A stretch of DNA of 64,000 nt from an uncultured Gammaproteobacteria bacterium (lineage in GTDB: Bacteria; Pseudomonadota; Gammaproteobacteria; UBA4575), in contig OX638335.1 of assembly GCA_951812785.1 (NCBI GenBank), positions 323,630-387,629 of the forward strand, in the 5' to 3' direction. The notes under the pieces are model-generated. The model worked only from the letters and a program-made list of their open reading frames with translations. It did no database searches and was not told where the DNA came from. Made by a program: the position numbers and the translations under genes. The stretch's first letter is position 1, and every line of letters begins with the position of its first letter. Of this stretch, positions 1-64,000 are shown one piece after another.

Positions 1-1
1 T

Positions 2-142
2 CTTCGCTATGTGACGCCCGCAGAATTTGATCAGTTGCGAGGAGATGCATTGAAGATGGGTTTCTCAAACGTTGCTAGCGGCCCAATGGTGCGATCTTCT
101 TATCACGCGGACCAGCAAGCAGCGGGCGTGGAGGGGAGCTAA
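2..142 (+). CDS. lipA: Lipoyl synthase, C-terminal end (partial)
   Basis: Only the last 46 codons are present; the gene begins upstream of the window. The reading frame starting at base 2 ends with the LipA signature [20 protein letters not shown], the conserved C-terminal stretch of the radical SAM enzyme that inserts sulfur into protein-bound octanoyl groups. The Arg-Ser-Ser-Tyr-His part carries the conserved RSSY serine that ligates the auxiliary Fe-S cluster in this family. It ends in TAA about 70 bp before the convergent murU gene. Identification rests on this motif, but it is very distinctive. Confidence 0.93.
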
Positions 143-215
143 TTATTTGCCATCTTTTGCGGGGAATCTACATGCGTACAAAGCGCGTGTTCACGCTATA
201 TTTGATTGGTTATTA

Positions 216-878
216 TTAATTGCACAGAGCATATTTATTGGCTTCATGCAGACGACTGCCGGTACCTACATCAAACCATTTACCAGTAAACAATTCAGCA
301 CTTATGCTATTTTCATTGATACAGCGACGAATCGTATCTATTAATGGGAATGATCTTTTTTCATGAATAAATAATTTCGGATTTATGTAAGCGATGCCAC
401 TGTAAGTGAAACTCTGATCGGGATGATTTTTTAAATTTATTTCAGCACTAGAAAAATCACCTTGAGGGTTATGCTCAGGGGTTTCCACCATGAATAAATG
501 CATCTTTTTGTTATTAAGTTTAACCTGTGGAACGAACGGAATTGCGCAATAAATATCAGCGCTAATTACTAATAAAGGCTTTTCTCCTAGCAGAGGGAGA
601 GCATAAGAAATCCCGCCACCTGTTTCTAATGCTTGCTCACCTTCATCAGAATAGCTAGCAGCGATATTATACTTGGAGCCGTCACCGATGTGATTGCGAA
701 TTTGCTCGCCAAGATGCGCTGTATTGATAACAACAGATTCAAAGCCTGCTCGAGCAAGCTTGTGAATATGGTGTTCAATCAATGTTTTTTTGCCAACTTT
801 AATAAGCGGTTTAGGCAGCTTATCTGTCAGTGGTCGCAACCGATTTCCACGTCCCGCGGCAAGAATCATCGCTCTCAT
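216..878 (-). CDS. murU: N-acetylmuramate-1-phosphate uridylyltransferase (MurU type)
   Basis: Nucleotidyltransferase of 220 residues that probably makes UDP-MurNAc from MurNAc-1-phosphate and UTP in the cell wall recycling shortcut. The N-terminus MRAMILAAGRGNRLRPLTDK is the glycine-rich nucleotide-binding loop (LAAGxGxRxxPLT). LPKPLIKVG and the later ETGGG and SADIYC segments match sugar-phosphate nucleotidyltransferases. Length fits MurU and is too short for RmlA or GlmU. It overlaps the upstream amgK by four bases (ATGA), so the two are translationally coupled. This neighbour is what separates MurU from general NTP transferases; the exact substrate is inferred. Confidence 0.85.
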   Translation of the reverse strand: MRAMILAAGRGNRLRPLTDKLPKPLIKVGKKTLIEHHIHKLARAGFESVVINTAHLGEQIRNHIGDGSKYNIAASYSDEGEQALETGGGISYALPLLGEKPLLVISADIYCAIPFVPQVKLNNKKMHLFMVETPEHNPQGDFSSAEINLKNHPDQSFTYSGIAYINPKLFIHEKRSFPLIDTIRRCINENSISAELFTGKWFDVGTGSRLHEANKYALCN

Positions 879-1852
879 ATTAACTTGCTAACAAATGTAT
901 GAAAGGGCTTTAATTCCTTATACTTGTTACTGATTGTAAGTACGTAATTCATTGTGTGCGGGATGTCGCTTAAGTATGAGGATTTTTTATCGCGATAATT
1001 AAGTCGGGAAAAAATGCCAATTGCTTTTAAATGTCGTTGCATACCCATTAAATCAAACCAGCGGACAAATTGTGAATGATCGTATTGATTGGGTAATCCA
1101 CTCATGAATTGTTTTATCCATGAGTCAATTTTCTGTTGCGGCCAGTCAGTGTAACAATCTCTAAGTAGAGACACTAAATCATAAGTGATCGGCCCACGAA
1201 CAGCATCTTGAAAATCAATAATGCCGAGTTTGTCGTAATCTAAAACCATTAAATTTCTAGAGTGGTAATCGCGATGTACAAAAGCTTGTGGTTGCTCTAA
1301 AGCATTTCCCTCTAGTAACTGATAAGTGGATGCGAGAATTTGTTTGTCGCTATCAGTGAGTGTGTGGTTCAAGTGTTTGACTAAATACCAATCTGTAAAT
1401 AGCCGCATTTCTATTTGTAACAGTTCGCTATTATAATTAGGCAGACTAGAACTGTCGACTTGTTGCATGGCTGCAATATGATTCATTGCAATGGCGTACA
1501 AGTGGTCAGCAGAACTTTCATTTAAGCAGCCGAGTAGCAATTGATCACCAAAATCTTGTTGCACATAAAAACCATTGTCTGAGGCCATGTAAATTTGAGG
1601 GGCAGGCAATTTGTGTTCGCTTAACAAGAGAGCGATATCGATAAATCGTTGGCTGTCTTCTAATTCTGGTGGAGCGTCAACGGCTATGAGAGAGAGTTGC
1701 TCTAAGCCCATCTCATTTTTGGCAATAAATCTAAAATATCGTCTGAAACTTGCATCACCAGAAACAGGTTTAAAAGAGTTTTCAACCATATCGAATAGAG
1801 AGTGAAGCCAGTCTTGTAATAGTTGAGCACGGTTGTCGGTCGTATGATTCAT
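875..1852 (-). CDS. amgK: Anomeric N-acetylmuramate/N-acetylglucosamine kinase (AmgK type)
   Basis: Aminoglycoside-phosphotransferase-fold kinase of 325 residues. The catalytic loop is FVHRDYHSRNLMV (HRDxxxxN) at about residues 190-202, followed by the metal-binding LGIIDFQDA (IDFQ). N-terminal SGDASFRRYFR is typical of the AmgK branch. AmgK phosphorylates the anomeric hydroxyl of MurNAc and hands the product to MurU, bypassing de novo UDP-MurNAc synthesis. The 4-bp overlap with murU makes a two-gene operon. Together with ampD at the far end of the window this shows a peptidoglycan salvage pathway of the Pseudomonas type. Start chosen at the ATG giving full length. Confidence 0.88.
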   Translation of the reverse strand: MNHTTDNRAQLLQDWLHSLFDMVENSFKPVSGDASFRRYFRFIAKNEMGLEQLSLIAVDAPPELEDSQRFIDIALLLSEHKLPAPQIYMASDNGFYVQQDFGDQLLLGCLNESSADHLYAIAMNHIAAMQQVDSSSLPNYNSELLQIEMRLFTDWYLVKHLNHTLTDSDKQILASTYQLLEGNALEQPQAFVHRDYHSRNLMVLDYDKLGIIDFQDAVRGPITYDLVSLLRDCYTDWPQQKIDSWIKQFMSGLPNQYDHSQFVRWFDLMGMQRHLKAIGIFSRLNYRDKKSSYLSDIPHTMNYVLTISNKYKELKPFHTFVSKLI

Positions 1853-2025
1853 GTTGATGGAGTTATTAACGCAAATGCGTATAGATTTAGAAAAGGTTTA
1901 TTTTTGAGTGAATTATGCGAGTATCTGATTAACTAATTCAGAGAAATGCCGATATGTATAACTAGTCAATTATAAGTCAGTTTTGCAATGAAGTTGTCGT
2001 AAATTCCTATATGTTGGAGAAACAC

Positions 2026-3672
2026 ATGAAAGCGTCCGAATTATTTATTAAATGTCTTGAAAATGAAGGGGTTGAATATATTTTTGGCATTCCCGGTGAA
2101 GAGAACCTGGATGTTATGGATGCCTTGCTCGACAGCAAAATCAAATTTATTACTACGCGTCATGAACAGGGCGCAGCATTCATGGCAGATGTATACGGTA
2201 GACTGACAGGAAAAGCAGGAGTGTGTTTGGCGACACTCGGTCCTGGAGCCACTAATCTGATTACTGGATTTGCTGATGCGGATATGGACCGTGCACCAAT
2301 CGTTGCAATTGCAGGGCAAGGTGCTACTACACGCATGCATAAAGAGAGTCATCAAGTACTGGATTTGGTGAATCTGTTCGAGCCTATCTCTAAATACAGT
2401 ACACAAATTCGAGCGTCACAAATCATTCCTGAAATTGTTAGGAAAGCATTTAAAGAGGCGCAAATGGAAAAGCCAGGAGGTAGTTTTATCGACTTTCCTG
2501 AGAATATTGCTGGCTCACAAATGACCGTAGAGAAGCAACCTTTGAGAGTGCAGGCCCCTACTTATCCTGTGCCACCGCCAGAAAAAATCAAACAAGCGGC
2601 TGATATTATTAACCACTCTAAAAACCCAATCATTATGGCAGGTAATGGGGTTATTCGAAGTGGCGCTTCGAAGCAATTGGTGAAATTTGCAGAAAAGTTA
2701 AATGTCGCTGTGGCAACTACCTTTATGGCGAAGGGCACTATGCCCTCTTCACATGATTTGTCTTTAGGTACAGTGGGGTTACAAGCTAAAGACTATGTGG
2801 CTTGTGGTTTTGAAAAGTCTGATGTGATTATTTGTGTTGGTTTTGACATGGTCGAATTTCATCCGCACATTTGGCATAAATATAAAGATAAGAAGATTAT
2901 CCATGTCGACATGAGTCCTGCTGAAGTGGATGAACATTATATTCTTGAAGTAGGCGTGATAGGTGATATTAAGGCTGGCTTAGAAGGTATTGCAGAAATA
3001 GCAAAACCTCACGTGGGAGGATTTAACGCAGAGTTGCGTGAAATGATTATTGGCGAGCTGAATGAATATGCCAATGACGCAGGTTTTCCAGTGAAGCCAC
3101 AGAAAATAATTTGTGATTTGCGTGCAGTACTAAATCCCGAAGATGTGGTGGTTTCCGATGTAGGCGCACATAAAATGTGGATGGCCCGTATGTATCAAGC
3201 AGAAGCGCCGAATACTTGTATTATCTCAAATGGGTTTGCATCCATGGGAATAGGTGTGCCTGGTGCGATCGCTGCTAAAATGGTTAATCCAAAAGCGACA
3301 GCACTGACAGTGACTGGTGATGCTGGTTTTATGATGAATTCTCAAGAAATTGAGACTGCCTTGAGATACAAAATTCCAATTATTATTTTGATTTGGAATG
3401 ATAGTGAGTACGGGTTAATTAAATGGCATCAAATGCGTAAAATGGGACGCCCTAGTAATATTGAATTTACCAATCCTGATTTTGTTAAGTATGCAGAAAG
3501 TTTTGGTGCAAAAGGTTACCGAGTCAATAGTGCAGAAGCGCTTGTTCCTACGTTAAAACAAGCAATCGCCGATGATACAGTGGTGATTGTTAATTGTCCT
3601 GTTGACTATTCTGAAAATATGAAACTGACAGAAGAGCTAAGCCGTTTAGTGACAGGTGCAGCGCCTGAATAA
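2026..3672 (+). CDS. Thiamine-diphosphate enzyme, acetolactate synthase-like large subunit
   Basis: About 548 residues with the three-domain layout of TPP enzymes. The N-terminal Pyr domain has the catalytic Glu in RHEQGAAFMADVYGR and the GPGATNL loop. The C-terminal PP domain has GDAGFMMN followed by WNDSEYG, which is the GD(x)n-N diphosphate/Mg site. Overall it looks like catabolic AlsS/IlvB proteins that join two pyruvates into acetolactate. No regulatory small subunit gene is adjacent. The upstream ATG at 2011 is less likely: GGAG at 2015-2018 sits correctly for the ATG at 2026. It is followed after 12 bp by an aldehyde dehydrogenase, so the real substrate may be an aldehyde or 2-oxo acid handled by both. 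Substrate is unproven. Confidence 0.8.
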   Translation: MKASELFIKCLENEGVEYIFGIPGEENLDVMDALLDSKIKFITTRHEQGAAFMADVYGRLTGKAGVCLATLGPGATNLITGFADADMDRAPIVAIAGQGATTRMHKESHQVLDLVNLFEPISKYSTQIRASQIIPEIVRKAFKEAQMEKPGGSFIDFPENIAGSQMTVEKQPLRVQAPTYPVPPPEKIKQAADIINHSKNPIIMAGNGVIRSGASKQLVKFAEKLNVAVATTFMAKGTMPSSHDLSLGTVGLQAKDYVACGFEKSDVIICVGFDMVEFHPHIWHKYKDKKIIHVDMSPAEVDEHYILEVGVIGDIKAGLEGIAEIAKPHVGGFNAELREMIIGELNEYANDAGFPVKPQKIICDLRAVLNPEDVVVSDVGAHKMWMARMYQAEAPNTCIISNGFASMGIGVPGAIAAKMVNPKATALTVTGDAGFMMNSQEIETALRYKIPIIILIWNDSEYGLIKWHQMRKMGRPSNIEFTNPDFVKYAESFGAKGYRVNSAEALVPTLKQAIADDTVVIVNCPVDYSENMKLTEELSRLVTGAAPE

Positions 3673-3684
3673 AGTAGGATAATT

Positions 3685-5124
3685 ATGAATGAAGAATTCA
3701 AAGTAATGATTCCTGGTGCTAGCGGTACTGGCGAAAAAATTACCGTCATCGCACCTTGGGGTTTAACACCAATCACAGATGTGCCTGTTGCCTCGGAAGA
3801 TGATGTTGACAAGGCTTTAGCGACTGCGCATAAGATTTTTCGTAACCGAGATCGTTGGCTACCAATTCCAAAACGGATTGAAGTGCTAGAAAAAGCAGCA
3901 GAGTTAATGCAACAGCAAGCTGAATATTTAGCGCTGGAAGCAGCAAGAGAAGGCGGTAAGCCATTAATAGATTCACGCGTTGAAGTTGCTCGCGCCATTG
4001 ATGGTGTGAAAAATTGTATTGAAGTTTTGCGTACAGAGAGTGGACGCGAAATTCCAATGGGATTGAATGCATCGTCACAGAATCGTTTGGCATTTACTCA
4101 TAAAGAGCCTATTGGCGTGGTAGTCGCAGTCAGTGCCTTCAATCATCCGCTTAATTTAATCGTGCATCAAGTTGGCCCAGCGATCGCAGCAGGTTGTCCA
4201 GTGATTGTTAAGCCTGCCGAAGATACGCCGTTGTCATGTTTTCGTTTCGTGCAAATTTTACGTGATGCAGGATTGCCAGAAGAATATTGTCAGGCATGTG
4301 TGGTGGATGACTATTCAGTAGCAGAAAAATTAGTCACTGATGAGCGAGTAGGATTCTTTTCATTTATTGGTAGTGGAAGAGTGGGGTGGATGTTGCGTTC
4401 CAAGTTAGCGGCTGGTGCACGTTGCGCACTGGAGCATGGAGGTGTTGCCCCCGTTATTATTGATTCAACGGCCGACCTTGATGACACCTTGCCGCTAATC
4501 GCTAAAGGTGGTTTTTATCATGCAGGTCAAGTGTGTGTCTCTGTGCAGAGAGTGTTTGCACCACGGGCTATGGCAAATGAAGTGTCAGAGCATTTAGCTA
4601 GCCTTGCTCAAGAAATGAAAATTGGTGATCCGACATTAGATACCACCGAAGTTGGGCCGTTAATCAGAGCGCATGAAGTCGATCGAGTTAAATCTTGGAT
4701 TGATGCTGCGGTAGCGGAAGGTGCCACTAAGGTGTGTGGTGGTAAGGCGCTGTCTGATACCAGTCATGAATGCACAGTGCTGTTAGAGCCATCGACTAAC
4801 TCACAAATAAGTACCCAAGAAATTTTTGGTCCCGCAGTGTGTGTCTATGGTTACGATGATGTCGAGCAGGCAATTGCGCAAGCGAATAGCCTGCCTTATG
4901 CGTTTCAAGCATCAGTATTAACTCAGAATTTAGATTTTGGTTTGCACTGTAGCAAGCGCTTAGATGCTGCGACGGTTATGATAAATGATCACACGGCATT
5001 TCGTGTGGACTGGATGCCCTTTGCTGGTATTCGTCAATCTGGATTAGGAGTGGGTGGAATACCCTACACCTTTGAAGACATGCAAATAGATAAGCAAATA
5101 GTGATTCGTTCTAAACAATTATAA
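3685..5124 (+). CDS. NAD(P)-dependent aldehyde dehydrogenase
   Basis: A 479-residue member of the aldehyde dehydrogenase superfamily. Visible landmarks are the cofactor segment VVAVSAFNHPLNL, KPAEDTPLS, the glycine motif FIGSGRVGW, the general-base Glu in LEHGGVAPVI (normally ELGG, here EHGG), the nucleophile Cys in HAGQVCVSVQR, and EIFGPAV near the end. It is co-directional with the TPP enzyme, 12 bp downstream, and has an AGGA ribosome site, so the two are one operon. Among subfamilies it resembles lactaldehyde/glycolaldehyde/sulfolactaldehyde-type enzymes, but I cannot fix the substrate. Confidence 0.88.
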   Translation: MNEEFKVMIPGASGTGEKITVIAPWGLTPITDVPVASEDDVDKALATAHKIFRNRDRWLPIPKRIEVLEKAAELMQQQAEYLALEAAREGGKPLIDSRVEVARAIDGVKNCIEVLRTESGREIPMGLNASSQNRLAFTHKEPIGVVVAVSAFNHPLNLIVHQVGPAIAAGCPVIVKPAEDTPLSCFRFVQILRDAGLPEEYCQACVVDDYSVAEKLVTDERVGFFSFIGSGRVGWMLRSKLAAGARCALEHGGVAPVIIDSTADLDDTLPLIAKGGFYHAGQVCVSVQRVFAPRAMANEVSEHLASLAQEMKIGDPTLDTTEVGPLIRAHEVDRVKSWIDAAVAEGATKVCGGKALSDTSHECTVLLEPSTNSQISTQEIFGPAVCVYGYDDVEQAIAQANSLPYAFQASVLTQNLDFGLHCSKRLDAATVMINDHTAFRVDWMPFAGIRQSGLGVGGIPYTFEDMQIDKQIVIRSKQL

Positions 5125-5126
5125 TA

Positions 5127-5393
5127 CTATTCGTTTTTATTGCGTGCGTTGAGATAATCGTAAAATTCGAATTTGGTAATGACACCTTCACCGCTTTTAT
5201 CGTATTTGGAAAACACTTTCGGATTACCTAGGTTATAAATATTCTGAGCTTCTTTTATATCTAGTTGCTCATTGCGGTTCAGGTCTGAACCCCAAAATAA
5301 GCTATCCTTAAAGTCTAAACCGCCACCGCGTGAGAATGTTTGTGTGGAAAATGCAACTGAACTCATTAACGCTAAAGCTAAAAAAATCTTCAT
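5127..5393 (-). CDS. Small secreted EF-hand-like calcium-binding protein
   Basis: An 88-residue protein starting with a signal peptide (MKIFLALALMSSVAFS). The mature part holds two EF-hand-like loops, DLNRNEQLDIKE and KYDKSGEGVITKFEF, the second with the D-x-S-x-E-x-V-x-x-x-E spacing of a degenerate calcium loop. A longer reading starts at 5414, but AGAGG lies just upstream of the ATG at 5393 and the signal peptide begins there. It lies convergent with, and 2 bp from, the aldehyde dehydrogenase stop. Specific role unknown. Confidence 0.7.
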   Translation of the reverse strand: MKIFLALALMSSVAFSTQTFSRGGGLDFKDSLFWGSDLNRNEQLDIKEAQNIYNLGNPKVFSKYDKSGEGVITKFEFYDYLNARNKNE

Positions 5394-5545
5394 TGGAGAC
5401 CTCTTGGCAAACATTGTATTTAACTAAAGACTTAATCTTTTGTGTATTTCTTACAATACTACTATAGATCGTGTTCATTTAAATTACTAATGCGTTTGCT
5501 AGACGAATGTTAACGTCGTGGTTTATTGCAGTAAATAAGCGATAT

Positions 5546-6823
5546 TTAATTCGAGGATTTTAAATATACCCGAGAGTTCCTCTGGTAATTAAAGGTTTTC
5601 TGTTTGGTCACGGGTAGTTCTTGTATGCTGGATTTGCGGTAACCATGTTCGCGAAACCAATGTAACGCTTTTGTGGTAAGGACAAAGACGGCATTAAGCT
5701 TTAAAGTCCATGCTTTTTTCTCAAGGTGTTTAAGTAAACGATTACCATGTCCTTCTTTTTGGAAGTCTGGATGTACAGCCAAACATGCAATTTCACCGAT
5801 GTTTTTTTGTTTTAATGGGTGTAAGGTACCACATGCAATGACAAATCCATCACGCTCAATTACATCGTAATTGTGAATTTCTAATTCTATTTGTTCGCGT
5901 GTGCGGCGAACTAATATTTCTTGTTCCTCAAGAGGATTGATTAATGAAATTAAGCCACCAACATCTTCAATTGTTGCAGGGCGAATATCATTATAATGTT
6001 CGGCAGTGATTAGCGTGCCAGCACCATCATGGCTATAGATCTCTTGCAACAAAGCACCAGGCACATCGGTACTAAGTAAATGGACTCGTTGCACTTGATT
6101 TAAGCAAGCATTAATTGCAAATTCAACATATTGTTTTAAAGTTCTGCTTAAGGATTTTCGTCGGGAAAGTAGTGACTGTGCATCATTGAGTGTCAGAAAT
6201 TTAATGCGTTGTTTTCGACTGTTCTGAACAGTTTTCTCATTCATTAAAAAAATAAGTTTTTCAGAAGGAATGCTGGCGGCAACAGTGGTTGCGACATCAT
6301 GCTCATCAAGATAAAAGCACTCGCCGCTAGGGGAGTATCCAAGCGAAGAGAGCAATACAATATTGCCATGTTTAAGCTGGTCTTGAATGGCTTGAGTATC
6401 GACTCGACGTACTTCGCCGTAGAATTGAAGGTCAATGCCGTCAACGACGCCAACGGGTTTGGCATGTACAAAATTACCGGACACCGTCGTGAGTTTCATG
6501 CCTGCCATTGGAGTATTGACTAAGCCGGTAGAGAATAGTGATTCGATACGAGAACGTAGTTCTCCAATTTTATATTGAATCTTGAGTAATTTTTTGGAGT
6601 CTATTACCGACCGCTTAGTTTTACCCTGGGGAAATATACAGGTGGAATAGACTAGCACCAGTTTAATGCCTAGGGTTTGCATCAGTGCTAGATCTTGAAT
6701 AAGAGCTGATAACTGATCTCCCTCAATTAGGTGACTGGGGATGGTGATTACAAATACATTGCCTTGGTGAGCATAAATGTAAGGTGCGGCGCTGCGGAAA
6801 GTTTCTATGTCAAATGTTTCCAT
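5546..6823 (-). CDS. argA: Amino-acid N-acetyltransferase (N-acetylglutamate synthase)
   Basis: 425 residues, the usual ArgA size, with an N-terminal amino-acid-kinase-like domain (HQGNVFVITIPSHLI onward, about 1-280) that carries arginine feedback control, and a C-terminal GNAT domain (about 290-420) with the acetyl-CoA loop LAVHPDFQKEGHGNRLL. It catalyses the first step of arginine synthesis, acetyl-CoA plus glutamate to N-acetylglutamate. It stands alone with divergent spacing to the secreted protein at 6988. Confidence 0.94.
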   Translation of the reverse strand: METFDIETFRSAAPYIYAHQGNVFVITIPSHLIEGDQLSALIQDLALMQTLGIKLVLVYSTCIFPQGKTKRSVIDSKKLLKIQYKIGELRSRIESLFSTGLVNTPMAGMKLTTVSGNFVHAKPVGVVDGIDLQFYGEVRRVDTQAIQDQLKHGNIVLLSSLGYSPSGECFYLDEHDVATTVAASIPSEKLIFLMNEKTVQNSRKQRIKFLTLNDAQSLLSRRKSLSRTLKQYVEFAINACLNQVQRVHLLSTDVPGALLQEIYSHDGAGTLITAEHYNDIRPATIEDVGGLISLINPLEEQEILVRRTREQIELEIHNYDVIERDGFVIACGTLHPLKQKNIGEIACLAVHPDFQKEGHGNRLLKHLEKKAWTLKLNAVFVLTTKALHWFREHGYRKSSIQELPVTKQKTFNYQRNSRVYLKSSN

Positions 6824-6987
6824 GGCTAGATTCTTGAGTAAAAACAGGTAATTTGTCAGGAATTATACTGATTAATTAGTAGAAATGTGGTGTCTATTAT
6901 TATGCTGCCAAAGCTGTGGTAGTATGCTTGGCAGCTAAATATATCGATAAAAGCTCACTTCTGAGCATGAAAATGGAAGATGAATAT

Positions 6988-7692
6988 ATGTTATCTAATT
7001 ATAAACTGAGTGCGGTTAATTTTACGAAAAGCACAGTGTTTCCGCAATTAATAACAGGATTGATCGCAAGTATTTTAAGCGTGTCCGCCATGGCTGATGG
7101 AGGTATGCCCCTACAGGATACAGCGGTATATACCGTGCCTGAAAATCTGGAAAGTTTATCTGTCGAAGAGATAGCAGATATGCGTGCATCACATCAGCTT
7201 GATTTGGAAAAGACCACGGCAGATGCAAATGCTGAACAGAAAGCTGAAGAAAAATTATTTAACCAGCTAATGGAACATGACTTGGTTCGTTTAACCATTG
7301 CTGATGTTATTTCTGAAATGATAGTTGACTATGAAATTGATGGTGAATTTAAAGAAACATTACTTGGTTATAAATCTACATTTTCAGTAGATATGATGGA
7401 AAGCCGTGCAGTGGTACATGATCTGGAAGATTACCCATCTTATGATTTCAGATTTGCAGCGGTTTATATGTCTATGCTTTATTCGTTTCAGAAGTACCCG
7501 GATTTTTATGAGCGTCTGAAAGAGGATATGGTGAATGAGGAAACTTCAATTGGAAGTTATAAAAAAATACTTGATGAATCTTATAGTAGTGTCAAGCAAG
7601 CACGTGCTGAGATGGATATGATGAAATCGGGTGGAGATCTAAAGAAAGTGATCGCTGCGCTTGATAGTGAATTAGCACGTCGTTCAAACTAA
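6988..7692 (+). CDS. Secreted protein of unknown function
   Basis: About 234 residues. The N-terminus holds a long signal-like segment (FPQLITGLIASILSVSAMA) ending in an Ala-x-Ala type cleavage site before DGGMPLQD. The rest is acidic and helical with no motif I recognise; the region around LESLSVEEIADMRASHQLDLE looks coiled. The frame is open from 6916, but GGAAGA at 6975-6980 lies 7 bp before the ATG at 6988, so I use that start. No neighbour suggests a role. Confidence 0.6.
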   Translation: MLSNYKLSAVNFTKSTVFPQLITGLIASILSVSAMADGGMPLQDTAVYTVPENLESLSVEEIADMRASHQLDLEKTTADANAEQKAEEKLFNQLMEHDLVRLTIADVISEMIVDYEIDGEFKETLLGYKSTFSVDMMESRAVVHDLEDYPSYDFRFAAVYMSMLYSFQKYPDFYERLKEDMVNEETSIGSYKKILDESYSSVKQARAEMDMMKSGGDLKKVIAALDSELARRSN

Positions 7693-7701
7693 TTTAAAAG
7701 C

Positions 7702-7733
7702 GTACAGATAGGTATTATTATCCCTATCCGTAC
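7702..7733. terminator. Hairpin between secreted protein gene and TonB remnant
   Basis: Arms GTACAGATAGG and CCCTATCCGTAC pair with one mismatch around an AT-rich loop, 10 bp past the stop of the secreted protein gene and 18 bp before the end of the convergent TonB remnant. No strong U-run follows on either strand. Probably a shared transcription end. Confidence 0.45.
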
Positions 7734-7750
7734 ATGCACCTTATTTATTG

Positions 7751-9169
7751 TTAGAAAGATATTCCAACAGTTACAAAAGTGTTAAGGCCTGATCCGGGTA
7801 AACGTTCACCTAAATCTGTGCCATTACCCGCGACACGATTAAAGCCGTTTAAGTGATCCGTGTACTCTATTGTCCAATAAGTTTTCAACGCCTGCTTGAA
7901 TCGATAAATTAGACATGCTCGCAGGTGTATATTGACCATAAAGATTAATTAAGCCGTAGCCAGGAGTAGAGTCGTTATTGTTATTTGGATTTGCAGGATC
8001 ATCTGTTAACTCATCTGAGATCTTAGTTTGTCTTGCTACGACAACACCTTCTAATGTTGCCGATCCATTTCCAAATTGACGAGTTAGTGCAGCGCTTGCG
8101 CGCGGTGGGGAAATATGGAACAGGTTGTCATTTATATCACGCCGTTTACCACGCACATAACTTGCTTGACCGCTTAACATCCATTGTTGATTAAGTTGGA
8201 AACCCCAGTCAGTGTCGAAGCCGTAAATTTCTGCTTCTACGTTGGAAAATTGCAGAGGTGTTGCATCGCCATTTGCGTTGCTGCTGACCATTACAGTGGC
8301 AGTGTCTGTTGTAGCGACACCCTGAATGTAATTGTTGATGCGTTAATCAAAGTAAATTCATCATTGAGCGGATAAGCAAATTTTGCTACTAAATCTAAGT
8401 TGTGATCAGTTTGAGAGCGATCAGATGAATTAAAACGGTTTTGCAATGCAACTGCAGGAGGTAGTGTCGCTGGTGATATGCTGATTTCGTCAGCATCATT
8501 TTTGATTCGTTGATAACGTGTCCCTAGCTCAATTTCAAAACTTTTGAAACTACCTTGCCATTCTGTGAAAGCACTTAGCTGGTCTGCTTCGGCATTATTG
8601 AAGTTGACGACTTCAAATGGAGCGAAGTCAGGATCGGTAATTACAGAGTTATGATCAGCATTGTGTCCAGCAATGCCAAAAGATATTGCACCATTGTTAA
8701 TATTTTTGCTGAACGTAAGAGAAGCACCAGTATCATCTGATCCAACATCAACGAGTCGTTTATCGTCATCGGCAAAAGGTGGTGAAGCTATGTTTGAAAA
8801 ATTAGGTGACGGACGTAATTCAAAGTTTCGCATCTGATGTTCAATGTCTGTATGAAAAACATTGAGGTCTACAAAGAAATCATTTATTTCACCAAGATAT
8901 CCTGCCTGATAAATTTCAGTATGAAAGAAATTGGGGTCTAAAGGTAGTGACGGCGTACCTGTGTCTTTAGAACTGACATAGCGCGCATCAAACGAAAATT
9001 CATGAGCACCTGTTTAAAGCCATAGCCAGCACCAATGCTGTCACGCTCATATTTAGTGCCGTCTATTTCACCGTTGCCAGAGCGGAAATCATTACCATCG
9101 TCGCGGCTTCCTGCGAGATGAAAGCGGTGCTGGCTATTAGAGATACTAATAATTCCACCCGCATTGTAT
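7751..9169 (-). pseudogene. TonB-dependent outer-membrane receptor, truncated and frameshifted
   Basis: The minus strand encodes the C-terminal half of a TonB receptor in four pieces. Pieces in order: HRFHLAGSRDDGNDF to GAGYGFK; HEFSFDARYVSS to a break near 8330; MVSSNANGDATPLQFSNVE with YGFDTDWG up to VENLLDN; then YTDHLNGFNR to the terminal aromatic GISF typical of barrel proteins. Frame changes fall near 9012, 8330 and 7860. The N-terminal plug and first strands are absent because the CRISPR array begins at 9170. Receptor ligand cannot be told; the C-terminal region vaguely resembles copper receptor-type proteins. Clearly non-functional. Confidence 0.85.
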
Positions 9170-11060
9170 GTTGTGATTTCCGATAAGGCTTTAGTCAGTT
9201 ACACTGGAGGCAGTGGTGTGATCCAAATCTCACCGGTTGTGATTTCCGATAAGGCTTTAGTCAGTAGTCAGTTACACTCCAATCACTCTTGAAAAGTTAA
9301 GACGTGCAGTTGTGATTTCCGATAAGGCTTTAGTCAGTTACACTAAGGTGAACTGGGCGGTTTTGTGCAGAGCGGTTGTGATTTCCGATAAGGCTTTAGT
9401 CAGTTACACTCGCGCTAGTACGTGACAACGCGGTTGTGTAGTTGTGATTTCCGATAAGGCTTTAGTCAGTTACACTAAATTGTTTTTGCTTGGCGAAGAC
9501 GGTTTAGTTGTGATTTCCGATAAGGCTTTAGTCAGTTACACTGAAATAATATGAGTTGGGGAGCAATAGGCGGTTGTGATTTCCGATAAGGCTTTAGTCA
9601 GTTACACTTAATCATCGCTATCTTTGTAATCGATATTAGTTGTGATTTCCGATAAGGCTTTAGTCAGTTACACTGACTCAGTAGTCGTGCGCAATATCAG
9701 CTGGGTTGTGATTTCCGATAAGGCTTTAGTCAGTTACACTTGTCATGCCTGGATTCATACATAATTCTTTGTTGTGATTTCCGATAAGGCTTTAGTCAGT
9801 TACACTCAAACAGACAACTGCTGGATCTACAATGATGTTGTGATTTCCGATAAGGCTTTAGTCAGTTACACTAAATTTCCCGTGACGCCGAAACCCTTAA
9901 CAGTTGTGATTTCCGATAAGGCTTTAGTCAGTTACACTGAGTATATAGACGAAAAGCGAGATATAGATGTTGTGATTTCCGATAAGGCTTTAGTCAGTTA
10001 CACTTTGGAGTGTACGATGCAGATGATCCGATCGGTTGTGATTTCCGATAAGGCTTTAGTCAGTTACACTACTGCTGTGCGTTTATCGATCAGACCAGGT
10101 GTTGTGATTTCCGATAAGGCTTTAGTCAGTTACACTTCGGCTATCAGATTACAATAGTCGACGACTGTTGTGATTTCCGATAAGGCTTTAGTCAGTTACA
10201 CTTGAGTAGTCTACACCCTATACATTGTCCACGTTGTGATTTCCGATAAGGCTTTAGTCAGTTACACTTGTGAAATCTTGGTTAAGAGTTGGTGCGGAGT
10301 TGTGATTTCCGATAAGGCTTTAGTCAGTTACACTTGAGTAGTCTACACCCTATACATTGTCCACGTTGTGATTTCCGATAAGGCTTTAGTCAGTTACACT
10401 TGTAAAATCTTGATTAAGTACGGGAGCTGAGTTGTGATTTCCGATAAGGCTTTAGTCAGTTACACTGCCAACGTTAGTGTCAGTGGCCCCAGTACGGTTG
10501 TGATTTCCGATAAGGCTTTAGTCAGTTACACTATCACCGCCTGGCACAATTTCAGGCTCGTAGTTGTGATTTCCGATAAGGCTTTAGTCAGTTACACTAA
10601 AGCGGGATCTACAAGCCGAGTCGGCACGGTTGTGATTTCCGATAAGGCTTTAGTCAGTTACACTTCTAGCGTCTGGTGATACGACATTAAGATAGTTGTG
10701 ATTTCCGATAAGGCTTTAGTCAGTTACACTCGTGCGTCTGGTGATACGACATTTAGATATGTTGTGATTTCCGATAAGGCTTTAGTCAGTTACACTTCAA
10801 AATCAACAGACTCGCAAACAGTCGCAGTTGTGATTTCCGATAAGGCTTTAGTCAGTTACACTCAATCCGCGCGAGATGCAAATTAAGGTAGAGTTGTGAT
10901 TTCCGATAAGGCTTTAGTCAGTTACACTTATTAAGTGATTGCCCAATGGCCATAATTTGTTGTGATTTCCGATAAGGCTTTAGTCAGTTACACTACATTA
11001 CCGTTCGTGCCGTCGTTACTTGTCGTTGTGATTTCCGATAAGGCTTTAGTCAGTTACACT
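9170..11060 (+). CRISPR. Type II-C CRISPR array, 29 repeats and 28 spacers
   Basis: 36-bp repeats begin GTTGTGATTTCC and end GTCAGTTACACT, spaced every 66 bp with 30-bp spacers throughout. All copies look identical except the second (9236-9278), which carries a 7-bp tandem duplication (AGTCAGT). Spacers 10203-10232 and 10335-10364 are identical, and two other pairs are near-matches. The tracrRNA anti-repeat shows that crRNAs are read from the plus strand, toward cas2, opposite to the cas genes. Repeats end in TACACT, a possible -10 element placed as in Neisseria repeats that carry their own promoters. The array starts directly inside TonB receptor coding sequence with no obvious leader. A weak GGGTT/AACCC hairpin (11062-11076) follows the last repeat. 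Confidence 0.99.
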
Positions 11061-11097
11061 TGGGTTCTAATAACCCTTTGTATGAAAAAGAGTTTTT

Positions 11098-11120
11098 CAG
11101 TTTTTTCTCAAAAAAAACTG
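11098..11120. terminator. AT hairpin at the cas2 stop
   Basis: CAGTTTTTT and AAAAAACTG arms form a perfect stem around CTC and span the cas2 stop codon. It lies between the convergent array and cas operon and could end transcription on either strand, but the stem is AT-rich and weak. Confidence 0.35.
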
Positions 11121-11440
11121 ATTTGTTCTGGTGCTGTTTCTGTAGGTGTGCGAATTTTTCCATAGAATATCTGGATGCGGGAAAACTGTTTGTCTGTGAT
11201 GGTCATTATACGGACTTCACCATCTGGCGGTAGCCAGTGTTTGATCCGTTTTGTGTGTACTTGTGCATTTTCATCGCTAGCACAGTGTCTGATGTAGACA
11301 GAATATTGCATCATCATGAAACCTTCGTCTAATAGGTTCTTTCTGAATACGCTGTATTCCTTGCGAGCTTGTTTTGTATTGGTAGGCAAATCAAAAAGTA
11401 CAACCACCCACATAGTTTGATAACCCCCAAACGTTGTCAT
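11108..11440 (-). CDS. cas2: CRISPR-associated endoribonuclease Cas2
   Basis: 110 residues (101 from the internal Met). MWVVVLFDLPTNT is the first strand of the Cas2 ferredoxin fold with its conserved Asp. The middle EGFMMMQYSVYIR and GEVRIMTITDKQF match type II Cas2 proteins. Cas2 forms the spacer integration complex with Cas1. The ATG at 11440 overlaps the cas1 stop (ATGA); the start at 11413 (MWVVV) is an alternative because Cas2 usually begins there and GGGGG lies upstream. Confidence 0.95.
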   Translation of the reverse strand: MTTFGGYQTMWVVVLFDLPTNTKQARKEYSVFRKNLLDEGFMMMQYSVYIRHCASDENAQVHTKRIKHWLPPDGEVRIMTITDKQFSRIQIFYGKIRTPTETAPEQISFF

Positions 11441-12336
11441 ATCAATTCAATAAATGGAATTTGCAGTTGTTGTTCTTCACCTTGTAACACGCGCTTGAAA
11501 CTGGCAGTGTATTCATGCAGGGCTACCATTAGCGGTAGTTGGCGCTGATTCATTAATACGCTAGCACTTACCAGCTCTAGAAGTATTTTTTTACTTTCTT
11601 GGTTTATCTCTAATTCTGATTGTTTGAAATTTTGCAGATAAGTTTGCACTTGCCAGTCGACCATAGGGCGTAGTGGTTCCATTAAGTCATCAGATAAACA
11701 AAAAGCGTTGTATTGATTGGTGTGATGTATTCCCAGGGCGGGGTGTAAGCCTGCGGCGCAAATCGCACGTGCCACACTGGCGCGAATAATGGCATAACCA
11801 TAATTAAGAAAGGCGTTTACTCCGGTCTCATCAGGGTTGCGACGAAATTGTTTATCAAAGAGTTTGCGCCAGTAGTATTGTGCGGCTTGTGCCTCTTTGT
11901 TATCTGTATCGTCACTTTTTACTCGTTTTGCCATAGTAAATAAGGCTTGAGCCTCTTGTTCTGAGTATAGTGCAAGTACTCTGGCCTGTGCTTCTATTTT
12001 GGCTTGCACGATCTGTTGCCAGACACGTTTTTTTATTGGCAATTTAGCGGTCATTTGGGCTTTCAGGACAGCGCTATGCGTCGTATTGTTGTCTAAAGGT
12101 AGTGTATAGGCGCAGGGCATATAACGATGATCACAATGAATGATGGCGGCTTTGTTTTCAATCAGGCGGGTGGTAACAGAACTAGTGAGGATGATCTCTC
12201 TATGACTTAGTAGCAAGATGCCAATGTCCTCAATGGGTGCAGTGCCAACCTGTTTGCCTCCTTGCTCAATGCAAAGCTGATTTTGTTTGATTTTGAGATA
12301 GCTGGGATGGTTGATTTCAATGATCCGTTTGATCAT
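11437..12336 (-). CDS. cas1: CRISPR-associated integrase Cas1, type II
   Basis: 299 residues, the normal length for type II Cas1. Features include the N-terminal beta domain (IIEINHPSYLKIKQNQLCIE), the helical domain with NYGYAIIRASVARAICAAGLHPALGIHH around residues 175-205, and MEPLRPMVDW. The conserved His of LGIHH and the acidic residues after it form the metal site that joins new spacers to the array. It overlaps cas9 and cas2 by four bases each, so the three are one translationally coupled operon with no Cas4 or Csn2, which defines subtype II-C. Confidence 0.97.
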   Translation of the reverse strand: MIKRIIEINHPSYLKIKQNQLCIEQGGKQVGTAPIEDIGILLLSHREIILTSSVTTRLIENKAAIIHCDHRYMPCAYTLPLDNNTTHSAVLKAQMTAKLPIKKRVWQQIVQAKIEAQARVLALYSEQEAQALFTMAKRVKSDDTDNKEAQAAQYYWRKLFDKQFRRNPDETGVNAFLNYGYAIIRASVARAICAAGLHPALGIHHTNQYNAFCLSDDLMEPLRPMVDWQVQTYLQNFKQSELEINQESKKILLELVSASVLMNQRQLPLMVALHEYTASFKRVLQGEEQQLQIPFIELI

Positions 12337-15300
12337 TTTATAACATTAATAATACCGGAATTAATTTTACGCATATCAAAATTATTTATTAATACGTTGA
12401 TAGATTTTAATAACTGCTCTTTTTCGTTGTCTAATTTTGCCGCAGTATTTAGTCTTAAGCCTAAGATATTCTCATTAGGTTGAAATTTTTGCACCCTGTA
12501 AAATTCTTTTACTCCTTCCACTTCTACACTTACCATATCGTTTATGCATAGCACCATGTGTAGTGCCCACTCTTTGCCATGTTCGGTTTGTACATAACTT
12601 TTATCTCCTCGACGTAAACGTTGTGCCGCTTCCCATGTGGTGACAAAATTAGACTTATATTTGAAATTACCTTTTTTATCAGGCTGAGTAGATTTTAAGA
12701 TTTCCACATGATGATTATTGCCGAAGGGATAGTATTTGTAAGGTTTCCCTTGAGTGTTTTTTATAGGTAGAAACGAGTTTTCATTAAATTTTTTAGAAGC
12801 AATAATTCTTACGTGGCGTACACGCCCCTGATTGGGTAAGAAGTAAAATGGGTGTTCATTTGAGAAAGCGACTTTGGGTTTGCCTTCATATTTTTCAAGA
12901 TGTTCGTATAGTTTTTTCTTTAGTGTAGGGTCAGCGACTTTAGCTATTTGCTTTTCTGTAAAATCACCATTTAATGGCTTTCGGTAGACGACTTTTTGTT
13001 GATTTTTTTCAGAATGTTGTTGTACGCTATAAGCGGTTTGTTCATGCAGTGCGCCGGCGATACGACGGCGCGGGGCATGGGAGATAATGACATTATCTAG
13101 CAATGAACTCACATCTAATCTAAAGCTGTTCCAAGGAGCATCAAGATTTAAAGCAATACTGCTTGCATCATCTTTATATTTTGCTTGTGTGCTGATTCTT
13201 TGATAGAGGCTACGATCTGTTAAAGCGATAACGATAGCGTCGATTAAATGATGTCGATGATCGCTACGGTCTTTTATGTCATTGGGACTAATAATAGTGT
13301 TTAATCCCCATTCATGTCTAAGCCATGCAGTAAAATTTCCTTTGCTGATACTGACAGCTTTATATGCCGTGTTTGTATCATATAGCTGTTTGACATAATG
13401 CAATACTTCGCGTGATAAGTAGCGTGTATCACTTAACTGGCTATTTAAAAAATCATCATTTTTAAGTTCTTGAATATAAAAAGCGTTGCGCTTTTGGTTG
13501 TTTTTAAATGCACGGATGGATTGTTTAATATTTTCATATTGTTTGGTGTCATGCCAGGCTTCGTAAGGGGTACGGTTACCTTTGTCACGATTGGTTTCTG
13601 CAAAGCATACGACTTTATTAACAAAACTATCGTTGAGTGTGCGACTAAATGGCAGGATGTGATCTATTTCAATGTCTGCACTAAATAATTGGGTAAGAGA
13701 TATACTTTTGTTGCTGTAAACACATATTTCATCTGCTTCTTTCCATAACCGATATTTAATTAAATCGGCTCTGGAAGGATAGTGAGATAACCTAAGGTGA
13801 GGGTTTTTATTGCGAATATTTTCATATTGTTCTCTTGCCTGATCATTAGCTTTTTCATTAATTTTTTGTTGTTTTTGGTATTTTTCCTTTTGTGCCTTAG
13901 ACATTTTAATGTCACGAGCCATTTCAATTCGAATAGCGTCAGGTTTACCATATTTATGAATGATTGCATTTATTACTTTGCGTGTTTCGCACAAAGCACG
14001 ATGTACAACAGGGTTTGGGATATGTGGAGGTAAGCTTAACTGACTCAATGCCTGACTTTCTTCTTGTCCATTGTCATAACCTGCATCAACTTTAGCTTTG
14101 CTTAATTCCATTCCTTGTTGCATGTAAGAAAGTAATTTATTAGTCGCTTTGGTAGATAGATTCGCTATGCCTTGTTCCAGATCAGAAGTCGCGAGCTTGA
14201 TGGCTTGTTGAGCGGATAATTTCCAATGGTCAACCAATCTGTTTTTTAGACCTCGTTTATCACTAATAGTGATGAGGTCTTCTGCTAGTTGGTGTCGTTG
14301 TTCCCCAGAAAAGTTGTTCCACTGTTCACCTATGATTTTGTAAATAGTGCACGCTGTGAGGCAGCCTGTAATATGTTTTTTACTTTCTTCTAAGTTAAAG
14401 TGAACAGTTTTATCAAAGCCAAGTTTCTTTCTAATGGCAGCCCAGCTAAGTGTTTTTTGCTGTTCTAAAATTGAAGCAAGAAGTTGTTTGTCTTCTAAGT
14501 TTAATACTTGGTATTCCCCTGTTAAACGATTGATATACGCTAGGTTATTCAAATCTTGCCAATAACGGTAACGTTGTACATTAGGCCAGGCTTTTCTAGC
14601 TCTGGGACGTTGTCTTTCTAATGAGCAACGACCGAGGCGGTCGGCAGCTAGTTTTAGTGGTCTTTGTTTGAATAATAGTTTTTCGATTTCTTTTTTAAAA
14701 TCTTCATCTTTAACGACGGAGTGATGATTTGATTGTGCTTGCCAAATCAGTTGCAGTTCTTGTTGGTACATTTTGCGTTCAGTGTGGCGTGCCCGTTTGC
14801 GCTCTTCAAGAGGTAATTGAGCTAAATATTCTCCTAGTGTTCTTGCATTGCTCTCTTTAATTTGTTGGTATAAGTCAGCAATTTCTGCTTTCATACCTTT
14901 TTCTTCTTTTGCCTGTTCTTCAGAAAGGGTGATGTCCTCGTTAGACTCCAATGCTTGTTCAGCTTGTATTTCAAGAAAGTCAGGGTCGTCAATTAGGGTT
15001 CCCCATAAAGTTTTTCGATTGCTTTGAAACCCACGGCGAGATGCCATGTGCAGAATAATACGGCCATACTCATATGGCGTTAGACTTTTATCTAGTGCTT
15101 TACGCCGAAGCTCATAGGGGTCGCCAATGCGATTTAATAAGAATTCGGGAGAAGTATTATTTTGTAGTTCATGGGGCAGTAGTTTTTTGGAAACCAGAAA
15201 ATTGAGAGTTCGTTGCTTTCGGCGTCTTCGTCTTTGGATTACCCGTCGTGCCAGACGAGCGTTTCGTCTTGCCTGATTTTTTGGTGTGGGTGTTTTATCT

Positions 15301-15431
15301 TCAACAGATTTGGTGAAGATGCGTACACCGCCATCAATGATTTTGTCAGGCGAGGTATTGATTTCTTCGATAAGTGCCCAGCCAATTGAGTTGGTGCCAA
15401 GATCTAGCCCTAGAATTTTCTTACTTTTCAA
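12333..15431 (-). CDS. cas9: Cas9 endonuclease, compact type II-C
   Basis: 1032 residues, in the small II-C size class. RuvC-I is ILGLDLGTNSIGWALI at residues 5-20. The Arg-rich bridge helix (RRNARLARRVIQRRRRRKQR) is near 55-80. RuvC-II (IRIEMARDI) is near 497, the HNH core (IEIDHILPFS ... NRDKGNRTP) near 585-620 and RuvC-III (HHLIDAIVIAL) near 732. The C-terminal wedge/PAM-interacting part follows. All catalytic landmarks are intact, so the protein should be active. It uses the tracrRNA encoded just upstream on the opposite strand and spacers from the array behind cas2. The PAM cannot be read from this sequence. Confidence 0.98.
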   Translation of the reverse strand: MKSKKILGLDLGTNSIGWALIEEINTSPDKIIDGGVRIFTKSVEDKTPTPKNQARRNARLARRVIQRRRRRKQRTLNFLVSKKLLPHELQNNTSPEFLLNRIGDPYELRRKALDKSLTPYEYGRIILHMASRRGFQSNRKTLWGTLIDDPDFLEIQAEQALESNEDITLSEEQAKEEKGMKAEIADLYQQIKESNARTLGEYLAQLPLEERKRARHTERKMYQQELQLIWQAQSNHHSVVKDEDFKKEIEKLLFKQRPLKLAADRLGRCSLERQRPRARKAWPNVQRYRYWQDLNNLAYINRLTGEYQVLNLEDKQLLASILEQQKTLSWAAIRKKLGFDKTVHFNLEESKKHITGCLTACTIYKIIGEQWNNFSGEQRHQLAEDLITISDKRGLKNRLVDHWKLSAQQAIKLATSDLEQGIANLSTKATNKLLSYMQQGMELSKAKVDAGYDNGQEESQALSQLSLPPHIPNPVVHRALCETRKVINAIIHKYGKPDAIRIEMARDIKMSKAQKEKYQKQQKINEKANDQAREQYENIRNKNPHLRLSHYPSRADLIKYRLWKEADEICVYSNKSISLTQLFSADIEIDHILPFSRTLNDSFVNKVVCFAETNRDKGNRTPYEAWHDTKQYENIKQSIRAFKNNQKRNAFYIQELKNDDFLNSQLSDTRYLSREVLHYVKQLYDTNTAYKAVSISKGNFTAWLRHEWGLNTIISPNDIKDRSDHRHHLIDAIVIALTDRSLYQRISTQAKYKDDASSIALNLDAPWNSFRLDVSSLLDNVIISHAPRRRIAGALHEQTAYSVQQHSEKNQQKVVYRKPLNGDFTEKQIAKVADPTLKKKLYEHLEKYEGKPKVAFSNEHPFYFLPNQGRVRHVRIIASKKFNENSFLPIKNTQGKPYKYYPFGNNHHVEILKSTQPDKKGNFKYKSNFVTTWEAAQRLRRGDKSYVQTEHGKEWALHMVLCINDMVSVEVEGVKEFYRVQKFQPNENILGLRLNTAAKLDNEKEQLLKSINVLINNFDMRKINSGIINVIK

Positions 15432-15490
15432 TTAAGCCTTCCTGATATTTTTATTGATTTCTCTAGTAGTTTATAACAGAATAGTACTGT

Positions 15491-15610
15491 TAGTGTAACT
15501 GACTAAAGCCTGTTAAGTGACTTTTTAGAAATCATAACAAGAAGTTTATACTTCGCAGGATAGCCTTCTAAGGCACCAAAAGCCTCTGCCTCCGGCAGGG
15601 GCTGTTTTTT
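15491..15610 (+). ncRNA. tracrRNA of the type II-C system
   Basis: Starting at 15492, AGTGTAACTGACTAAAGCC is an exact reverse complement of the last 19 bases of the CRISPR repeat. After a 17-18 base bulge, AAATCATAAC (15529-15538) pairs with the first ten repeat bases, with one G-U pair. Downstream hairpins are GAAGT/ACTTC (15541-15554) and GCCTT/AAGGC (15563-15574), then a strong terminator. It reads away from cas9 in the 304-bp gap between cas9 and dgkA. TATAAC at 15472 may be the -10 box; no convincing -35 is visible, so the exact 5' end is uncertain. Confidence 0.93.
15581..15610 (+). terminator. Rho-independent terminator of the tracrRNA
   Basis: AGCCTCTGCC and GGCAGGGGCT pair (one G-U) around a TCC loop and are followed at once by TGTTTTTT. 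This is the textbook stem plus U-run and fixes the tracrRNA 3' end. Confidence 0.93.
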
Positions 15611-15735
15611 ATTATGACCTAAAAATTTTTGTGGAAGAGATTAAAATTCAGTTTGTTAAGGTTGCTCTTCTAGTACGATCTGATGTGGTTATCGGTTAGT
15701 GAATCAGGGTCATTCCCGTTAGTTATAAAAATTTC

Positions 15736-16149
15736 TTAAGGGTTGATCCTATGGTGAGTATTGGCCAGAACAATTAAAAAACGAAACGGTCTAAGGTAGA
15801 CCAGACTCCATACGCTGATAATTAGCATGTTACATAAGAACACAGCAGCAGAACCTGCATCTTTAGCAAGGCCAGATAATTCATGACGTTCAAGTCCAAC
15901 TCGATCTACGGCATGCTCAATGCCAGTGTTGAGTAGCTCTACAATTAGTACTAGAAATAAAGGGATGATTAAAATTGCTGTTTGAGTAAGTGTCTCCCCT
16001 AAGAAGAAGGCGGCGAGGAATAAAATAATCCCTGACAGAATTTCTTCACGAAAAGCGGCTTCGCTTCTCCATGTGGCGACTATCCCGCTCCAAGAAAAAA
16101 CAACAGCATTGATGATACGTTTAAGGCCAAAAGTAGGCTGGCTAGGCAT
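15736..16149 (-). CDS. dgkA: Diacylglycerol kinase
   Basis: 137 residues, a three-helix inner-membrane lipid kinase that recycles diacylglycerol to phosphatidic acid. Conserved DgkA elements are present: WRSEAAFREE (amphipathic helix), VELLNTGIEHAVDR (catalytic Glu and Asn) and LAKDAGSAAVFL (catalytic Asp). It is slightly longer than the about 122-residue family norm because of a short C-terminal tail after the third helix. It lies three bases downstream of mtdA on the same strand, so it may be cotranscribed with it, though no functional link is known. Confidence 0.93.
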   Translation of the reverse strand: MPSQPTFGLKRIINAVVFSWSGIVATWRSEAAFREEILSGIILFLAAFFLGETLTQTAILIIPLFLVLIVELLNTGIEHAVDRVGLERHELSGLAKDAGSAAVFLCNMLIISVWSLVYLRPFRFLIVLANTHHRINP

Positions 16150-16152
16150 GGA

Positions 16153-17010
16153 TTAAACTAATGATTGGGCGATTAAAGAAGCTTCTTCAGCGTCAATGAC
16201 AAGAGTGTTGCTTTCAAATAAACGAGCAATACAAGCGCGATGCAATTTGAGTTTGAGTGCGCCAATGCCTATTCCACCAAAAATACGTTTGCCAAATCTT
16301 TCTTCGTTATTGTCCATCATGTCGATGCCTTCAAAACCAGGTATACGTCCAGTGCCTACATCAGCAAGTACTTCTAAGTCGGGATGGTTTTGCCATTGTT
16401 CAGCACGTAATAGCTGAATGCCTGATTTACCTGCACCAAAAACGATTTGTGCGTTGTCTAATGCGTTAGCAATGGAGTTGTCATCGGCAGCTACCATGGG
16501 TTCTAGTTTCACACCAAACTCTCTATCCATCAATTCACAAGAATGTTCTGATCGTTCTAATTGGCGTGATGTTAATCGTACGTTTGCTCCTTTCATTGCA
16601 AGCATTACGGCTGCGCGTTGTCCGACTGGGCCGGTGCCGGCTAATACAACCGCAGTTTTACCTTTTACATCAATGCTATTGGAAATTAATGCAACACCTG
16701 CTGCCGCAGTGGTATTACATCCATTACTGTCTAGCATTATAGAAACTCGAAAGTTACTAAAAAAAAGATTTTGTACAGTGGTAAATAATTCTTGTCCAGA
16801 AGCTAAATCACTACCCCCAATGAAAATAGCAGTATTTTTTTTATGCTTCGGTGCACGTGTATAAATTGCACCTTCTACTAGTGGCAGACAATTCTTAGGT
16901 GTAATTCCTCCGAGCTGAGTAACATTGTCGGCACCACCGTCATAGGCGACGACGGAATCAAATACACTAGGAATTGCATCTGTATCAAATTGATATAGTA
17001 ATTTTTTCAT
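16153..17010 (-). CDS. mtdA: NADP-dependent methylene-tetrahydrofolate dehydrogenase MtdA
   Basis: 285 residues. The N-terminus KKLLYQFDTDAIPSVFDSVV and the following YDGGADNV are characteristic of MtdA/MtdB. MLDSNGCNTTAAAGV, the Rossmann loop VVLAGTGPVGQRAAVMLA and the C-terminal LKLKLHRACIARLFES follow the MtdA of serine-cycle methylotrophs closely. MtdA oxidises or reduces methylene-H4F/methenyl-H4F and feeds the serine cycle. MtdB is the H4MPT-specific relative; the LHRACIAKLF-type ending and the neighbouring serine cycle genes favour MtdA. No fch gene adjoins it, unlike in Methylobacterium. It follows ppc after a 93-bp gap. Confidence 0.9.
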   Translation of the reverse strand: MKKLLYQFDTDAIPSVFDSVVAYDGGADNVTQLGGITPKNCLPLVEGAIYTRAPKHKKNTAIFIGGSDLASGQELFTTVQNLFFSNFRVSIMLDSNGCNTTAAAGVALISNSIDVKGKTAVVLAGTGPVGQRAAVMLAMKGANVRLTSRQLERSEHSCELMDREFGVKLEPMVAADDNSIANALDNAQIVFGAGKSGIQLLRAEQWQNHPDLEVLADVGTGRIPGFEGIDMMDNNEERFGKRIFGGIGIGALKLKLHRACIARLFESNTLVIDAEEASLIAQSLV

Positions 17011-17103
17011 AATCTAATCTATAGTTTTTAAATTTACATTATGTAATTTTAAGCGCATCTTTCATTGAAGTAAGAGAGTGCGCTAATGCTTAAATATTTT
17101 GGA

Positions 17104-19899
17104 TTACCCGGTCCAGCCTAAGCCGACTGCAACACAGTTAATTGATAGTAGTAATGGCACTAAATTTGACTGTTGTGATTTCTCGCTAGAATCAGTATCT
17201 CTAAATTCTTTTACTAACTTAACTTGTTCTAAACCAATTTGTTTGATGCCGTCAACACGAGTCGCCATAGTGTCATGGAAATTAGGGAATCGTTTGCACA
17301 GTTCAGGTTCTTGAGTAATTTTTAAGATCATTTGTTCAGTTAATTCGCGCTCTGTACTAATTAGATCCATGATTTTCTTGCAGCTGTCTTGATCTTCAAC
17401 CAATGAAGCGTATTCGTTAGCAACGTCAAAGTCGGTTAGGAATAACATTTTTTCAACGTTATCAGTGATCAGTCTGAATATAGGGCACTTCTCAAACATC
17501 TCATGCAACATTGCTAGTCCTTGGTCGCCACGAACACTTAATAACTGTTGAATTGCATTGCCGTAACCGTACCAGCCTGGCACCATCAAGCGGTTTTGAG
17601 TCCATGCAAATACCCACGGGATGGCACGCAAATCATCTAGACTGCTAGCACCAAAACGTCGCGCAGGGCGTGAGCCAATTTTCATTAATGTGAGTTCTTC
17701 AACTGGACTTGCATCTTGATAGAAGTCCACTAGTCCTGGAGTTTCCACTAATCCACGGTAGGTTACCTGAGAAGTCCCCGATAATGCTTCCATAATTTCG
17801 TCATACTCAGCGCGGTTCTGTAAGTTAGGGTCTTGTTGAGAAAATAGTGTATGAGATAGCACGCTGGCTGCAAGTAGTTCCATCTGTTGTTTTGCAACTT
17901 CGCGGTTAGCAAACTTGCCTGAAACCACTTCGCCTTGCTCGGTCACTCTCATGCGGCCATTAATAGTTCCCGCAGGTTGTGCAGCTATAGCGCGTCCGGC
18001 TGGTGCTCCACCACGTGACACTGAACCACCGCGCCCATGGAAGAATGAAATTTGTACGCCGTGTTTTTGCCCAGCCTGGTAAATTTTTGTCTGTGCTTTG
18101 CTGACCTCCCAAGTTGAGCAGACACAGCCACCATCTTTATTTGAATCAGAGTATCCCACCATGATTTCTTGGTGGCCGCCACTATCTTTGATAGTGCGTT
18201 GAATGAACGGAATATCAAGCAAGTCTTCTAAAATCGCTGGGCCATTGCGTAAATCGTCGATAGTTTCTAGCAGTGGCACAATTAAAATACGGCACGAGTC
18301 GACATGTTTATCACCAGTGAATAGACCAGCGTACTTAGCTAGTAAATACACGCCGATGACGTCTTCACTAGATTGAGTCATACTCAAAATGAATACACCA
18401 AAGGCATCACGATCAATTTTTTCTTGTAGTGTTACGATTAAGTGCATTAAGTCTAAAGTGGCAGCGCTCATGTCGGTGAGTGTGCTGAATTGTGGAAGTC
18501 TGTCTAAAGGCTCTTTTAATTTCTCTAATAACCACTGGCGCCATTCTTTGCTTTCTTTGGCTGGAGGTTCTTGATCATCACCATTTTGAATTTTCCAAAT
18601 ATCTTGTAGTGCTTGTGTGGTCACTGTTGAATTCTGTCTTAAATCCAAGCTGGTAGTGTGGAAGCCAAATGCTTCTATCCCGTGTCGAAAGGGGCGAATA
18701 TAATTCATACATAAAGATTCACACTTGGCAGCGATCAAGCCATCTTCAATTACGCGCAGATCGTCTGCTACTTCACTAACAGATTTGTAAGCGATGTTTT
18801 GATTGCTATCTGTTGATAGCTGATAAAGGTTGGCGGTAAGTCGTTTTATTATGCAGTAAACAAGTTGTCTGAATACTTCACCAGGATTTCGAGATTTAAT
18901 TGTTTCTGCATCACCGCTCTTTTCCAGAATAGAATTCAATTGGTCATAAAAACTCTCTGGTAATTCCACTGAATGATTAGCGATACTTAGATATGAACCT
19001 AACTCTCTAAGCTCGGTTAAATAGTGTTGTAGAGTGGCTTTAGCAGATTGCTTAACCGCATGTTCGGTGACTTCTGTAGTAACAAAAGGGTTTCCATCGC
19101 GATCACCGCCAATCCAAGAACCAAATTGAAAGAAAGCGGACACATTAAATTTTTCACCAGGGTAGCAGGTGTTTAGTACTCGTTCTAATTCTGAATACAG
19201 TTCTACTACACCTTCATACAAAGATTCTTTAAAGAAATGCATGCCCCAAGAAACTTCTTGTTGAACGGTTGGTTTTTCTAAACGAATTTCACCGGTTAAC
19301 CAAAGCAAATCAATTTCATCGCGTACTTTTAATTTTAGCATTGCTCTTTCGCGTGGTGTGGAGCGATCTTTTTCAAGTTGCTTGAGAAGCATGTAGATAC
19401 GGTGATGTATTTCTAATACCGTCACACGTTTAGCTTCAGTAGGGTGTGCGGTAATGGTGGGTAAAACCGATGAGTTTTCTAATACATTTTGCAATTGATC
19501 AGCGCTAACCCCTTCACTTGCTGCCTGTGAAACAACTTGCGAAAACGTTCCAGGAACTTGGTCGTGGCCAATTTCAGTTTCAATTAAACGTAAACGCTTT
19601 TCGTTGACATGTTGATCTAGTGTAGATAGGAGCTGGAACCATATTCCGTAAGCTTGTAACGAATAAGTAAGTAATGTCTCATTAGAATGACGTAGTTCTT
19701 GTTTACCAAGAATAATATCTTCGATTTCTGGGCTGCGCTTGCGAATAACGTCGAGCAAGCTGTTAAATAATAACTCAGATACTTCGTCGCCGTACTTTGA
19801 AACGCGTTCAGAGATAGATGCGCTGCTGGAAACAGAGACAAACTGAGTCCAGTTAGATAAAAATGATTTTATCGACATAGATTTTTTCTTGGTAGACAT
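17104..19899 (-). CDS. ppc: Phosphoenolpyruvate carboxylase
   Basis: 931 residues, full length. Active-site motifs are TAHPTEAKRVTVLE (His, near 152), GYSDSNKDGG (near 575) and FHGRGGSVSRGGAP (near 605-618, the bicarbonate/PEP loop). The C-terminus is usually NTG; here the protein ends GLGWTG. The enzyme makes oxaloacetate from PEP and bicarbonate, the CO2-fixing step of the serine cycle. It sits between mtdA and hprA, separated from hprA by a hairpin terminator. Confidence 0.97.
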   Translation of the reverse strand: MSTKKKSMSIKSFLSNWTQFVSVSSSASISERVSKYGDEVSELLFNSLLDVIRKRSPEIEDIILGKQELRHSNETLLTYSLQAYGIWFQLLSTLDQHVNEKRLRLIETEIGHDQVPGTFSQVVSQAASEGVSADQLQNVLENSSVLPTITAHPTEAKRVTVLEIHHRIYMLLKQLEKDRSTPRERAMLKLKVRDEIDLLWLTGEIRLEKPTVQQEVSWGMHFFKESLYEGVVELYSELERVLNTCYPGEKFNVSAFFQFGSWIGGDRDGNPFVTTEVTEHAVKQSAKATLQHYLTELRELGSYLSIANHSVELPESFYDQLNSILEKSGDAETIKSRNPGEVFRQLVYCIIKRLTANLYQLSTDSNQNIAYKSVSEVADDLRVIEDGLIAAKCESLCMNYIRPFRHGIEAFGFHTTSLDLRQNSTVTTQALQDIWKIQNGDDQEPPAKESKEWRQWLLEKLKEPLDRLPQFSTLTDMSAATLDLMHLIVTLQEKIDRDAFGVFILSMTQSSEDVIGVYLLAKYAGLFTGDKHVDSCRILIVPLLETIDDLRNGPAILEDLLDIPFIQRTIKDSGGHQEIMVGYSDSNKDGGCVCSTWEVSKAQTKIYQAGQKHGVQISFFHGRGGSVSRGGAPAGRAIAAQPAGTINGRMRVTEQGEVVSGKFANREVAKQQMELLAASVLSHTLFSQQDPNLQNRAEYDEIMEALSGTSQVTYRGLVETPGLVDFYQDASPVEELTLMKIGSRPARRFGASSLDDLRAIPWVFAWTQNRLMVPGWYGYGNAIQQLLSVRGDQGLAMLHEMFEKCPIFRLITDNVEKMLFLTDFDVANEYASLVEDQDSCKKIMDLISTERELTEQMILKITQEPELCKRFPNFHDTMATRVDGIKQIGLEQVKLVKEFRDTDSSEKSQQSNLVPLLLSINCVAVGLGWTG

Positions 19900-19924
19900 A
19901 AAATGGTTTAGCTCTCATACGTGC

Positions 19925-19949
19925 AAAAGGAGGCATGCAGCCTCCTTTT
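19925..19949 (-). terminator. Terminator-like hairpin between hprA and ppc
   Basis: AAAAGGAGGC and GCCTCCTTTT arms form a perfect 10-bp stem with a five-base loop. Read on the minus strand it ends in TTTT, 73 bp after the hprA stop. It may also act on the opposite strand. Suggests ppc has its own promoter or receives only part of the upstream message. Confidence 0.6.
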
Positions 19950-20022
19950 AGGTAAAGTTATTAAACAATACTGCTTTCACTGTGTGAAGCAATCAATGTT
20001 CATAGTTGCTTAAAGTTGTAGT

Positions 20023-20991
20023 CTATACCAACTTGTCTCGTGGGGTTTCGCCCGCGAAGAATGCTCTTAAGTTTTCTAAAACACGTTCGCCCATAGCAAT
20101 TCTTGTTTCTATGGATGCACTACCGAGGTGCGGTAGTAGTACGGCATTTTCACAATCTAGGAAACCTGGATCTAGTTTAGGCTCACCTTCAAACACATCA
20201 AGACCCGCGCCTGCAATTGTGCCATTTTTCAGTGCAGAAATGAGGGCTTGGTTATCGATGACGTCACCACGCGCAGAGTTAATTAACACTGCGTGTTTTT
20301 GCATCATGCCAATACGTTCTTCGTTTAAGAGGTGGTACGTGTCTTTCCCGCCCGGGCAATGTAGTGATACAAAGTCAGATTTCTGTAACACGTCTTCAAC
20401 ACTCATTTGAGTCGCGCCAAACTTATTAATGACTTCCTGTAGCGGTGGGTATGGATCACTGAAGACAATATTCATCCCGAATCCAAAATGAGCACGTGCG
20501 GCAGTCGCTTGAGCAATGCGGCCGAAACCGATACAGCCTAGGGTTTTACCCGTGACTTTAGTTGCCATCATGTGGGTTGGGCGCCAGCCAGTCCATTCGC
20601 CACTGCGAAGATGACGTTCACCTTCACCAATTCGTCGTGCTGCAGAAAGCAGCAAGCCCATGGCAATGTCAGCTGTGCAATCTGTGAGTACTTCTGGTGT
20701 GTTAGTAACAGTTAAGCCGCGTGCTTTTGCTGCATCTAAATCAAGGTGGTTATAACCCACACCATAACTACCTATGATTTTTGCAGAGATGTTATCACCG
20801 CTAAGGACATCAGCGTTGACAGGGTCTGTCACAGTAGGACAAAACGCATCACAGTTTGCTAGAGCATCTTTCATTTGCGCTGGAGTCATAGCAACGTCGC
20901 TTTCGTTTAGTTGTACGTCATATAACTCTTTCAACTTCGCCTCAACTGGCTCTGGCCACTTGCGGGTAACAATAACCTTAGGTTTGCTCAT
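20023..20991 (-). CDS. hprA: Hydroxypyruvate reductase (D-glycerate dehydrogenase)
   Basis: 322-residue D-2-hydroxyacid dehydrogenase. NAD-binding loop GCIGFGRIAQATAARA at about residue 149, catalytic Arg in NSARGDVID, Glu in FEGEPKLD and His in LLPHLGSAS. The serine cycle step is hydroxypyruvate to D-glycerate. Its place 27 bp downstream of mtkB, on the same strand, supports this over other family members such as glyoxylate reductase. Confidence 0.92.
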   Translation of the reverse strand: MSKPKVIVTRKWPEPVEAKLKELYDVQLNESDVAMTPAQMKDALANCDAFCPTVTDPVNADVLSGDNISAKIIGSYGVGYNHLDLDAAKARGLTVTNTPEVLTDCTADIAMGLLLSAARRIGEGERHLRSGEWTGWRPTHMMATKVTGKTLGCIGFGRIAQATAARAHFGFGMNIVFSDPYPPLQEVINKFGATQMSVEDVLQKSDFVSLHCPGGKDTYHLLNEERIGMMQKHAVLINSARGDVIDNQALISALKNGTIAGAGLDVFEGEPKLDPGFLDCENAVLLPHLGSASIETRIAMGERVLENLRAFFAGETPRDKLV

Positions 20992-21018
20992 TAAGATTCT
21001 CCTTAAGACTCTTTTAGA

Positions 21019-21906
21019 CTATAAATCTTTTAACACTTGTTCCATGGTGCTACCCAAATCTGAAGGAGTCGGTGCAACGACGACACCTGCTTCTTTTAGT
21101 AGAGCAACTTTCTCAGCAGCACTTTCACCAACACCAGAAACAATCGCGCCGGCATGACCCATACGCCGTCCCTTAGGGGCTGTTAAACCTGCAATGTATG
21201 CAACTAATGGTTTAGTCACATGGTTCTTGAAGTACTCAGCAGCTTCAGCTTCTTGAGGACCACCAATCTCACCAATCATCATCACAGCTTTAGTGTCTGG
21301 ATCATTTTCAAAATGTTCTAGGATGTCACGGTGTGAACTACCGTTGATAGGGTCACCACCAATGCCGACACTGGTGGTAATTCCGATGCCGCGTTCTTTC
21401 ATTTGAGATGCAGCTTCATAACCTAATGTGCCAGAACGACCAACAACACCCACGTTACCTTCCATATAAATGTGGTCAGGCATGATACCTAGCATGGCTT
21501 TCCCTGGGCTGATGGTGCCAGCACAGTTAGGGCCAGTAAGAACCATACGGTCTTCTTTCTTGTATCGGTACATGTAACGTTTTACCGTCATCATGTCTTG
21601 AGCAGGAATACCATCAGAAATTGCCACGCAGTATTTAATGCCTGCATCCGCCGCTTCCATGATTGAGTCCGCTGCAAACGCGGCAGGTACGAAGATGATG
21701 CTGGCTTCAGCACCGGCTTCCTGAACCGCTTCTTTGACAGTATTGAAAACAGGTTTGCCTAAGTGTTCTCGGCCACCTTTTCCTGGAGTGACACCACCGA
21801 CTAAGTTAGTGCCGTAGTTCATCATCTCTTCCGCATGGAAAGTACCAATTTTACCAGTAAAGCCTTGGACGATGACTTTGGTTTTTTCATTTAATAAAAC
21901 AGTCAT
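21019..21906 (-). CDS. mtkB: Malate-CoA ligase (malate thiokinase) alpha subunit
   Basis: 295 residues, homologous to succinyl-CoA synthetase alpha. CoA/NAD-like loop VQGFTGKIGTFHAEEM, GPNCAGTISPG, the cysteine-free RSGTLGYEA segment, and the active-site GHAGAIVSG with the phosphohistidine. The wording GGVTPGKGG and LTAPKGRRMGHAGAI closely follows MtkB of methylotrophs. With MtkA it activates malate to malyl-CoA using ATP and CoA. It is 23 bp downstream of mtkA. Confidence 0.93.
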   Translation of the reverse strand: MTVLLNEKTKVIVQGFTGKIGTFHAEEMMNYGTNLVGGVTPGKGGREHLGKPVFNTVKEAVQEAGAEASIIFVPAAFAADSIMEAADAGIKYCVAISDGIPAQDMMTVKRYMYRYKKEDRMVLTGPNCAGTISPGKAMLGIMPDHIYMEGNVGVVGRSGTLGYEAASQMKERGIGITTSVGIGGDPINGSSHRDILEHFENDPDTKAVMMIGEIGGPQEAEAAEYFKNHVTKPLVAYIAGLTAPKGRRMGHAGAIVSGVGESAAEKVALLKEAGVVVAPTPSDLGSTMEQVLKDL

Positions 21907-21929
21907 TTATAATTTCCCTTTTCCTTGGA

Positions 21930-23105
21930 CTATGCGCCAACGGCTTGGTTACGAGCTTCTACTACTTTTTCAGCGGCTTCAGCGAGTGTATGAGCAGAGA
22001 TAATTGGCAGTCCACTTTCGTCAATGATTTTTTGTCCTTGCTCGACGTTAGTCCCTGAAAGACGTACAACCAATGGAACTTTTACTTCAACTTGCTTGAA
22101 CGCTTGAACAATACCTTCTGCAATCCAGTCACAACGGTTAATACCTGCGAAGATATTGACAAGGAATGCTTTAACGCCTTCGTCAGCCAATACTAGTTCG
22201 AACGCTTTAGCCACACGCTCAGGAGATGCACCACCACCAATATCTAGGAAGTTAGCGGGTTCACCACCTTTGTGTTTAATCATGTCTAGAGAAGCCATCG
22301 CTAAACCAGCACCATTAATCATGCAGCCAATGTCACCATCTAAGCCAACATAACTTAAACCATAGTCAGACGCTGCTGTTTCGCGAGGATCTTCTTGAGA
22401 TTTGTCACGTAGTTCTGCAATTTGAGGGCGACGGAATAAAGCGTTTGAGTCAAAGGCCATTTTTGCGTCAAGTGCACGAATGTGTCCACCTTTGGTGACG
22501 ACTAGAGGATTGATTTCCACCATGGTGGCGTCAAGCTCTGTAAAAGAACGATAAGCCCCTTTAAAAGTTTTTACTGCCTGAGTAATAAGTGCCGGTGGTA
22601 GGTTTAGCTTGAATGCTATTTCACGTGCCTGGAAATCGGTTAGACCTACTTGAGGTTCGATTTCGGTACGAATTATCGCATCAGGATTGGTTGCTGCGAC
22701 TTCTTCAATATCCATGCCGCCTTCAGAAGAGACGACCATAGCCACGCGTTGTTTAACGCGATCTAACACCAACGCAACGTAAATTTCACGTTCAATATCG
22801 GCGCCTTCTTCCACGTATAAGCGGTAGACGACTTTTCCCTGAGGGCCGGTCTGGTGAGTCACTAGCGTCCTCCCTAACATTTCAGTTGCAGCGGCTAGAA
22901 CTTCATCTTCACTAGTACAGACTTTAACGCCACCGGCTTTACCGCGTGCACCAGAATGAATCTGGGCTTTCACAACCCATTTGTTTCCACCAATTTCTTT
23001 GGCACGATAAACCGCTTGTTCCGGGCTGTAAGCTAGGCCGCCTGGGGCAATGCTTACGCCGAACTTGGTTAATAGCTCTTTAGCTTGATACTCGTGGATG
23101 TCCAC
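21930..23105 (-). CDS. mtkA: Malate-CoA ligase (malate thiokinase) beta subunit
   Basis: 391 residues, ATP-grasp protein like succinyl-CoA synthetase beta. [17 protein letters not shown] opens the family; [17 protein letters not shown] is the nucleotide site, MVEINPLVV supplies the metal ligands, and [22 protein letters not shown] form the subunit interface. Context (mtkB, hprA downstream, mclA upstream) assigns it to malate activation rather than the TCA cycle. A hairpin with a T-run lies 25-60 bp upstream of the start. Confidence 0.93.
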
Positions 23106-23130
23106 AGCATCTACCCCCCATGTTTTAATT

Positions 23131-23166
23131 AAAAAAATTTACGCGCACAGACTAAGATCTGCGCGC
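23131..23166 (-). terminator. Intrinsic terminator or attenuator between mclA and mtkA
   Basis: On the minus strand GCGCGCAGA and TCTGTGCGC form a nine-pair stem (one G-U) around TCTTAG, then GTAAA and seven T. It lies after mclA and before mtkA. It could end the sgaA-mclA message or attenuate read-through into mtkA-mtkB-hprA. Confidence 0.65.
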
Positions 23167-23256
23167 GAGTAAAATTTACTCAACCAATATACGCACACTG
23201 GGCTTGAAAAAGACGTAAAAAATCTATGGTTATTATTTTATACGACTATTTTAAGG

Positions 23257-23282
23257 GCACCTTGCAGGTGAACGCAAGGTGC
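23257..23282. other. Perfect 9-bp hairpin after mclA
   Basis: GCACCTTGC and GCAAGGTGC pair perfectly around an 8-base loop, 25 bp after the mclA stop. It has no T-run beyond CTTAAAATA on the minus strand, so it is either a weak terminator, an mRNA-stabilising 3' hairpin, or a protein site. Confidence 0.5.
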
Positions 23283-23306
23283 ATAGTGCAAATTTTACCG
23301 TCTAGG

Positions 23307-24248
23307 CTAGTTTTTTGCAGCAATTGCTGCTGCTGCATTAACCACATTTTCTGCCATTTTGGCTGATGCAGCGTCGATCATTTTGCCATCTAATGTTGCT
23401 GCACCTTGACCAGCTTTAGCGGCTTTATCAAGTTCCTCAAGAATGCGATGTGCTCTGTCAACTTCTTCTGCTGGTGGAGAAAATACTTCATTCGCCAATG
23501 GAATTTGTGATGGGTGGATTGCCCATTTGCCTTCAATACCTAGTGCAGCACCACGACGACATGCAAGTGTGTAAGCTTCAGGGTCTTTGATGTCACCAAA
23601 TGGACCGTCAATGGGACGCAATCCGTATGCGCGACAAGCAACCACCATACGTGAAATCGCTGAATGCCATTGATCACCAGGATAATCCGGGTTTAAGCCA
23701 CCGATATTCACCGTACGTGCCCGGCAACTAGCAGAGTAGTCCGCGACACCAAAGTGCAGGGCTTCCAGGCGTGGGCTAGATTGTGCAATGGCTTCTACAT
23801 TCGCCATGCCTAGAGTCGTTTCAATGATGGCTTCTATGGCTATTTTATTTTTAAACCCTTTCGCTTCTTCGATTTGGGTCAGTAGCGCATCCACCATGTA
23901 GACATCAGATGGGACGCCTGCTTTAGGAATAAAAATAGTATCTAGTTTGCTACCCGCCTGTTCAACCAGGTCAATTACGTCACGATACATATAATGTGTA
24001 TCAAGACCATTAATGCGTACAGCAATGGTTTTTCCTTTGCCCGCCCAGTCGAGACCATTAACGGCTTCGATAGCATTTTTGCGTGCCTGCACTTTGTCAC
24101 CAGGAGCAACGGCATCTTCTAAGTCTAAAAATACGAAGTCTGCGTCGCAGTCAACTGACTTTTCAATCATTTTGACGTTGGAGGCAGGTACTGCGAGTTC
24201 ACATCGCTGTACTCTTTGTCTGGCAGGTGTAGGTTGTGTAAAACTCAT
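23307..24248 (-). CDS. mclA: Malyl-CoA lyase
   Basis: 313-residue CitE/HpcH-like aldolase. RCELAVPASNVKMIEKS, the acidic cluster FLDLEDAVAPGDK, AVRINGLDT, and HFGVADYSAS (with the metal-binding acidic residues) mark the malyl-CoA/beta-methylmalyl-CoA lyase branch. KWAIHPSQI near 240 is the conserved C-terminal lid segment. It splits malyl-CoA into acetyl-CoA and glyoxylate, closing the serine cycle. It lies 18 bp after sgaA. Confidence 0.93.
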   Translation of the reverse strand: MSFTQPTPARQRVQRCELAVPASNVKMIEKSVDCDADFVFLDLEDAVAPGDKVQARKNAIEAVNGLDWAGKGKTIAVRINGLDTHYMYRDVIDLVEQAGSKLDTIFIPKAGVPSDVYMVDALLTQIEEAKGFKNKIAIEAIIETTLGMANVEAIAQSSPRLEALHFGVADYSASCRARTVNIGGLNPDYPGDQWHSAISRMVVACRAYGLRPIDGPFGDIKDPEAYTLACRRGAALGIEGKWAIHPSQIPLANEVFSPPAEEVDRAHRILEELDKAAKAGQGAATLDGKMIDAASAKMAENVVNAAAAIAAKN

Positions 24249-24266
24249 AATTACTATCCTTTTGTA

Positions 24267-25523
24267 TTATTTATTAGCTCTACGCTTAGCTTTAGTTTTA
24301 GGAGCAGCCGGAGCTTTGAATGCCGGAATAGCTTTAGCAGTCTTGCGATAATATTCGCATGCTGCACCTGTGCCACTTCCCGGTTTGATGCGAATACCCG
24401 CATCACGCATTGCCATTTCAACGCCACCTAATGCTGCCATCATGCGGACATCATTGTTGTCTCCAAGGTGACCAATACGGAATACTTTGCCTGCAACTTG
24501 AGTCAGGCCGGCACCTAATGAAATGTTATATCGATGGTACGCAATATGAATCACTTCTGCGGCGTTAACACTAGGTGGAGCCATGATTGCAGTGACAGTG
24601 TCTGAATTCCATTTTGGAGAAGCTGCACATGTCTTTAGACCCCATACTTTAACTGCTTTTCGCACACCCTCTGCTAAACGGAAGTGACGTGCATGCACAT
24701 TGTCTAAACCTTCACTTAATAGCAAATCAAGTGATGCGCGTAGACCGCGTAACATGGGTACTGAAGGAGTGTATGGGAAGTAGCCGCCTTCATTTGTGCT
24801 GAGGTGATCTTTAATATCTAAGAAGCATTTCGCGCACTTTGAAGATTTGTGCTTGGCAAGTGCTTTTGGGCTGAATGCTAGAAGTGCCATACCTGCGGGA
24901 AGCATGAAACCTTTTTGAGAACTACTAACTGCGACATCGACGCCCCACTCATCCATGCGGAAATCGATACTTGCTACAGAACTTACACCGTCAACCATTA
25001 ATAGTGCAGGGTGCTTAAGATCTTTTTTCATCGCTTTGCCAAGTGCTGCAATATCACTAGTAACACCTGTCGCCGTTTCATTGTGACATGCAACAACGGC
25101 TTTAATCTTACGTTCTTTATCTGCACGCAGACGTTTTTTGATTTCCATTACTGGAACACCCTCACCCCAAGGGACTTCAATGACCTCAACGTCAAGACCA
25201 ATACGAGTGACTAAGTCAAACCATAGGTGACTGAACTGGCCAAAACGTGATGTAAGAATTTTGTCGCCTGGAGATAGCGTGTTAGCTAATGCGATTTCCC
25301 AGCCCGCTGTTCCAGTTGCAGGAAAAATAAAGCACTGGCCTTTTTTAGTTCTGAAAATTTTCTTTAAGTCTTCTAATAAAGGCTTAACTAACTGAGGAAA
25401 ATCTGGCGCACGATGGTCTTCTTGAGGCACATTCATTGCAGTCAACACTTGATTAGGAATGTGTGTTGGCCCAGGCGCAAATAAATAATTTCTTCCAGGG
25501 TAACTGAGTTTTTCGCCAGGCAT
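24267..25523 (-). CDS. sgaA: Serine-glyoxylate aminotransferase
   Basis: 418-residue class V PLP aminotransferase. PLP lysine is in AVSSSQKGFMLPAG (near residue 203), the aspartate in LLMVDGVSSVASID, and the N-terminal GPTHIPNQVLTAMN fits serine-glyoxylate/alanine-glyoxylate aminotransferases. It converts serine plus glyoxylate to hydroxypyruvate plus glycine. The C-terminus carries a basic Lys/Ala/Pro tail (AFKAPAAPKTKAKRRANK) not needed for catalysis. A striking dyad lies in its upstream region, and it begins the sgaA-mclA pair. Confidence 0.94.
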   Translation of the reverse strand: MPGEKLSYPGRNYLFAPGPTHIPNQVLTAMNVPQEDHRAPDFPQLVKPLLEDLKKIFRTKKGQCFIFPATGTAGWEIALANTLSPGDKILTSRFGQFSHLWFDLVTRIGLDVEVIEVPWGEGVPVMEIKKRLRADKERKIKAVVACHNETATGVTSDIAALGKAMKKDLKHPALLMVDGVSSVASIDFRMDEWGVDVAVSSSQKGFMLPAGMALLAFSPKALAKHKSSKCAKCFLDIKDHLSTNEGGYFPYTPSVPMLRGLRASLDLLLSEGLDNVHARHFRLAEGVRKAVKVWGLKTCAASPKWNSDTVTAIMAPPSVNAAEVIHIAYHRYNISLGAGLTQVAGKVFRIGHLGDNNDVRMMAALGGVEMAMRDAGIRIKPGSGTGAACEYYRKTAKAIPAFKAPAAPKTKAKRRANK

Positions 25524-25566
25524 ATATTGGTACCTTTAAATATGAGTTAATAAATTTGTGCTTACA

Positions 25567-25628
25567 AATTCCCTCGAATATCTAGGAATCGATAACTCTA
25601 TCGATTGTTAGCCACAGACAAGGGAATT
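25567..25628. promoter_or_regulatory. Nested dyad upstream of sgaA, candidate operator
   Basis: AATCGATA, ACTC, TATCGATT (25587-25606) is a perfect palindrome centred about 73 bp upstream of the sgaA ATG. It is enclosed by a second pair of arms, AATTCCCT (25567-25574) and AGGGAATT (25621-25628). The position suits a LysR-type or other dimeric regulator of serine cycle genes. Which regulator binds is not shown. Confidence 0.5.
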
Positions 25629-25735
25629 CGTGAAATTTGTCAATATGGGCAACTATTCAGCAGTGCCCGAAAAGTTCGCCATAATGCCACAAGCAGGTAC
25701 TTGTCCTCAAGCGCAGTTTGGCTGTGATTCAGCGT

Positions 25736-26590
25736 TTAGTGTGATCTAGGCAACACATCCTGAAGAGTTGCTGCGAGAATGGTGTTTTCTAATAAACAAG
25801 CAACGGTCATTGGGCCGGTGCCTCCAGGCATAGGAGTGATGCCGCCAGCAATTTTACTCACTGCATCACAATCAACATCACCTTGAATTTTATCGTCTAC
25901 TCGAGATACGCCAACATCAAATACCATGGCACCGGGTTTGACAAAATCTGCTTTGATAATAGCGGGCACGCCAACGGCGGCCACTAAAATATCAGCGTTT
26001 TTACATACTTCAGCTAAATCGTTTGTGCGTGAGTGGGCAAGAGTGACTGTCGCGTCTGCACCTTTTTCAGATAACAACAGCATTTGCGGTAAACCAACCA
26101 AAGAAGAGCGACCTACTACCACTGCATTACGCCCGCTTGTTTCAATATTGTAAGCTTCAATTAAACGAATAACGCCTAGTGGTGTACATGGGACTAATTG
26201 TTTGTGGCCTTGTAGCAGTCGTCCCATATTGACGTCAGTTAAGCCATCAACATCTTTGTACGAGGGGATTTTGCTGAGCATTCTTTCTTTATTTAAATGC
26301 TTGGGTAGCGGTAACTGAACCAGAATGCCATGAACATCGTCGTCGTCAGCTAATAATGAAATCTGTTCTTCTAAATCTCTTTGGGAAATGTTTTCGTCAA
26401 GATCAATGTGCTTGGAATGAATGCCCGCCGCATTGGCTTCGCGGTGTTTCATGCCAACATAGAGCTGGCCTGCGGGGTTATTGCCTACAATAACAGTGGC
26501 AAGAGTGATTTTTGTATTTGGGAAGTGCCCTAATTGGGATTTAATTTTATTGCGTATATCAGCCGCAACTTTTTTGCCGTCGATGATCAA
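25736..26590 (-). CDS. folD: Bifunctional methylene-H4F dehydrogenase/methenyl-H4F cyclohydrolase
   Basis: 284 residues, standard FolD length. Folate-site Tyr/Lys in GQLYVGMKHREANAAGI, VQLPLPKHLN, NADP loop VVGRSSLVGLP and the end motif GGITPMPGGTGPMT. The start appears to be TTG at 26588-26590 giving MIIDGK, as no ATG lies in the right place. Being bifunctional it can supply the cyclohydrolase activity that an absent fch would otherwise provide. It lies between sgaA and the Ftr-like gene, suggesting a role in C1 supply to the serine cycle. Confidence 0.95.
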   Translation of the reverse strand: MIIDGKKVAADIRNKIKSQLGHFPNTKITLATVIVGNNPAGQLYVGMKHREANAAGIHSKHIDLDENISQRDLEEQISLLADDDDVHGILVQLPLPKHLNKERMLSKIPSYKDVDGLTDVNMGRLLQGHKQLVPCTPLGVIRLIEAYNIETSGRNAVVVGRSSLVGLPQMLLLSEKGADATVTLAHSRTNDLAEVCKNADILVAAVGVPAIIKADFVKPGAMVFDVGVSRVDDKIQGDVDCDAVSKIAGGITPMPGGTGPMTVACLLENTILAATLQDVLPRSH

Positions 26591-26610
26591 TGGTTAAGTC
26601 TCAATTAAAA

Positions 26611-26636
26611 AAGGCAAAAAAGGGCTCTGACCCCTT
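26611..26636 (-). terminator. Terminator-like hairpin between the Ftr-like gene and folD
   Basis: On the minus strand AAGGG and CCCTT flank GTCAGAG and are followed by further T and, after GCC, six more T. Short stem but good U-runs. The core AGGGGTCAGAGCCCTT also resembles short dispersed REP-like units of gammaproteobacteria. Confidence 0.5.
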
Positions 26637-26647
26637 ATCTATAAAAG

Positions 26648-27571
26648 TTAGTCTTTAGGTTGTTTGCTTGGGTCTAAATAGATGAAACTCTTACCCAATT
26701 TACCGTTGTAATTTCCTGCAGAAATCATCATTAAGCCATCGGTGTCTTTAGATGCATTGATAGCGGCTTGAGTAGCCTTAACGATGCAGTCCATGTCGCG
26801 ACCGTTCATGATAATTTCCATCACCGAGTTTACACCTTCAGGTAAGCCATGCTCAACATCTGGGTGATCTTGTAGTAATGGGCAGAATTTTTCGTAGGTA
26901 CTTGCAATAGTGAAGTCGTAATCGCTACCTGCTTTAGAACCGCTACCCGCAATGCCGCCAGGGAAGGTGGTAATAACGCCATCAATTGGGTGAATTGCTT
27001 CACAGCCTTTTTCGGCAGCTTCCAATGCGGAGTCTGTGTCTTTACCGAAGCACCACAAATTGCCACCCATCAAACCGTCTGCGCGACCTAGACGACGATC
27101 TAAAACAAATTCACCGCCTAAGATAGGGATCCACCACATTTTGCGACCATAACGTTCAATACGCTTTTGGAAGCGATTACCAAAGTAAGCCACTTTGCGC
27201 CCCATGTGATAGTACTCTTCTGAGTCAATCAAGTTGAAGCAAGAAGCGGTTGGGCAAGTCATGATGTTTTGGCTGATGCGAACTAAAGCAGATCTTTCTA
27301 AAGCTTCAACACGGTCTTTGCGGAAACGTGGGATATGTAATTGAATGATTGCACCAGGGCGACCATCTGGAGTGACAAAACTTTCGTCTCCACCCGGGCC
27401 AACATAGCGATCCATACCTGCTTCGCAGTCACATAAGATAGAACTAGAACCGTTTCCAGTTGCAGCATTTACTGCATGGTCTACCCATTTGCGATCTTTT
27501 GCGGTAACTAAAAACTCTACGTAAAGGCTTTTAAACGCTTCTGCATAGGTATCATCAATAACAGCAGTCAT
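26648..27571 (-). CDS. Formyltransferase of the Ftr/FhcD family
   Basis: 307 residues, homologous to formylmethanofuran:tetrahydromethanopterin N-formyltransferase. Matches are DTYAEAF at the N-terminus, TPDGRPG (67-73), CPTAS (106-110), GGNLWCF, FPGGIAGSGSKAGS (203-216), and ISAGNYNGKLG (283-293). The family moves a formyl group from methanofuran to N5 of a pterin. Here it stands without FhcA, B or C and is coupled (TAATG) to a 5-formyl-H4F cyclo-ligase gene, next to folD and the serine cycle. A role transferring formyl to N5 of folate or H4MPT is plausible but inferred. An insertion GPGGDESFV precedes TPDGRPG. Confidence 0.82.
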   Translation of the reverse strand: MTAVIDDTYAEAFKSLYVEFLVTAKDRKWVDHAVNAATGNGSSSILCDCEAGMDRYVGPGGDESFVTPDGRPGAIIQLHIPRFRKDRVEALERSALVRISQNIMTCPTASCFNLIDSEEYYHMGRKVAYFGNRFQKRIERYGRKMWWIPILGGEFVLDRRLGRADGLMGGNLWCFGKDTDSALEAAEKGCEAIHPIDGVITTFPGGIAGSGSKAGSDYDFTIASTYEKFCPLLQDHPDVEHGLPEGVNSVMEIIMNGRDMDCIVKATQAAINASKDTDGLMMISAGNYNGKLGKSFIYLDPSKQPKD

Positions 27572-28203
27572 TAGTCTCTTCCTTTACCGTCATAAACAGC
27601 AGCTTCAGTAACCACTTTATCCATGTATACATCATGTGGCGCAACTAGAACGTTATCGAATAACTGAGATTCATAACCTAATGCAACTAATGGAGCGTCT
27701 GGACGTACTTTCTCTAGAAGACGGTCATAGTAACCTTGACCATTTCCCATGCGACCACCATTACGGTCGAAGCCTACGCCTGGGACTAGCACTAAATCTA
27801 ATTCGCCCGGCTCTACTTCTTTCTCTGGGTTGCCCCACATATCTTTAGGTGGCTCAAGGATGTCCCACTTACCAACAACCATTTCTTCTAGACTTTCCAT
27901 CCACCAAAGGCCAAGTTTATTGTCACCATTTGCATCTTCTGTGCAATAAGGAACGATAATTTTCTTTTCGCCTTTTGCAACTTCGGCTAATAACTCAGGC
28001 TTTGTACGACACTCTGAGCGGCAATCAATGTACCACATAATGCAGTTAGCAGCTTTATACTCGGGAAGAGCAAGAAAGTTTGCTACAGCTTTAGCGCTGA
28101 CTTCATCTTTGTTTTCTTGTGCGTTACGACAGTCATAAGCTTCACGACGCATCTTGTTTTTACGTTCCATGATTGCTTCTAATTCTTCTGGTGTCAGTGC
28201 CAT
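27571..28203 (-). CDS. 5-formyltetrahydrofolate cyclo-ligase
   Basis: 210 residues. The signature LDLVLVPGVGFDRNGGRMGN with GQGYYDRLL (about 136-165) is the ATP/folate site of the 5-FCL family. An N-terminal KNKMRREAYDCRN supplies the basic phosphate-binding residues. The enzyme converts 5-formyl-H4F to 5,10-methenyl-H4F with ATP. It is longer than the generic ygfA product and starts the two-gene unit with the Ftr homologue (stop and start share one base). This pairing suggests a dedicated C1-metabolism enzyme rather than simple folate repair. Confidence 0.88.
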   Translation of the reverse strand: MALTPEELEAIMERKNKMRREAYDCRNAQENKDEVSAKAVANFLALPEYKAANCIMWYIDCRSECRTKPELLAEVAKGEKKIIVPYCTEDANGDNKLGLWWMESLEEMVVGKWDILEPPKDMWGNPEKEVEPGELDLVLVPGVGFDRNGGRMGNGQGYYDRLLEKVRPDAPLVALGYESQLFDNVLVAPHDVYMDKVVTEAAVYDGKGRD

Positions 28204-28354
28204 TCAACTGCTCCTTAAATATTAATGTGTGACAAAGGGGGTACTAAAAAGGGGCTAAATCCTAAACCATTCCGTAGATAGTTCCAACGAATATTATCTG
28301 TAAATAGTGCGATCTGGGACTAAGTATTACTTATAGGAGGGATTGCTGTAGTTA

Positions 28355-28388
28355 TGACGCCATTCTCGATTGGCTGAGAATGGCGTCA
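28355..28388. terminator. Perfect 13-bp hairpin downstream of ilvD
   Basis: TGACGCCATTCTC and GAGAATGGCGTCA pair perfectly around GATTGGCT, 17 bp past the ilvD stop. There is no T-run on either side, so it may be a 3'-end stabilising hairpin or a factor-dependent terminator. Confidence 0.55.
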
Positions 28389-28405
28389 GCGTATCAGTTT
28401 TGTGC

Positions 28406-30082
28406 TTAATCTGTGACCGCGCCTTCGGATGCAGAGCTGACCTGTTTTGCATATTTCGCTAATACGCCTCTTACATATTTGATTTTGGGAGCTTTCCAGG
28501 CACGTTTGCGTCTATTTAGCTCAGTTTTAGTTACATTTAGAGACATTTCGCGTTTTTTAGCGTCAATTGTGATTTCATCACCATTCTTCACTAGGGCTAA
28601 TGGACCACCTACCGCAGCTTCAGGGGTGACGTGTCCGACCACAAATCCATGGCTGCCACCAGAGAATCTGCCATCAGTAATCAGCGCCACGTCTTTGCCT
28701 AGTCCCTTACCCATAATAGCAGAGGTAGGCGACAACATTTCGCGCATACCTGGGCCGCCGATAGGCCCTTCGTAACGGATAACTATGACATCACCTGCTT
28801 TAATTCCACCATCAAGAATTTTTTTCAAGGCTTCTTCTTCTGAAGCAAATACTTTAGCTTTGCCGGTAAACGAGAGACCTTCTTTGCCTGAGATTTTTGC
28901 CACTGCACCTTCAGGTGCTAAGTTTCCATACAGAATAACTAGGTGGCTATCTTTCTTGATTGGGTTATCTAGTGGGCGAATGATTTTCTGGCGTTTAGGA
29001 TAAGGCTTAACATCTTTTAGATTTTGCTTGAGCGTTTTGCCGGTTACCGTGAGGCAGTCACCATCAATTAAGCCAGCTTCTAGCAGCAATTTCATTAGTG
29101 GTTGAATACCGCCAATTTCAATTAGATCTGACATCATGTATTTACCGCTAGGGCGCAAGTCAGCAAGTACAGGTACTTTCTTGCCGATACGAGTGAAATC
29201 ATCAATAGATAATTTTACATTCATCGAATGTGCCATCGCGAGTAAATGCAATACAGCATTAGTTGAGCCACCTAATGTAATAATCACCGCAATTGCATTC
29301 AAAAATGCTTGCCGAGTCATGATGTCGCTAGGACGAATATTTTTCTTCAGTAAATTTATTACAGCTTTGCCAGCGTTACGGCAATCCGTTTCTTTTGATC
29401 TCGAAATAGCAGCCTGTGCAGAGCTACCGGGCAAGCTCATACCAAGGGCTTCAATAGCAGAAGCCATGGTGTTTGCAGTGTACATCCCGCCGCATGAGCC
29501 TGGACCTGGAATTGCAGTAGATTCCACTTCTTTTAACTCTTTATCATTTAACTGACGCTTAGCGTGTTGGCCAACCGCTTCAAATACGGATACAACATCA
29601 ACTTTAGTGCCCTTGTAGTTGCCTGGCATAATCGTGCCGCCGTAGACAAATACTGCGGGACGATTTAAGCGCGCTAATGCCATTAAGCAACCCGGCATAT
29701 TTTTATCGCAGCCACCAATTGCAACAACGCCATCAAAGCCTTCGCAACCCGTGACAGTTTCAATCGAGTCTGCAATCACTTCACGTGATACCAACGAATA
29801 TTTCATGCCTTCCGAGCCCATTGAAATGCCGTCTGAAATAGTGATGGTGTTGAAGATCACGCCTTTGCCACCCGCTGCATCCGCACCTGCCGCTGCCTTT
29901 TCAGCAAGCGTATTAATGTGCATATTACAAGGCGTCACCATGCTCCAGGTAGAGGCAATGCCAATTTGTGGTTTCTTGAAATCGTCATCTTTAAAACCAA
30001 CGGCTCGCAACATCGCGCGGCTTGGAGCGCGTTCTGTGCCATCAACAACAATGGAAGAATGAGGTCTGAGTTTTTTAGTCAT
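28406..30082 (-). CDS. ilvD: Dihydroxy-acid dehydratase
   Basis: 558 residues. Fe-S ligand cysteines lie in [16 protein letters not shown] and [42 protein letters not shown] and the C-terminal [15 protein letters not shown] complete the IlvD/Edd pattern. It dehydrates dihydroxyisovalerate in valine/isoleucine/leucine synthesis; the length and [10 protein letters not shown] wording favour IlvD over 6-phosphogluconate dehydratase. Alone on the minus strand, flanked by hairpin ends. Confidence 0.94.
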
Positions 30083-30241
30083 ATCAGGGTGGGTAAATTA
30101 GGAAAATTATTTGAGCTTACTATACCGGATGCATGTGTTTAGAACGAGTATTTCCCAGCATATGACGACTTGTAGAGTTTCAGGCTAATTGCTGTTCATT
30201 ATAGATTCTACCGCGTAGGGGGAAAATAAAACTATTGATCG

Positions 30242-30391
30242 GATTTTCTATTTGGTGTTGGTGCACAATATAATTTCACTATTAACTTTGGTATGAGAGC
30301 TGAATGGGAAAGGTTTAATAATGTTGGAAACAGCGATACCGGGGCGTCTGACATTGATTTAATTTCGGGCAACTTAGTGCATAGCTTTTAG
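30242..30391 (+). pseudogene. Stranded C-terminal fragment of an OmpA-like beta-barrel
   Basis: In the 459-bp gap between ilvD and ppa one frame reads DFLFGVGAQYNFTINFGMRA then EWERFNNVGNSDTGASDIDL and ISGNLVHSF before TAG. This is the last two to three strands of an OmpA-type transmembrane barrel, ending in the required Phe. A stop precedes it and no start or signal peptide is present. It is a leftover of a lost outer-membrane protein gene. The rest of the gap shows only the ppa terminator. Confidence 0.7.
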
Positions 30392-30484
30392 GTTAAATTA
30401 AGAGGGATCAGAAATGGAAGGTGTTAATTTCAATCTGATCATATAATAATATGAAAGCATAGTTTTTGTGCTTAGCTTGCATAT

Positions 30485-30518
30485 CACAAAAAGGGCCGCT
30501 AATAATCTAGCGGCCCTT
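30485..30518 (-). terminator. Rho-independent terminator of ppa
   Basis: On the minus strand AAGGGCCGCTA and TAGCGGCCCTT form a perfect 11-bp GC-rich stem with a six-base loop, followed by TTTG. It starts 24 bp past the ppa stop. Confidence 0.9.
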
Positions 30519-30541
30519 CCATTTTGAAGAGGGAAAACTAT

Positions 30542-31156
30542 TTAGCTGCTTAGCGTGCCAAATTTATCTTGGTAATCAGTAATTGATAGTTGAATAACTT
30601 TTTCTGCATGCTCTCGGCCATAAGCAGTACCAACGTGAACTTTCGGGTCTTCGCCTAGAAGAGATTTATAGGTACTGAAATAATGAATTAAGCGCTCGAC
30701 AATAGATTGAGGTAACTCAGAAATATCATTAACGCTTGACCAAACATGGTCTTTTTCGAGCACAGCAATAATTTTGTCGTCAGCTTCGCCATCATCCAGC
30801 ATGGGTAATCCACCGACAACGTGCGCATTTAAAATTAGCTCTGCACGATCAATCGGTCGATCGCTGACAACGCAAATATCTAATGGGTCGTCATCACCCT
30901 GAGTGGCACCATCCATAAGTGCGCCAACACGCTTGCCGCAATAGATTTGAGGGATAAAGCCATAAAGCGTCGGTGGTAACGAAGAAGTGCGATGAGGTCG
31001 ATCAACTCTTAAGTAGCCTGTTTGTTTGTCGACTTCATACTTAATGTGATTAAAAGGGGTGCTTTCAATATACGCATGTACCACTCTGGGGGCGCGCGGG
31101 CCAACATCTATTTCGTGCCATGGGTGTGGGCGCCAGCGATTGAATGAAGATGACAC
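30542..31156 (-). CDS. ppa: Inorganic pyrophosphatase
   Basis: 204-residue family I soluble pyrophosphatase. [10 protein letters not shown] and the metal-binding [11 protein letters not shown] are clear, as are [18 protein letters not shown] and the lysine after it. It hydrolyses PPi and pulls biosynthetic reactions. The extended C-terminus with [15 protein letters not shown] resembles a longer form seen in some marine gammaproteobacteria. Its upstream region was hit by the IS1595-type element 100 bp before the start. Confidence 0.92.
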
Positions 31157-31390
31157 GTGATTCTCTACCTTAGAAGTAAGATGTTAGGGATGTTAAGCAC
31201 TATCATGCCTATCTCTAAATCAATAATTCATATCCCTATGTGTAGGTAAATTAAAGGGAATTATATACCCGATTACACGAGGTGAGATTGACGACCACGT
31301 AAACTTAGGGGATGATTATAATCATTAGCAGCTATCATATATGTGTATATACTAAATACAAAACAAGAAAGCATATAAGGAGTAAGAAGC

Positions 31391-31555
31391 ATGTCAAACA
31401 TCCTTTTCAATAAGCCTGCGGAAGGCGAAACGGAAAAGAACGAATATCGCAAGATGCCAAAGCCTATAGATGCCTCTCCTGAACAAGTTGCAAAGGCGAT
31501 AATGCAGGGGCCTCCAAAAAAACATTGGAGATTCCAGCAGAATAAACGTCGCTAA
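31391..31555 (+). CDS. Small cargo protein of the IS1595 element, unknown function
   Basis: 54 codons, MSNILFNKPAEGETEKNEYR onward, ending in PPKKHWRFQQNKRR. AAGGAG lies 9 bp before the ATG. The product is hydrophilic, with a basic C-terminus suggestive of nucleic-acid contact. The stop overlaps the probable start of the methyltransferase (TAATG), so the two are coupled and likely function together. I do not recognise a family. Confidence 0.65.
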   Translation: MSNILFNKPAEGETEKNEYRKMPKPIDASPEQVAKAIMQGPPKKHWRFQQNKRR

Positions 31556-32759
31556 TGGTTTCTAAAATGAAACCAGAGTCTACCCCCCCGCACCAAATTG
31601 GTGCAATCAGTCCATTTGGACGGGTGATAACTTGGATATCATGAGAGGTATGAACTCTTCTTGTGTTGATTTGATTTATCTTGACCCGCCATTCAACTCA
31701 AAATCCAACTACGCTGCACCGATTGGTAGCCAGGCAGCAGGCGCAGAGTTCAAAGACACTTGGACGTTGCGTGATGTTGCCATAGCATGGCTAGACCTGA
31801 TTGAAAATAAATATCCGGCCTTGAATCGCGTAATACGTGCAGCTATGACTCCAAGCGATAAGTCCTATCTCATATATATGGCGATCAGGTTGCTGGAAAT
31901 GCAGAGGTTGCTGAAACCTACAGGATCAATATTTCTACATTGCGACCCAACTATGAGTCATTATCTTAAGACGCTGATGGATGCTATTTGGGGTAGGAAC
32001 TGCTTTAGGAATGAAATTGTTTGGCATTATCAAACAGGAGGAGGTAGCAAAAGGTGGTTTAGCAAGAAACATGACACACTTCTATTCTACACGGCGGGTG
32101 AAAACTACAAGTTTAATGGAGCTAGTGTACCGCGTTCTGAGAAGTCGCTTGAGAGGGCAAAGAACCCCAAAGGGGCCAGGATCAAATCAGATAACACCTT
32201 GAAAATGGCCACCGATGTTTGGACCGACATCCCTGCGATGAACCCAATGTCTAATGAACGCGTAGGCTACCCCACGCAAAAGCCGCTGGATTTGTTGCGA
32301 AGAATCATAGAGGCCAGCAGCAACGTCGGTGATGTGGTGCTCGACCCTTTCTGCGGGTGCGCAACAGCATGCATTGCTGCCGAGCAGCTACAACGGTCAT
32401 GGGTTGGCATCGATATTTCACCTAAGGCAGCGGAGTTGGTTGGGCTGCGGCTGCGGGAACAAGTTGGCTTATTCCAGCAGGGACCACACCGTACAGACAT
32501 ACCTCAGCGCACCGATATAGAACCTCTCAGGAAATACAATCACCCTGAGAACAAGACAAAATTGTATGGGGAACAGAAAGGAAATTGTAACGGCTGTAAA
32601 GCGCATTTCAAAATACAAAATCTTACAATAGATCACATTATCCCGAAGTCAAAAGCTGGTACGGATCACCTCATGAACCTTCAGCTACTTTGCGGACGTT
32701 GCAATTCAGTCAAGGGAGACAGGGGACAGGAATACCTGATTGCGAGGTTGGCCGCCTAA
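31555..32759 (+). CDS. DNA methyltransferase fused to HNH nuclease, frameshifted at a C7 run
   Basis: Beta-class amino-methyltransferase order: motif IV DLIYLDPPFNS near the N-terminus, SAM motif DPFCGCATACIAAEQ about 230 residues later, preceded by YPTQKPLDLL. The C-terminus adds an HNH domain (CNGCKAHF, LTIDHIIPKSKAG, LLCGRCNSVKGD). The open frame from ATG 31632 lacks the usual WTGDNLDIMRG opening, which is present just upstream in the same frame. The coupled ATG at 31555 reaches it only by a -1 change at seven C (31583-31589). Either the gene is switched off in this copy, varies by slippage, or frameshifts during translation. It travels as IS cargo. Confidence 0.85.
31583..31589 (+). repeat. 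Homopolymer C7 in the methyltransferase 5' end
   Basis: Seven consecutive C separate the coupled start codon from the conserved WTGDNLD frame. One C more or two fewer would restore a continuous reading frame. Such tracts are common sites of slipped-strand phase variation in methyltransferase genes. Confidence 0.75.
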
Positions 32760-33694
32760 GAAATCAAGGCTTTATAGGTCAGTCGTTTTCTGCTCATCCC
32801 TTTGGCCACAGAGGTCATCTGCTGAATGGTGTCCATGTTTCTTTGGTTATAGCGTCCTGAAAATTCCCCGACATAGCGGTTCAAGTGTTTCTCGCTCATG
32901 TGGTGGTATATCCCGTGATATCCTCTTTTCAAGAGTGCCCAGAAGGACTCAATACCGTTAGTATTAGCTTGACCATTCACATACTGACTGATGCTATGTG
33001 TAACCGTTTCGTGGCGAAATGGTAGCCCTCGGTATGCACCATGCTCATCTGTGTAGACCACGGCGGCACCATTAGTACGGGAACCTACAAAACTGTGTAA
33101 CGTCTCCTTGTTGTTACTGCCCACCTTTGTTGCACTGATCCGATTCGTTGCGCGATCTTTGGCCCCCACAACAATTGCTTTGCCCACGCCTCCTCGTCCC
33201 GCCTTAAGTCTCTTGTTGCTGTGTTTGTTCTTTTCCTTACCTCCAATATAGGTTTCATCTACTTCAACAGGGCCATCAAACAAACCAGCATCTTGGTCTT
33301 CGTAGGTCTCTCGGATGCGATGCGCCAGAAACCATGCTGACTTCTGTGTGATACCAAGGTCGCGATGCAGCTTCATGGAAGAAACGCCCTTGATGTTCGT
33401 TGTCATCAGGTATATGGCAATGGCCCATACCTGAAAGCCCAAGGGGGAGCCTTGCATTAATGATTTGGTTTTTACAGAGAAATACTTGCGGCAATCTTTG
33501 CAGTGATATGGTTGCGGTTTGCGGGATTTCCTTTCAGTCACGTGTAGAGAGCCGCAGTGAGGGCAACATACACCTTCAGGCCACCTGTTCTCTATAAACC
33601 ACTGTTCGGCAGTTTCGTCATCAGGAAATCGTCGTGTAATTTCTATCAGAGACATACCTTCTCTGAAATGTTTGCCTGGCCCTTTCTGCGTCAT
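32756..33694 (-). CDS. IS1595-family (ISXO2-like) transposase
   Basis: 312 residues. An N-terminal zinc ribbon (CCPHCGSLHV ... YHCKDCRKYFSVKT, about 43-72) is followed by the helix-turn region GVSSMKLHRDLGITQKSAW and a DDE-type core: PVEVDETYIGGKEK, VVYTDEHGAY and NGIESFWALLKRGYHG. All catalytic residues (D, D, and the N/E of GIESFW) are present and the gene is intact. It converges with the cargo methyltransferase, the stops overlapping. Confidence 0.95.
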   Translation of the reverse strand: MTQKGPGKHFREGMSLIEITRRFPDDETAEQWFIENRWPEGVCCPHCGSLHVTERKSRKPQPYHCKDCRKYFSVKTKSLMQGSPLGFQVWAIAIYLMTTNIKGVSSMKLHRDLGITQKSAWFLAHRIRETYEDQDAGLFDGPVEVDETYIGGKEKNKHSNKRLKAGRGGVGKAIVVGAKDRATNRISATKVGSNNKETLHSFVGSRTNGAAVVYTDEHGAYRGLPFRHETVTHSISQYVNGQANTNGIESFWALLKRGYHGIYHHMSEKHLNRYVGEFSGRYNQRNMDTIQQMTSVAKGMSRKRLTYKALIS

Positions 33695-33867
33695 TGCTCT
33701 CTGCTTTTCCGATTAACTTGGAAGTAGTTTACACACAGAGACAAGAAAACGCAACCATTTTTGTGTAATCGGGTATATAATTCCCAAATTAAAATATGGC
33801 AAGAGCGCCTGCTTTTCAGGGTGTAATGATAACGAACTTGAACGCTTTGTGCTTGATTAAGGTGGCA

Positions 33868-34890
33868 CTAACGATTATTGGCAGCAATAGAGTGATTGTT
33901 GCAACGAATCTGCGGACAATGCGCATGATTGCTAGGTGTAACAGGTTTACTTTTTAGCTCGTTTAAAGTGGCAGAGAGCGCTTTATGATTAGCCCGGTCA
34001 AGCCTGATGGCGCAGCTTGCCGCTTCTAATGCAGTAATTTCGCAGCCGAGGTCGAAGGCGCTATAAGCAAAGTTGTTTAATGTTTCGGCGGATTGTGTGT
34101 TGAGTTGCAAGGCTTGTTTGTATGCTTTGCTAGCAGCTAATGGTTCTTGCAGTTGCATATGCGTGTTAGCTAAGCTAACTTGAGCTGTAAAGTTTTCTGG
34201 CCAGCGTCCAATCACGGCGGCGTAAGTTAATTGCGCAGCACGTAATTTCCCTACTTTTTCTAAATCAAGCGCTACTTTTACTGCTTCTTTTTTGGTGACG
34301 CTGTTGGGAATGTCTGCAATGGGTGCTGCAATTAATGCCCAATACTTGCCGCGTCGCCAAGTATTTTCGAAAGTCGTCCATGAGCTTCGATAATATTTAT
34401 GTCCCACTATGGAGTAAGAAATAATCGTTGTTTGGGTCGTGACCGGTGACGACTGAGTAATGCCAGATAGGATAAACATTGAAAGCTAGGTTTTGTAAAA
34501 CAATTACTGGATGTTCAGCATTTATCTCTGAGCTTAAAGAAGCTAAGTCCATGTTCATGCTGTATGCGACAAGCCCAAGGCTTCGAGCGGCTGCCTGCAT
34601 TTCTATCTGTAAGCTGCCTTTTTGTCTGGAATATAAATCAAACTAGCGACATCGTCAGCGGTGACATTTTGACCGTAGTAGTTGGCTACCATTGCCAGTG
34701 AAGCTGGTCCGCATAAATTATCAGTCTGCTCTATAAAAGGGACATCGAGACGGATATCTGTAGGTAAGTCTTGAGGCTCTTTAGGGATGACTCGGTCAGC
34801 AAGCGCAATAGCAGTACAGCCTGACAACATATGAAATATGCAAAATGCAAGAGGAACTATTTGTAGAGCTTTGAAATTTAAAGATGTCAA
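33868..34890 (-). pseudogene. C39-like cysteine peptidase with TPR domain, two frameshifts
   Basis: Three consecutive pieces form one protein. The first is a lipoprotein-like signal (FHMLSGCTA) plus the peptidase start TDNLCGPASLAMVANYYGQN with the catalytic Cys. The second contains WHYSVVTGHDPNNDYFLLHSGT with the catalytic His-Asp. The third is a TPR tail (LRAAQLTYAAVIGRWPENFT onward). The first break is one A short in an A run near 34613, the second is one base too many near 34400. The family pairs with a PA2779-like partner, as here. Length and order match PA2778-type proteins. Confidence 0.8.
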
Positions 34891-35267
34891 AACGTAGTCG
34901 TTAAGTCAGTGAAGCCCATTAATTCGAGCATAAAAACAATAGGGCCGGTTGCAAATAATACTAGGCCAACACCACTGGCAGCAGGTAGCCGGTCAAATTG
35001 ATTGGCTAATTGCTGAATTTCTTGGTTGGTTAGTTGATTAATGCGAAGTTGAATGTGTTGTGGGTTTACGCCGTGGGCAAGTAACGCATGTTTAACATCA
35101 TCGCGAAGTAATGCATTACGAATCGATTGTTTATTAGATTCAACGTGCTGCTGAGTACTGATAGCTTCTGTTCCGATCATGCCTGCCTGTACGTTGCAAA
35201 AGATCGTACTTGCGAACATAAGGTATATGGTCAATCGACGTTGGCTCTTGTGTATCAATGAGGTCAC
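34887..35267 (-). CDS. PA2779-family small membrane-associated protein
   Basis: 126 residues with a signal peptide (TIYLMFASTIFCNVQA), a helical middle (VKHALLAHGVNPQHIQLRIN, QLTNQEIQQLANQFDRLPAA) and a C-terminal hydrophobic helix (GVGLVLFATGPIVFMLELMG). This arrangement matches the short partner of PA2778-type C39 peptidase/TPR proteins. It overlaps the broken peptidase gene by 4 bp, so they formed one operon. Its function is unknown; its partner is now disrupted. Confidence 0.75.
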   Translation of the reverse strand: MTSLIHKSQRRLTIYLMFASTIFCNVQAGMIGTEAISTQQHVESNKQSIRNALLRDDVKHALLAHGVNPQHIQLRINQLTNQEIQQLANQFDRLPAASGVGLVLFATGPIVFMLELMGFTDLTTTF

Positions 35268-35345
35268 CGTAAAGCACCAAATAGAATTTAGATAATTCTT
35301 ATATTTTTAGTGACTTACGTCAAGTTTTTATGAAAACACTATAGA

Positions 35346-36401
35346 TTATCGAGGGAACAGCACCAAATGTTCTAGATCTAGCCCAATTCCGAGGGGTTTC
35401 CCTATCTCGTGATCGTGATGGCTGGGGGCATAACACAACACGCTATGCCCATTGGGGAGTCGTAGAGTATAGAGAAACTCGGCGCCTAAGAATCGTTTGC
35501 CCTCAACAATTGCAGTTACCTGGCTAGTGTCATCATGAGGGATGTCATCAGGGCGCACGAGTAAATCAACGACTTCACCTTTATTAAATGATGGGTCAAT
35601 GTGGCCATGTAATTCGCCAAAGACAGTTTCCAAACACCCTTCACCAGAAATAGTGGCAGGAATTAAATTACCTAGACCAACAAAGTCGGCAACAAAACGT
35701 GAAACTGGCTCGTGATAAATATTGTACGGAGTATCGAACTGAACAATCTTTCCTTTTTCCATTACGCCTACCCAATCGGCGATGGCAAAGGCTTCATGCT
35801 GATCATGAGTGACTAAAACAGCAGTCATTTTCTCATGTTTTAGGATATCTCTTACTTGAGTGGCAAGCTGCTCTCTTAAATCTGGGTCTAAACTCGAAAA
35901 GGGTTCGTCGAGTAATAAGATAGCTGGCTTGGGTGCAAGTGCTCTTGCTAATGCGACACGCTGCTGTTGTCCGCCAGAAAGCTCATGAGGATATTTACAG
36001 AACTGACTTGAATCAATTTCTACTAAATCTAAAACATGCTTGACTTGTTGATTAATATAAGTTTTTTGTAATTTGCGTATCCCATATGCAACATTATCGG
36101 AAATGGTTAAGTGAGGAAACAGTGCTAAGTCTTGAAACATCATACCGATGTTACGTACTTCTGGTGACAGCGAAGACCGTGAAGTGCTTATGACTTTGCC
36201 TTCGACTTCAATACTGCCTTGGTCAATGTTGTGCAGACCAGCAATAGATCTTAATAATGTGGTTTTCCCGCAGCCACTGGGGCCAAGCAAACAAATTATG
36301 TCATGCGCATTTACTTGTAAATTTGCATGCTCAAGGATGTCTAGGCCCTGATGAGAAGCCGAGACATTTTGTACGTGTAGTAATGGCTTATTTTCTGGCA
36401 T
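35346..36401 (-). CDS. fbpC: Iron(III) ABC transporter ATP-binding protein
   Basis: 351 residues. Walker A GPSGCGKTT, signature LSGGQQQRVALARAL, Walker B ILLLDEPFSSLD and switch His in LVTHDQHE. The C-terminal regulatory domain (DLLVRPDDIPHDD) fits the FbpC/PotA subfamily. It energises ferric iron import across the inner membrane. The start overlaps the permease stop by 14 bp. Confidence 0.9.
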   Translation of the reverse strand: MPENKPLLHVQNVSASHQGLDILEHANLQVNAHDIICLLGPSGCGKTTLLRSIAGLHNIDQGSIEVEGKVISTSRSSLSPEVRNIGMMFQDLALFPHLTISDNVAYGIRKLQKTYINQQVKHVLDLVEIDSSQFCKYPHELSGGQQQRVALARALAPKPAILLLDEPFSSLDPDLREQLATQVRDILKHEKMTAVLVTHDQHEAFAIADWVGVMEKGKIVQFDTPYNIYHEPVSRFVADFVGLGNLIPATISGEGCLETVFGELHGHIDPSFNKGEVVDLLVRPDDIPHDDTSQVTAIVEGKRFLGAEFLYTLRLPNGHSVLCYAPSHHDHEIGKPLGIGLDLEHLVLFPR

Positions 36402-38061
36402 TGGCTTTAATGGAAATGTTTAACAAGATAATAGGGATAATGCCGGTCAGCACAATTGCTAAAGCAGCGGTTGAAGCATCAGCTAAACGTTCGTCCGATG
36501 CAAGTTCGTAAGCACGTACTGCTAGGGTGTTGAAGTTGAATGGCCGCATAATCAAAGTTGCGGGTAACTCTTTCATGACTTCAACAAAAACAAGTAATGC
36601 TGCTGTGAATAATCCGCTGCTGATTAATGGCAAGTGAATGCTACGTAATGTGGTAAAAAGATTATTTCCTAACAGTAGAGACGCTTCATCGATGGAGCGA
36701 TTTATTTTGGATAGACTTGATCCAACGGATTGTAAGCCTAACGATAAGAAGCGAACTGTATGCGCAAATACTATTGCGAAGATGGTGCCAGTAAAAATCA
36801 GTTTACTTTCTACTCCAAATTGAAGTTTGAGAAAGTTAATAATCCAGTTGTCTAATGTGCTAAATACAATCAGCGTGCCAACAGCAATAATGATACCCGG
36901 TACTGCATAACCCATAGCGCATAAATTAACTAAGTTATGAAGTAACATGCTGCTACTGGCGCGTTTTCCATAAGCTAAGATTGTGGCAAGAACAAGTGTC
37001 ACTAATGCTGCGCTAGCAGCAAGAAAAAAGCTATTGAAAGCTAGTGACCAAAACTGCTTGTTGACCATCACGCTTGCTGTTGCAATTGCCCAGTCACTTA
37101 ATTGTATAGTGGGAATGATAAATCCTAGTGCAGGTGGAATTGTGCAAGCAACGATAGCTAGAAATGCATGTAATCCATGTAGGGGGATTTCGTTGCTTCG
37201 TAAATTAGCGTTGCTAGGGTTGTGGTAACGGATTCTTTTGCGCTGACGTTGTTCGAGTAAAAACAATGCAAACACCGTGACCATCAAAATGCTGGATAAC
37301 TGTGCGGCAGTAATCGGTTCTCCGAATCCAAACCAAGTGCGAAAAATTCCGGTGGTAAATGTGTCGACCCTAAAGTATTGAACGGTGCCGTAGTCGGCCA
37401 GTGTTTCCATCAATGCAAGAGTGACACCGGCTGCAATGGCTGGTCGAGCAAGTGGAATAATGATGGTGAATAATCTTTCTAAACTATTTGCGCCTAGTGA
37501 GCGTGCGGCATCAATCACATTTGAAGATTGGACAATGAGTGTTGATCGCGTTAGCAAAAAAACATACGGATAGAGAACGAAAGAAAACATTGCAATTGCT
37601 CCGCCGAGTGATCGAATTTCTGGAAACCAATAGTCGCCATAACTCCATCCAAATAATTCTCGAAGATACGATTGTACGGGCCCGCTAAAATCGAGAATGC
37701 CTGTATATGTGTAAGCAACAATGTAAGCAGGAATTGCCAGTGGCAATAATAACAAGAGTTCTAATAATCGTTTTCCTGGGAATGAGTATAGTGCGCATAA
37801 CCAGGCAGCAGGTACACCAATAATGAATGTGCCAATCGCTACCCCAAAGGCAAGAAAAATGGAATTCTTTACGTATTCAAGTAAAACGTGATCGATTAGA
37901 TGTTGCCACGTTTCTGTGCGCGGATAGAAATTAAAGTGTAGAACAATAATTAGCGGCAGCGCGATCATTAGAGCGATTAGCGTTATGGTAAAAAACCACC
38001 CTATAGAAAAATTTCTGCGCAGTGAGGAAAAGCTGTGCGCAATAGATATGCTGCTAGCCAT
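36388..38061 (-). CDS. fbpB: Iron(III) ABC transporter permease, double-domain
   Basis: 557 residues with about twelve membrane helices in two homologous halves, the organisation of FbpB/SfuB. Each half has an EAA-like loop: NVIDAARSLGANSLERLFTI and SIDEASLLLGNNLFTTLRSI. It forms the membrane channel for FbpA-delivered iron. Twelve bases separate it from fbpA. Confidence 0.9.
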   Translation of the reverse strand: MASSISIAHSFSSLRRNFSIGWFFTITLIALMIALPLIIVLHFNFYPRTETWQHLIDHVLLEYVKNSIFLAFGVAIGTFIIGVPAAWLCALYSFPGKRLLELLLLLPLAIPAYIVAYTYTGILDFSGPVQSYLRELFGWSYGDYWFPEIRSLGGAIAMFSFVLYPYVFLLTRSTLIVQSSNVIDAARSLGANSLERLFTIIIPLARPAIAAGVTLALMETLADYGTVQYFRVDTFTTGIFRTWFGFGEPITAAQLSSILMVTVFALFLLEQRQRKRIRYHNPSNANLRSNEIPLHGLHAFLAIVACTIPPALGFIIPTIQLSDWAIATASVMVNKQFWSLAFNSFFLAASAALVTLVLATILAYGKRASSSMLLHNLVNLCAMGYAVPGIIIAVGTLIVFSTLDNWIINFLKLQFGVESKLIFTGTIFAIVFAHTVRFLSLGLQSVGSSLSKINRSIDEASLLLGNNLFTTLRSIHLPLISSGLFTAALLVFVEVMKELPATLIMRPFNFNTLAVRAYELASDERLADASTAALAIVLTGIIPIILLNISIKANARK

Positions 38062-38073
38062 AGAGATTATTGC

Positions 38074-39093
38074 TTATCTCCAGTTAGCTTTATCCATCAC
38101 TTTTACAGCAGTGGAGTTTAGCTCGCCTAATCGACTTAAATTAAGAGCATCTGCTTTAAAAGGTCCCCAGTTCTCAAGTATTTCGTTTGGTTTAACGCCC
38201 TCTATCACTGGGTATTCTAAATTAATGTCGCTGTACCAGGCTTGAGCATCTTTAGTGAATAGAAATTCAATCAGCTGTTTGGCTAATTGAGGATGTCTGG
38301 CATGCTTGGTGATGCCAATGCCGCTGATGTTTGCGTGTGCGCCGCGACCACTTTGATTTGGCCAGAATAATTGCACTTTGGCGGCAACGGTTTTTTCTAT
38401 GTCTGATCCAGCCAGCATTTTGCCGAGATAATAAGTGTTGATAATAGCAATATCGCATTGCCCTGCAGCAACTGCAGTGACTTGATCTCTATCTCCACCC
38501 TGAGGTTTGCGTGCAAAGTTAGCGATAAAATCATTTGCCCAGTTTTGTGTTGCTTCAACGCCATGATGTGCGATAAGTGATGCCACTAAAGATTGATTGT
38601 AAATATTGTTGGAAGATCGTATACAGATTTTGCCCTTCCATACTGGATCTGCTAGATTTTCATAAGAGGAAAGTTCAGACGAATTAATACGTTCAGGATT
38701 AAATATTATAGCTCGTACACGTTGCGATAACCCTAGCCAATACCCATCCGGATCTCGGTACTGCTCTGGCGCTAACTGAAGAATAGACACATCTGTAATG
38801 GCTTGTAATAGGTCAGCTTCTTTTGCGCGATGCAATCGTCCCGCATCGGTTGTGATGAAAATATCTGCAGGAGTATTTTTGCCTTCATTGTTGAGGCGTT
38901 GAATCAATGCATCAGCTTTGCTAGTAACTAGATTGACCTGCGTATCGTATTTTTCTGAAAATTGATCAAGTAACGGTTTGATGTAAGCTTCTTTGCGTGC
39001 TGAGTAAACATTGAGTTCGCCTTGGGCACTGGCGAGTTGTGCAAATATGTAGCAAAGTGTAATGTAAAGTATTGATTTAATATGAAGTTTCAT
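38074..39093 (-). CDS. fbpA: Iron(III)-binding periplasmic protein
   Basis: 339 residues with a signal peptide (SILYITLCYIFAQLASAQG). ELNVYSARKEAYIKPLLDQF is the FbpA/FutA opening, and the paired tyrosines in NTYYLGKML are the typical ferric ligands near residue 215. First gene of fbpABC; a Fur-like palindrome lies 55-83 bp upstream of the start. Confidence 0.92.
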   Translation of the reverse strand: MKLHIKSILYITLCYIFAQLASAQGELNVYSARKEAYIKPLLDQFSEKYDTQVNLVTSKADALIQRLNNEGKNTPADIFITTDAGRLHRAKEADLLQAITDVSILQLAPEQYRDPDGYWLGLSQRVRAIIFNPERINSSELSSYENLADPVWKGKICIRSSNNIYNQSLVASLIAHHGVEATQNWANDFIANFARKPQGGDRDQVTAVAAGQCDIAIINTYYLGKMLAGSDIEKTVAAKVQLFWPNQSGRGAHANISGIGITKHARHPQLAKQLIEFLFTKDAQAWYSDINLEYPVIEGVKPNEILENWGPFKADALNLSRLGELNSTAVKVMDKANWR

Positions 39094-39147
39094 CCTAATT
39101 AATCCGTTTAGAAGGTCATTAAATGGTCCGTATCTTTACTGATAGTA

Positions 39148-39176
39148 ACACAAATGAGATGTATTCTCATTTGTGT
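39148..39176 (-). promoter_or_regulatory. Fur-box-like palindrome upstream of fbpA
   Basis: ACACAAATGAGA and TCTCATTTGTGT flank TGTAT in a perfect 12-bp inverted repeat. The core AATGAGA...TTCTCATT resembles the 7-1-7 Fur consensus TGATAATnATTATCA. Its location before an iron uptake operon, and also before the divergent glnE, makes Fur control of fbpABC likely. Confidence 0.65.
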
Positions 39177-39241
39177 GCTGGATTTTATTTTCTCTCCTCA
39201 CCAGGATGGAGTTTTCACGATGTATGTGTGCGTCTATATAG

Positions 39242-42046
39242 ATGAGTGCGCATATCTCTATATCAACGCAGACACAAACTCGTTGGCATGAGTTTATGTT
39301 GGAGCATTCGCTTAGTGCCGAAGTCGTTGAGCACCAACAACTCATCCTCTCTCTATGGGAGCAAAGCCCATATTGCGAACGAATATGTAAACAGTACCCG
39401 CAATGGGTGAGCGATTTAGTGTTGCTTGAAGCAAAAAGAGTTACCAAATCAGTGATGAAGCAGGAAGGTTATCAGGCAGTCTTCGAAGGTGACGATGAAG
39501 TGCTGTTGAAACAATGTTTGCGTCAAATTCGTCATCAAGCCTTATTGCAAATTTGTTGGAAGGATTTAATTCTAAAAGCTGAAGTATTTGATGTGCTGCA
39601 TGAGTTAAGTACAGTTGCCGATGTGTGTGTAAAGATTGCTGCAGATTGGATGACAAAAACACTAGCAAATAAATATGGTATACCTCGTAGCGATCAAGGT
39701 GAAGAAGTACATTTTGTTGTCATCGCTATGGGCAAACTTGGTGGTGACGAGCTAAATTTTTCATCTGATATTGATGTCATGTTTTGTTATTCCAATTCAG
39801 GGCATACCGACGGAACACGATCTATTTCCAATCAGGAGTTTTTTACTCAATTAGCACAAGGAGTGATTCGCATATTATCTGACACAACCTCGGATGGATT
39901 TGTCTATCGTGTAGATTGTCGGTTGCGGCCATTTGGGGAGTCAGGCCCATTAGTAGTGAATTTCAATCATGTAGAAGATTATCTACAGACGCATGGTCGC
40001 GAGTGGGAACGTTATGCATTTGTTAAAGCGCGCGTTATCTATGGTTCGGAGAATGATAAAAAGCAATTTAAGGAGATTGTTTCAGCATTTGTTTATCGTA
40101 AGTACATAGATTTTGGTGTAATCAATACGCTGTGTGAAATGAAAGATTTAATTTCGCAGCAGATGGCTCAAAAAGGTAATTTGAATAATATTAAGCTTGG
40201 CGTTGGCGGAATTCGAGAAATTGAATTCATTGTACAGTTTTTTCAATTAGTGCATGGCGGCCATAATCCACGTTTACAAACACGAAAAATCATTGAAGCG
40301 CTGTCTGAGATAGAAACGTCAGGTTATTTGAGTGCTAAAAATGTTGAGGGTCTTGTATTAGCTTATCGGTTTTTGCGTCGAGTAGAGAATCGATTGCAAA
40401 TGTATAACGATGAACAAACCCATGTGATACCGGTGAAGCAGAATCAGCTATTCATGTTAGCTGAATCAATGAGCTTTCTCGAGATAGATGAATTTCAACA
40501 AGCATTGAAAATTCATCTAAATACAGTGAGCGCAGTATTTTTGCAGATTCGTAGTGATGACCAGCAGCAATCCGAAGATAACTATGTTGCTATATGGAAG
40601 AAATTAGCGCAGTTAGATGATAATGAGTTACGGGGATTTGAGAGTGATTTCGGCTTCAAAGAATTTCCTCATGTTGCTGAAAAGATCCAAAGCTTGATGA
40701 AAAGTCCAGCTTATCGAAATCAAGATGAGGAAGGCCGACGTCGACTGAATATGTTAATGCCGCGTTTTCTGCGTCAGTTGGGAGAAATGGATTCCCCGGC
40801 ATTGGCTATCAATCGTTTAGCGCTTTTGTTGCAAAACATTTTGCGTCGTTCTGCATACCTTGTACTGCTTTACGAAAATCAAAAAGTGTTAAAGCAGTTA
40901 ATTTTGCTAGCATCCTCAAGCCCTTGGATTGCAAGTCATTTAACATCATATCCTTTATTGCTAGACGAGTTAGTGGTGAATTCGGAAGATGACTATCTTC
41001 TAAGTAAGGATGAGGTTGCACAGCAGTTTGCAAATGAAATATTGGCATACGATCAACTTGAATATGATGTCATTCTAGAACGAGTACGTTTGTTTAAACA
41101 TGCGCGCGAACTGAAGATAGCTTGTGCTGATGTACTGGAAAAAATTCCGCTGATGAAAGTGAGTGATCAATTGAGTTGGACAGCGGAAGCAATTATTGAC
41201 GGCTGTGTGAAATATTTAGAGCAAGCTTACGATTCAACCATGCAAGATAATTTAGCAGTGATCGCTCTTGGAAAGCTGGGTGGGCTTGAGCTAAGTTATG
41301 GGTCAGATTTGGACCTCGTATATATCGCGCAGAATGAACAACAGTCAAATCTTCCTAATAAATCTAATGTGCCTTACGCAGTCAAAACAGCTAAATTTGC
41401 TCAGCGACTTACTCAAATGCTAACACTTCAAACAGTGTCTGGGAGGTTGTACGAGGTTGATATAAGACTAAGGCCGGATGGAGAGTCGGGCGCAATTGCC
41501 CCGCCATTTTCTTTTGTCGAGGATTATTACCAGTCACGTGCCTGGACATGGGAGCTGCAAGCGTTAGTGCGTGCGCGTTGTGTGGTAGGTTCTGCTGATG
41601 TACGAGAACAATTTGCAAAAATGCGCGAACACATTATTTGCCAATCAAGAGATGCAAAAAAGCTATCAGTCGAAGTTGTTGATATGCGTATAAAAATGCT
41701 TAAAACCAAAGCAAGTAAATTACCTGGCGTATTTCACCTTAAAAACGACGAAGGAGGTATCACCGATATCGAATTTATGGTCCAATACGCGGTTCTTGCA
41801 CATGCCTATAAGGATAAAAGCTTGTGTGAATACTCGGATAATGTGCGACTACTTGAGCGCCTGGCGGGCGGCGGGTTTATATCAACTTTAATGGCGACAG
41901 AATTGACTGATGTATATTGCCGGCTTCGAAACGTTATGCATCGTATTGCGTTGCAGGCACAAAAGCCGGAAGCGGCGCATGCAGAGTATGCAAGCGAGAG
42001 AAAAGTAGTAAGAGACTGTTGGAATAAAATTTTAGGCGAAAAATAA
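39242..42046 (+). CDS. glnE: Glutamine synthetase adenylyltransferase/deadenylylase
   Basis: 934 residues with two nucleotidyltransferase domains: GKLGGDELNFSSDIDVMFCY (about 160) and GKLGGLELSYGSDLDLVYIA (about 680), each with the GS-D-x-D metal site. DCRLRPFGESGPL and DIRLRPDGESGAI follow each. The two halves remove and add AMP on glutamine synthetase in response to PII and glutamine. The N-terminus is slightly shorter than the E. coli protein. ilvE follows after 19 bp. Confidence 0.95.
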   Translation: MSAHISISTQTQTRWHEFMLEHSLSAEVVEHQQLILSLWEQSPYCERICKQYPQWVSDLVLLEAKRVTKSVMKQEGYQAVFEGDDEVLLKQCLRQIRHQALLQICWKDLILKAEVFDVLHELSTVADVCVKIAADWMTKTLANKYGIPRSDQGEEVHFVVIAMGKLGGDELNFSSDIDVMFCYSNSGHTDGTRSISNQEFFTQLAQGVIRILSDTTSDGFVYRVDCRLRPFGESGPLVVNFNHVEDYLQTHGREWERYAFVKARVIYGSENDKKQFKEIVSAFVYRKYIDFGVINTLCEMKDLISQQMAQKGNLNNIKLGVGGIREIEFIVQFFQLVHGGHNPRLQTRKIIEALSEIETSGYLSAKNVEGLVLAYRFLRRVENRLQMYNDEQTHVIPVKQNQLFMLAESMSFLEIDEFQQALKIHLNTVSAVFLQIRSDDQQQSEDNYVAIWKKLAQLDDNELRGFESDFGFKEFPHVAEKIQSLMKSPAYRNQDEEGRRRLNMLMPRFLRQLGEMDSPALAINRLALLLQNILRRSAYLVLLYENQKVLKQLILLASSSPWIASHLTSYPLLLDELVVNSEDDYLLSKDEVAQQFANEILAYDQLEYDVILERVRLFKHARELKIACADVLEKIPLMKVSDQLSWTAEAIIDGCVKYLEQAYDSTMQDNLAVIALGKLGGLELSYGSDLDLVYIAQNEQQSNLPNKSNVPYAVKTAKFAQRLTQMLTLQTVSGRLYEVDIRLRPDGESGAIAPPFSFVEDYYQSRAWTWELQALVRARCVVGSADVREQFAKMREHIICQSRDAKKLSVEVVDMRIKMLKTKASKLPGVFHLKNDEGGITDIEFMVQYAVLAHAYKDKSLCEYSDNVRLLERLAGGGFISTLMATELTDVYCRLRNVMHRIALQAQKPEAAHAEYASERKVVRDCWNKILGEK

Positions 42047-42065
42047 AGGGAATAGGAGTCGGGTT

Positions 42066-42989
42066 ATGTCGATGTCAGATCGAGATGGATTTATTTGGCG
42101 TGATGGAGAGATGATTAATTGGCGGGAAGCCGATACTCATGTACTCACGTACACATTACACTATGGTGCAGGTGTATTCGAAGGTGTGCGCGCATATAAC
42201 GGTAAACAGGGAACAGCAATTTTTCGTTTGCAAGACCATACAAAACGCTTATTGAATTCTGCAAAAATTATAGGAATGAAAGTACCGTATAGTCAGGAGG
42301 AGTTAAATCAGGCGCAAGTTGATGTCGTCAAAGCGAACGATATGGATTATGGCTATATTCGCCCGATGTGTTTCTATGGATCAGAAGGTATGGGGTTGCG
42401 TGCCGACAACCTAAAAGTGCATTGCATTATCGCTGCATGGGAATGGGGTGCTTATATGGGCAAAGAGTGCTTGGAAAATGGTATTCGCGTAAAGACGTCT
42501 TCGTTTACCCGACATCATGTGAACGCCACTATGTGTAAAGCGAAAGTAAACGGCCATTACGTAAACTCAATGCTTGCGCTACAAGAAGCAACTCAAGATG
42601 GATATGACGAAGCATTATTGCTAGACCCTCAAGGATTTGTAGCAGAAGGCAGTGGTGAAAATGTGTTTATTGTTCGTGATGATGTTTTGTATACCCCAGA
42701 GTTAAGCTCGGCTTTAGATGGCATTACTCGTAAAACTATTATTGGCTTAGCGGCTGAAATGAATCTACCCGTCGTTGAAAAACAAATTTCACGTGATGAG
42801 GTTTATATTGCTGACGAAGCATTTTTCACCGGTACAGCAGCCGAAGTGACACCGATCCGCGAACTTGATAACCGTCCAATAGGTGCGGGCACGCGTGGGC
42901 CGATCACTGGGCAGTTACAATCAAAGTATTTCAAGATTATTCATGGCGAAATAGATGAGCATGCGCATTGGTTGACGTCAGCTTGTTAG
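42066..42989 (+). CDS. ilvE: Branched-chain amino acid aminotransferase
   Basis: 307-residue class IV PLP enzyme. HYGAGVFEGVRAYNG, the PLP lysine in MCKAKVNGHYVNSMLA, EGSGENVFIVRDDVLYTP and DEAFFTGTAAEVTPI are all IlvE motifs. It transfers the amino group between glutamate and branched 2-oxo acids. The frame may begin at 42066 or at the second ATG two codons later; GGAG occurs 10 bp upstream. In line with glnE and hldE. Confidence 0.95.
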   Translation: MSMSDRDGFIWRDGEMINWREADTHVLTYTLHYGAGVFEGVRAYNGKQGTAIFRLQDHTKRLLNSAKIIGMKVPYSQEELNQAQVDVVKANDMDYGYIRPMCFYGSEGMGLRADNLKVHCIIAAWEWGAYMGKECLENGIRVKTSSFTRHHVNATMCKAKVNGHYVNSMLALQEATQDGYDEALLLDPQGFVAEGSGENVFIVRDDVLYTPELSSALDGITRKTIIGLAAEMNLPVVEKQISRDEVYIADEAFFTGTAAEVTPIRELDNRPIGAGTRGPITGQLQSKYFKIIHGEIDEHAHWLTSAC

Positions 42990-43026
42990 CCAGTTTGTTA
43001 GTGATAGTCATCATTTCTGAATAAAA

Positions 43027-44427
43027 ATGGATGTCCATGTATTAGTGGTTGGCGATGTGATGCTGGATAGGTACTGGCACGCAGATGCAAATCGTATTTC
43101 CCCAGAGGCGCCAGTTCCTGTTGCTAGCATTACCGATACCAATGATCGTGCTGGTGGTGCAGCCAATGTGGCGCAGAACATTAGTTCGCTAGGGTCGCAG
43201 GTTACGTTGCTGGGCGCTGTTGGAAGCGATCAAGAAGGTGTAGTGCTTAAATCTATTTTGCAAAAGCAAAGCATTAACACTAATTTTATTTCAAGTGATG
43301 CCATTCGAACTACCTCTAAGATAAGAATCGTCAGTCGTAATCAACAGTTAATACGTCTTGATTTTGATGATAAGGCACATAGTTGTAGTGCTGAAATAGA
43401 ACAAGCATTCTCAGGCAGCGTAGAGGAATGTTCAATTGTCATACTCTCTGATTATGGCAAAGGTGTATTGTCTGATGTCCAAACAATTATTTGTGCGGCA
43501 CAAGCGAGCAATAAGAAAGTAATTGTTGATCCTAAAGGCACGGATTTTTCCAAATATAAAAATGCATCTGTTATTACGCCTAATTATGCTGAATTTTGTG
43601 CGGTAGTGGGTGAATGTGACTCTGAACAAGAGATTTACCAGAAAGCACAAAATTTATGTGTGGAGAATAATTTTGAAGCGTTGTTAGTGACGCGCAGTGA
43701 AAAAGGTATGACGCTAGTGATGCAAGATGGAACAGTTACAAACTTTCCGGCACATATGCGAGAAGTTTATGATGTGACTGGTGCTGGTGATACGGTAATC
43801 TCTGCGTTTGCTATGAGCTTGGCTGCTGACGGTGATTTTAATCAGGCTGCACGCATGGCTAATATAGCTGCAAGTATTGTTGTCGGTAAGTTTGGGGCAG
43901 CAACAGTTTCCGCTGAAGAATTAATGCACGGTATGCTTAGTTATGAGTGCCCTGATAGCAAATTAGTTAGCAGTGAATTCTTGGCCAAATGTATAGAAGA
44001 TGCACATGCTAAAAAGAAAACAGTGGTGTTTACCAATGGTTGTTTTGATGTATTGCATAAAGGTCATGCACATTTGTTAAGAGAAGCTTCCACTTTTGGT
44101 GATATGGTGGTGGTTGCTCTAAATTCTGATGATTCAGTGCGGCGACTTAAAGGTGATGAGCGTCCCATTAATGGATTGCAAGATAGGGCTGAAATGCTTT
44201 CGTATTTTTCATCAGTTGATTGGGTGGTATCGTTTGATGAGGACACTCCGGAAGCATTGATAGAAAAATTAAATCCTGATGTGCTTGTTAAAGGTGGAGA
44301 TTATCAGCCTGATGCTATTGTCGGTGCCAATTATGTTCAAAGACGTGGTGGTGAAGTGAAAATAATTCCTTTTGTAGAGGGCTATTCTACTAGTAATATT
44401 ATTTCGTCTATTATTGATAAAGAATAA
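43027..44427 (+). CDS. hldE: Bifunctional heptose-7-phosphate kinase/heptose-1-phosphate adenylyltransferase
   Basis: 466 residues. The N-terminal ribokinase-like domain opens VVGDVMLDRYWHADANRISP and has the catalytic VTGAGDTVIS near 248. The C-terminal cytidylyltransferase-like domain has VFTNGCFDVLHKGHAHLL (HxGH) and ends STSNIISSI. It makes ADP-heptose precursor for the LPS inner core. Start of the LPS core locus. Confidence 0.96.
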   Translation: MDVHVLVVGDVMLDRYWHADANRISPEAPVPVASITDTNDRAGGAANVAQNISSLGSQVTLLGAVGSDQEGVVLKSILQKQSINTNFISSDAIRTTSKIRIVSRNQQLIRLDFDDKAHSCSAEIEQAFSGSVEECSIVILSDYGKGVLSDVQTIICAAQASNKKVIVDPKGTDFSKYKNASVITPNYAEFCAVVGECDSEQEIYQKAQNLCVENNFEALLVTRSEKGMTLVMQDGTVTNFPAHMREVYDVTGAGDTVISAFAMSLAADGDFNQAARMANIAASIVVGKFGAATVSAEELMHGMLSYECPDSKLVSSEFLAKCIEDAHAKKKTVVFTNGCFDVLHKGHAHLLREASTFGDMVVVALNSDDSVRRLKGDERPINGLQDRAEMLSYFSSVDWVVSFDEDTPEALIEKLNPDVLVKGGDYQPDAIVGANYVQRRGGEVKIIPFVEGYSTSNIISSIIDKE

Positions 44428-44661
44428 TTCGCATCGAATCTAGTTAGTAACGGTCATTTAGTTGCCTTTAACTTGCTAGCAGATTGAGTGAGCCAATTTG
44501 TAAATACTTTCTCAAAGACCATATGTTCACGTTGGAGTCGGTACGCGTGAAAAATCCGGAACCCGTCGGTAAGAGGAATGTTGGGCGGAGAAAGACAAGA
44601 TAAATCTTGGTTAAATAATTTTGGCTATTCTGAAAAATAAGCCTGGAAAATACAAGTTCAA

Positions 44662-45552
44662 TTAGTTGCGTTTCTTGCTGGGCTTGATCCATTTGTAAAT
44701 ATTGAATCCACCTTTCATCCAGAAGCGCAAAATATTTTTTTCTAGAAAACTTGCAGGTCTATTTAAATAGTATTTTAAGCTTTCGTTACCATCAATATCA
44801 TGTATTCGAAACCGTCGAATACATCGAATATCTAACAGCTTTTTTCTCCAGGATTGTTCGTTGCGAACAAAATGCATTTTATCTAGATCTATTAGCGTAA
44901 ATTTCATTTGTTTGACAGAGTCAGGTGTGAGGTGACTAATATTTGTAATAGGAGAACATAATAAAAAATTACCAGCGTGAGGATCGCCATGGCGGATATT
45001 ATTAGCGTGAAGATTGCGAATAACAGCTGCTAAAGATTGAGCAATTGAGCTAATGATGGCCTTTGATTTCTTATTGTTCTGGCTTATCTGTTCGCATAAA
45101 TCAAACACTGACATGCTGGCGTTGACTTTTTCATAGAGCAGATAGGATTTTTCGCTTTGAGTTTGACGTTTGCAAGTCCAATGGCTCAAGACTTTAATGC
45201 TATCGACATTAATTTTTTCTAAAGCAATTCCTCCGTAGTATGCATTTAAGCTATAATTTTTGATTAGGCTGACTATCAAAAGGTTAAGTTTTCGATACCA
45301 ACGATAATGTTCGGATATTTGTGAAACCTTTAAAATCACCTCTCTATTTATACAAGGAAGGTGAAAGCTATATAGATTATTCCGTTTTCGGCTATGTAGC
45401 TGCATGCGGTGAGTTGCAGATTCAAACTGTTCAAACTGTAACTCTTTTATCCATCGCTCTAGTGACTGGTTATTTGCGTGGGCCGGATGAATGATGTACT
45501 TGCCTAAAGCATATTTTCTAGAGGGTTGGCGAATATCGTCAGGAATATACAC
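44662..45552 (-). CDS. WaaP/lipopolysaccharide kinase-family protein
   Basis: 296 residues with the eukaryotic-like kinase core: IRHGDPHAGNFLL (HGDxxxxN) and FTLIDLDKMHF as the metal-binding loop. The Lys of REVILKVSQIS is the likely ATP lysine. Similar proteins phosphorylate heptose or Kdo in the LPS core. It is divergent from waaF with only 23 bp between. C-terminus basic (WMKGGFNIYKWIKPSKKRN). The 234 bp between it and hldE contains only a non-descript frame and no recognisable gene. Confidence 0.7.
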   Translation of the reverse strand: MYIPDDIRQPSRKYALGKYIIHPAHANNQSLERWIKELQFEQFESATHRMQLHSRKRNNLYSFHLPCINREVILKVSQISEHYRWYRKLNLLIVSLIKNYSLNAYYGGIALEKINVDSIKVLSHWTCKRQTQSEKSYLLYEKVNASMSVFDLCEQISQNNKKSKAIISSIAQSLAAVIRNLHANNIRHGDPHAGNFLLCSPITNISHLTPDSVKQMKFTLIDLDKMHFVRNEQSWRKKLLDIRCIRRFRIHDIDGNESLKYYLNRPASFLEKNILRFWMKGGFNIYKWIKPSKKRN

Positions 45553-45575
45553 AGCTATTTAATTTGGAGTGAAGT

Positions 45576-46586
45576 ATCAATAAGAGTTTAGTTGTTGGCC
45601 CCGCCTGGGTGGGTGATATGGTGATGGCGCAGGCGTTGTATAAGGCGCTAAAGAGTGATTCTACCTTAGAGCAAATTCATGTGGTAGCACCGGAGTGGTC
45701 GCGACCATTATTGCAGCGTATGCCACAAATTTCAGTAGTGCATAGTTTGGATGTAGCCCATGGTGAGTTTGGTCTGGCTAAACGTCATCATCTGGGGAGG
45801 CAGCTGCGTAGTGAGGGTTTTTCTCGGGCAATCATTTTGCCGAGGTCGTTTAAATCCGCATTAGTACCTTGGTTTGCAAAAATTCCTAAACGGATAGGTG
45901 ACGTTGGCGAATTTAGACATGGTTTGATTAACAATACATCCCCGTCTAATAAAGATAAGCAGATACCCAGCGTGTGTAACTATCTGCGTTATATTAATAT
46001 TGAATCGGATGTGGCGCTAGTAAAGAAGCAGTACTTTCCTGAATTGAGTGTGGATGAAGGTAATCAAGCTAAAGTCTTAGAAAAAAATGCTATTCCTAAT
46101 GATGCTCCATTGATTGCATGCATGGTAGGTGCGGAATATGGTCCGTCCAAACAATGGCCGGTAGAGCATTTTGCATTGTTGATTGACTTATTAAAGCAGC
46201 AAGGCGTCAATGTGTGTTTACTGGGTTCGGCAAAAGATACCGTTGTCGGTAAACAGATTGAGGCATTATGCCATGAGTCAATTTTCAATCTGTGTGGTAA
46301 AACCAGCTTGCTAGATGTGATTGATATACTTGCGGCATGTAAAGTCGCCATCAGCAATGATTCGGGATTAATGCATATTGCAGCAGCAGTCGATACTCCA
46401 GTGATTGCGATGTATGGTGCGACGACACCTGTTTATACGCCTCCACTGCACTCAAAAGCCAAATCATTTTATGTCAAGCTTGCCTGTAGTCCTTGTTGGC
46501 AGCGCACATGTCAGTACGAACACTATCGGTGTTTGAAAGATATTATGCCGAAGGATATTTTTAGTGCAGTCATTAGTCGTTTATAA
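45576..46586 (+). CDS. waaF: ADP-heptose:LPS heptosyltransferase II, probable ATC start
   Basis: Glycosyltransferase family 9. The family opening VVGPAWVGDMVMAQALYKAL starts upstream of the first ordinary start codons. Reading back, the sequence NKSLVVGPAWVGD is preceded by ATC at 45576-45578 with GGAG six bases before it, exactly where an ATG would be expected; a stop lies two codons earlier. ISNDSGLMHIAAAVDTPVIAMYG is the donor-site motif. GTG at 45609 would cut into the first strand. It adds the second heptose of the inner core. Confidence 0.9.
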   Translation: MNKSLVVGPAWVGDMVMAQALYKALKSDSTLEQIHVVAPEWSRPLLQRMPQISVVHSLDVAHGEFGLAKRHHLGRQLRSEGFSRAIILPRSFKSALVPWFAKIPKRIGDVGEFRHGLINNTSPSNKDKQIPSVCNYLRYINIESDVALVKKQYFPELSVDEGNQAKVLEKNAIPNDAPLIACMVGAEYGPSKQWPVEHFALLIDLLKQQGVNVCLLGSAKDTVVGKQIEALCHESIFNLCGKTSLLDVIDILAACKVAISNDSGLMHIAAAVDTPVIAMYGATTPVYTPPLHSKAKSFYVKLACSPCWQRTCQYEHYRCLKDIMPKDIFSAVISRL

Positions 46587-46612
46587 ACAAAAGCTCCTGG
46601 CACAATACAACG

Positions 46613-46798
46613 TTGGGCGATAAGTTGTATATTGATGGTTTGAAGGATAATGAAACAGCGCGCAGCAGTGAATATAACAACCTTTGGGAAGTGCTCAAGC
46701 GTGGAGAATATCAGGCAAATGATTCTAGCCTGGCAGCAGACAGCGATGTTAATGATGGTTGGGGGGGGTTAATTTTCTGCCTCAATCTTTATTGGTAA
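46613..46798 (+). pseudogene. Possible PAS-domain remnant
   Basis: A short TTG-initiated frame contains RSSEYNNLWEVLKRGEYQAN, which resembles the stretch before the core of PAS domains in chemotaxis receptors (YxxFWxxLxRGExxxG). The frame loses similarity after that and stops. Probably a leftover fragment; weakly supported. Confidence 0.25.
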
Positions 46799-46804
46799 GC
46801 TGAG

Positions 46805-48199
46805 CTATAAAAAGTAGTCGTGGCGTTCTTCAGAAACTTCTAAAGCATCTAATTTTTCTGGGTGTCGTATTAAATCCTCTATCAACCAATTTGCATGATT
46901 GTATAAGCAGGTGACGTTACGACACTCGTTGCTTGCATCAAAAGCTTCGATTAACCTGAGAGTGTTCTTTTGTGTTTCTTTGAATAATTCTTCACCTTCA
47001 TATTCATGTTTGCCGCCAAGTAGTGCTTGAGGCACGTGTCTATAAACTGGGCAATTAAAAACGCCTAATGGGCTGAGTACTTGGCGGAAATACTGCATAT
47101 GACAAGTGCTAGGCTGGTCAATAAAATCTTTATAACTACCATTTTCTAAGACACGCAAATTAGTGCTTTCAATGACAGAAAATTTTTCACTTTCTAGTTG
47201 CTTGGTTTTATTCACTGAAGTGCGGATCTTCTTAAGAATATTATCAATAGATTGTTCTTCTTGAGTGAGATTCACGACCTCGGCATTATTTTCTTCTGCG
47301 CGAGTTAAGAATGGTTTGTAAGAAATGTAATCGAACTCATACTGTTTGGCACGTTGAGCTGCTTCAATAATTTCACCGGTATTATCAATAATTTCAGTAT
47401 CGTTGGCTTCGCAGTCTCTCCAGACAACAATAAAGCTATAGCCGATTTGAAAGTCGGGATTGATTTTCTTAATGTCAGGTATTTGTGAACAGATCCAATC
47501 TAGAGTCACTTTTTTGCTGACAGGTTTATGCATGGCACGGAATGTTTCGTTATCACCTGAATCAAGTGATAACCGCACCCAGTCACCTTTGGTGAGTACA
47601 TCTGCGATTTCTGCAATTCTATCCATGCGACTGCCATTGGTGACAACACCTATTTGGATATCGCGCGCTTTTAAATGTTTAACAATATCTGCGAAACCTG
47701 GGTATACAGTCGGTTCGCCACCACCAATAATAATGACAGAACGTAAACCTCTATCAATTAATGTGCTTAGGGAATTTTTAAGTTGCTCATGTTCGTAACG
47801 AATGCCTGTATTCAAGATGTCCATGTCGACACAGTGATCGCAACAATAGTTGCAGGCGGTCGTGACATCAAGATTGACAGACAAAGGTGCATGATTAGGC
47901 GCTTGCTCTAAAATATCTTCAATAGATTTTCCTTCTATGTAAGCGTCTCTCCATTTTACTTGCCAGCGCACATACTCTTTCAGTGTGTTGATAATGGAAG
48001 GTTGGCGTAATTTAGCTGAAAAGTCATGAATAGGAGATAGTTCTACTTGTTTGTCTTTATGCTGACCATGTTTATTTTTAGCATGTAAAGGCGTGTCGAC
48101 TATTTGCAGTGCGGACTGAATATTATTTTTACTGCGAAAATCAATCAGAGGTGAGACTTCCATTAATACATCACCGTCTGCGGTATGAATCTTTTCCAT
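46805..48199 (-). CDS. Radical SAM protein with C-terminal Cys cluster
   Basis: 464 residues. The core motif CNYCCDHC (C-x3-C-x2-C) lies near 116, then IIIGGGEPTVYPGF (SAM-binding GGE) and VVTNGSRMD. C-terminal cysteines in TCHMQYFRQ, VFNCPVY, ECRNVTCLY suggest a SPASM-like auxiliary cluster domain. An N-terminal extension of about 100 residues precedes the core. It adjoins an oxidoreductase on the same strand inside the LPS locus, so a sugar or peptide modification is possible; the substrate is unknown. Confidence 0.8.
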   Translation of the reverse strand: MEKIHTADGDVLMEVSPLIDFRSKNNIQSALQIVDTPLHAKNKHGQHKDKQVELSPIHDFSAKLRQPSIINTLKEYVRWQVKWRDAYIEGKSIEDILEQAPNHAPLSVNLDVTTACNYCCDHCVDMDILNTGIRYEHEQLKNSLSTLIDRGLRSVIIIGGGEPTVYPGFADIVKHLKARDIQIGVVTNGSRMDRIAEIADVLTKGDWVRLSLDSGDNETFRAMHKPVSKKVTLDWICSQIPDIKKINPDFQIGYSFIVVWRDCEANDTEIIDNTGEIIEAAQRAKQYEFDYISYKPFLTRAEENNAEVVNLTQEEQSIDNILKKIRTSVNKTKQLESEKFSVIESTNLRVLENGSYKDFIDQPSTCHMQYFRQVLSPLGVFNCPVYRHVPQALLGGKHEYEGEELFKETQKNTLRLIEAFDASNECRNVTCLYNHANWLIEDLIRHPEKLDALEVSEERHDYFL

Positions 48200-48209
48200 A
48201 AATTTGCTC

Positions 48210-49148
48210 TTATTTGTAATTCTCGATCAATTGATACAAATGACGCGCACCTAATATCAGTGCACTTTTGTCAGATTTTAATCTTGCGTCTAAACTTGCC
48301 AGGAAATCTCGTATTGAGGCATCCAGAGGGTCTTGTATCGCTATCGTTTGCTGGTCAGATTGTAACTGAATTTGATACGCGGGCAACGAAACAGTTCGTT
48401 TAACCGAGTAGCCGTTTATTTGATAGCTTGCAGGCTTAGGAGTTTCATTAGATTGAGTAAATCCTAGTGTTGATCTTGTACAGCCTTGCTGATGTTCGTA
48501 ATCAAAATCAATTAACGCGCCATTAGTGTTCTGCTGCATTGTTATATTATTGAGGCTGCCTGCGCCAACAAGCTGATACAACATACTTAAACCATGCGAT
48601 GCAGCATCAACTAGCATAGTAATGCCTTGGCTTTGCGGACTTAAATGCATAGCAAACTGATTGATTTTATTGCTAATAATAGCATTTGGGTGTAATTGTG
48701 AGAAATCCTTCAATGTGTAAGACCATTGGGTATTCAGGTGAATGTATCGCTGATTAGCTGTTGATTTAGCAACGATTGTTTGCAGAGTTTTTTCGTAGCT
48801 TGCCAGCTCTAATTCGCCATTATCTGGCCACCAAAACGGTTTCTCGCAGAAAATGTGTAGTTTTTTTTCTACGGCTAATTCTAAATAGTTAAGGTGCGAG
48901 CCAGGAGGGGAAGCAATGACAATGATATCAATGACATGTTGCTTGATAAGCTCGCTGAAATTGGTGTATCCCTTAGTATTAATTCCGTAGTGGCTAGATA
49001 GCTCGGCAACTGCTTGCTTGACTGAGTTTTCGCTGGTGCCAACTATTCCTGAAATTTTATGCCCGAGGTTAGCAAATGTGCGGGCGATAAATGGGCCGGT
49101 GCCTTGGTGTCGTCTTGCGGCGCCAATTATTCCAATTTTGTATGACAT
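48210..49148 (-). CDS. Gfo/Idh/MocA-family oxidoreductase
   Basis: 312 residues. The Rossmann start IGIIGAARRHQGTGPFIART, the ASPPGSHLNYLELAVEKKLH and CEKPFWW (Glu-Lys-Pro) segments define the family, which oxidises or reduces sugars with NAD(P). The second domain is less conserved. It is 10 bp upstream of the radical SAM gene, same strand, so they probably form an operon acting on one compound. Confidence 0.82.
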   Translation of the reverse strand: MSYKIGIIGAARRHQGTGPFIARTFANLGHKISGIVGTSENSVKQAVAELSSHYGINTKGYTNFSELIKQHVIDIIVIASPPGSHLNYLELAVEKKLHIFCEKPFWWPDNGELELASYEKTLQTIVAKSTANQRYIHLNTQWSYTLKDFSQLHPNAIISNKINQFAMHLSPQSQGITMLVDAASHGLSMLYQLVGAGSLNNITMQQNTNGALIDFDYEHQQGCTRSTLGFTQSNETPKPASYQINGYSVKRTVSLPAYQIQLQSDQQTIAIQDPLDASIRDFLASLDARLKSDKSALILGARHLYQLIENYK

Positions 49149-49227
49149 CGGGAATTAATATCGTAGATGGGTAATAATTGTTTATACTTGCGCGCCACTT
49201 CCAGCACTTTATTTCACGAATTCTACC

Positions 49228-49851
49228 ATGCCCGATCTTGTACTGCCGACCGAGATAGACATTATCCAAGAGCTAGGCTCAGGACGTCGTTCTCAAGCGT
49301 ATCTTGCAAATTATCTCGATAAGACAGTAGCAGTGAAAGTGTATAAGCATGAATATATAGAAAAATATCAGTCACAATATAAGGTGAATATTGGTGAATT
49401 TGAGTTTGCGCGTAATAAAATCGCATACGAAGCCAGCGCGTTGTCTAAATATGTGGCGCAGCCTTATCAATTATTTCGTCCAGAGCAGGGTTACGACCTA
49501 GCCTTTGTGCAGGAATATGTTGATGGTATTTGGCTGGAAGAGTTAATGGAGCAAGCCAGAGGACTTCCTCAAGAAGTGTTGAAAGTGGGTTATTATATTG
49601 TTGGGCAGGCCGGCAAAGTGGGTTTGTATGATTTAGATATACCTCCTGGTAATATTCGTCTCAGACAAAATGAGAACGGTGAGTGGCAGCCAAAGCTATA
49701 TGACTTCAATTTAATGCCGCAGCATATATGCCCTCCCAATCCGTTTATGGCAATTGGTTTCAAGTTGGGGCTGCGTAGCAAGAATCATCGAGATTATCGT
49801 AGTCTTAAACATTGGGATTATCTTGGCAAGCAAGCCAGCAATAAAAGATAA
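49228..49851 (+). CDS. Degenerate protein-kinase-fold protein
   Basis: 207 residues. IIQELGSGRRSQAYLANYLD resembles a glycine-rich loop, AVKVYKH contains the ATP lysine, and LYDLDIPPGNIRLRQ and PKLYDFNLMP look like the catalytic and metal loops (D and N kept, HRD His lost, DFG changed to DFN). Divergent from the oxidoreductase. It may phosphorylate a core sugar or be a non-catalytic binding protein. Confidence 0.6.
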   Translation: MPDLVLPTEIDIIQELGSGRRSQAYLANYLDKTVAVKVYKHEYIEKYQSQYKVNIGEFEFARNKIAYEASALSKYVAQPYQLFRPEQGYDLAFVQEYVDGIWLEELMEQARGLPQEVLKVGYYIVGQAGKVGLYDLDIPPGNIRLRQNENGEWQPKLYDFNLMPQHICPPNPFMAIGFKLGLRSKNHRDYRSLKHWDYLGKQASNKR

Positions 49852-49861
49852 ACAAATATAA

Positions 49862-50569
49862 ATGATGCGAATGCAAAATTCTTATCCTAAAGATTTACCA
49901 AAGTGGTTATGGCTATGGTTACCAATAGTGGTGGCTTTGTTTCCTTATGTGATGCGTCTGATTAATACCGAGACAGATAGTTACGTCTTTGGCGAACTGG
50001 GGATAATTGAAAATTATACCTTTATCGTTTTGTTGCTTGCGATCATATTAGGTCTGTTGTCGATCATGGAAATGAAATCATTTGAATTCCCATTTTTTAA
50101 ATTTTGGCTGACATTGCTGGTACTCGGATGCATTTATTATGCGGGGGAGGAAGTCAGCTGGGGGCAGCATTGGTTTGGCTGGAGAACACCAGAAGGGTGG
50201 ATGGACGTTAACGATCAAGGTGAAACCAATCTCCACAATACCAGTGCTCTGTTAGATCAGGTGCCGCGCATGCTGCTAACAATAGCAGCCGTCGTGGGCG
50301 GTGTGATAGTTCCTGTGTACTTCCTCATTCGGGGCAAAGTTCTCAGTGCTGACGAATTTTTTGGCTGGCTATGGCCGAGTTATGTCAACATTCCTACCTG
50401 TTTGTTAGCGGTACTTGTGAGTCTGCATGAGAAAGTTTATAAACTGTTCGGGACGATAGTGCCAAATATATTAGATATACGAGCTGGCGAAACAAAAGAA
50501 TGTTTATTGGCAATGTTCTTGTTTATGTACATTGCCTCTTTCTATAAGCGTATTAAACAAGCTCATTAA
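49862..50569 (+). CDS. Membrane protein of unknown function
   Basis: 235 residues with about six hydrophobic helices. Between helices are the conserved-looking EEVSWGQHWFGWRTPEGW and QGETNLHNTSAL, a pattern I have seen in uncharacterised integral membrane proteins but cannot name. It starts 10 bp after the kinase-fold gene and is probably cotranscribed. Confidence 0.6.
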   Translation: MMRMQNSYPKDLPKWLWLWLPIVVALFPYVMRLINTETDSYVFGELGIIENYTFIVLLLAIILGLLSIMEMKSFEFPFFKFWLTLLVLGCIYYAGEEVSWGQHWFGWRTPEGWMDVNDQGETNLHNTSALLDQVPRMLLTIAAVVGGVIVPVYFLIRGKVLSADEFFGWLWPSYVNIPTCLLAVLVSLHEKVYKLFGTIVPNILDIRAGETKECLLAMFLFMYIASFYKRIKQAH

Positions 50570-50952
50570 TACTTTTGGTAAAGTTTTTCCTCTACTAATG
50601 TAGAGCCGCTACGTACGTTGATTTCTTTTTTAAGCGCTGCGCGACGGTCGTTTTGCTGGTAGACAGAACGAGCTAATTGAATAAATTTATCATCAAAAGT
50701 ATTGGCCGCTTCTTTAGCACGAATGTCATCTTCAATGGTCCATAGTGCTTCATTGACTTGGGTTAACTGATCAAATAGATCGCTTATATCAAGCTCTGGC
50801 GCTTTGTTTTTTCCCCAGCTTGTTTCTAGCTCGCTGAGTTCGCGATTAATATTGGCTAGCTTTTGTTCATCAGAAGCTTTTTGCTGTTTAATTTTTAGAA
50901 TGGTAATTTTGTCGATTAATTCACCAACAGAAATGGGGGCAAGTAGTTGCAA
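50566..50952 (-). CDS. DUF6165-type small protein
   Basis: 128 residues, mostly helical, opening with LAPISVGELIDKITILKIK and containing QVNEALWTIEDDIRAKEAAN. The pattern matches a family of small proteins often found among LPS and glycosyltransferase genes. It lies 10 bp downstream of the heptosyltransferase. Function unknown. Confidence 0.7.
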   Translation of the reverse strand: MQLLAPISVGELIDKITILKIKQQKASDEQKLANINRELSELETSWGKNKAPELDISDLFDQLTQVNEALWTIEDDIRAKEAANTFDDKFIQLARSVYQQNDRRAALKKEINVRSGSTLVEEKLYQKY

Positions 50953-50962
50953 GATTGAGTCC

Positions 50963-52012
50963 CTATGTTTGTAATAGTTTATCTAGTTTAATTATAACGT
51001 CTTCTGGCTTAATTAGATCCATAACGCCTGGCTTTTCAATTTTAGTGCCCCATTTAATCTGGTCAGCAGATTTTCTGAAATGTAGCTTTGCTGCGTCTGA
51101 ATATTTATCTATACACCATGGCAAGCTTAAATAGGGTCCACTGCGTTGACTGTTACTTGCTGCATGCAGTGCAAGTACGGGTGTGTTCACACAGGTGGCC
51201 ATATGGGCTGGGCCAGAGTCGGGGGTTAATAATGCAGTGCAGCGCTGTAGAACTGCGAGTAACCTTTTCAAGGTGTCTTTGCCGATTAAGTTGATTGGCA
51301 CTGTTTTAAGTTGAGAGGATATCTTATTGCCAAATTCGTTTTCTAAATCACTATTGCCGCCCAATAGAACAATGCACATGCCATGTTTTTCAATTGCATA
51401 ATTAGCCACATCTACATAGGACTGGATACTCCAATTTCTAAGTGGGTGGCTCGAGCAAGGACTGATTGCAAGTATTAGCTTGTCATCTGGAATATGTTGT
51501 TGCGCAAATTGATGAGCTTCCTCGGGAATAGATAATGACCAGTCAAATTTTTTATGCGGGATACCAATATGCTCAATGAATTGAAAGAATGAATCAAGCA
51601 CATGGACTTTTGCTGGCGCAATTTTCTCATTGATAACTAGACCGTGAAAATCTTTCGCGCGAGCATTGTCGTAACCTATTTTTCGCTTGGCAGGAATTAG
51701 TGCGCTAAGAATATTGGCTCTGAGTGATACCTGGCAAGCAAGTAACGCATCAAATTTCCGCCCACCGATGTTTGTTAAAACTTCTTGATAGGCTTTCAAT
51801 CCTAAACTCTTATTGAATTGAATAAATTCAACGTTATCTAGGTCGCCAACTAGCCTAAGTTCAGTTTTGCCAATAATCCAAGTGATCTTAGTGCTGGGGC
51901 GAAATTTTTGAATGCTGTGTATGATAGGCAGCATATGAGTGACGTCACCAATTGCAGATAGGCGCACAATACAGATGGAATTGATGTCTGTGTTTTGGGA
52001 GTTTGGGCTCAT
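50963..52012 (-). CDS. Glycosyltransferase family 9, heptosyltransferase I-like
   Basis: About 349 residues. ICIVRLSAIGDVTHMLPII is the standard GT9 N-terminal loop, and LTPDSGPAHMATCVNTPVLAL the donor-binding motif. AISPCSSHPLRNWS is typical. The frame is open to 52141, but the first 43 residues would overlap the divergent kdkA and lie before the family start, so I place the start at ATG 52012. Likely WaaC (first heptose on Kdo) or a third heptosyltransferase. Confidence 0.85.
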   Translation of the reverse strand: MSPNSQNTDINSICIVRLSAIGDVTHMLPIIHSIQKFRPSTKITWIIGKTELRLVGDLDNVEFIQFNKSLGLKAYQEVLTNIGGRKFDALLACQVSLRANILSALIPAKRKIGYDNARAKDFHGLVINEKIAPAKVHVLDSFFQFIEHIGIPHKKFDWSLSIPEEAHQFAQQHIPDDKLILAISPCSSHPLRNWSIQSYVDVANYAIEKHGMCIVLLGGNSDLENEFGNKISSQLKTVPINLIGKDTLKRLLAVLQRCTALLTPDSGPAHMATCVNTPVLALHAASNSQRSGPYLSLPWCIDKYSDAAKLHFRKSADQIKWGTKIEKPGVMDLIKPEDVIIKLDKLLQT

Positions 52013-52041
52013 TTTATAAACTGATTCTGTAAGCAATAGCG

Positions 52042-52752
52042 ATGCAACTACACGAGATAGACGAACATAACACAAAAATTTGGGTGTCAGACCATGTGTA
52101 CTCGGATTTTCAAGTGGATTGGTTTGAGCGGATTGAATCATCTGCGGTAGCTACAATAAATGAATGGCAAAGCGGTCGCCAATCAGTCGTCAGATTTGAG
52201 GTTGGTGCACGCAATATGGTACTTAGACACTACTGCCGCGGCGGATTGCCAGCGCGTATTAGTAAAGATCAATTTGTGTTTCGCGGTTTTAAAGCTAGTC
52301 GACCGTTTAATGAATTAAATCTATTACAGGATATGAAGCAGCTAGGGCTTCCTGTGCCTGAACCTATTGCATCAAGATGTATCTTGAAAGGTATTTTATA
52401 TAAGGCCGATATATTGATGAGCGAGATCGAATACTCGAAAACGCTTGCGCAGATGCTTTCTGAAAACTCCCTGGAGCAACAAACGTGGGTAAAAGTTGGT
52501 CAGACAATTCGCCAATTCCATCAGCAAGGTATTCGGCATGTGGATTTGAATGCTAATAATATATTGATTGATCAAGCGGGAGATGTTCACTTGATTGATT
52601 TTGATCGCTGCGCACAAAGGCCATATGCGCAACATTGGGTGCGTGTTGATCTCGAAAGATTAAAGCGTTCCTTGAATAAGCAAAAAGAAAGTAATAATGC
52701 AGGTTTTCAACAAAGAGACTTTGACTGGTTAATGCAAGGCTATCAGGCCTGA
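52042..52752 (+). CDS. kdkA: 3-deoxy-D-manno-octulosonic acid kinase
   Basis: 236-residue kinase. FEVGARNMVLRHYCRGGLPA with the ATP Arg/Lys region, GIRHVDLNANNILI as catalytic loop (HVDLNANN), and VHLIDFDRCA as metal loop match KdkA, which phosphorylates Kdo-lipid A in organisms with a single Kdo such as Haemophilus. Adjacent convergent waaA supports the assignment; the two stops overlap by 10 bp. Confidence 0.92.
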   Translation: MQLHEIDEHNTKIWVSDHVYSDFQVDWFERIESSAVATINEWQSGRQSVVRFEVGARNMVLRHYCRGGLPARISKDQFVFRGFKASRPFNELNLLQDMKQLGLPVPEPIASRCILKGILYKADILMSEIEYSKTLAQMLSENSLEQQTWVKVGQTIRQFHQQGIRHVDLNANNILIDQAGDVHLIDFDRCAQRPYAQHWVRVDLERLKRSLNKQKESNNAGFQQRDFDWLMQGYQA

Positions 52753-54005
52753 CTGTCTATTAGCTGGAATACTATATCTTGATAGTTTTTTAACACTTGT
52801 TTTTTACTGTCTAAATAATTCTTTGCGTTATTTCCTAGCCGAAGTTTTGCTTCGCGGTTGTTGAGTAGCCTTTGTATTTCATTAATAAGTTGATTTGCAT
52901 CATTAACGATAATAATGCCGTCGCATTTTTTTAGTTCATTGACCATATCCTTAAAATCATCATGATGAGGTCCGATTAAAAGGCATCGACCAAACTGCGC
53001 TGGTTCAACTACATTGTGTCCTCCAATAGGAACCAACGAGCCGCCCATGAATACAAATTCTGCCTCTTTCATGAATGGTATTAATTGGCCCAACGTATCG
53101 ATGATATAGATTTTGTTTTTAGAAATATCTTGTGGGTTGCTTGAATGTAAACAGTAAGCTTGCTTGCTGTTTTTTAATGCCTTGCATACCTCCTTGCTAC
53201 GGTGTGGATGGCGAACAGCTATAACAAGCCCCAGATTTTTTGGCTTGAATGCCTTCCACTGTTCAATGATGGATTGTTCCTCACCTTGATGGGTTGAAGC
53301 GCAAAGCAGGAATGGATAATCTATTGGACGCTCATCTGCGATATCCGGAGGAGTGCTAATGCCGGCAAACTTCAGATTATCAAGAGTGGTAATTGTTTCG
53401 CTGCTAGCGCCTAATGCTGTAAAACGGGATGCGTTTTTTTCGCTACTGGCAATTATCTTGCAAATATTGTGCAACACCTTTCTATAATTTTTTAATATTA
53501 AAGAAGGTGCATTTAAGGTTTTTTCACTAATGCGTCCATTAATAATAGCAATGGGGATGTTATGGTTTGAAGTCGTTAGTAATATGTTTGGCCATAACTC
53601 TGTCTCAAATATTAAGCAAAGCTTGGGAGCAAATTTAGCAACCAAGCGATTTGCAAAAGCGCTATAGTCCAAAGGTAAAAATACATGCTGAGTATTTTTC
53701 AGCTGTACTTTATCTATCGCTTGTTTGCCGGTGATTGTATTAGTTGAAATAAGTAAATGTTCACCACGCTCGACTAAGCTGCGCAGTAAAGGTAATGCAG
53801 TATTAATTTCGCCAACAGAGGCGCAATGACACCAAACTACACGCTTAGAATTACTTGATTGTTTGTATAGACCTAAGCGTTGGGTAAAATAATTGTTGTT
53901 TCGGTATTTGAAAGCAATAAAGCCGGTGTAAAGTAACGCAGCTGGGAATAAGCCCCAGGTGAGTAATTGATAGCTAACAGTTGAATTTGAGCAGGGTTTA
54001 GCCAT
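52743..54005 (-). CDS. waaA: 3-deoxy-D-manno-octulosonic acid transferase
   Basis: 420 residues, GT30 family. An N-terminal membrane anchor (GLFPAALLYTGFIAF) precedes VWCHCASVGEINTALPLL with the catalytic Glu, and FETELWPNIL; PIGGHNVVEPAQFGRCLLIGPH is the CMP-Kdo site. Presence of kdkA suggests it adds a single Kdo to lipid IVA. Lies 10 bp downstream of tolC. Confidence 0.96.
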   Translation of the reverse strand: MAKPCSNSTVSYQLLTWGLFPAALLYTGFIAFKYRNNNYFTQRLGLYKQSSNSKRVVWCHCASVGEINTALPLLRSLVERGEHLLISTNTITGKQAIDKVQLKNTQHVFLPLDYSAFANRLVAKFAPKLCLIFETELWPNILLTTSNHNIPIAIINGRISEKTLNAPSLILKNYRKVLHNICKIIASSEKNASRFTALGASSETITTLDNLKFAGISTPPDIADERPIDYPFLLCASTHQGEEQSIIEQWKAFKPKNLGLVIAVRHPHRSKEVCKALKNSKQAYCLHSSNPQDISKNKIYIIDTLGQLIPFMKEAEFVFMGGSLVPIGGHNVVEPAQFGRCLLIGPHHDDFKDMVNELKKCDGIIIVNDANQLINEIQRLLNNREAKLRLGNNAKNYLDSKKQVLKNYQDIVFQLIDSQA

Positions 54006-54015
54006 TCGGCCAAGA

Positions 54016-55341
54016 CTACTCTAAACAGGCGTCAATTTGTAGCAAATCATCTGCGCTTAAAGCACCTGCTGCGCGTTTTAAGCGTAACGTATCTAATAGA
54101 TAGTCATAACGTGATCTTGAATAATCACGTTGTGCTTGAAATACTGAGCGTAGAGTAAGCAACACGTCGACAGATGTTCTTGTGCCGACCTCAAAGCCTG
54201 CTTCTGTAGCTTCTGCAGCGACTTCGGCAGATTCTACCGCTCTATTGAATGCGGCAACACGGCTTATGCCTGCAATAACATTATGATAGGCATCACGAGT
54301 GTCACGTGTTGTTTCGCGCTTGATTCTTTCGTGTGCCTGTAATGAAGCTGCGTATAAGTATTGGCTTTCTTTTATTTGGTAATGAGTGCGGCCGCCTTGA
54401 AAGATAGGAAAGTTTAATTCTAAACCAATGCTTGAATCTTCTGTCTCTCTAGAGCCGGTTAATCCGCCTGATTCGGTATCATTGTAGGCGGCGACAATGT
54501 CTAGAGTAGGTAGGTGTTGAGCTCTATTACGTTGAATTTCTTGCTTAGCAATTTTAATGTCGTACTGGTTAATTAGTAAGGTAAGATTTTGATTGAGTGC
54601 AGTATTGATCCAATCTGTCACATTATCAGGGTCTGGGCGGACTAATTCCATGCGTTGGGATAAAGTTTTTAGATTGGTAACGCGAGCTCCAGTGATCACT
54701 GCTAATGCGTCTATTGCTAGTTCTAGAGCAATTTCAGCATCAATTTCACGCGCGACAGCACTATCAAATGATGATTGTGCTTCCTTAACGTCTGTGATTG
54801 GGATCAGTCCCACTTCGAATCTGTTTTCTGCTTGTTCGAGCTGTCTGTTAATTGCGTCTTTTTCAGCAATAGCAAATTTCAAATTATCTTGTGCAGCAAG
54901 TACGTCGAAATACAATTCTGTCACGCGAAGTACTAACGCTTGTTTAGAGGCATCAAACTCTGCTTGGGCTCTAGCAACATTATTGTTAGCTTGTTTGAGT
55001 TGAACATAAAAATCGCGATTATAAAGCGTTTGGGTTAAGCGCAAGCTGTAACCATGCGAATTATAATCAACATCACCACCCGATACGCCGAAGGTTTGCC
55101 CTTCGGTCTTTAGGCTATTATCAGACGTTTCTGCTGAAAAATTAACCTGCGGGAGTAGCGATGCTCGTGCTATTGGCGATGTTTGGGAAGTCGCTAGATA
55201 ATTTGCTTCTGCTTCTTTAATGATCGTGTCTTGTGCTTTGGCTATCGTATATACATCGATTAATCCGCTCGCTAGGGCATCAGATTGGAAGCACAATGTG
55301 CACAAAAAAAGTATCGGTAAGCTAATTAAGCGGTTATTCAT
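54016..55341 (-). CDS. tolC: TolC-family outer membrane channel protein
   Basis: 441 residues with a signal peptide (LPILFLCTLCFQSDALA). Two repeats of the outer membrane efflux fold are visible, with LTQTLYNRDFYVQLKQANNN and NFPIFQGGRTHYQIKESQY marking the equivalent strands. It forms the exit duct for type I secretion and RND/MFS efflux pumps. No pump gene is adjacent. Confidence 0.9.
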   Translation of the reverse strand: MNNRLISLPILFLCTLCFQSDALASGLIDVYTIAKAQDTIIKEAEANYLATSQTSPIARASLLPQVNFSAETSDNSLKTEGQTFGVSGGDVDYNSHGYSLRLTQTLYNRDFYVQLKQANNNVARAQAEFDASKQALVLRVTELYFDVLAAQDNLKFAIAEKDAINRQLEQAENRFEVGLIPITDVKEAQSSFDSAVAREIDAEIALELAIDALAVITGARVTNLKTLSQRMELVRPDPDNVTDWINTALNQNLTLLINQYDIKIAKQEIQRNRAQHLPTLDIVAAYNDTESGGLTGSRETEDSSIGLELNFPIFQGGRTHYQIKESQYLYAASLQAHERIKRETTRDTRDAYHNVIAGISRVAAFNRAVESAEVAAEATEAGFEVGTRTSVDVLLTLRSVFQAQRDYSRSRYDYLLDTLRLKRAAGALSADDLLQIDACLE

Positions 55342-55419
55342 ATGTGTTACTTTTTATACTTAAAAAAGGCTGATTCAAGTTTATCGGCACAAAACGAAAT
55401 TGTTTTATATGCTAGTAAG

Positions 55420-55746
55420 CTAATAAGTCGCCATGGAGTGGTCAACGTATTTGGCCCAGGCATCAATACCGCCTGTTAGATTGATTACGCTACTGAATGC
55501 ATTACTTGAGAGATAAGCGGCGACTGAGCGACTTCGAATGCCATGATGGCAAATCACAATAATTTCTTGATCAGGGTCTAATTCATTTAAAATGCTGGGG
55601 ATCTGGCGCATGGGGATAAGTTGGGAATTTTCTAAGCTGCATTTTTCATATTCCCACGGTTCGCGTACGTCCAGTACTAGCGGATTAGTAGTATTGGTTT
55701 GTAAGTGGGCGTGCAGTTCCGTGGCGGATATTTCTCTAAAACTCAA
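55420..55746 (-). CDS. Single-domain rhodanese
   Basis: 108 residues. LVLDVREPWEYEKC and the active-site loop VICHHGIRSRSVAAYL with catalytic Cys then GGIDAWAKYVD. Probably a sulfurtransferase. It overlaps the upstream pcm-like gene by 4 bp, a common pairing upstream of tolC in gammaproteobacteria. Confidence 0.9.
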   Translation of the reverse strand: MSFREISATELHAHLQTNTTNPLVLDVREPWEYEKCSLENSQLIPMRQIPSILNELDPDQEIIVICHHGIRSRSVAAYLSSNAFSSVINLTGGIDAWAKYVDHSMATY

Positions 55747-56405
55747 AATGAGAAAACCTTTTCTATGGATGTGGATAGTAATGACGGAAGCACGGTTTCA
55801 AATAAGTTTTCTTCACGATAACTGTTTTCAGCAACGCAAGTGATTAATCTCGCGGTCATCATAGGAGCTTCTCCTATGATGCAGAATAAGCGGCCATGAT
55901 TGCGTAATAGCTTTGAAAATATATTCAATTGCATGGGGGTTGAGCCAGTGACTGCAATGATATCGTAACTGTCTAAAGTGTCTGTAAAGTTAAATATGTC
56001 GCCGGTTAAGAAATCAACGTTGTCTACTTGTTGTTCCTGTAATCGAGTTTTGGCGATTGAAGATAAATCTTCAAAATACTCGCAAGTGGTCACATGGTTA
56101 CCCATTTTCGCCAAACATGCTGTTATAAAGCCGCTTCCTGCGCCAACTTCTAGAATATTGTCTTCAGTTGATATATTCAGTGATTGCAGCATGCGTGCTT
56201 CTATCTTGGGTGACATCATTACTTGATTTTGGCCGATAGGTATTTCCATATCAGCGAATGCCAGATTCTTCTGCGACTCGCTGACAAAAGCCTCGCGAGG
56301 AACTGACTGAATAATGTTGAGAACATGCATGTCTGACACGTCCCACGGTCGAATCTGTTGTTCAATCATGTTAAATCTTGCTTGCTCAATATCCATAATA
56401 GTCAT
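55743..56405 (-). CDS. Protein-L-isoaspartate O-methyltransferase family protein
   Basis: 220 residues. ARFNMIEQQIRPWDVSD, QNQVMMSPKIEARMLQSL and the SAM loop NILEVGAGSGFITACLA match the Pcm-like proteins encoded before rhodanese and tolC. The usual catalytic Thr/Ser region reads GQNQVMMSP rather than GQTISQP, so true repair activity is doubtful. The start may be ATG 56396 (MDIEQAR). Confidence 0.85.
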   Translation of the reverse strand: MTIMDIEQARFNMIEQQIRPWDVSDMHVLNIIQSVPREAFVSESQKNLAFADMEIPIGQNQVMMSPKIEARMLQSLNISTEDNILEVGAGSGFITACLAKMGNHVTTCEYFEDLSSIAKTRLQEQQVDNVDFLTGDIFNFTDTLDSYDIIAVTGSTPMQLNIFSKLLRNHGRLFCIIGEAPMMTARLITCVAENSYREENLFETVLPSLLSTSIEKVFSF

Positions 56406-56577
56406 GTGGTCAATTAAATAGTCAATACTCTACGGTGCTTAGATTAATAATAGCAAGCAATTGCCAGGAAAAGCATTGTCTGAATAGTATTTGCACGGCT
56501 CATTAAGTATTGCAATGTGTTGGATACAGGTTATATTCAAAACCAATACAGTAGCTAATTACTTCAACCACTGGTGA

Positions 56578-58473
<1,896 letters not shown>

Positions 58474-58496
58474 ATCTATCACTGTAATTTTAAAGC

Positions 58497-59402
58497 ATGG
58501 CTGGTTCTTCTAAAAAGGTTATTTATGCGGCATTGATTGGTAATGCCATTATTGCTGTGGCTAAGTTTGTCATGTCTGCAATCACGGGAAGTTCAGCCAT
58601 GTTCTCTGAAGGTATTCACTCGGTTGTGGATACCGGGAACCAGGTACTACTTTTATTTGGTTTAAAACAAGCGCAAAAGCCACCCAATGAAAAATATCCT
58701 TTTGGTCATGGAAAAGAAGTGTATTTCTGGAGCTTTGTTGTTGCACTGTTAATATTCGCAGTTGGATCAGGCTTGTCAATATTTAAAGGAATACAACATA
58801 TCTCTCATCCTACGGAAATAACGAATCCGTTACTTAACTATCTTGTGCTTGGTTTCGCTATATTGATTGAGGGATTTGTTTTTTTTATCGCGATTAAAGA
58901 ATTTAAAAAAACAAAAGGCGATTACGGATACCTGGAAGCAATACAGAGAGGAAAAGATCCTGGTTTGTTTGTAGTGTTGCTAGAAGATGCAGCCGCAATG
59001 ATGGGTTTGATTGTAGCGATGCTAGGTATAGGGCTAAGTCAGATAACAGGTAATTATGTGTTTGACGGAATAGCTTCAGTTATTATTGGGGTTATTCTTG
59101 CTGCGGTAGCAATTTTACTCGCAGTTGAAACCAAAGGTTTATTGATCGGGGAAAGTGCAGACAAACAAGTTGTAAATGGAATACGTGATGTTCTTAACCG
59201 GGCGCGCGGTGTGCAAAAAGTCAATGAAGTGTTAACTATGCATATGGGCCCGGAATATATACTAGTTAACTTAAGCGTAGAGTTTTCAGATCATATTCGT
59301 ACAGATAAGATGGAAATGCTAATCTCTCAGCTCGACCGAGAAATAAAGACTAAACATAAACATGTGAAAAGAATATTTATAGAAGCAGAGTCCACGATTT
59401 AA
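58497..59402 (+). CDS. Cation diffusion facilitator metal transporter
   Basis: 301 residues with six predicted helices and a C-terminal cytoplasmic domain. The family motif SSAMFSEGIHSVVDTGNQVLL gives the metal-binding acidic/His residues and YPFGHGKEVYFWS follows. Helix 5 contains ALLEDAAAMMG-like VVLLEDAAAMMGLI. Likely proton-coupled export of zinc, iron or manganese; specificity unresolved. 23 bp after thiC. Confidence 0.92.
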   Translation: MAGSSKKVIYAALIGNAIIAVAKFVMSAITGSSAMFSEGIHSVVDTGNQVLLLFGLKQAQKPPNEKYPFGHGKEVYFWSFVVALLIFAVGSGLSIFKGIQHISHPTEITNPLLNYLVLGFAILIEGFVFFIAIKEFKKTKGDYGYLEAIQRGKDPGLFVVLLEDAAAMMGLIVAMLGIGLSQITGNYVFDGIASVIIGVILAAVAILLAVETKGLLIGESADKQVVNGIRDVLNRARGVQKVNEVLTMHMGPEYILVNLSVEFSDHIRTDKMEMLISQLDREIKTKHKHVKRIFIEAESTI

Positions 59403-59436
59403 CGTTATTTCTGTTGTTAAATTTCAAATTGCTACT

Positions 59437-59458
59437 CTATGTGACACGGTTCACATAG
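59437..59458. promoter_or_regulatory. CRP-type binding site
   Basis: CTATGTGA, CACGGT, TCACATAG is a perfect 8-bp inverted repeat and contains the exact TGTGA-N6-TCACA consensus of CRP/Vfr. It sits 115 bp before the accessory small gene and past the CDF stop. It could also end CDF transcription as a hairpin, but the match to CRP is exact. Confidence 0.6.
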
Positions 59459-59572
59459 CTTAATTAAGCCGTCTGTAATTCCCAAATCCAGTATTAAGTA
59501 TTCACTGTTGTCGCCGATACAGTTATCGGGAGCTTATGCTCGTAAAGAACTGTAATGTCAAGGAGCAACAAA

Positions 59573-59848
59573 TGGCTGATGATAAAGGTAAGAATCTACG
59601 ATTCGATCAACGAAGTTGATGAAAATGGATCTTTAGAAAAAGCTAAAGTGCAGGAATCTGTCAGTGCTGCCGAAGAGCGCGAAGAACACTTCAAACAAAA
59701 CATTATGATGGATGTTTCAGAGTATCCAGATGGTGAAGAGGCTGTGGCGCAATCTGAAAATCAGCAGATTGTTGGTGAAATTGCTGAGATATCAGTTCGC
59801 ACATCTTATTGCTACAACAAGGTTGGGTATGTCATCATTATTAGCTGA
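59573..59848 (+). pseudogene. Small protein of unknown function, early frameshift
   Basis: AAGGAG precedes ATG 59573, giving MADDKGK, then the frame runs into a stop. A +1-shifted frame continues KVRIYDSINEVDENGSLEKA and on through an acidic stretch to SENQQIVGE. One extra G near 59588 explains the break. Unknown family. An alternative start at 59555 gives the long frame directly but places the ribosome site inside the gene. Confidence 0.45.
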
Positions 59849-60382
59849 TTTGTTGTTTAAGGATTATCGAAAAGGAGTGTTGGGTTTGCTGTTATTGCAT
59901 CCTCAAGAACGTTATCACGTGCGTGAAATTGCACGCCTGACTGGCACGGTTGCTGGTACGCTGCATAAGGAGTTAAAGAATCAGTTGGAAATTAAGTGCA
60001 ATATCGCGCGAATACTAATTGCCCCATAGTATGAAGAGTTAGCCAGTATTTTGCGTAAAACCTCGGAATTGTTGATGTGCTTTCTGATGCCCTTTCATTA
60101 TTAAGTGCTGAGATTGAAGTGGCAGTGGTATATGGGTCGATGGCGAGTGGCAAAGCAGTGTCTAGCAGCGATATAGACTTATTGATTATTGGCAAAATCG
60201 AATTTTCTCAGGTGGTTAAATGTTTGCAGAAGAGTGAAGAAATGCTTGTGCGTGAGGTTAATCCTAAGATTCTTTCTGGAAAAGAATGGGATGCATTAAA
60301 GAAGAAAGAACAAGTATTCTATAAGGAAGTTATGCAGAAGCCAAAGTTGTATGTAATAGGAAGTGAACATGGGCTTGGATAA
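59829..60382 (+). pseudogene. Winged-helix/nucleotidyltransferase (MNT-type) antitoxin, frameshifted
   Basis: The first part, SSLLADLLFKDYRKGVLGLL with RYHVREIARLTGTVAGTLHK, is a winged-helix domain. The sequence then breaks (IARILIAP stop) and resumes as YEELASILRKT and, in another frame, VAVVYGSMASGKAVSSSDIDLLII, the G-S-x10-D-x-D nucleotidyltransferase site. At least two frame changes lie between 59985 and 60090. It overlaps the HEPN gene by 20 bp, the usual MNT/HEPN order. Confidence 0.75.
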
Positions 60383-60803
60383 TTTGCTTGGACGTACGTT
60401 AGAAAAATTTTCACCAGATATACATACTATTAGAAAACTCATAGATGCAGCGGAACGTAATATCGCAGACGCACATGTGAAAGAAGTGAGTTCTGAGAAT
60501 CGTTTTGATGCGGCTTATAAATCAATTATTCAAGTAGCAAATGCAGCTTTGCAAGCGAATGGTTATCGTGCGCTAACCAGCGTGCCAGGGCGTCATCAAA
60601 CGATGTTGCAAAGTTTGGGTAAGACGTTAAACCCAGATAATGATGTGATTATCGTGTTGGATGCATTGCGCAAACAAAGAAATGGTGCTGATTACACAGG
60701 AGATATTGTGCCTGAATCGGCTGTGGCAGAGTGTATAACTCATGCAGAAGATTTATTGAGTGTTATAAAAACTTGGTTAAAAGAAAATAAACTTAATGAA
60801 TAG
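60363..60803 (+). CDS. HEPN-domain protein
   Basis: 146 residues, all helical. LIDAAERNIADAHVKEVSSENRFDAAYKSI and LDALRKQRNGADYTGDIV match HEPN proteins encoded after MNT nucleotidyltransferases. The usual R-x4-6-H RNase motif reads R-N-G-A-D-Y, so the His is replaced by Tyr as in several MNT-linked HEPNs. The gene itself is intact while its partner is broken. Confidence 0.75.
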   Translation: MNMGLDNLLGRTLEKFSPDIHTIRKLIDAAERNIADAHVKEVSSENRFDAAYKSIIQVANAALQANGYRALTSVPGRHQTMLQSLGKTLNPDNDVIIVLDALRKQRNGADYTGDIVPESAVAECITHAEDLLSVIKTWLKENKLNE

Positions 60804-60822
60804 TCGTATGTAATACATAATC

Positions 60823-61964
60823 TGTAATAGTTCAGACCCGATCTGACAATTAGCAATCCGCAAGGGTTGCAAAAGCGAGAGTTACCCGTTTTGATAAAGG
60901 TGTTGAAATCTTTAAATCAAATCAAAAAGGCAGGTAACTCTCATGCTTCATACTAACAATCCAATCCTTAAACACAAGGCGTGCTTGCTCAACTTAGCAG
61001 AAGAACTGGGCAACGTATCTAGCGCCTGTCAAGTCATGGGGGTGTCGCGAGACACATTCTATCGTTATCAACAGCGGGTTGAAGAAGGTGGCATTGACTC
61101 ACGGATTGACAAGAGTCGTAGAACAGCCGATGTTAAAAACCGTGTGGATGAACCCACAGCACATGCAGGGGTTACGTCAGCGATTGAACAGCCCGCGGTT
61201 GGGCAACATCGAAGCAGCAATGAACTCCGTAAGAGAGGTGTGTTGATCGCTGGTAGCGGTGTGCGTTGCGTTTGGCTGTGCCATACTCTAGAGCACTTCA
61301 AGAAACGACTCAAAGCACTCGAAGAAGAAATTGCCAAGGATGGCATTATCTTAAGCGATGCACAGATCGCCGCCCTTGAGAAACAGGATGACGAGGCCTG
61401 TGGTGAGATTGACACGGCACATCCTGGTGACCTAGGCCACCTCAAAGGTGTTGGTCGGCTATACCCGCAAACGTTCGTAGACACCTACAGCAAGATCGCC
61501 TTTGCGGCACTCTACACGACTAAGACGCCGATTACCGCCGCAGACCTACTCTTTGATGAGGTGCTACCGTTTTTTGAAAAGCATGCCTTGCCGATGCTAC
61601 GTAGTTTAACCGACAGAGGCACAGAATATTGTGGGCGCGTGGAGCATCATGACGATCGGTGATACCTGGCCATTAACGACATTGATCACCGCAAACCCAT
61701 GGCATCTCTGAATGAGTTTTATCAAATTACCTTCAGGAAAAAACGGTACTCAACCAGGGAGGATTGACCAAAAGATCAAGACAACTGGATAGAAACTGAT
61801 CACAATGAACGCACTCATCAAGGCAACATGGGCGGTGGTAGCACACCCATGGACAGGTTAATGGATGGTAAATTGATTTGGGCTGAAAAGAATTTAGCTC
61901 ACATCTAAACTGACAGACTCCTATCAATAACCGGTAACGGTACGATCAGGTCTGAGCTACTACA
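60823..61964. mobile_element. Decayed IS481-like insertion sequence
   Basis: Imperfect inverted ends, TGTAATAGTTCAGACCCGAT on the left and the complement of TGTAGTAGCTCAGACCTGAT on the right, bracket a degraded transposase gene. No direct duplication is obvious (flanks ATAATC and GATTAT). Length about 1.14 kb, normal for the family. Confidence 0.8.
60943..61908 (+). pseudogene. IS481-like transposase remnant
   Basis: The opening NPILKHKACLLNLAEELGNV with VMGVSRDTFYRYQQ is the helix-turn-helix of IS481-type transposases, and VDTYSKIAFAALYTTKTPIT, SLTDRGTEYCGRVEHHD belong to the integrase core. The frame breaks at 61662; further pieces YLAINDIDH, LNEFYQITFRKKRYST, NERTHQGNM and LMDGKLIWAEKNLAHI follow in other frames up to the original stop. 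The region around 61140-61320 is also shuffled. Inactive. Confidence 0.85.
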
Positions 61965-62037
61965 GATTATATATTCTTAGCCTTATCTTCTGCATTACCG
62001 ATATACGTGGCTGGCCTTATTTGTTAATTGGCGTAAT

Positions 62038-63396
62038 TCAGTCTCTAGAAACACCTTCTATTTTTGCATCTATGTCATCTACTGGATAAAAGATTGTAGC
62101 TTTACTTTTTTCTTCTCCCTTAACTAGAAGTCCTTTTGCATTTAAATCCAACAAATCCGCTCTTGCAGTGGCATAAGCTATATTATGACTTCTTTTATGC
62201 GATTCAAATGTATAACCTTCACGACCACTCCCTCTAATTGCATGACTAAGGAGTGCTAACTGTCGATAGTTAAATTTACTGGTACTTTTTAGTTTGCTTT
62301 CTAATAGATTTATCTGTTCAATTTTTTTATGTAGGTACTCTTCAAGGTCTTCAATTGAAGATATAATTACACTTAATTGATTTATTATGAAGTATGTCAG
62401 ATCGTTTTCATCTATCTCTGTATAAAGATATGCATAGCCATACTTCACAGATGCCTTTTTTATATTTCTTGATATAGAAATAAATTCAAATAACCAATAA
62501 TGCTGTCTCAGCATTGCCCAATAAAATATTGCACGCGCCAACCTACCATTTCCATCTTCAAATGGATGATCAAATCCAATCCAGAAGTGCAAAATTATTG
62601 CTTTTATAATCGGATGGATAAAATTCGTACCTTCATTTTTTTGGTTTGCGAATTCACATAATTTTTCAAGTCTCTTCTCTAGTTGATCAGCAGGTGGCGG
62701 GGTATGTAAAAGTTCGCCATTATTATCACTAAATACACTCACTCTAATATCGCCCGCAGTTTGTAATTTTCCAGCTGCTTCTGGATTTTCTAGTGTTTTA
62801 TCTGTCACCATTCTATGTAGACATAGTACAAGTTCTGGTGTAAGTTCTTCTTCTTTAATATCTCTTACAAAATTCATCGCGATATAATTATTTAAAATCA
62901 TCTGCTCATGTTTGTCTTTTGGCCTTCTTCCTGACCTAATCATATTGGAAGCAACTTTCCTTGATGTTGATGCTCCTTCTAGTTGGCTGGATTTAATTGC
63001 CTCCTCAATTAATGAGTTCACAACATATCGGTTGCGTGTATCTGGATTAGTAACTTCTTCTGAGATTGTAATTCGACCAGTTGCTTTACTGTCTATTACA
63101 TGGAGCATCTCCAGTATTATGTCAGGCATACCAAATGCAAAATCTTTTCCACTTGCATCTTTCAGTGGAATAAATTTTGATGATTGAGCGCGCGCGATTT
63201 TTATACCTGCCCACCATAATTTATGGTCAAATCCATCTGGTGGATTTTTGTGTTTTAATTCTGACCAATGTAAATATTTACCTTTCACGGTTGGCATTAT
63301 TGCTCCGCCACCACTGGACATAAGCAGCTTGAATTGATCTGCGTTTAATTCTTCCATTACCTCAATTGCTGAAGGTGCTTTTTCTGGTCTTTTCAT
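62038..63396 (-). CDS. Fic-domain protein with N-terminal inhibitory helix
   Basis: 452 residues. The catalytic motif HPFEDGNGRLAR is complete (about residues 269-280), and SSQLEGAS (about 137-144) matches the (S/T)xxxE(G/N) inhibitory motif of class II Fic proteins. IHPIIKAIILHFWIGFDHPF precedes the active loop and a winged-helix domain (THE region NIAYATARADLLDLNAKGLL) ends the protein. It probably AMPylates a protein target under self-inhibition and may bind its own upstream repeats. Confidence 0.9.
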   Translation of the reverse strand: MKRPEKAPSAIEVMEELNADQFKLLMSSGGGAIMPTVKGKYLHWSELKHKNPPDGFDHKLWWAGIKIARAQSSKFIPLKDASGKDFAFGMPDIILEMLHVIDSKATGRITISEEVTNPDTRNRYVVNSLIEEAIKSSQLEGASTSRKVASNMIRSGRRPKDKHEQMILNNYIAMNFVRDIKEEELTPELVLCLHRMVTDKTLENPEAAGKLQTAGDIRVSVFSDNNGELLHTPPPADQLEKRLEKLCEFANQKNEGTNFIHPIIKAIILHFWIGFDHPFEDGNGRLARAIFYWAMLRQHYWLFEFISISRNIKKASVKYGYAYLYTEIDENDLTYFIINQLSVIISSIEDLEEYLHKKIEQINLLESKLKSTSKFNYRQLALLSHAIRGSGREGYTFESHKRSHNIAYATARADLLDLNAKGLLVKGEEKSKATIFYPVDDIDAKIEGVSRD

Positions 63397-63402
63397 AATG
63401 TG

Positions 63403-63494
63403 ATATCTATCAAATCTTCTAATATTGATAGATTAACTATACTATTATCTATCAATTTATTCAAAGTTGATAGATATTGATAGTTATCTATCAG
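63403..63494. promoter_or_regulatory. Clustered ATCTATCA/TGATAGAT sites upstream of fic
   Basis: Six copies of the octamer core, in alternating orientation, occur within 92 bp: ATCTATCAA (63405), TTGATAGAT (63425), ATCTATCAA (63447), TTGATAGAT (63467), TTGATAG (63477) and TTATCTATCAG (63484). They cover the fic promoter. The C-terminal winged helix of the Fic protein makes autoregulation plausible. A further lone copy (TATCTATCGA) is at 63544. Confidence 0.7.
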
Positions 63495-63748
63495 TGCTCT
63501 TATTACACCTTGTCTAACAAAGCACCATAGAAATCTGCCTGCATATCTATCGATGTCATCAATGAACAATAAAAATTAAACAAGCTAAATTACATCAAAT
63601 TTATTACCTCTATAGAAATGGAGGAATCAGCACTCTTTAGTTTTTTTTCTTAAGGATCCATGGCTTTGATTCCATAGGGTCAGACTTGATTAATTCATAG
63701 ATATTTTTTTATTTGGATAAGCAAAGAAAATGGACATAGAATTGGCCA

Positions 63749-64000
63749 ATGAGAATAGATCCCGCCACACACTGTATCGTCGGTGCAAAATGTATCGAGT
63801 CACCTAATTGTGATCAGCGACCTGATGGTGTTGCGATTGATTTAATTGTGATTCATAACATCAGTTTGCCGCCGAATGAGTTTGGTGGTGGTTACGTGCA
63901 TGATTTTTTTCAGAATCGGTTGGATTCAAACGCTCATCCTTATTTTGATGAAATAAAGGATCTACAAGTCTCTAGTCATTTATTTATTGAGCGCAGTGGT
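63749..64000 (+). CDS. ampD: 1,6-anhydro-N-acetylmuramyl-L-alanine amidase, N-terminal part
   Basis: 84 codons before the window ends. IDLIVIHNISLPPNEFGGGY with the zinc-binding His and HPYFDEIKDLQVSSHLFIER with the second conserved His are AmpD signatures. It cleaves the peptide from anhydro-MurNAc in the cytoplasm, feeding the AmgK-MurU salvage genes at the other end of the window. The start ATG has only a weak ribosome site. Confidence 0.92.
   Translation, partial: MRIDPATHCIVGAKCIESPNCDQRPDGVAIDLIVIHNISLPPNEFGGGYVHDFFQNRLDSNAHPYFDEIKDLQVSSHLFIERSG

Follow-up and report, generated by a model that had tools for sequence, protein, structure and literature searches.

In the textbook scheme of methylotrophy, free formate is where the H4MPT and H4F pathways join, and the FtfL/Fch route of Methylorubrum converts this formate to 10-formyl-H4F and then to methenyl-H4F. 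Two other enzymes act at N5: Ftr moves a formyl group to N5 of its pterin, and 5-formyltetrahydrofolate cyclo-ligase (5-FCL), which is a common repair enzyme as well, converts N5-formyl-H4F to methenyl-H4F. In M. extorquens, the FtfL-fed H4F module is indispensable for C1 growth, although in methanol-grown cells its share of methylene-H4F was only about 6% (PMC539335). Because the module is indispensable there, a serine-cycle host that lacks FtfL needs some substitute for it.

The 64,000-nucleotide stretch analysed here (the window) comes from an uncultured gammaproteobacterium whose genome is a single contig of 2,158,385 bases (2.16 Mb) and is 100% complete. The window carries a divergent Ftr/FhcD-family gene, ftr2, in a run of genes on one strand, which are listed below in gene order.

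27571..28203, (-): 5-formyltetrahydrofolate cyclo-ligase (5-FCL), 210 aa (TIGR02727, PF01812, clade)
26648..27571, (-): Ftr2, divergent Ftr/FhcD-family formyltransferase, 307 aa (PF01913/PF02741, tree, conserved sites, predicted fold)
25736..26590, (-): folD, methylene-H4F dehydrogenase/methenyl-H4F cyclohydrolase (PF00763/PF02882, NCBIfam FolD models)
24267..25523, (-): sga, serine-glyoxylate-type aminotransferase (closest NCBIfam model BhcA, 572.9 bits, below the cut-off of 650; role from context)
23307..24248, (-): mcl, CitE/malyl-CoA-lyase-family gene (profile match; kept in cluster)
21930..23105, (-): mtkA, malate thiokinase beta-type subunit (sequence reading; kept in cluster)
21019..21906, (-): mtkB, malate thiokinase alpha-type subunit (sequence reading; kept in cluster)
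20023..20991, (-): hprA, hydroxypyruvate/glyoxylate reductase (glyoxylate-reductase family, 304 bits, below the equivalog cut-off)
17104..19899, (-): ppc, phosphoenolpyruvate carboxylase (sequence reading; kept in cluster)
16153..17010, (-): MtdA/MtdB-family methylene-H4F/H4MPT dehydrogenase, second copy (PF09176, 100.4 bits)

The original prediction described an Ftr/FhcD-family gene that overlaps a 5-FCL gene beside folD and the serine cycle, with no fhcA, fhcB or fhcC at the locus, and both the coordinates and the profiles agree with that description. The ATG of ftr2 and the stop codon of the 5-FCL gene share one base (TAATG; GACTAATGACT), and an AAGGA-like motif lies upstream. Like the YgfA/MTHFS enzymes, the linked 5-FCL belongs to TIGR02727 (125.3 bits, cut-off 84.9) and has the ATP-binding glycine motif GGRMGNGQGYYDR. 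The two subunits read as malate thiokinase are of the succinyl-CoA-synthetase type, and the MtdA/MtdB-family protein is 29% identical to its paralogue (MtdB) in the H4MPT cluster described below. In one genus (g6) of the window's family (loci L050, L052, L055, L057 and L058), the folD gene between sga and ftr2 has been lost, so reduction of methenyl-H4F must there fall to another enzyme. Elsewhere in the window we noted a type II CRISPR system (9170-11100 and 11437-15431), in which an array with about 29 copies of the repeat GTTGTGATTTCCGATAAGGCTTTAGTCAGTTACACT, spaced at a period of 66 bases, adjoins genes for Cas1 and a 1032-aa Cas9 (HNH_4, RuvC_III), and a gene for a 452-aa Fic/DOC-domain protein (62038-63396, (-)).

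Family profile searches of the whole genome found neither FTHFS/FtfL (PF01268) nor FTCD_C/Fch (PF04961), which extends the absence first seen in the window to the entire single contig. The genes fae, mch and fhcABC are all present, in a complete H4MPT/Fhc set at about 1.54-1.553 Mb that consists of fae, a CitG-like gene, a MyfB-like RimK ligase, mch, a MyfA-like ATP-grasp gene, mtdB, RFAP synthase and fhcB-A-D-C, where mtdB, RFAP synthase, fhcB and fhcC are named by sequence and gene order. The full fae-mch-mtdB-fhcBADC set covers all of formaldehyde-to-formate oxidation via H4MPT/Fhc even if Ftr2 is set aside. Two FTR genes occur in the genome: ftr2 and, at 1.551 Mb, a canonical fhcD that adjoins fhcA. 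Since this canonical FhcD stands within fhcBADC, Ftr2 is an extra paralogue: it is neither the missing FhcD of the genome nor, as could have undone the original prediction, the sole FhcD of a full Fhc pathway. The ftr2-linked gene is the only copy of 5-FCL in the genome.

Ftr2 matches both lobes of the family over its full length and above cut-off (PF01913, 136.6 bits; PF02741, 154.4 bits) and exceeds the cut-off of NF002554 (303.6 against 297 bits), and it narrowly misses that of the FhcD equivalog TIGR03119 (286.2 against 292.6). Its predicted monomer (pLDDT 84, pTM 0.84) aligns with archaeal Ftr 1ftr at TM 0.83 over the full length and with 6s6y, the FhcD of a bacterial Fhc, at TM 0.81. It thus has the same full-length fold as archaeal Ftr (1ftr, 1m5h, 1m5s), to which it is about 40% identical by structural alignment, and it belongs to the same family as FhcD, the genome's own copy being 35% identical. 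The catalytic glutamate and the pan-family residues of archaeal Ftr also occur in Ftr2, which retains 55 positions common to nearly all Ftr proteins. Among these is E252, which is invariant in Ftr2 and aligns with Glu245 of Methanopyrus Ftr; in work of 2006 by Acharya and colleagues, Glu245 was reportedly the catalytic residue of the M. kandleri enzyme.

In a tree of 166 proteins (100 Ftr2, 63 FhcD and 3 archaeal Ftr), the three kinds formed separate branches. The comparison with FhcD and archaeal Ftr that the original prediction had called for therefore sets Ftr2 apart as a clade of its own (n = 100, support 100), on a very long branch, which neither groups with FhcD nor adjoins fhcABC. At positions fixed in the other proteins the clade has residues of its own, namely E19 (for Arg), S100 (for Gly), N102 (for Cys), A128 (for Arg/Lys) and A208 (for Val), and it carries clade-specific insertions near 58-65 and 81-83. 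Ftr2 consequently differs from FhcD in lying outside an fhc operon, in scoring below the equivalog cut-off and in these residues and insertions, whereas from archaeal Ftr it differs in its separate clade, its predicted H4F acceptor, its 5-FCL partner and the presence of a separate FhcD in its host. One Ftr2, from a contig binned as a Pirellulaceae MAG (L094), clusters with gammaproteobacterial sequences and is 78% identical to that of the window; this may reflect bin contamination or recent transfer.

A scan of GTDB genomes located Ftr2 in Gammaproteobacteria, in Planctomycetota and in one Methylomirabilis MAG (Methylomirabilota), and a canonical FhcD is also carried by 44 of the 46 Ftr2-positive genomes fetched from these three phyla. 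A 5-FCL gene lies immediately upstream of ftr2, on the same strand, at 68 of the 78 loci with enough sequence, and an adjacent copy is missing at the other 10, including that of Zavarzinella. Z. formosa, a planctomycete available in culture, carries ftr2. Because the pairing recurs in Planctomycetota and Methylomirabilota, it is not a quirk of the window's family. In Planctomycetota, a neighbour count made without prior choice of genes gave 5-FCL as the only true recurrent neighbour family, present at 40 of 60 loci; whatever else clustered there was either rare or made up of shadow ORFs of the same genes. Most of these loci have no serine-cycle genes nearby, which indicates that 5-FCL is linked to Ftr2 and not to the serine cycle; the tie between module and serine cycle that was originally proposed must accordingly be dropped.

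In a tree with long branches and an unsure exact root, the Ftr2-linked 5-FCLs from the three phyla fall into a single clade (96/94), separate from 14 unlinked housekeeping 5-FCLs of gammaproteobacteria; the unlinked 5-FCLs of G138 and G008 (L225, L226), which fall below the profile threshold, are left out of this tree. That the linked enzymes have their own clade indicates that ftr2 and 5-FCL travel as a unit. By these comparisons the pairing is ancient, is beyond chance and has been kept in three phyla. The linked 5-FCL thus differs from YgfA/MTHFS in its own clade, in its link to Ftr2 across three phyla and in the role proposed for it, which would be in a main pathway and not in repair.

Three genomes, G143 (CP070821.1), G402 and G449, encode Ftr2 and Mch but lack a canonical FhcD, and in none of them does an FhcA exceed the cut-off, so Ftr2 can exist without Fhc, although the missing Fhc genes may reflect assembly gaps. 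In G143, 5-FCL-Ftr2-FolD adjoins hprA and an aminotransferase beyond RFAP synthase, the place that fhcBADC holds in the window's genome. G143 also keeps MyfA/MyfB-like genes beside mch. MyfA and MyfB build the glutamate chain of methylofuran (PMC8141765), and methylofuran may therefore still partner Ftr2 in this genome. G402 and G449 (Planctomycetota; L188 and L189) have no 5-FCL adjacent to ftr2.

We next consider the relation of Ftr2 to FtfL and Fch. Among 143 relatives of the window's genome, 34 have an FTR gene, of which 21 encode Ftr2 and 13 a canonical FTR only. FtfL is found in two of the 21, and Fch in none of them; FtfL, Fch or both are found in 12 of the 13. The exception, G010, is a member of the window's own family with a completeness of 82%; 5-FCL is absent from it too, which makes an assembly gap at the locus the probable cause. 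For gammaproteobacteria with an FTR/H4MPT pathway, FtfL or Fch is thus present in 2/21 genomes with Ftr2 versus 12/12 without it (Fisher p = 2.6e-7 by genome, 0.007 with each family counted once), a presence/absence test that kinship confounds, as 18 of the 21 Ftr2-positive gammaproteobacteria belong to one family. FtfL occurs in five of 46 further Ftr2-positive genomes, so that Ftr2 and FtfL are found together in these five as well as in G014 and G102. Within the window's family, a full FtfL is seen in G014 alone (G014:C1:2332900-2334570), possibly as a recent gain, and this genome has kept Ftr2 and its 5-FCL. A Planctomycetota sample points in the same direction (FtfL in 2/19 genomes with Ftr2 versus 13/40 without), and with p = 0.11 we do not use FTHFS absence in that phylum as strong evidence.

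For Ftr2 we infer the following substrates, direction and role. We think it probable that Ftr2 and 5-FCL together act as a bridge that carries formyl groups from the H4MPT/methylofuran pathway to H4F without passing through formate, replacing FtfL/Fch. In the first step, Ftr2 would use H4F as acceptor and yield 5-formyl-H4F, with the pterin N5 attacking the formyl group and the conserved glutamate stabilising the intermediate, as in Ftr. The original prediction left the formyl carrier unnamed, and formyl-methylofuran or, via methylofuran, 5-formyl-H4MPT would be the obvious source. In the second step, which the family strongly implies, 5-FCL would use ATP to convert 5-formyl-H4F to 5,10-methenyl-H4F, trapping the product and making the sequence irreversible toward folate. 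In the third, family knowledge suggests that FolD or an MtdA-type enzyme would supply methylene-H4F to GlyA and the serine cycle. Like the FtfL/Fch route, the proposed one would end in methenyl-H4F, which MtdA/FolD would take on to the serine cycle, at a cost of one ATP in each case, but it would differ in involving neither free formate nor 10-formyl-H4F. As for the initial idea that an Ftr-like enzyme and 5-FCL stand in for FtfL, its genomic predictions have stood (Ftr2 has long been paired with a 5-FCL specialised for it, and the pair and FtfL/Fch almost exclude each other), and the functional reading is partly supported. Against the bridge count the genomes that have FtfL as well as Ftr2, the loci where ftr2 has no 5-FCL next to it, and the usual repair role of 5-FCL, of which this genome has a single copy.

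Alternatively, Ftr2 could work in reverse as a salvage enzyme, taking the formyl group off 5-formyl-H4F, which is an SHMT inhibitor, and passing it to methylofuran for oxidation, while 5-FCL repairs the same metabolite. Both enzymes would then act on 5-formyl-H4F, the Ftr reaction is known to be reversible, and the linked 5-FCL is the genome's only copy. However, the ATP-driven 5-FCL already removes 5-formyl-H4F, and most bacteria manage without Ftr2. This explanation also leaves the serine cycle of FtfL/Fch-less genomes without a folate C1 source and the complementarity with FtfL/Fch unexplained, and in three genomes there is no FhcA to pass the formyl group on, so we regard it as unlikely. 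We give similarly little credence to the possibility that Ftr2 is a second FhcD of normal H4MPT specificity, as an Fhc subunit or isoenzyme, next to a housekeeping 5-FCL that supports SHMT in the serine cycle. The full Ftr fold and the narrow miss of the FhcD equivalog cut-off are what one would expect in that case, but not the very long, fully supported branch with FhcD alongside in nearly all hosts, the separate clade of the linked 5-FCLs, the pairing that Planctomycetota keep at loci devoid of serine-cycle genes, or the occurrence of Ftr2 in genomes without FhcA. A third possibility is direct pterin-to-pterin transfer (5-formyl-H4MPT + H4F to H4MPT + 5-formyl-H4F), in which H4F would occupy what was the methanofuran site and methylofuran would be dispensable. 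It would suit the clade-specific loops and substitutions (E19, H79, P81-F83, S100, N102) and the three genomes that make 5-formyl-H4MPT, Mch being present, yet have no Fhc, but we hold it very improbable: G143 retains its methylofuran-chain genes, and assigning the changed coenzyme site would take ligand coordinates.

In the open-licence literature we came across no previous suggestion that Ftr and 5-FCL make up a route. Extended to all three phyla, the bridge hypothesis holds that Ftr2 and its own 5-FCL constitute an unrecognised, ancient N5-to-N5 formyl bridge that replaces FtfL/Fch and that in some Fhc-less genomes Ftr2 is the sole formyltransferase of its family and perhaps the sole outlet of H4MPT; we hold the chances of this broader version to be roughly even, leaning slightly in its favour. 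If the bridge is real, direct hand-over of the formyl group would mean that aerobic C1 metabolism can be organised in another way. Such a hand-over would account for a serine cycle without FtfL in many uncultivated marine and sponge-associated gammaproteobacteria, and would give the C1 genes of Planctomycetota a concrete role.
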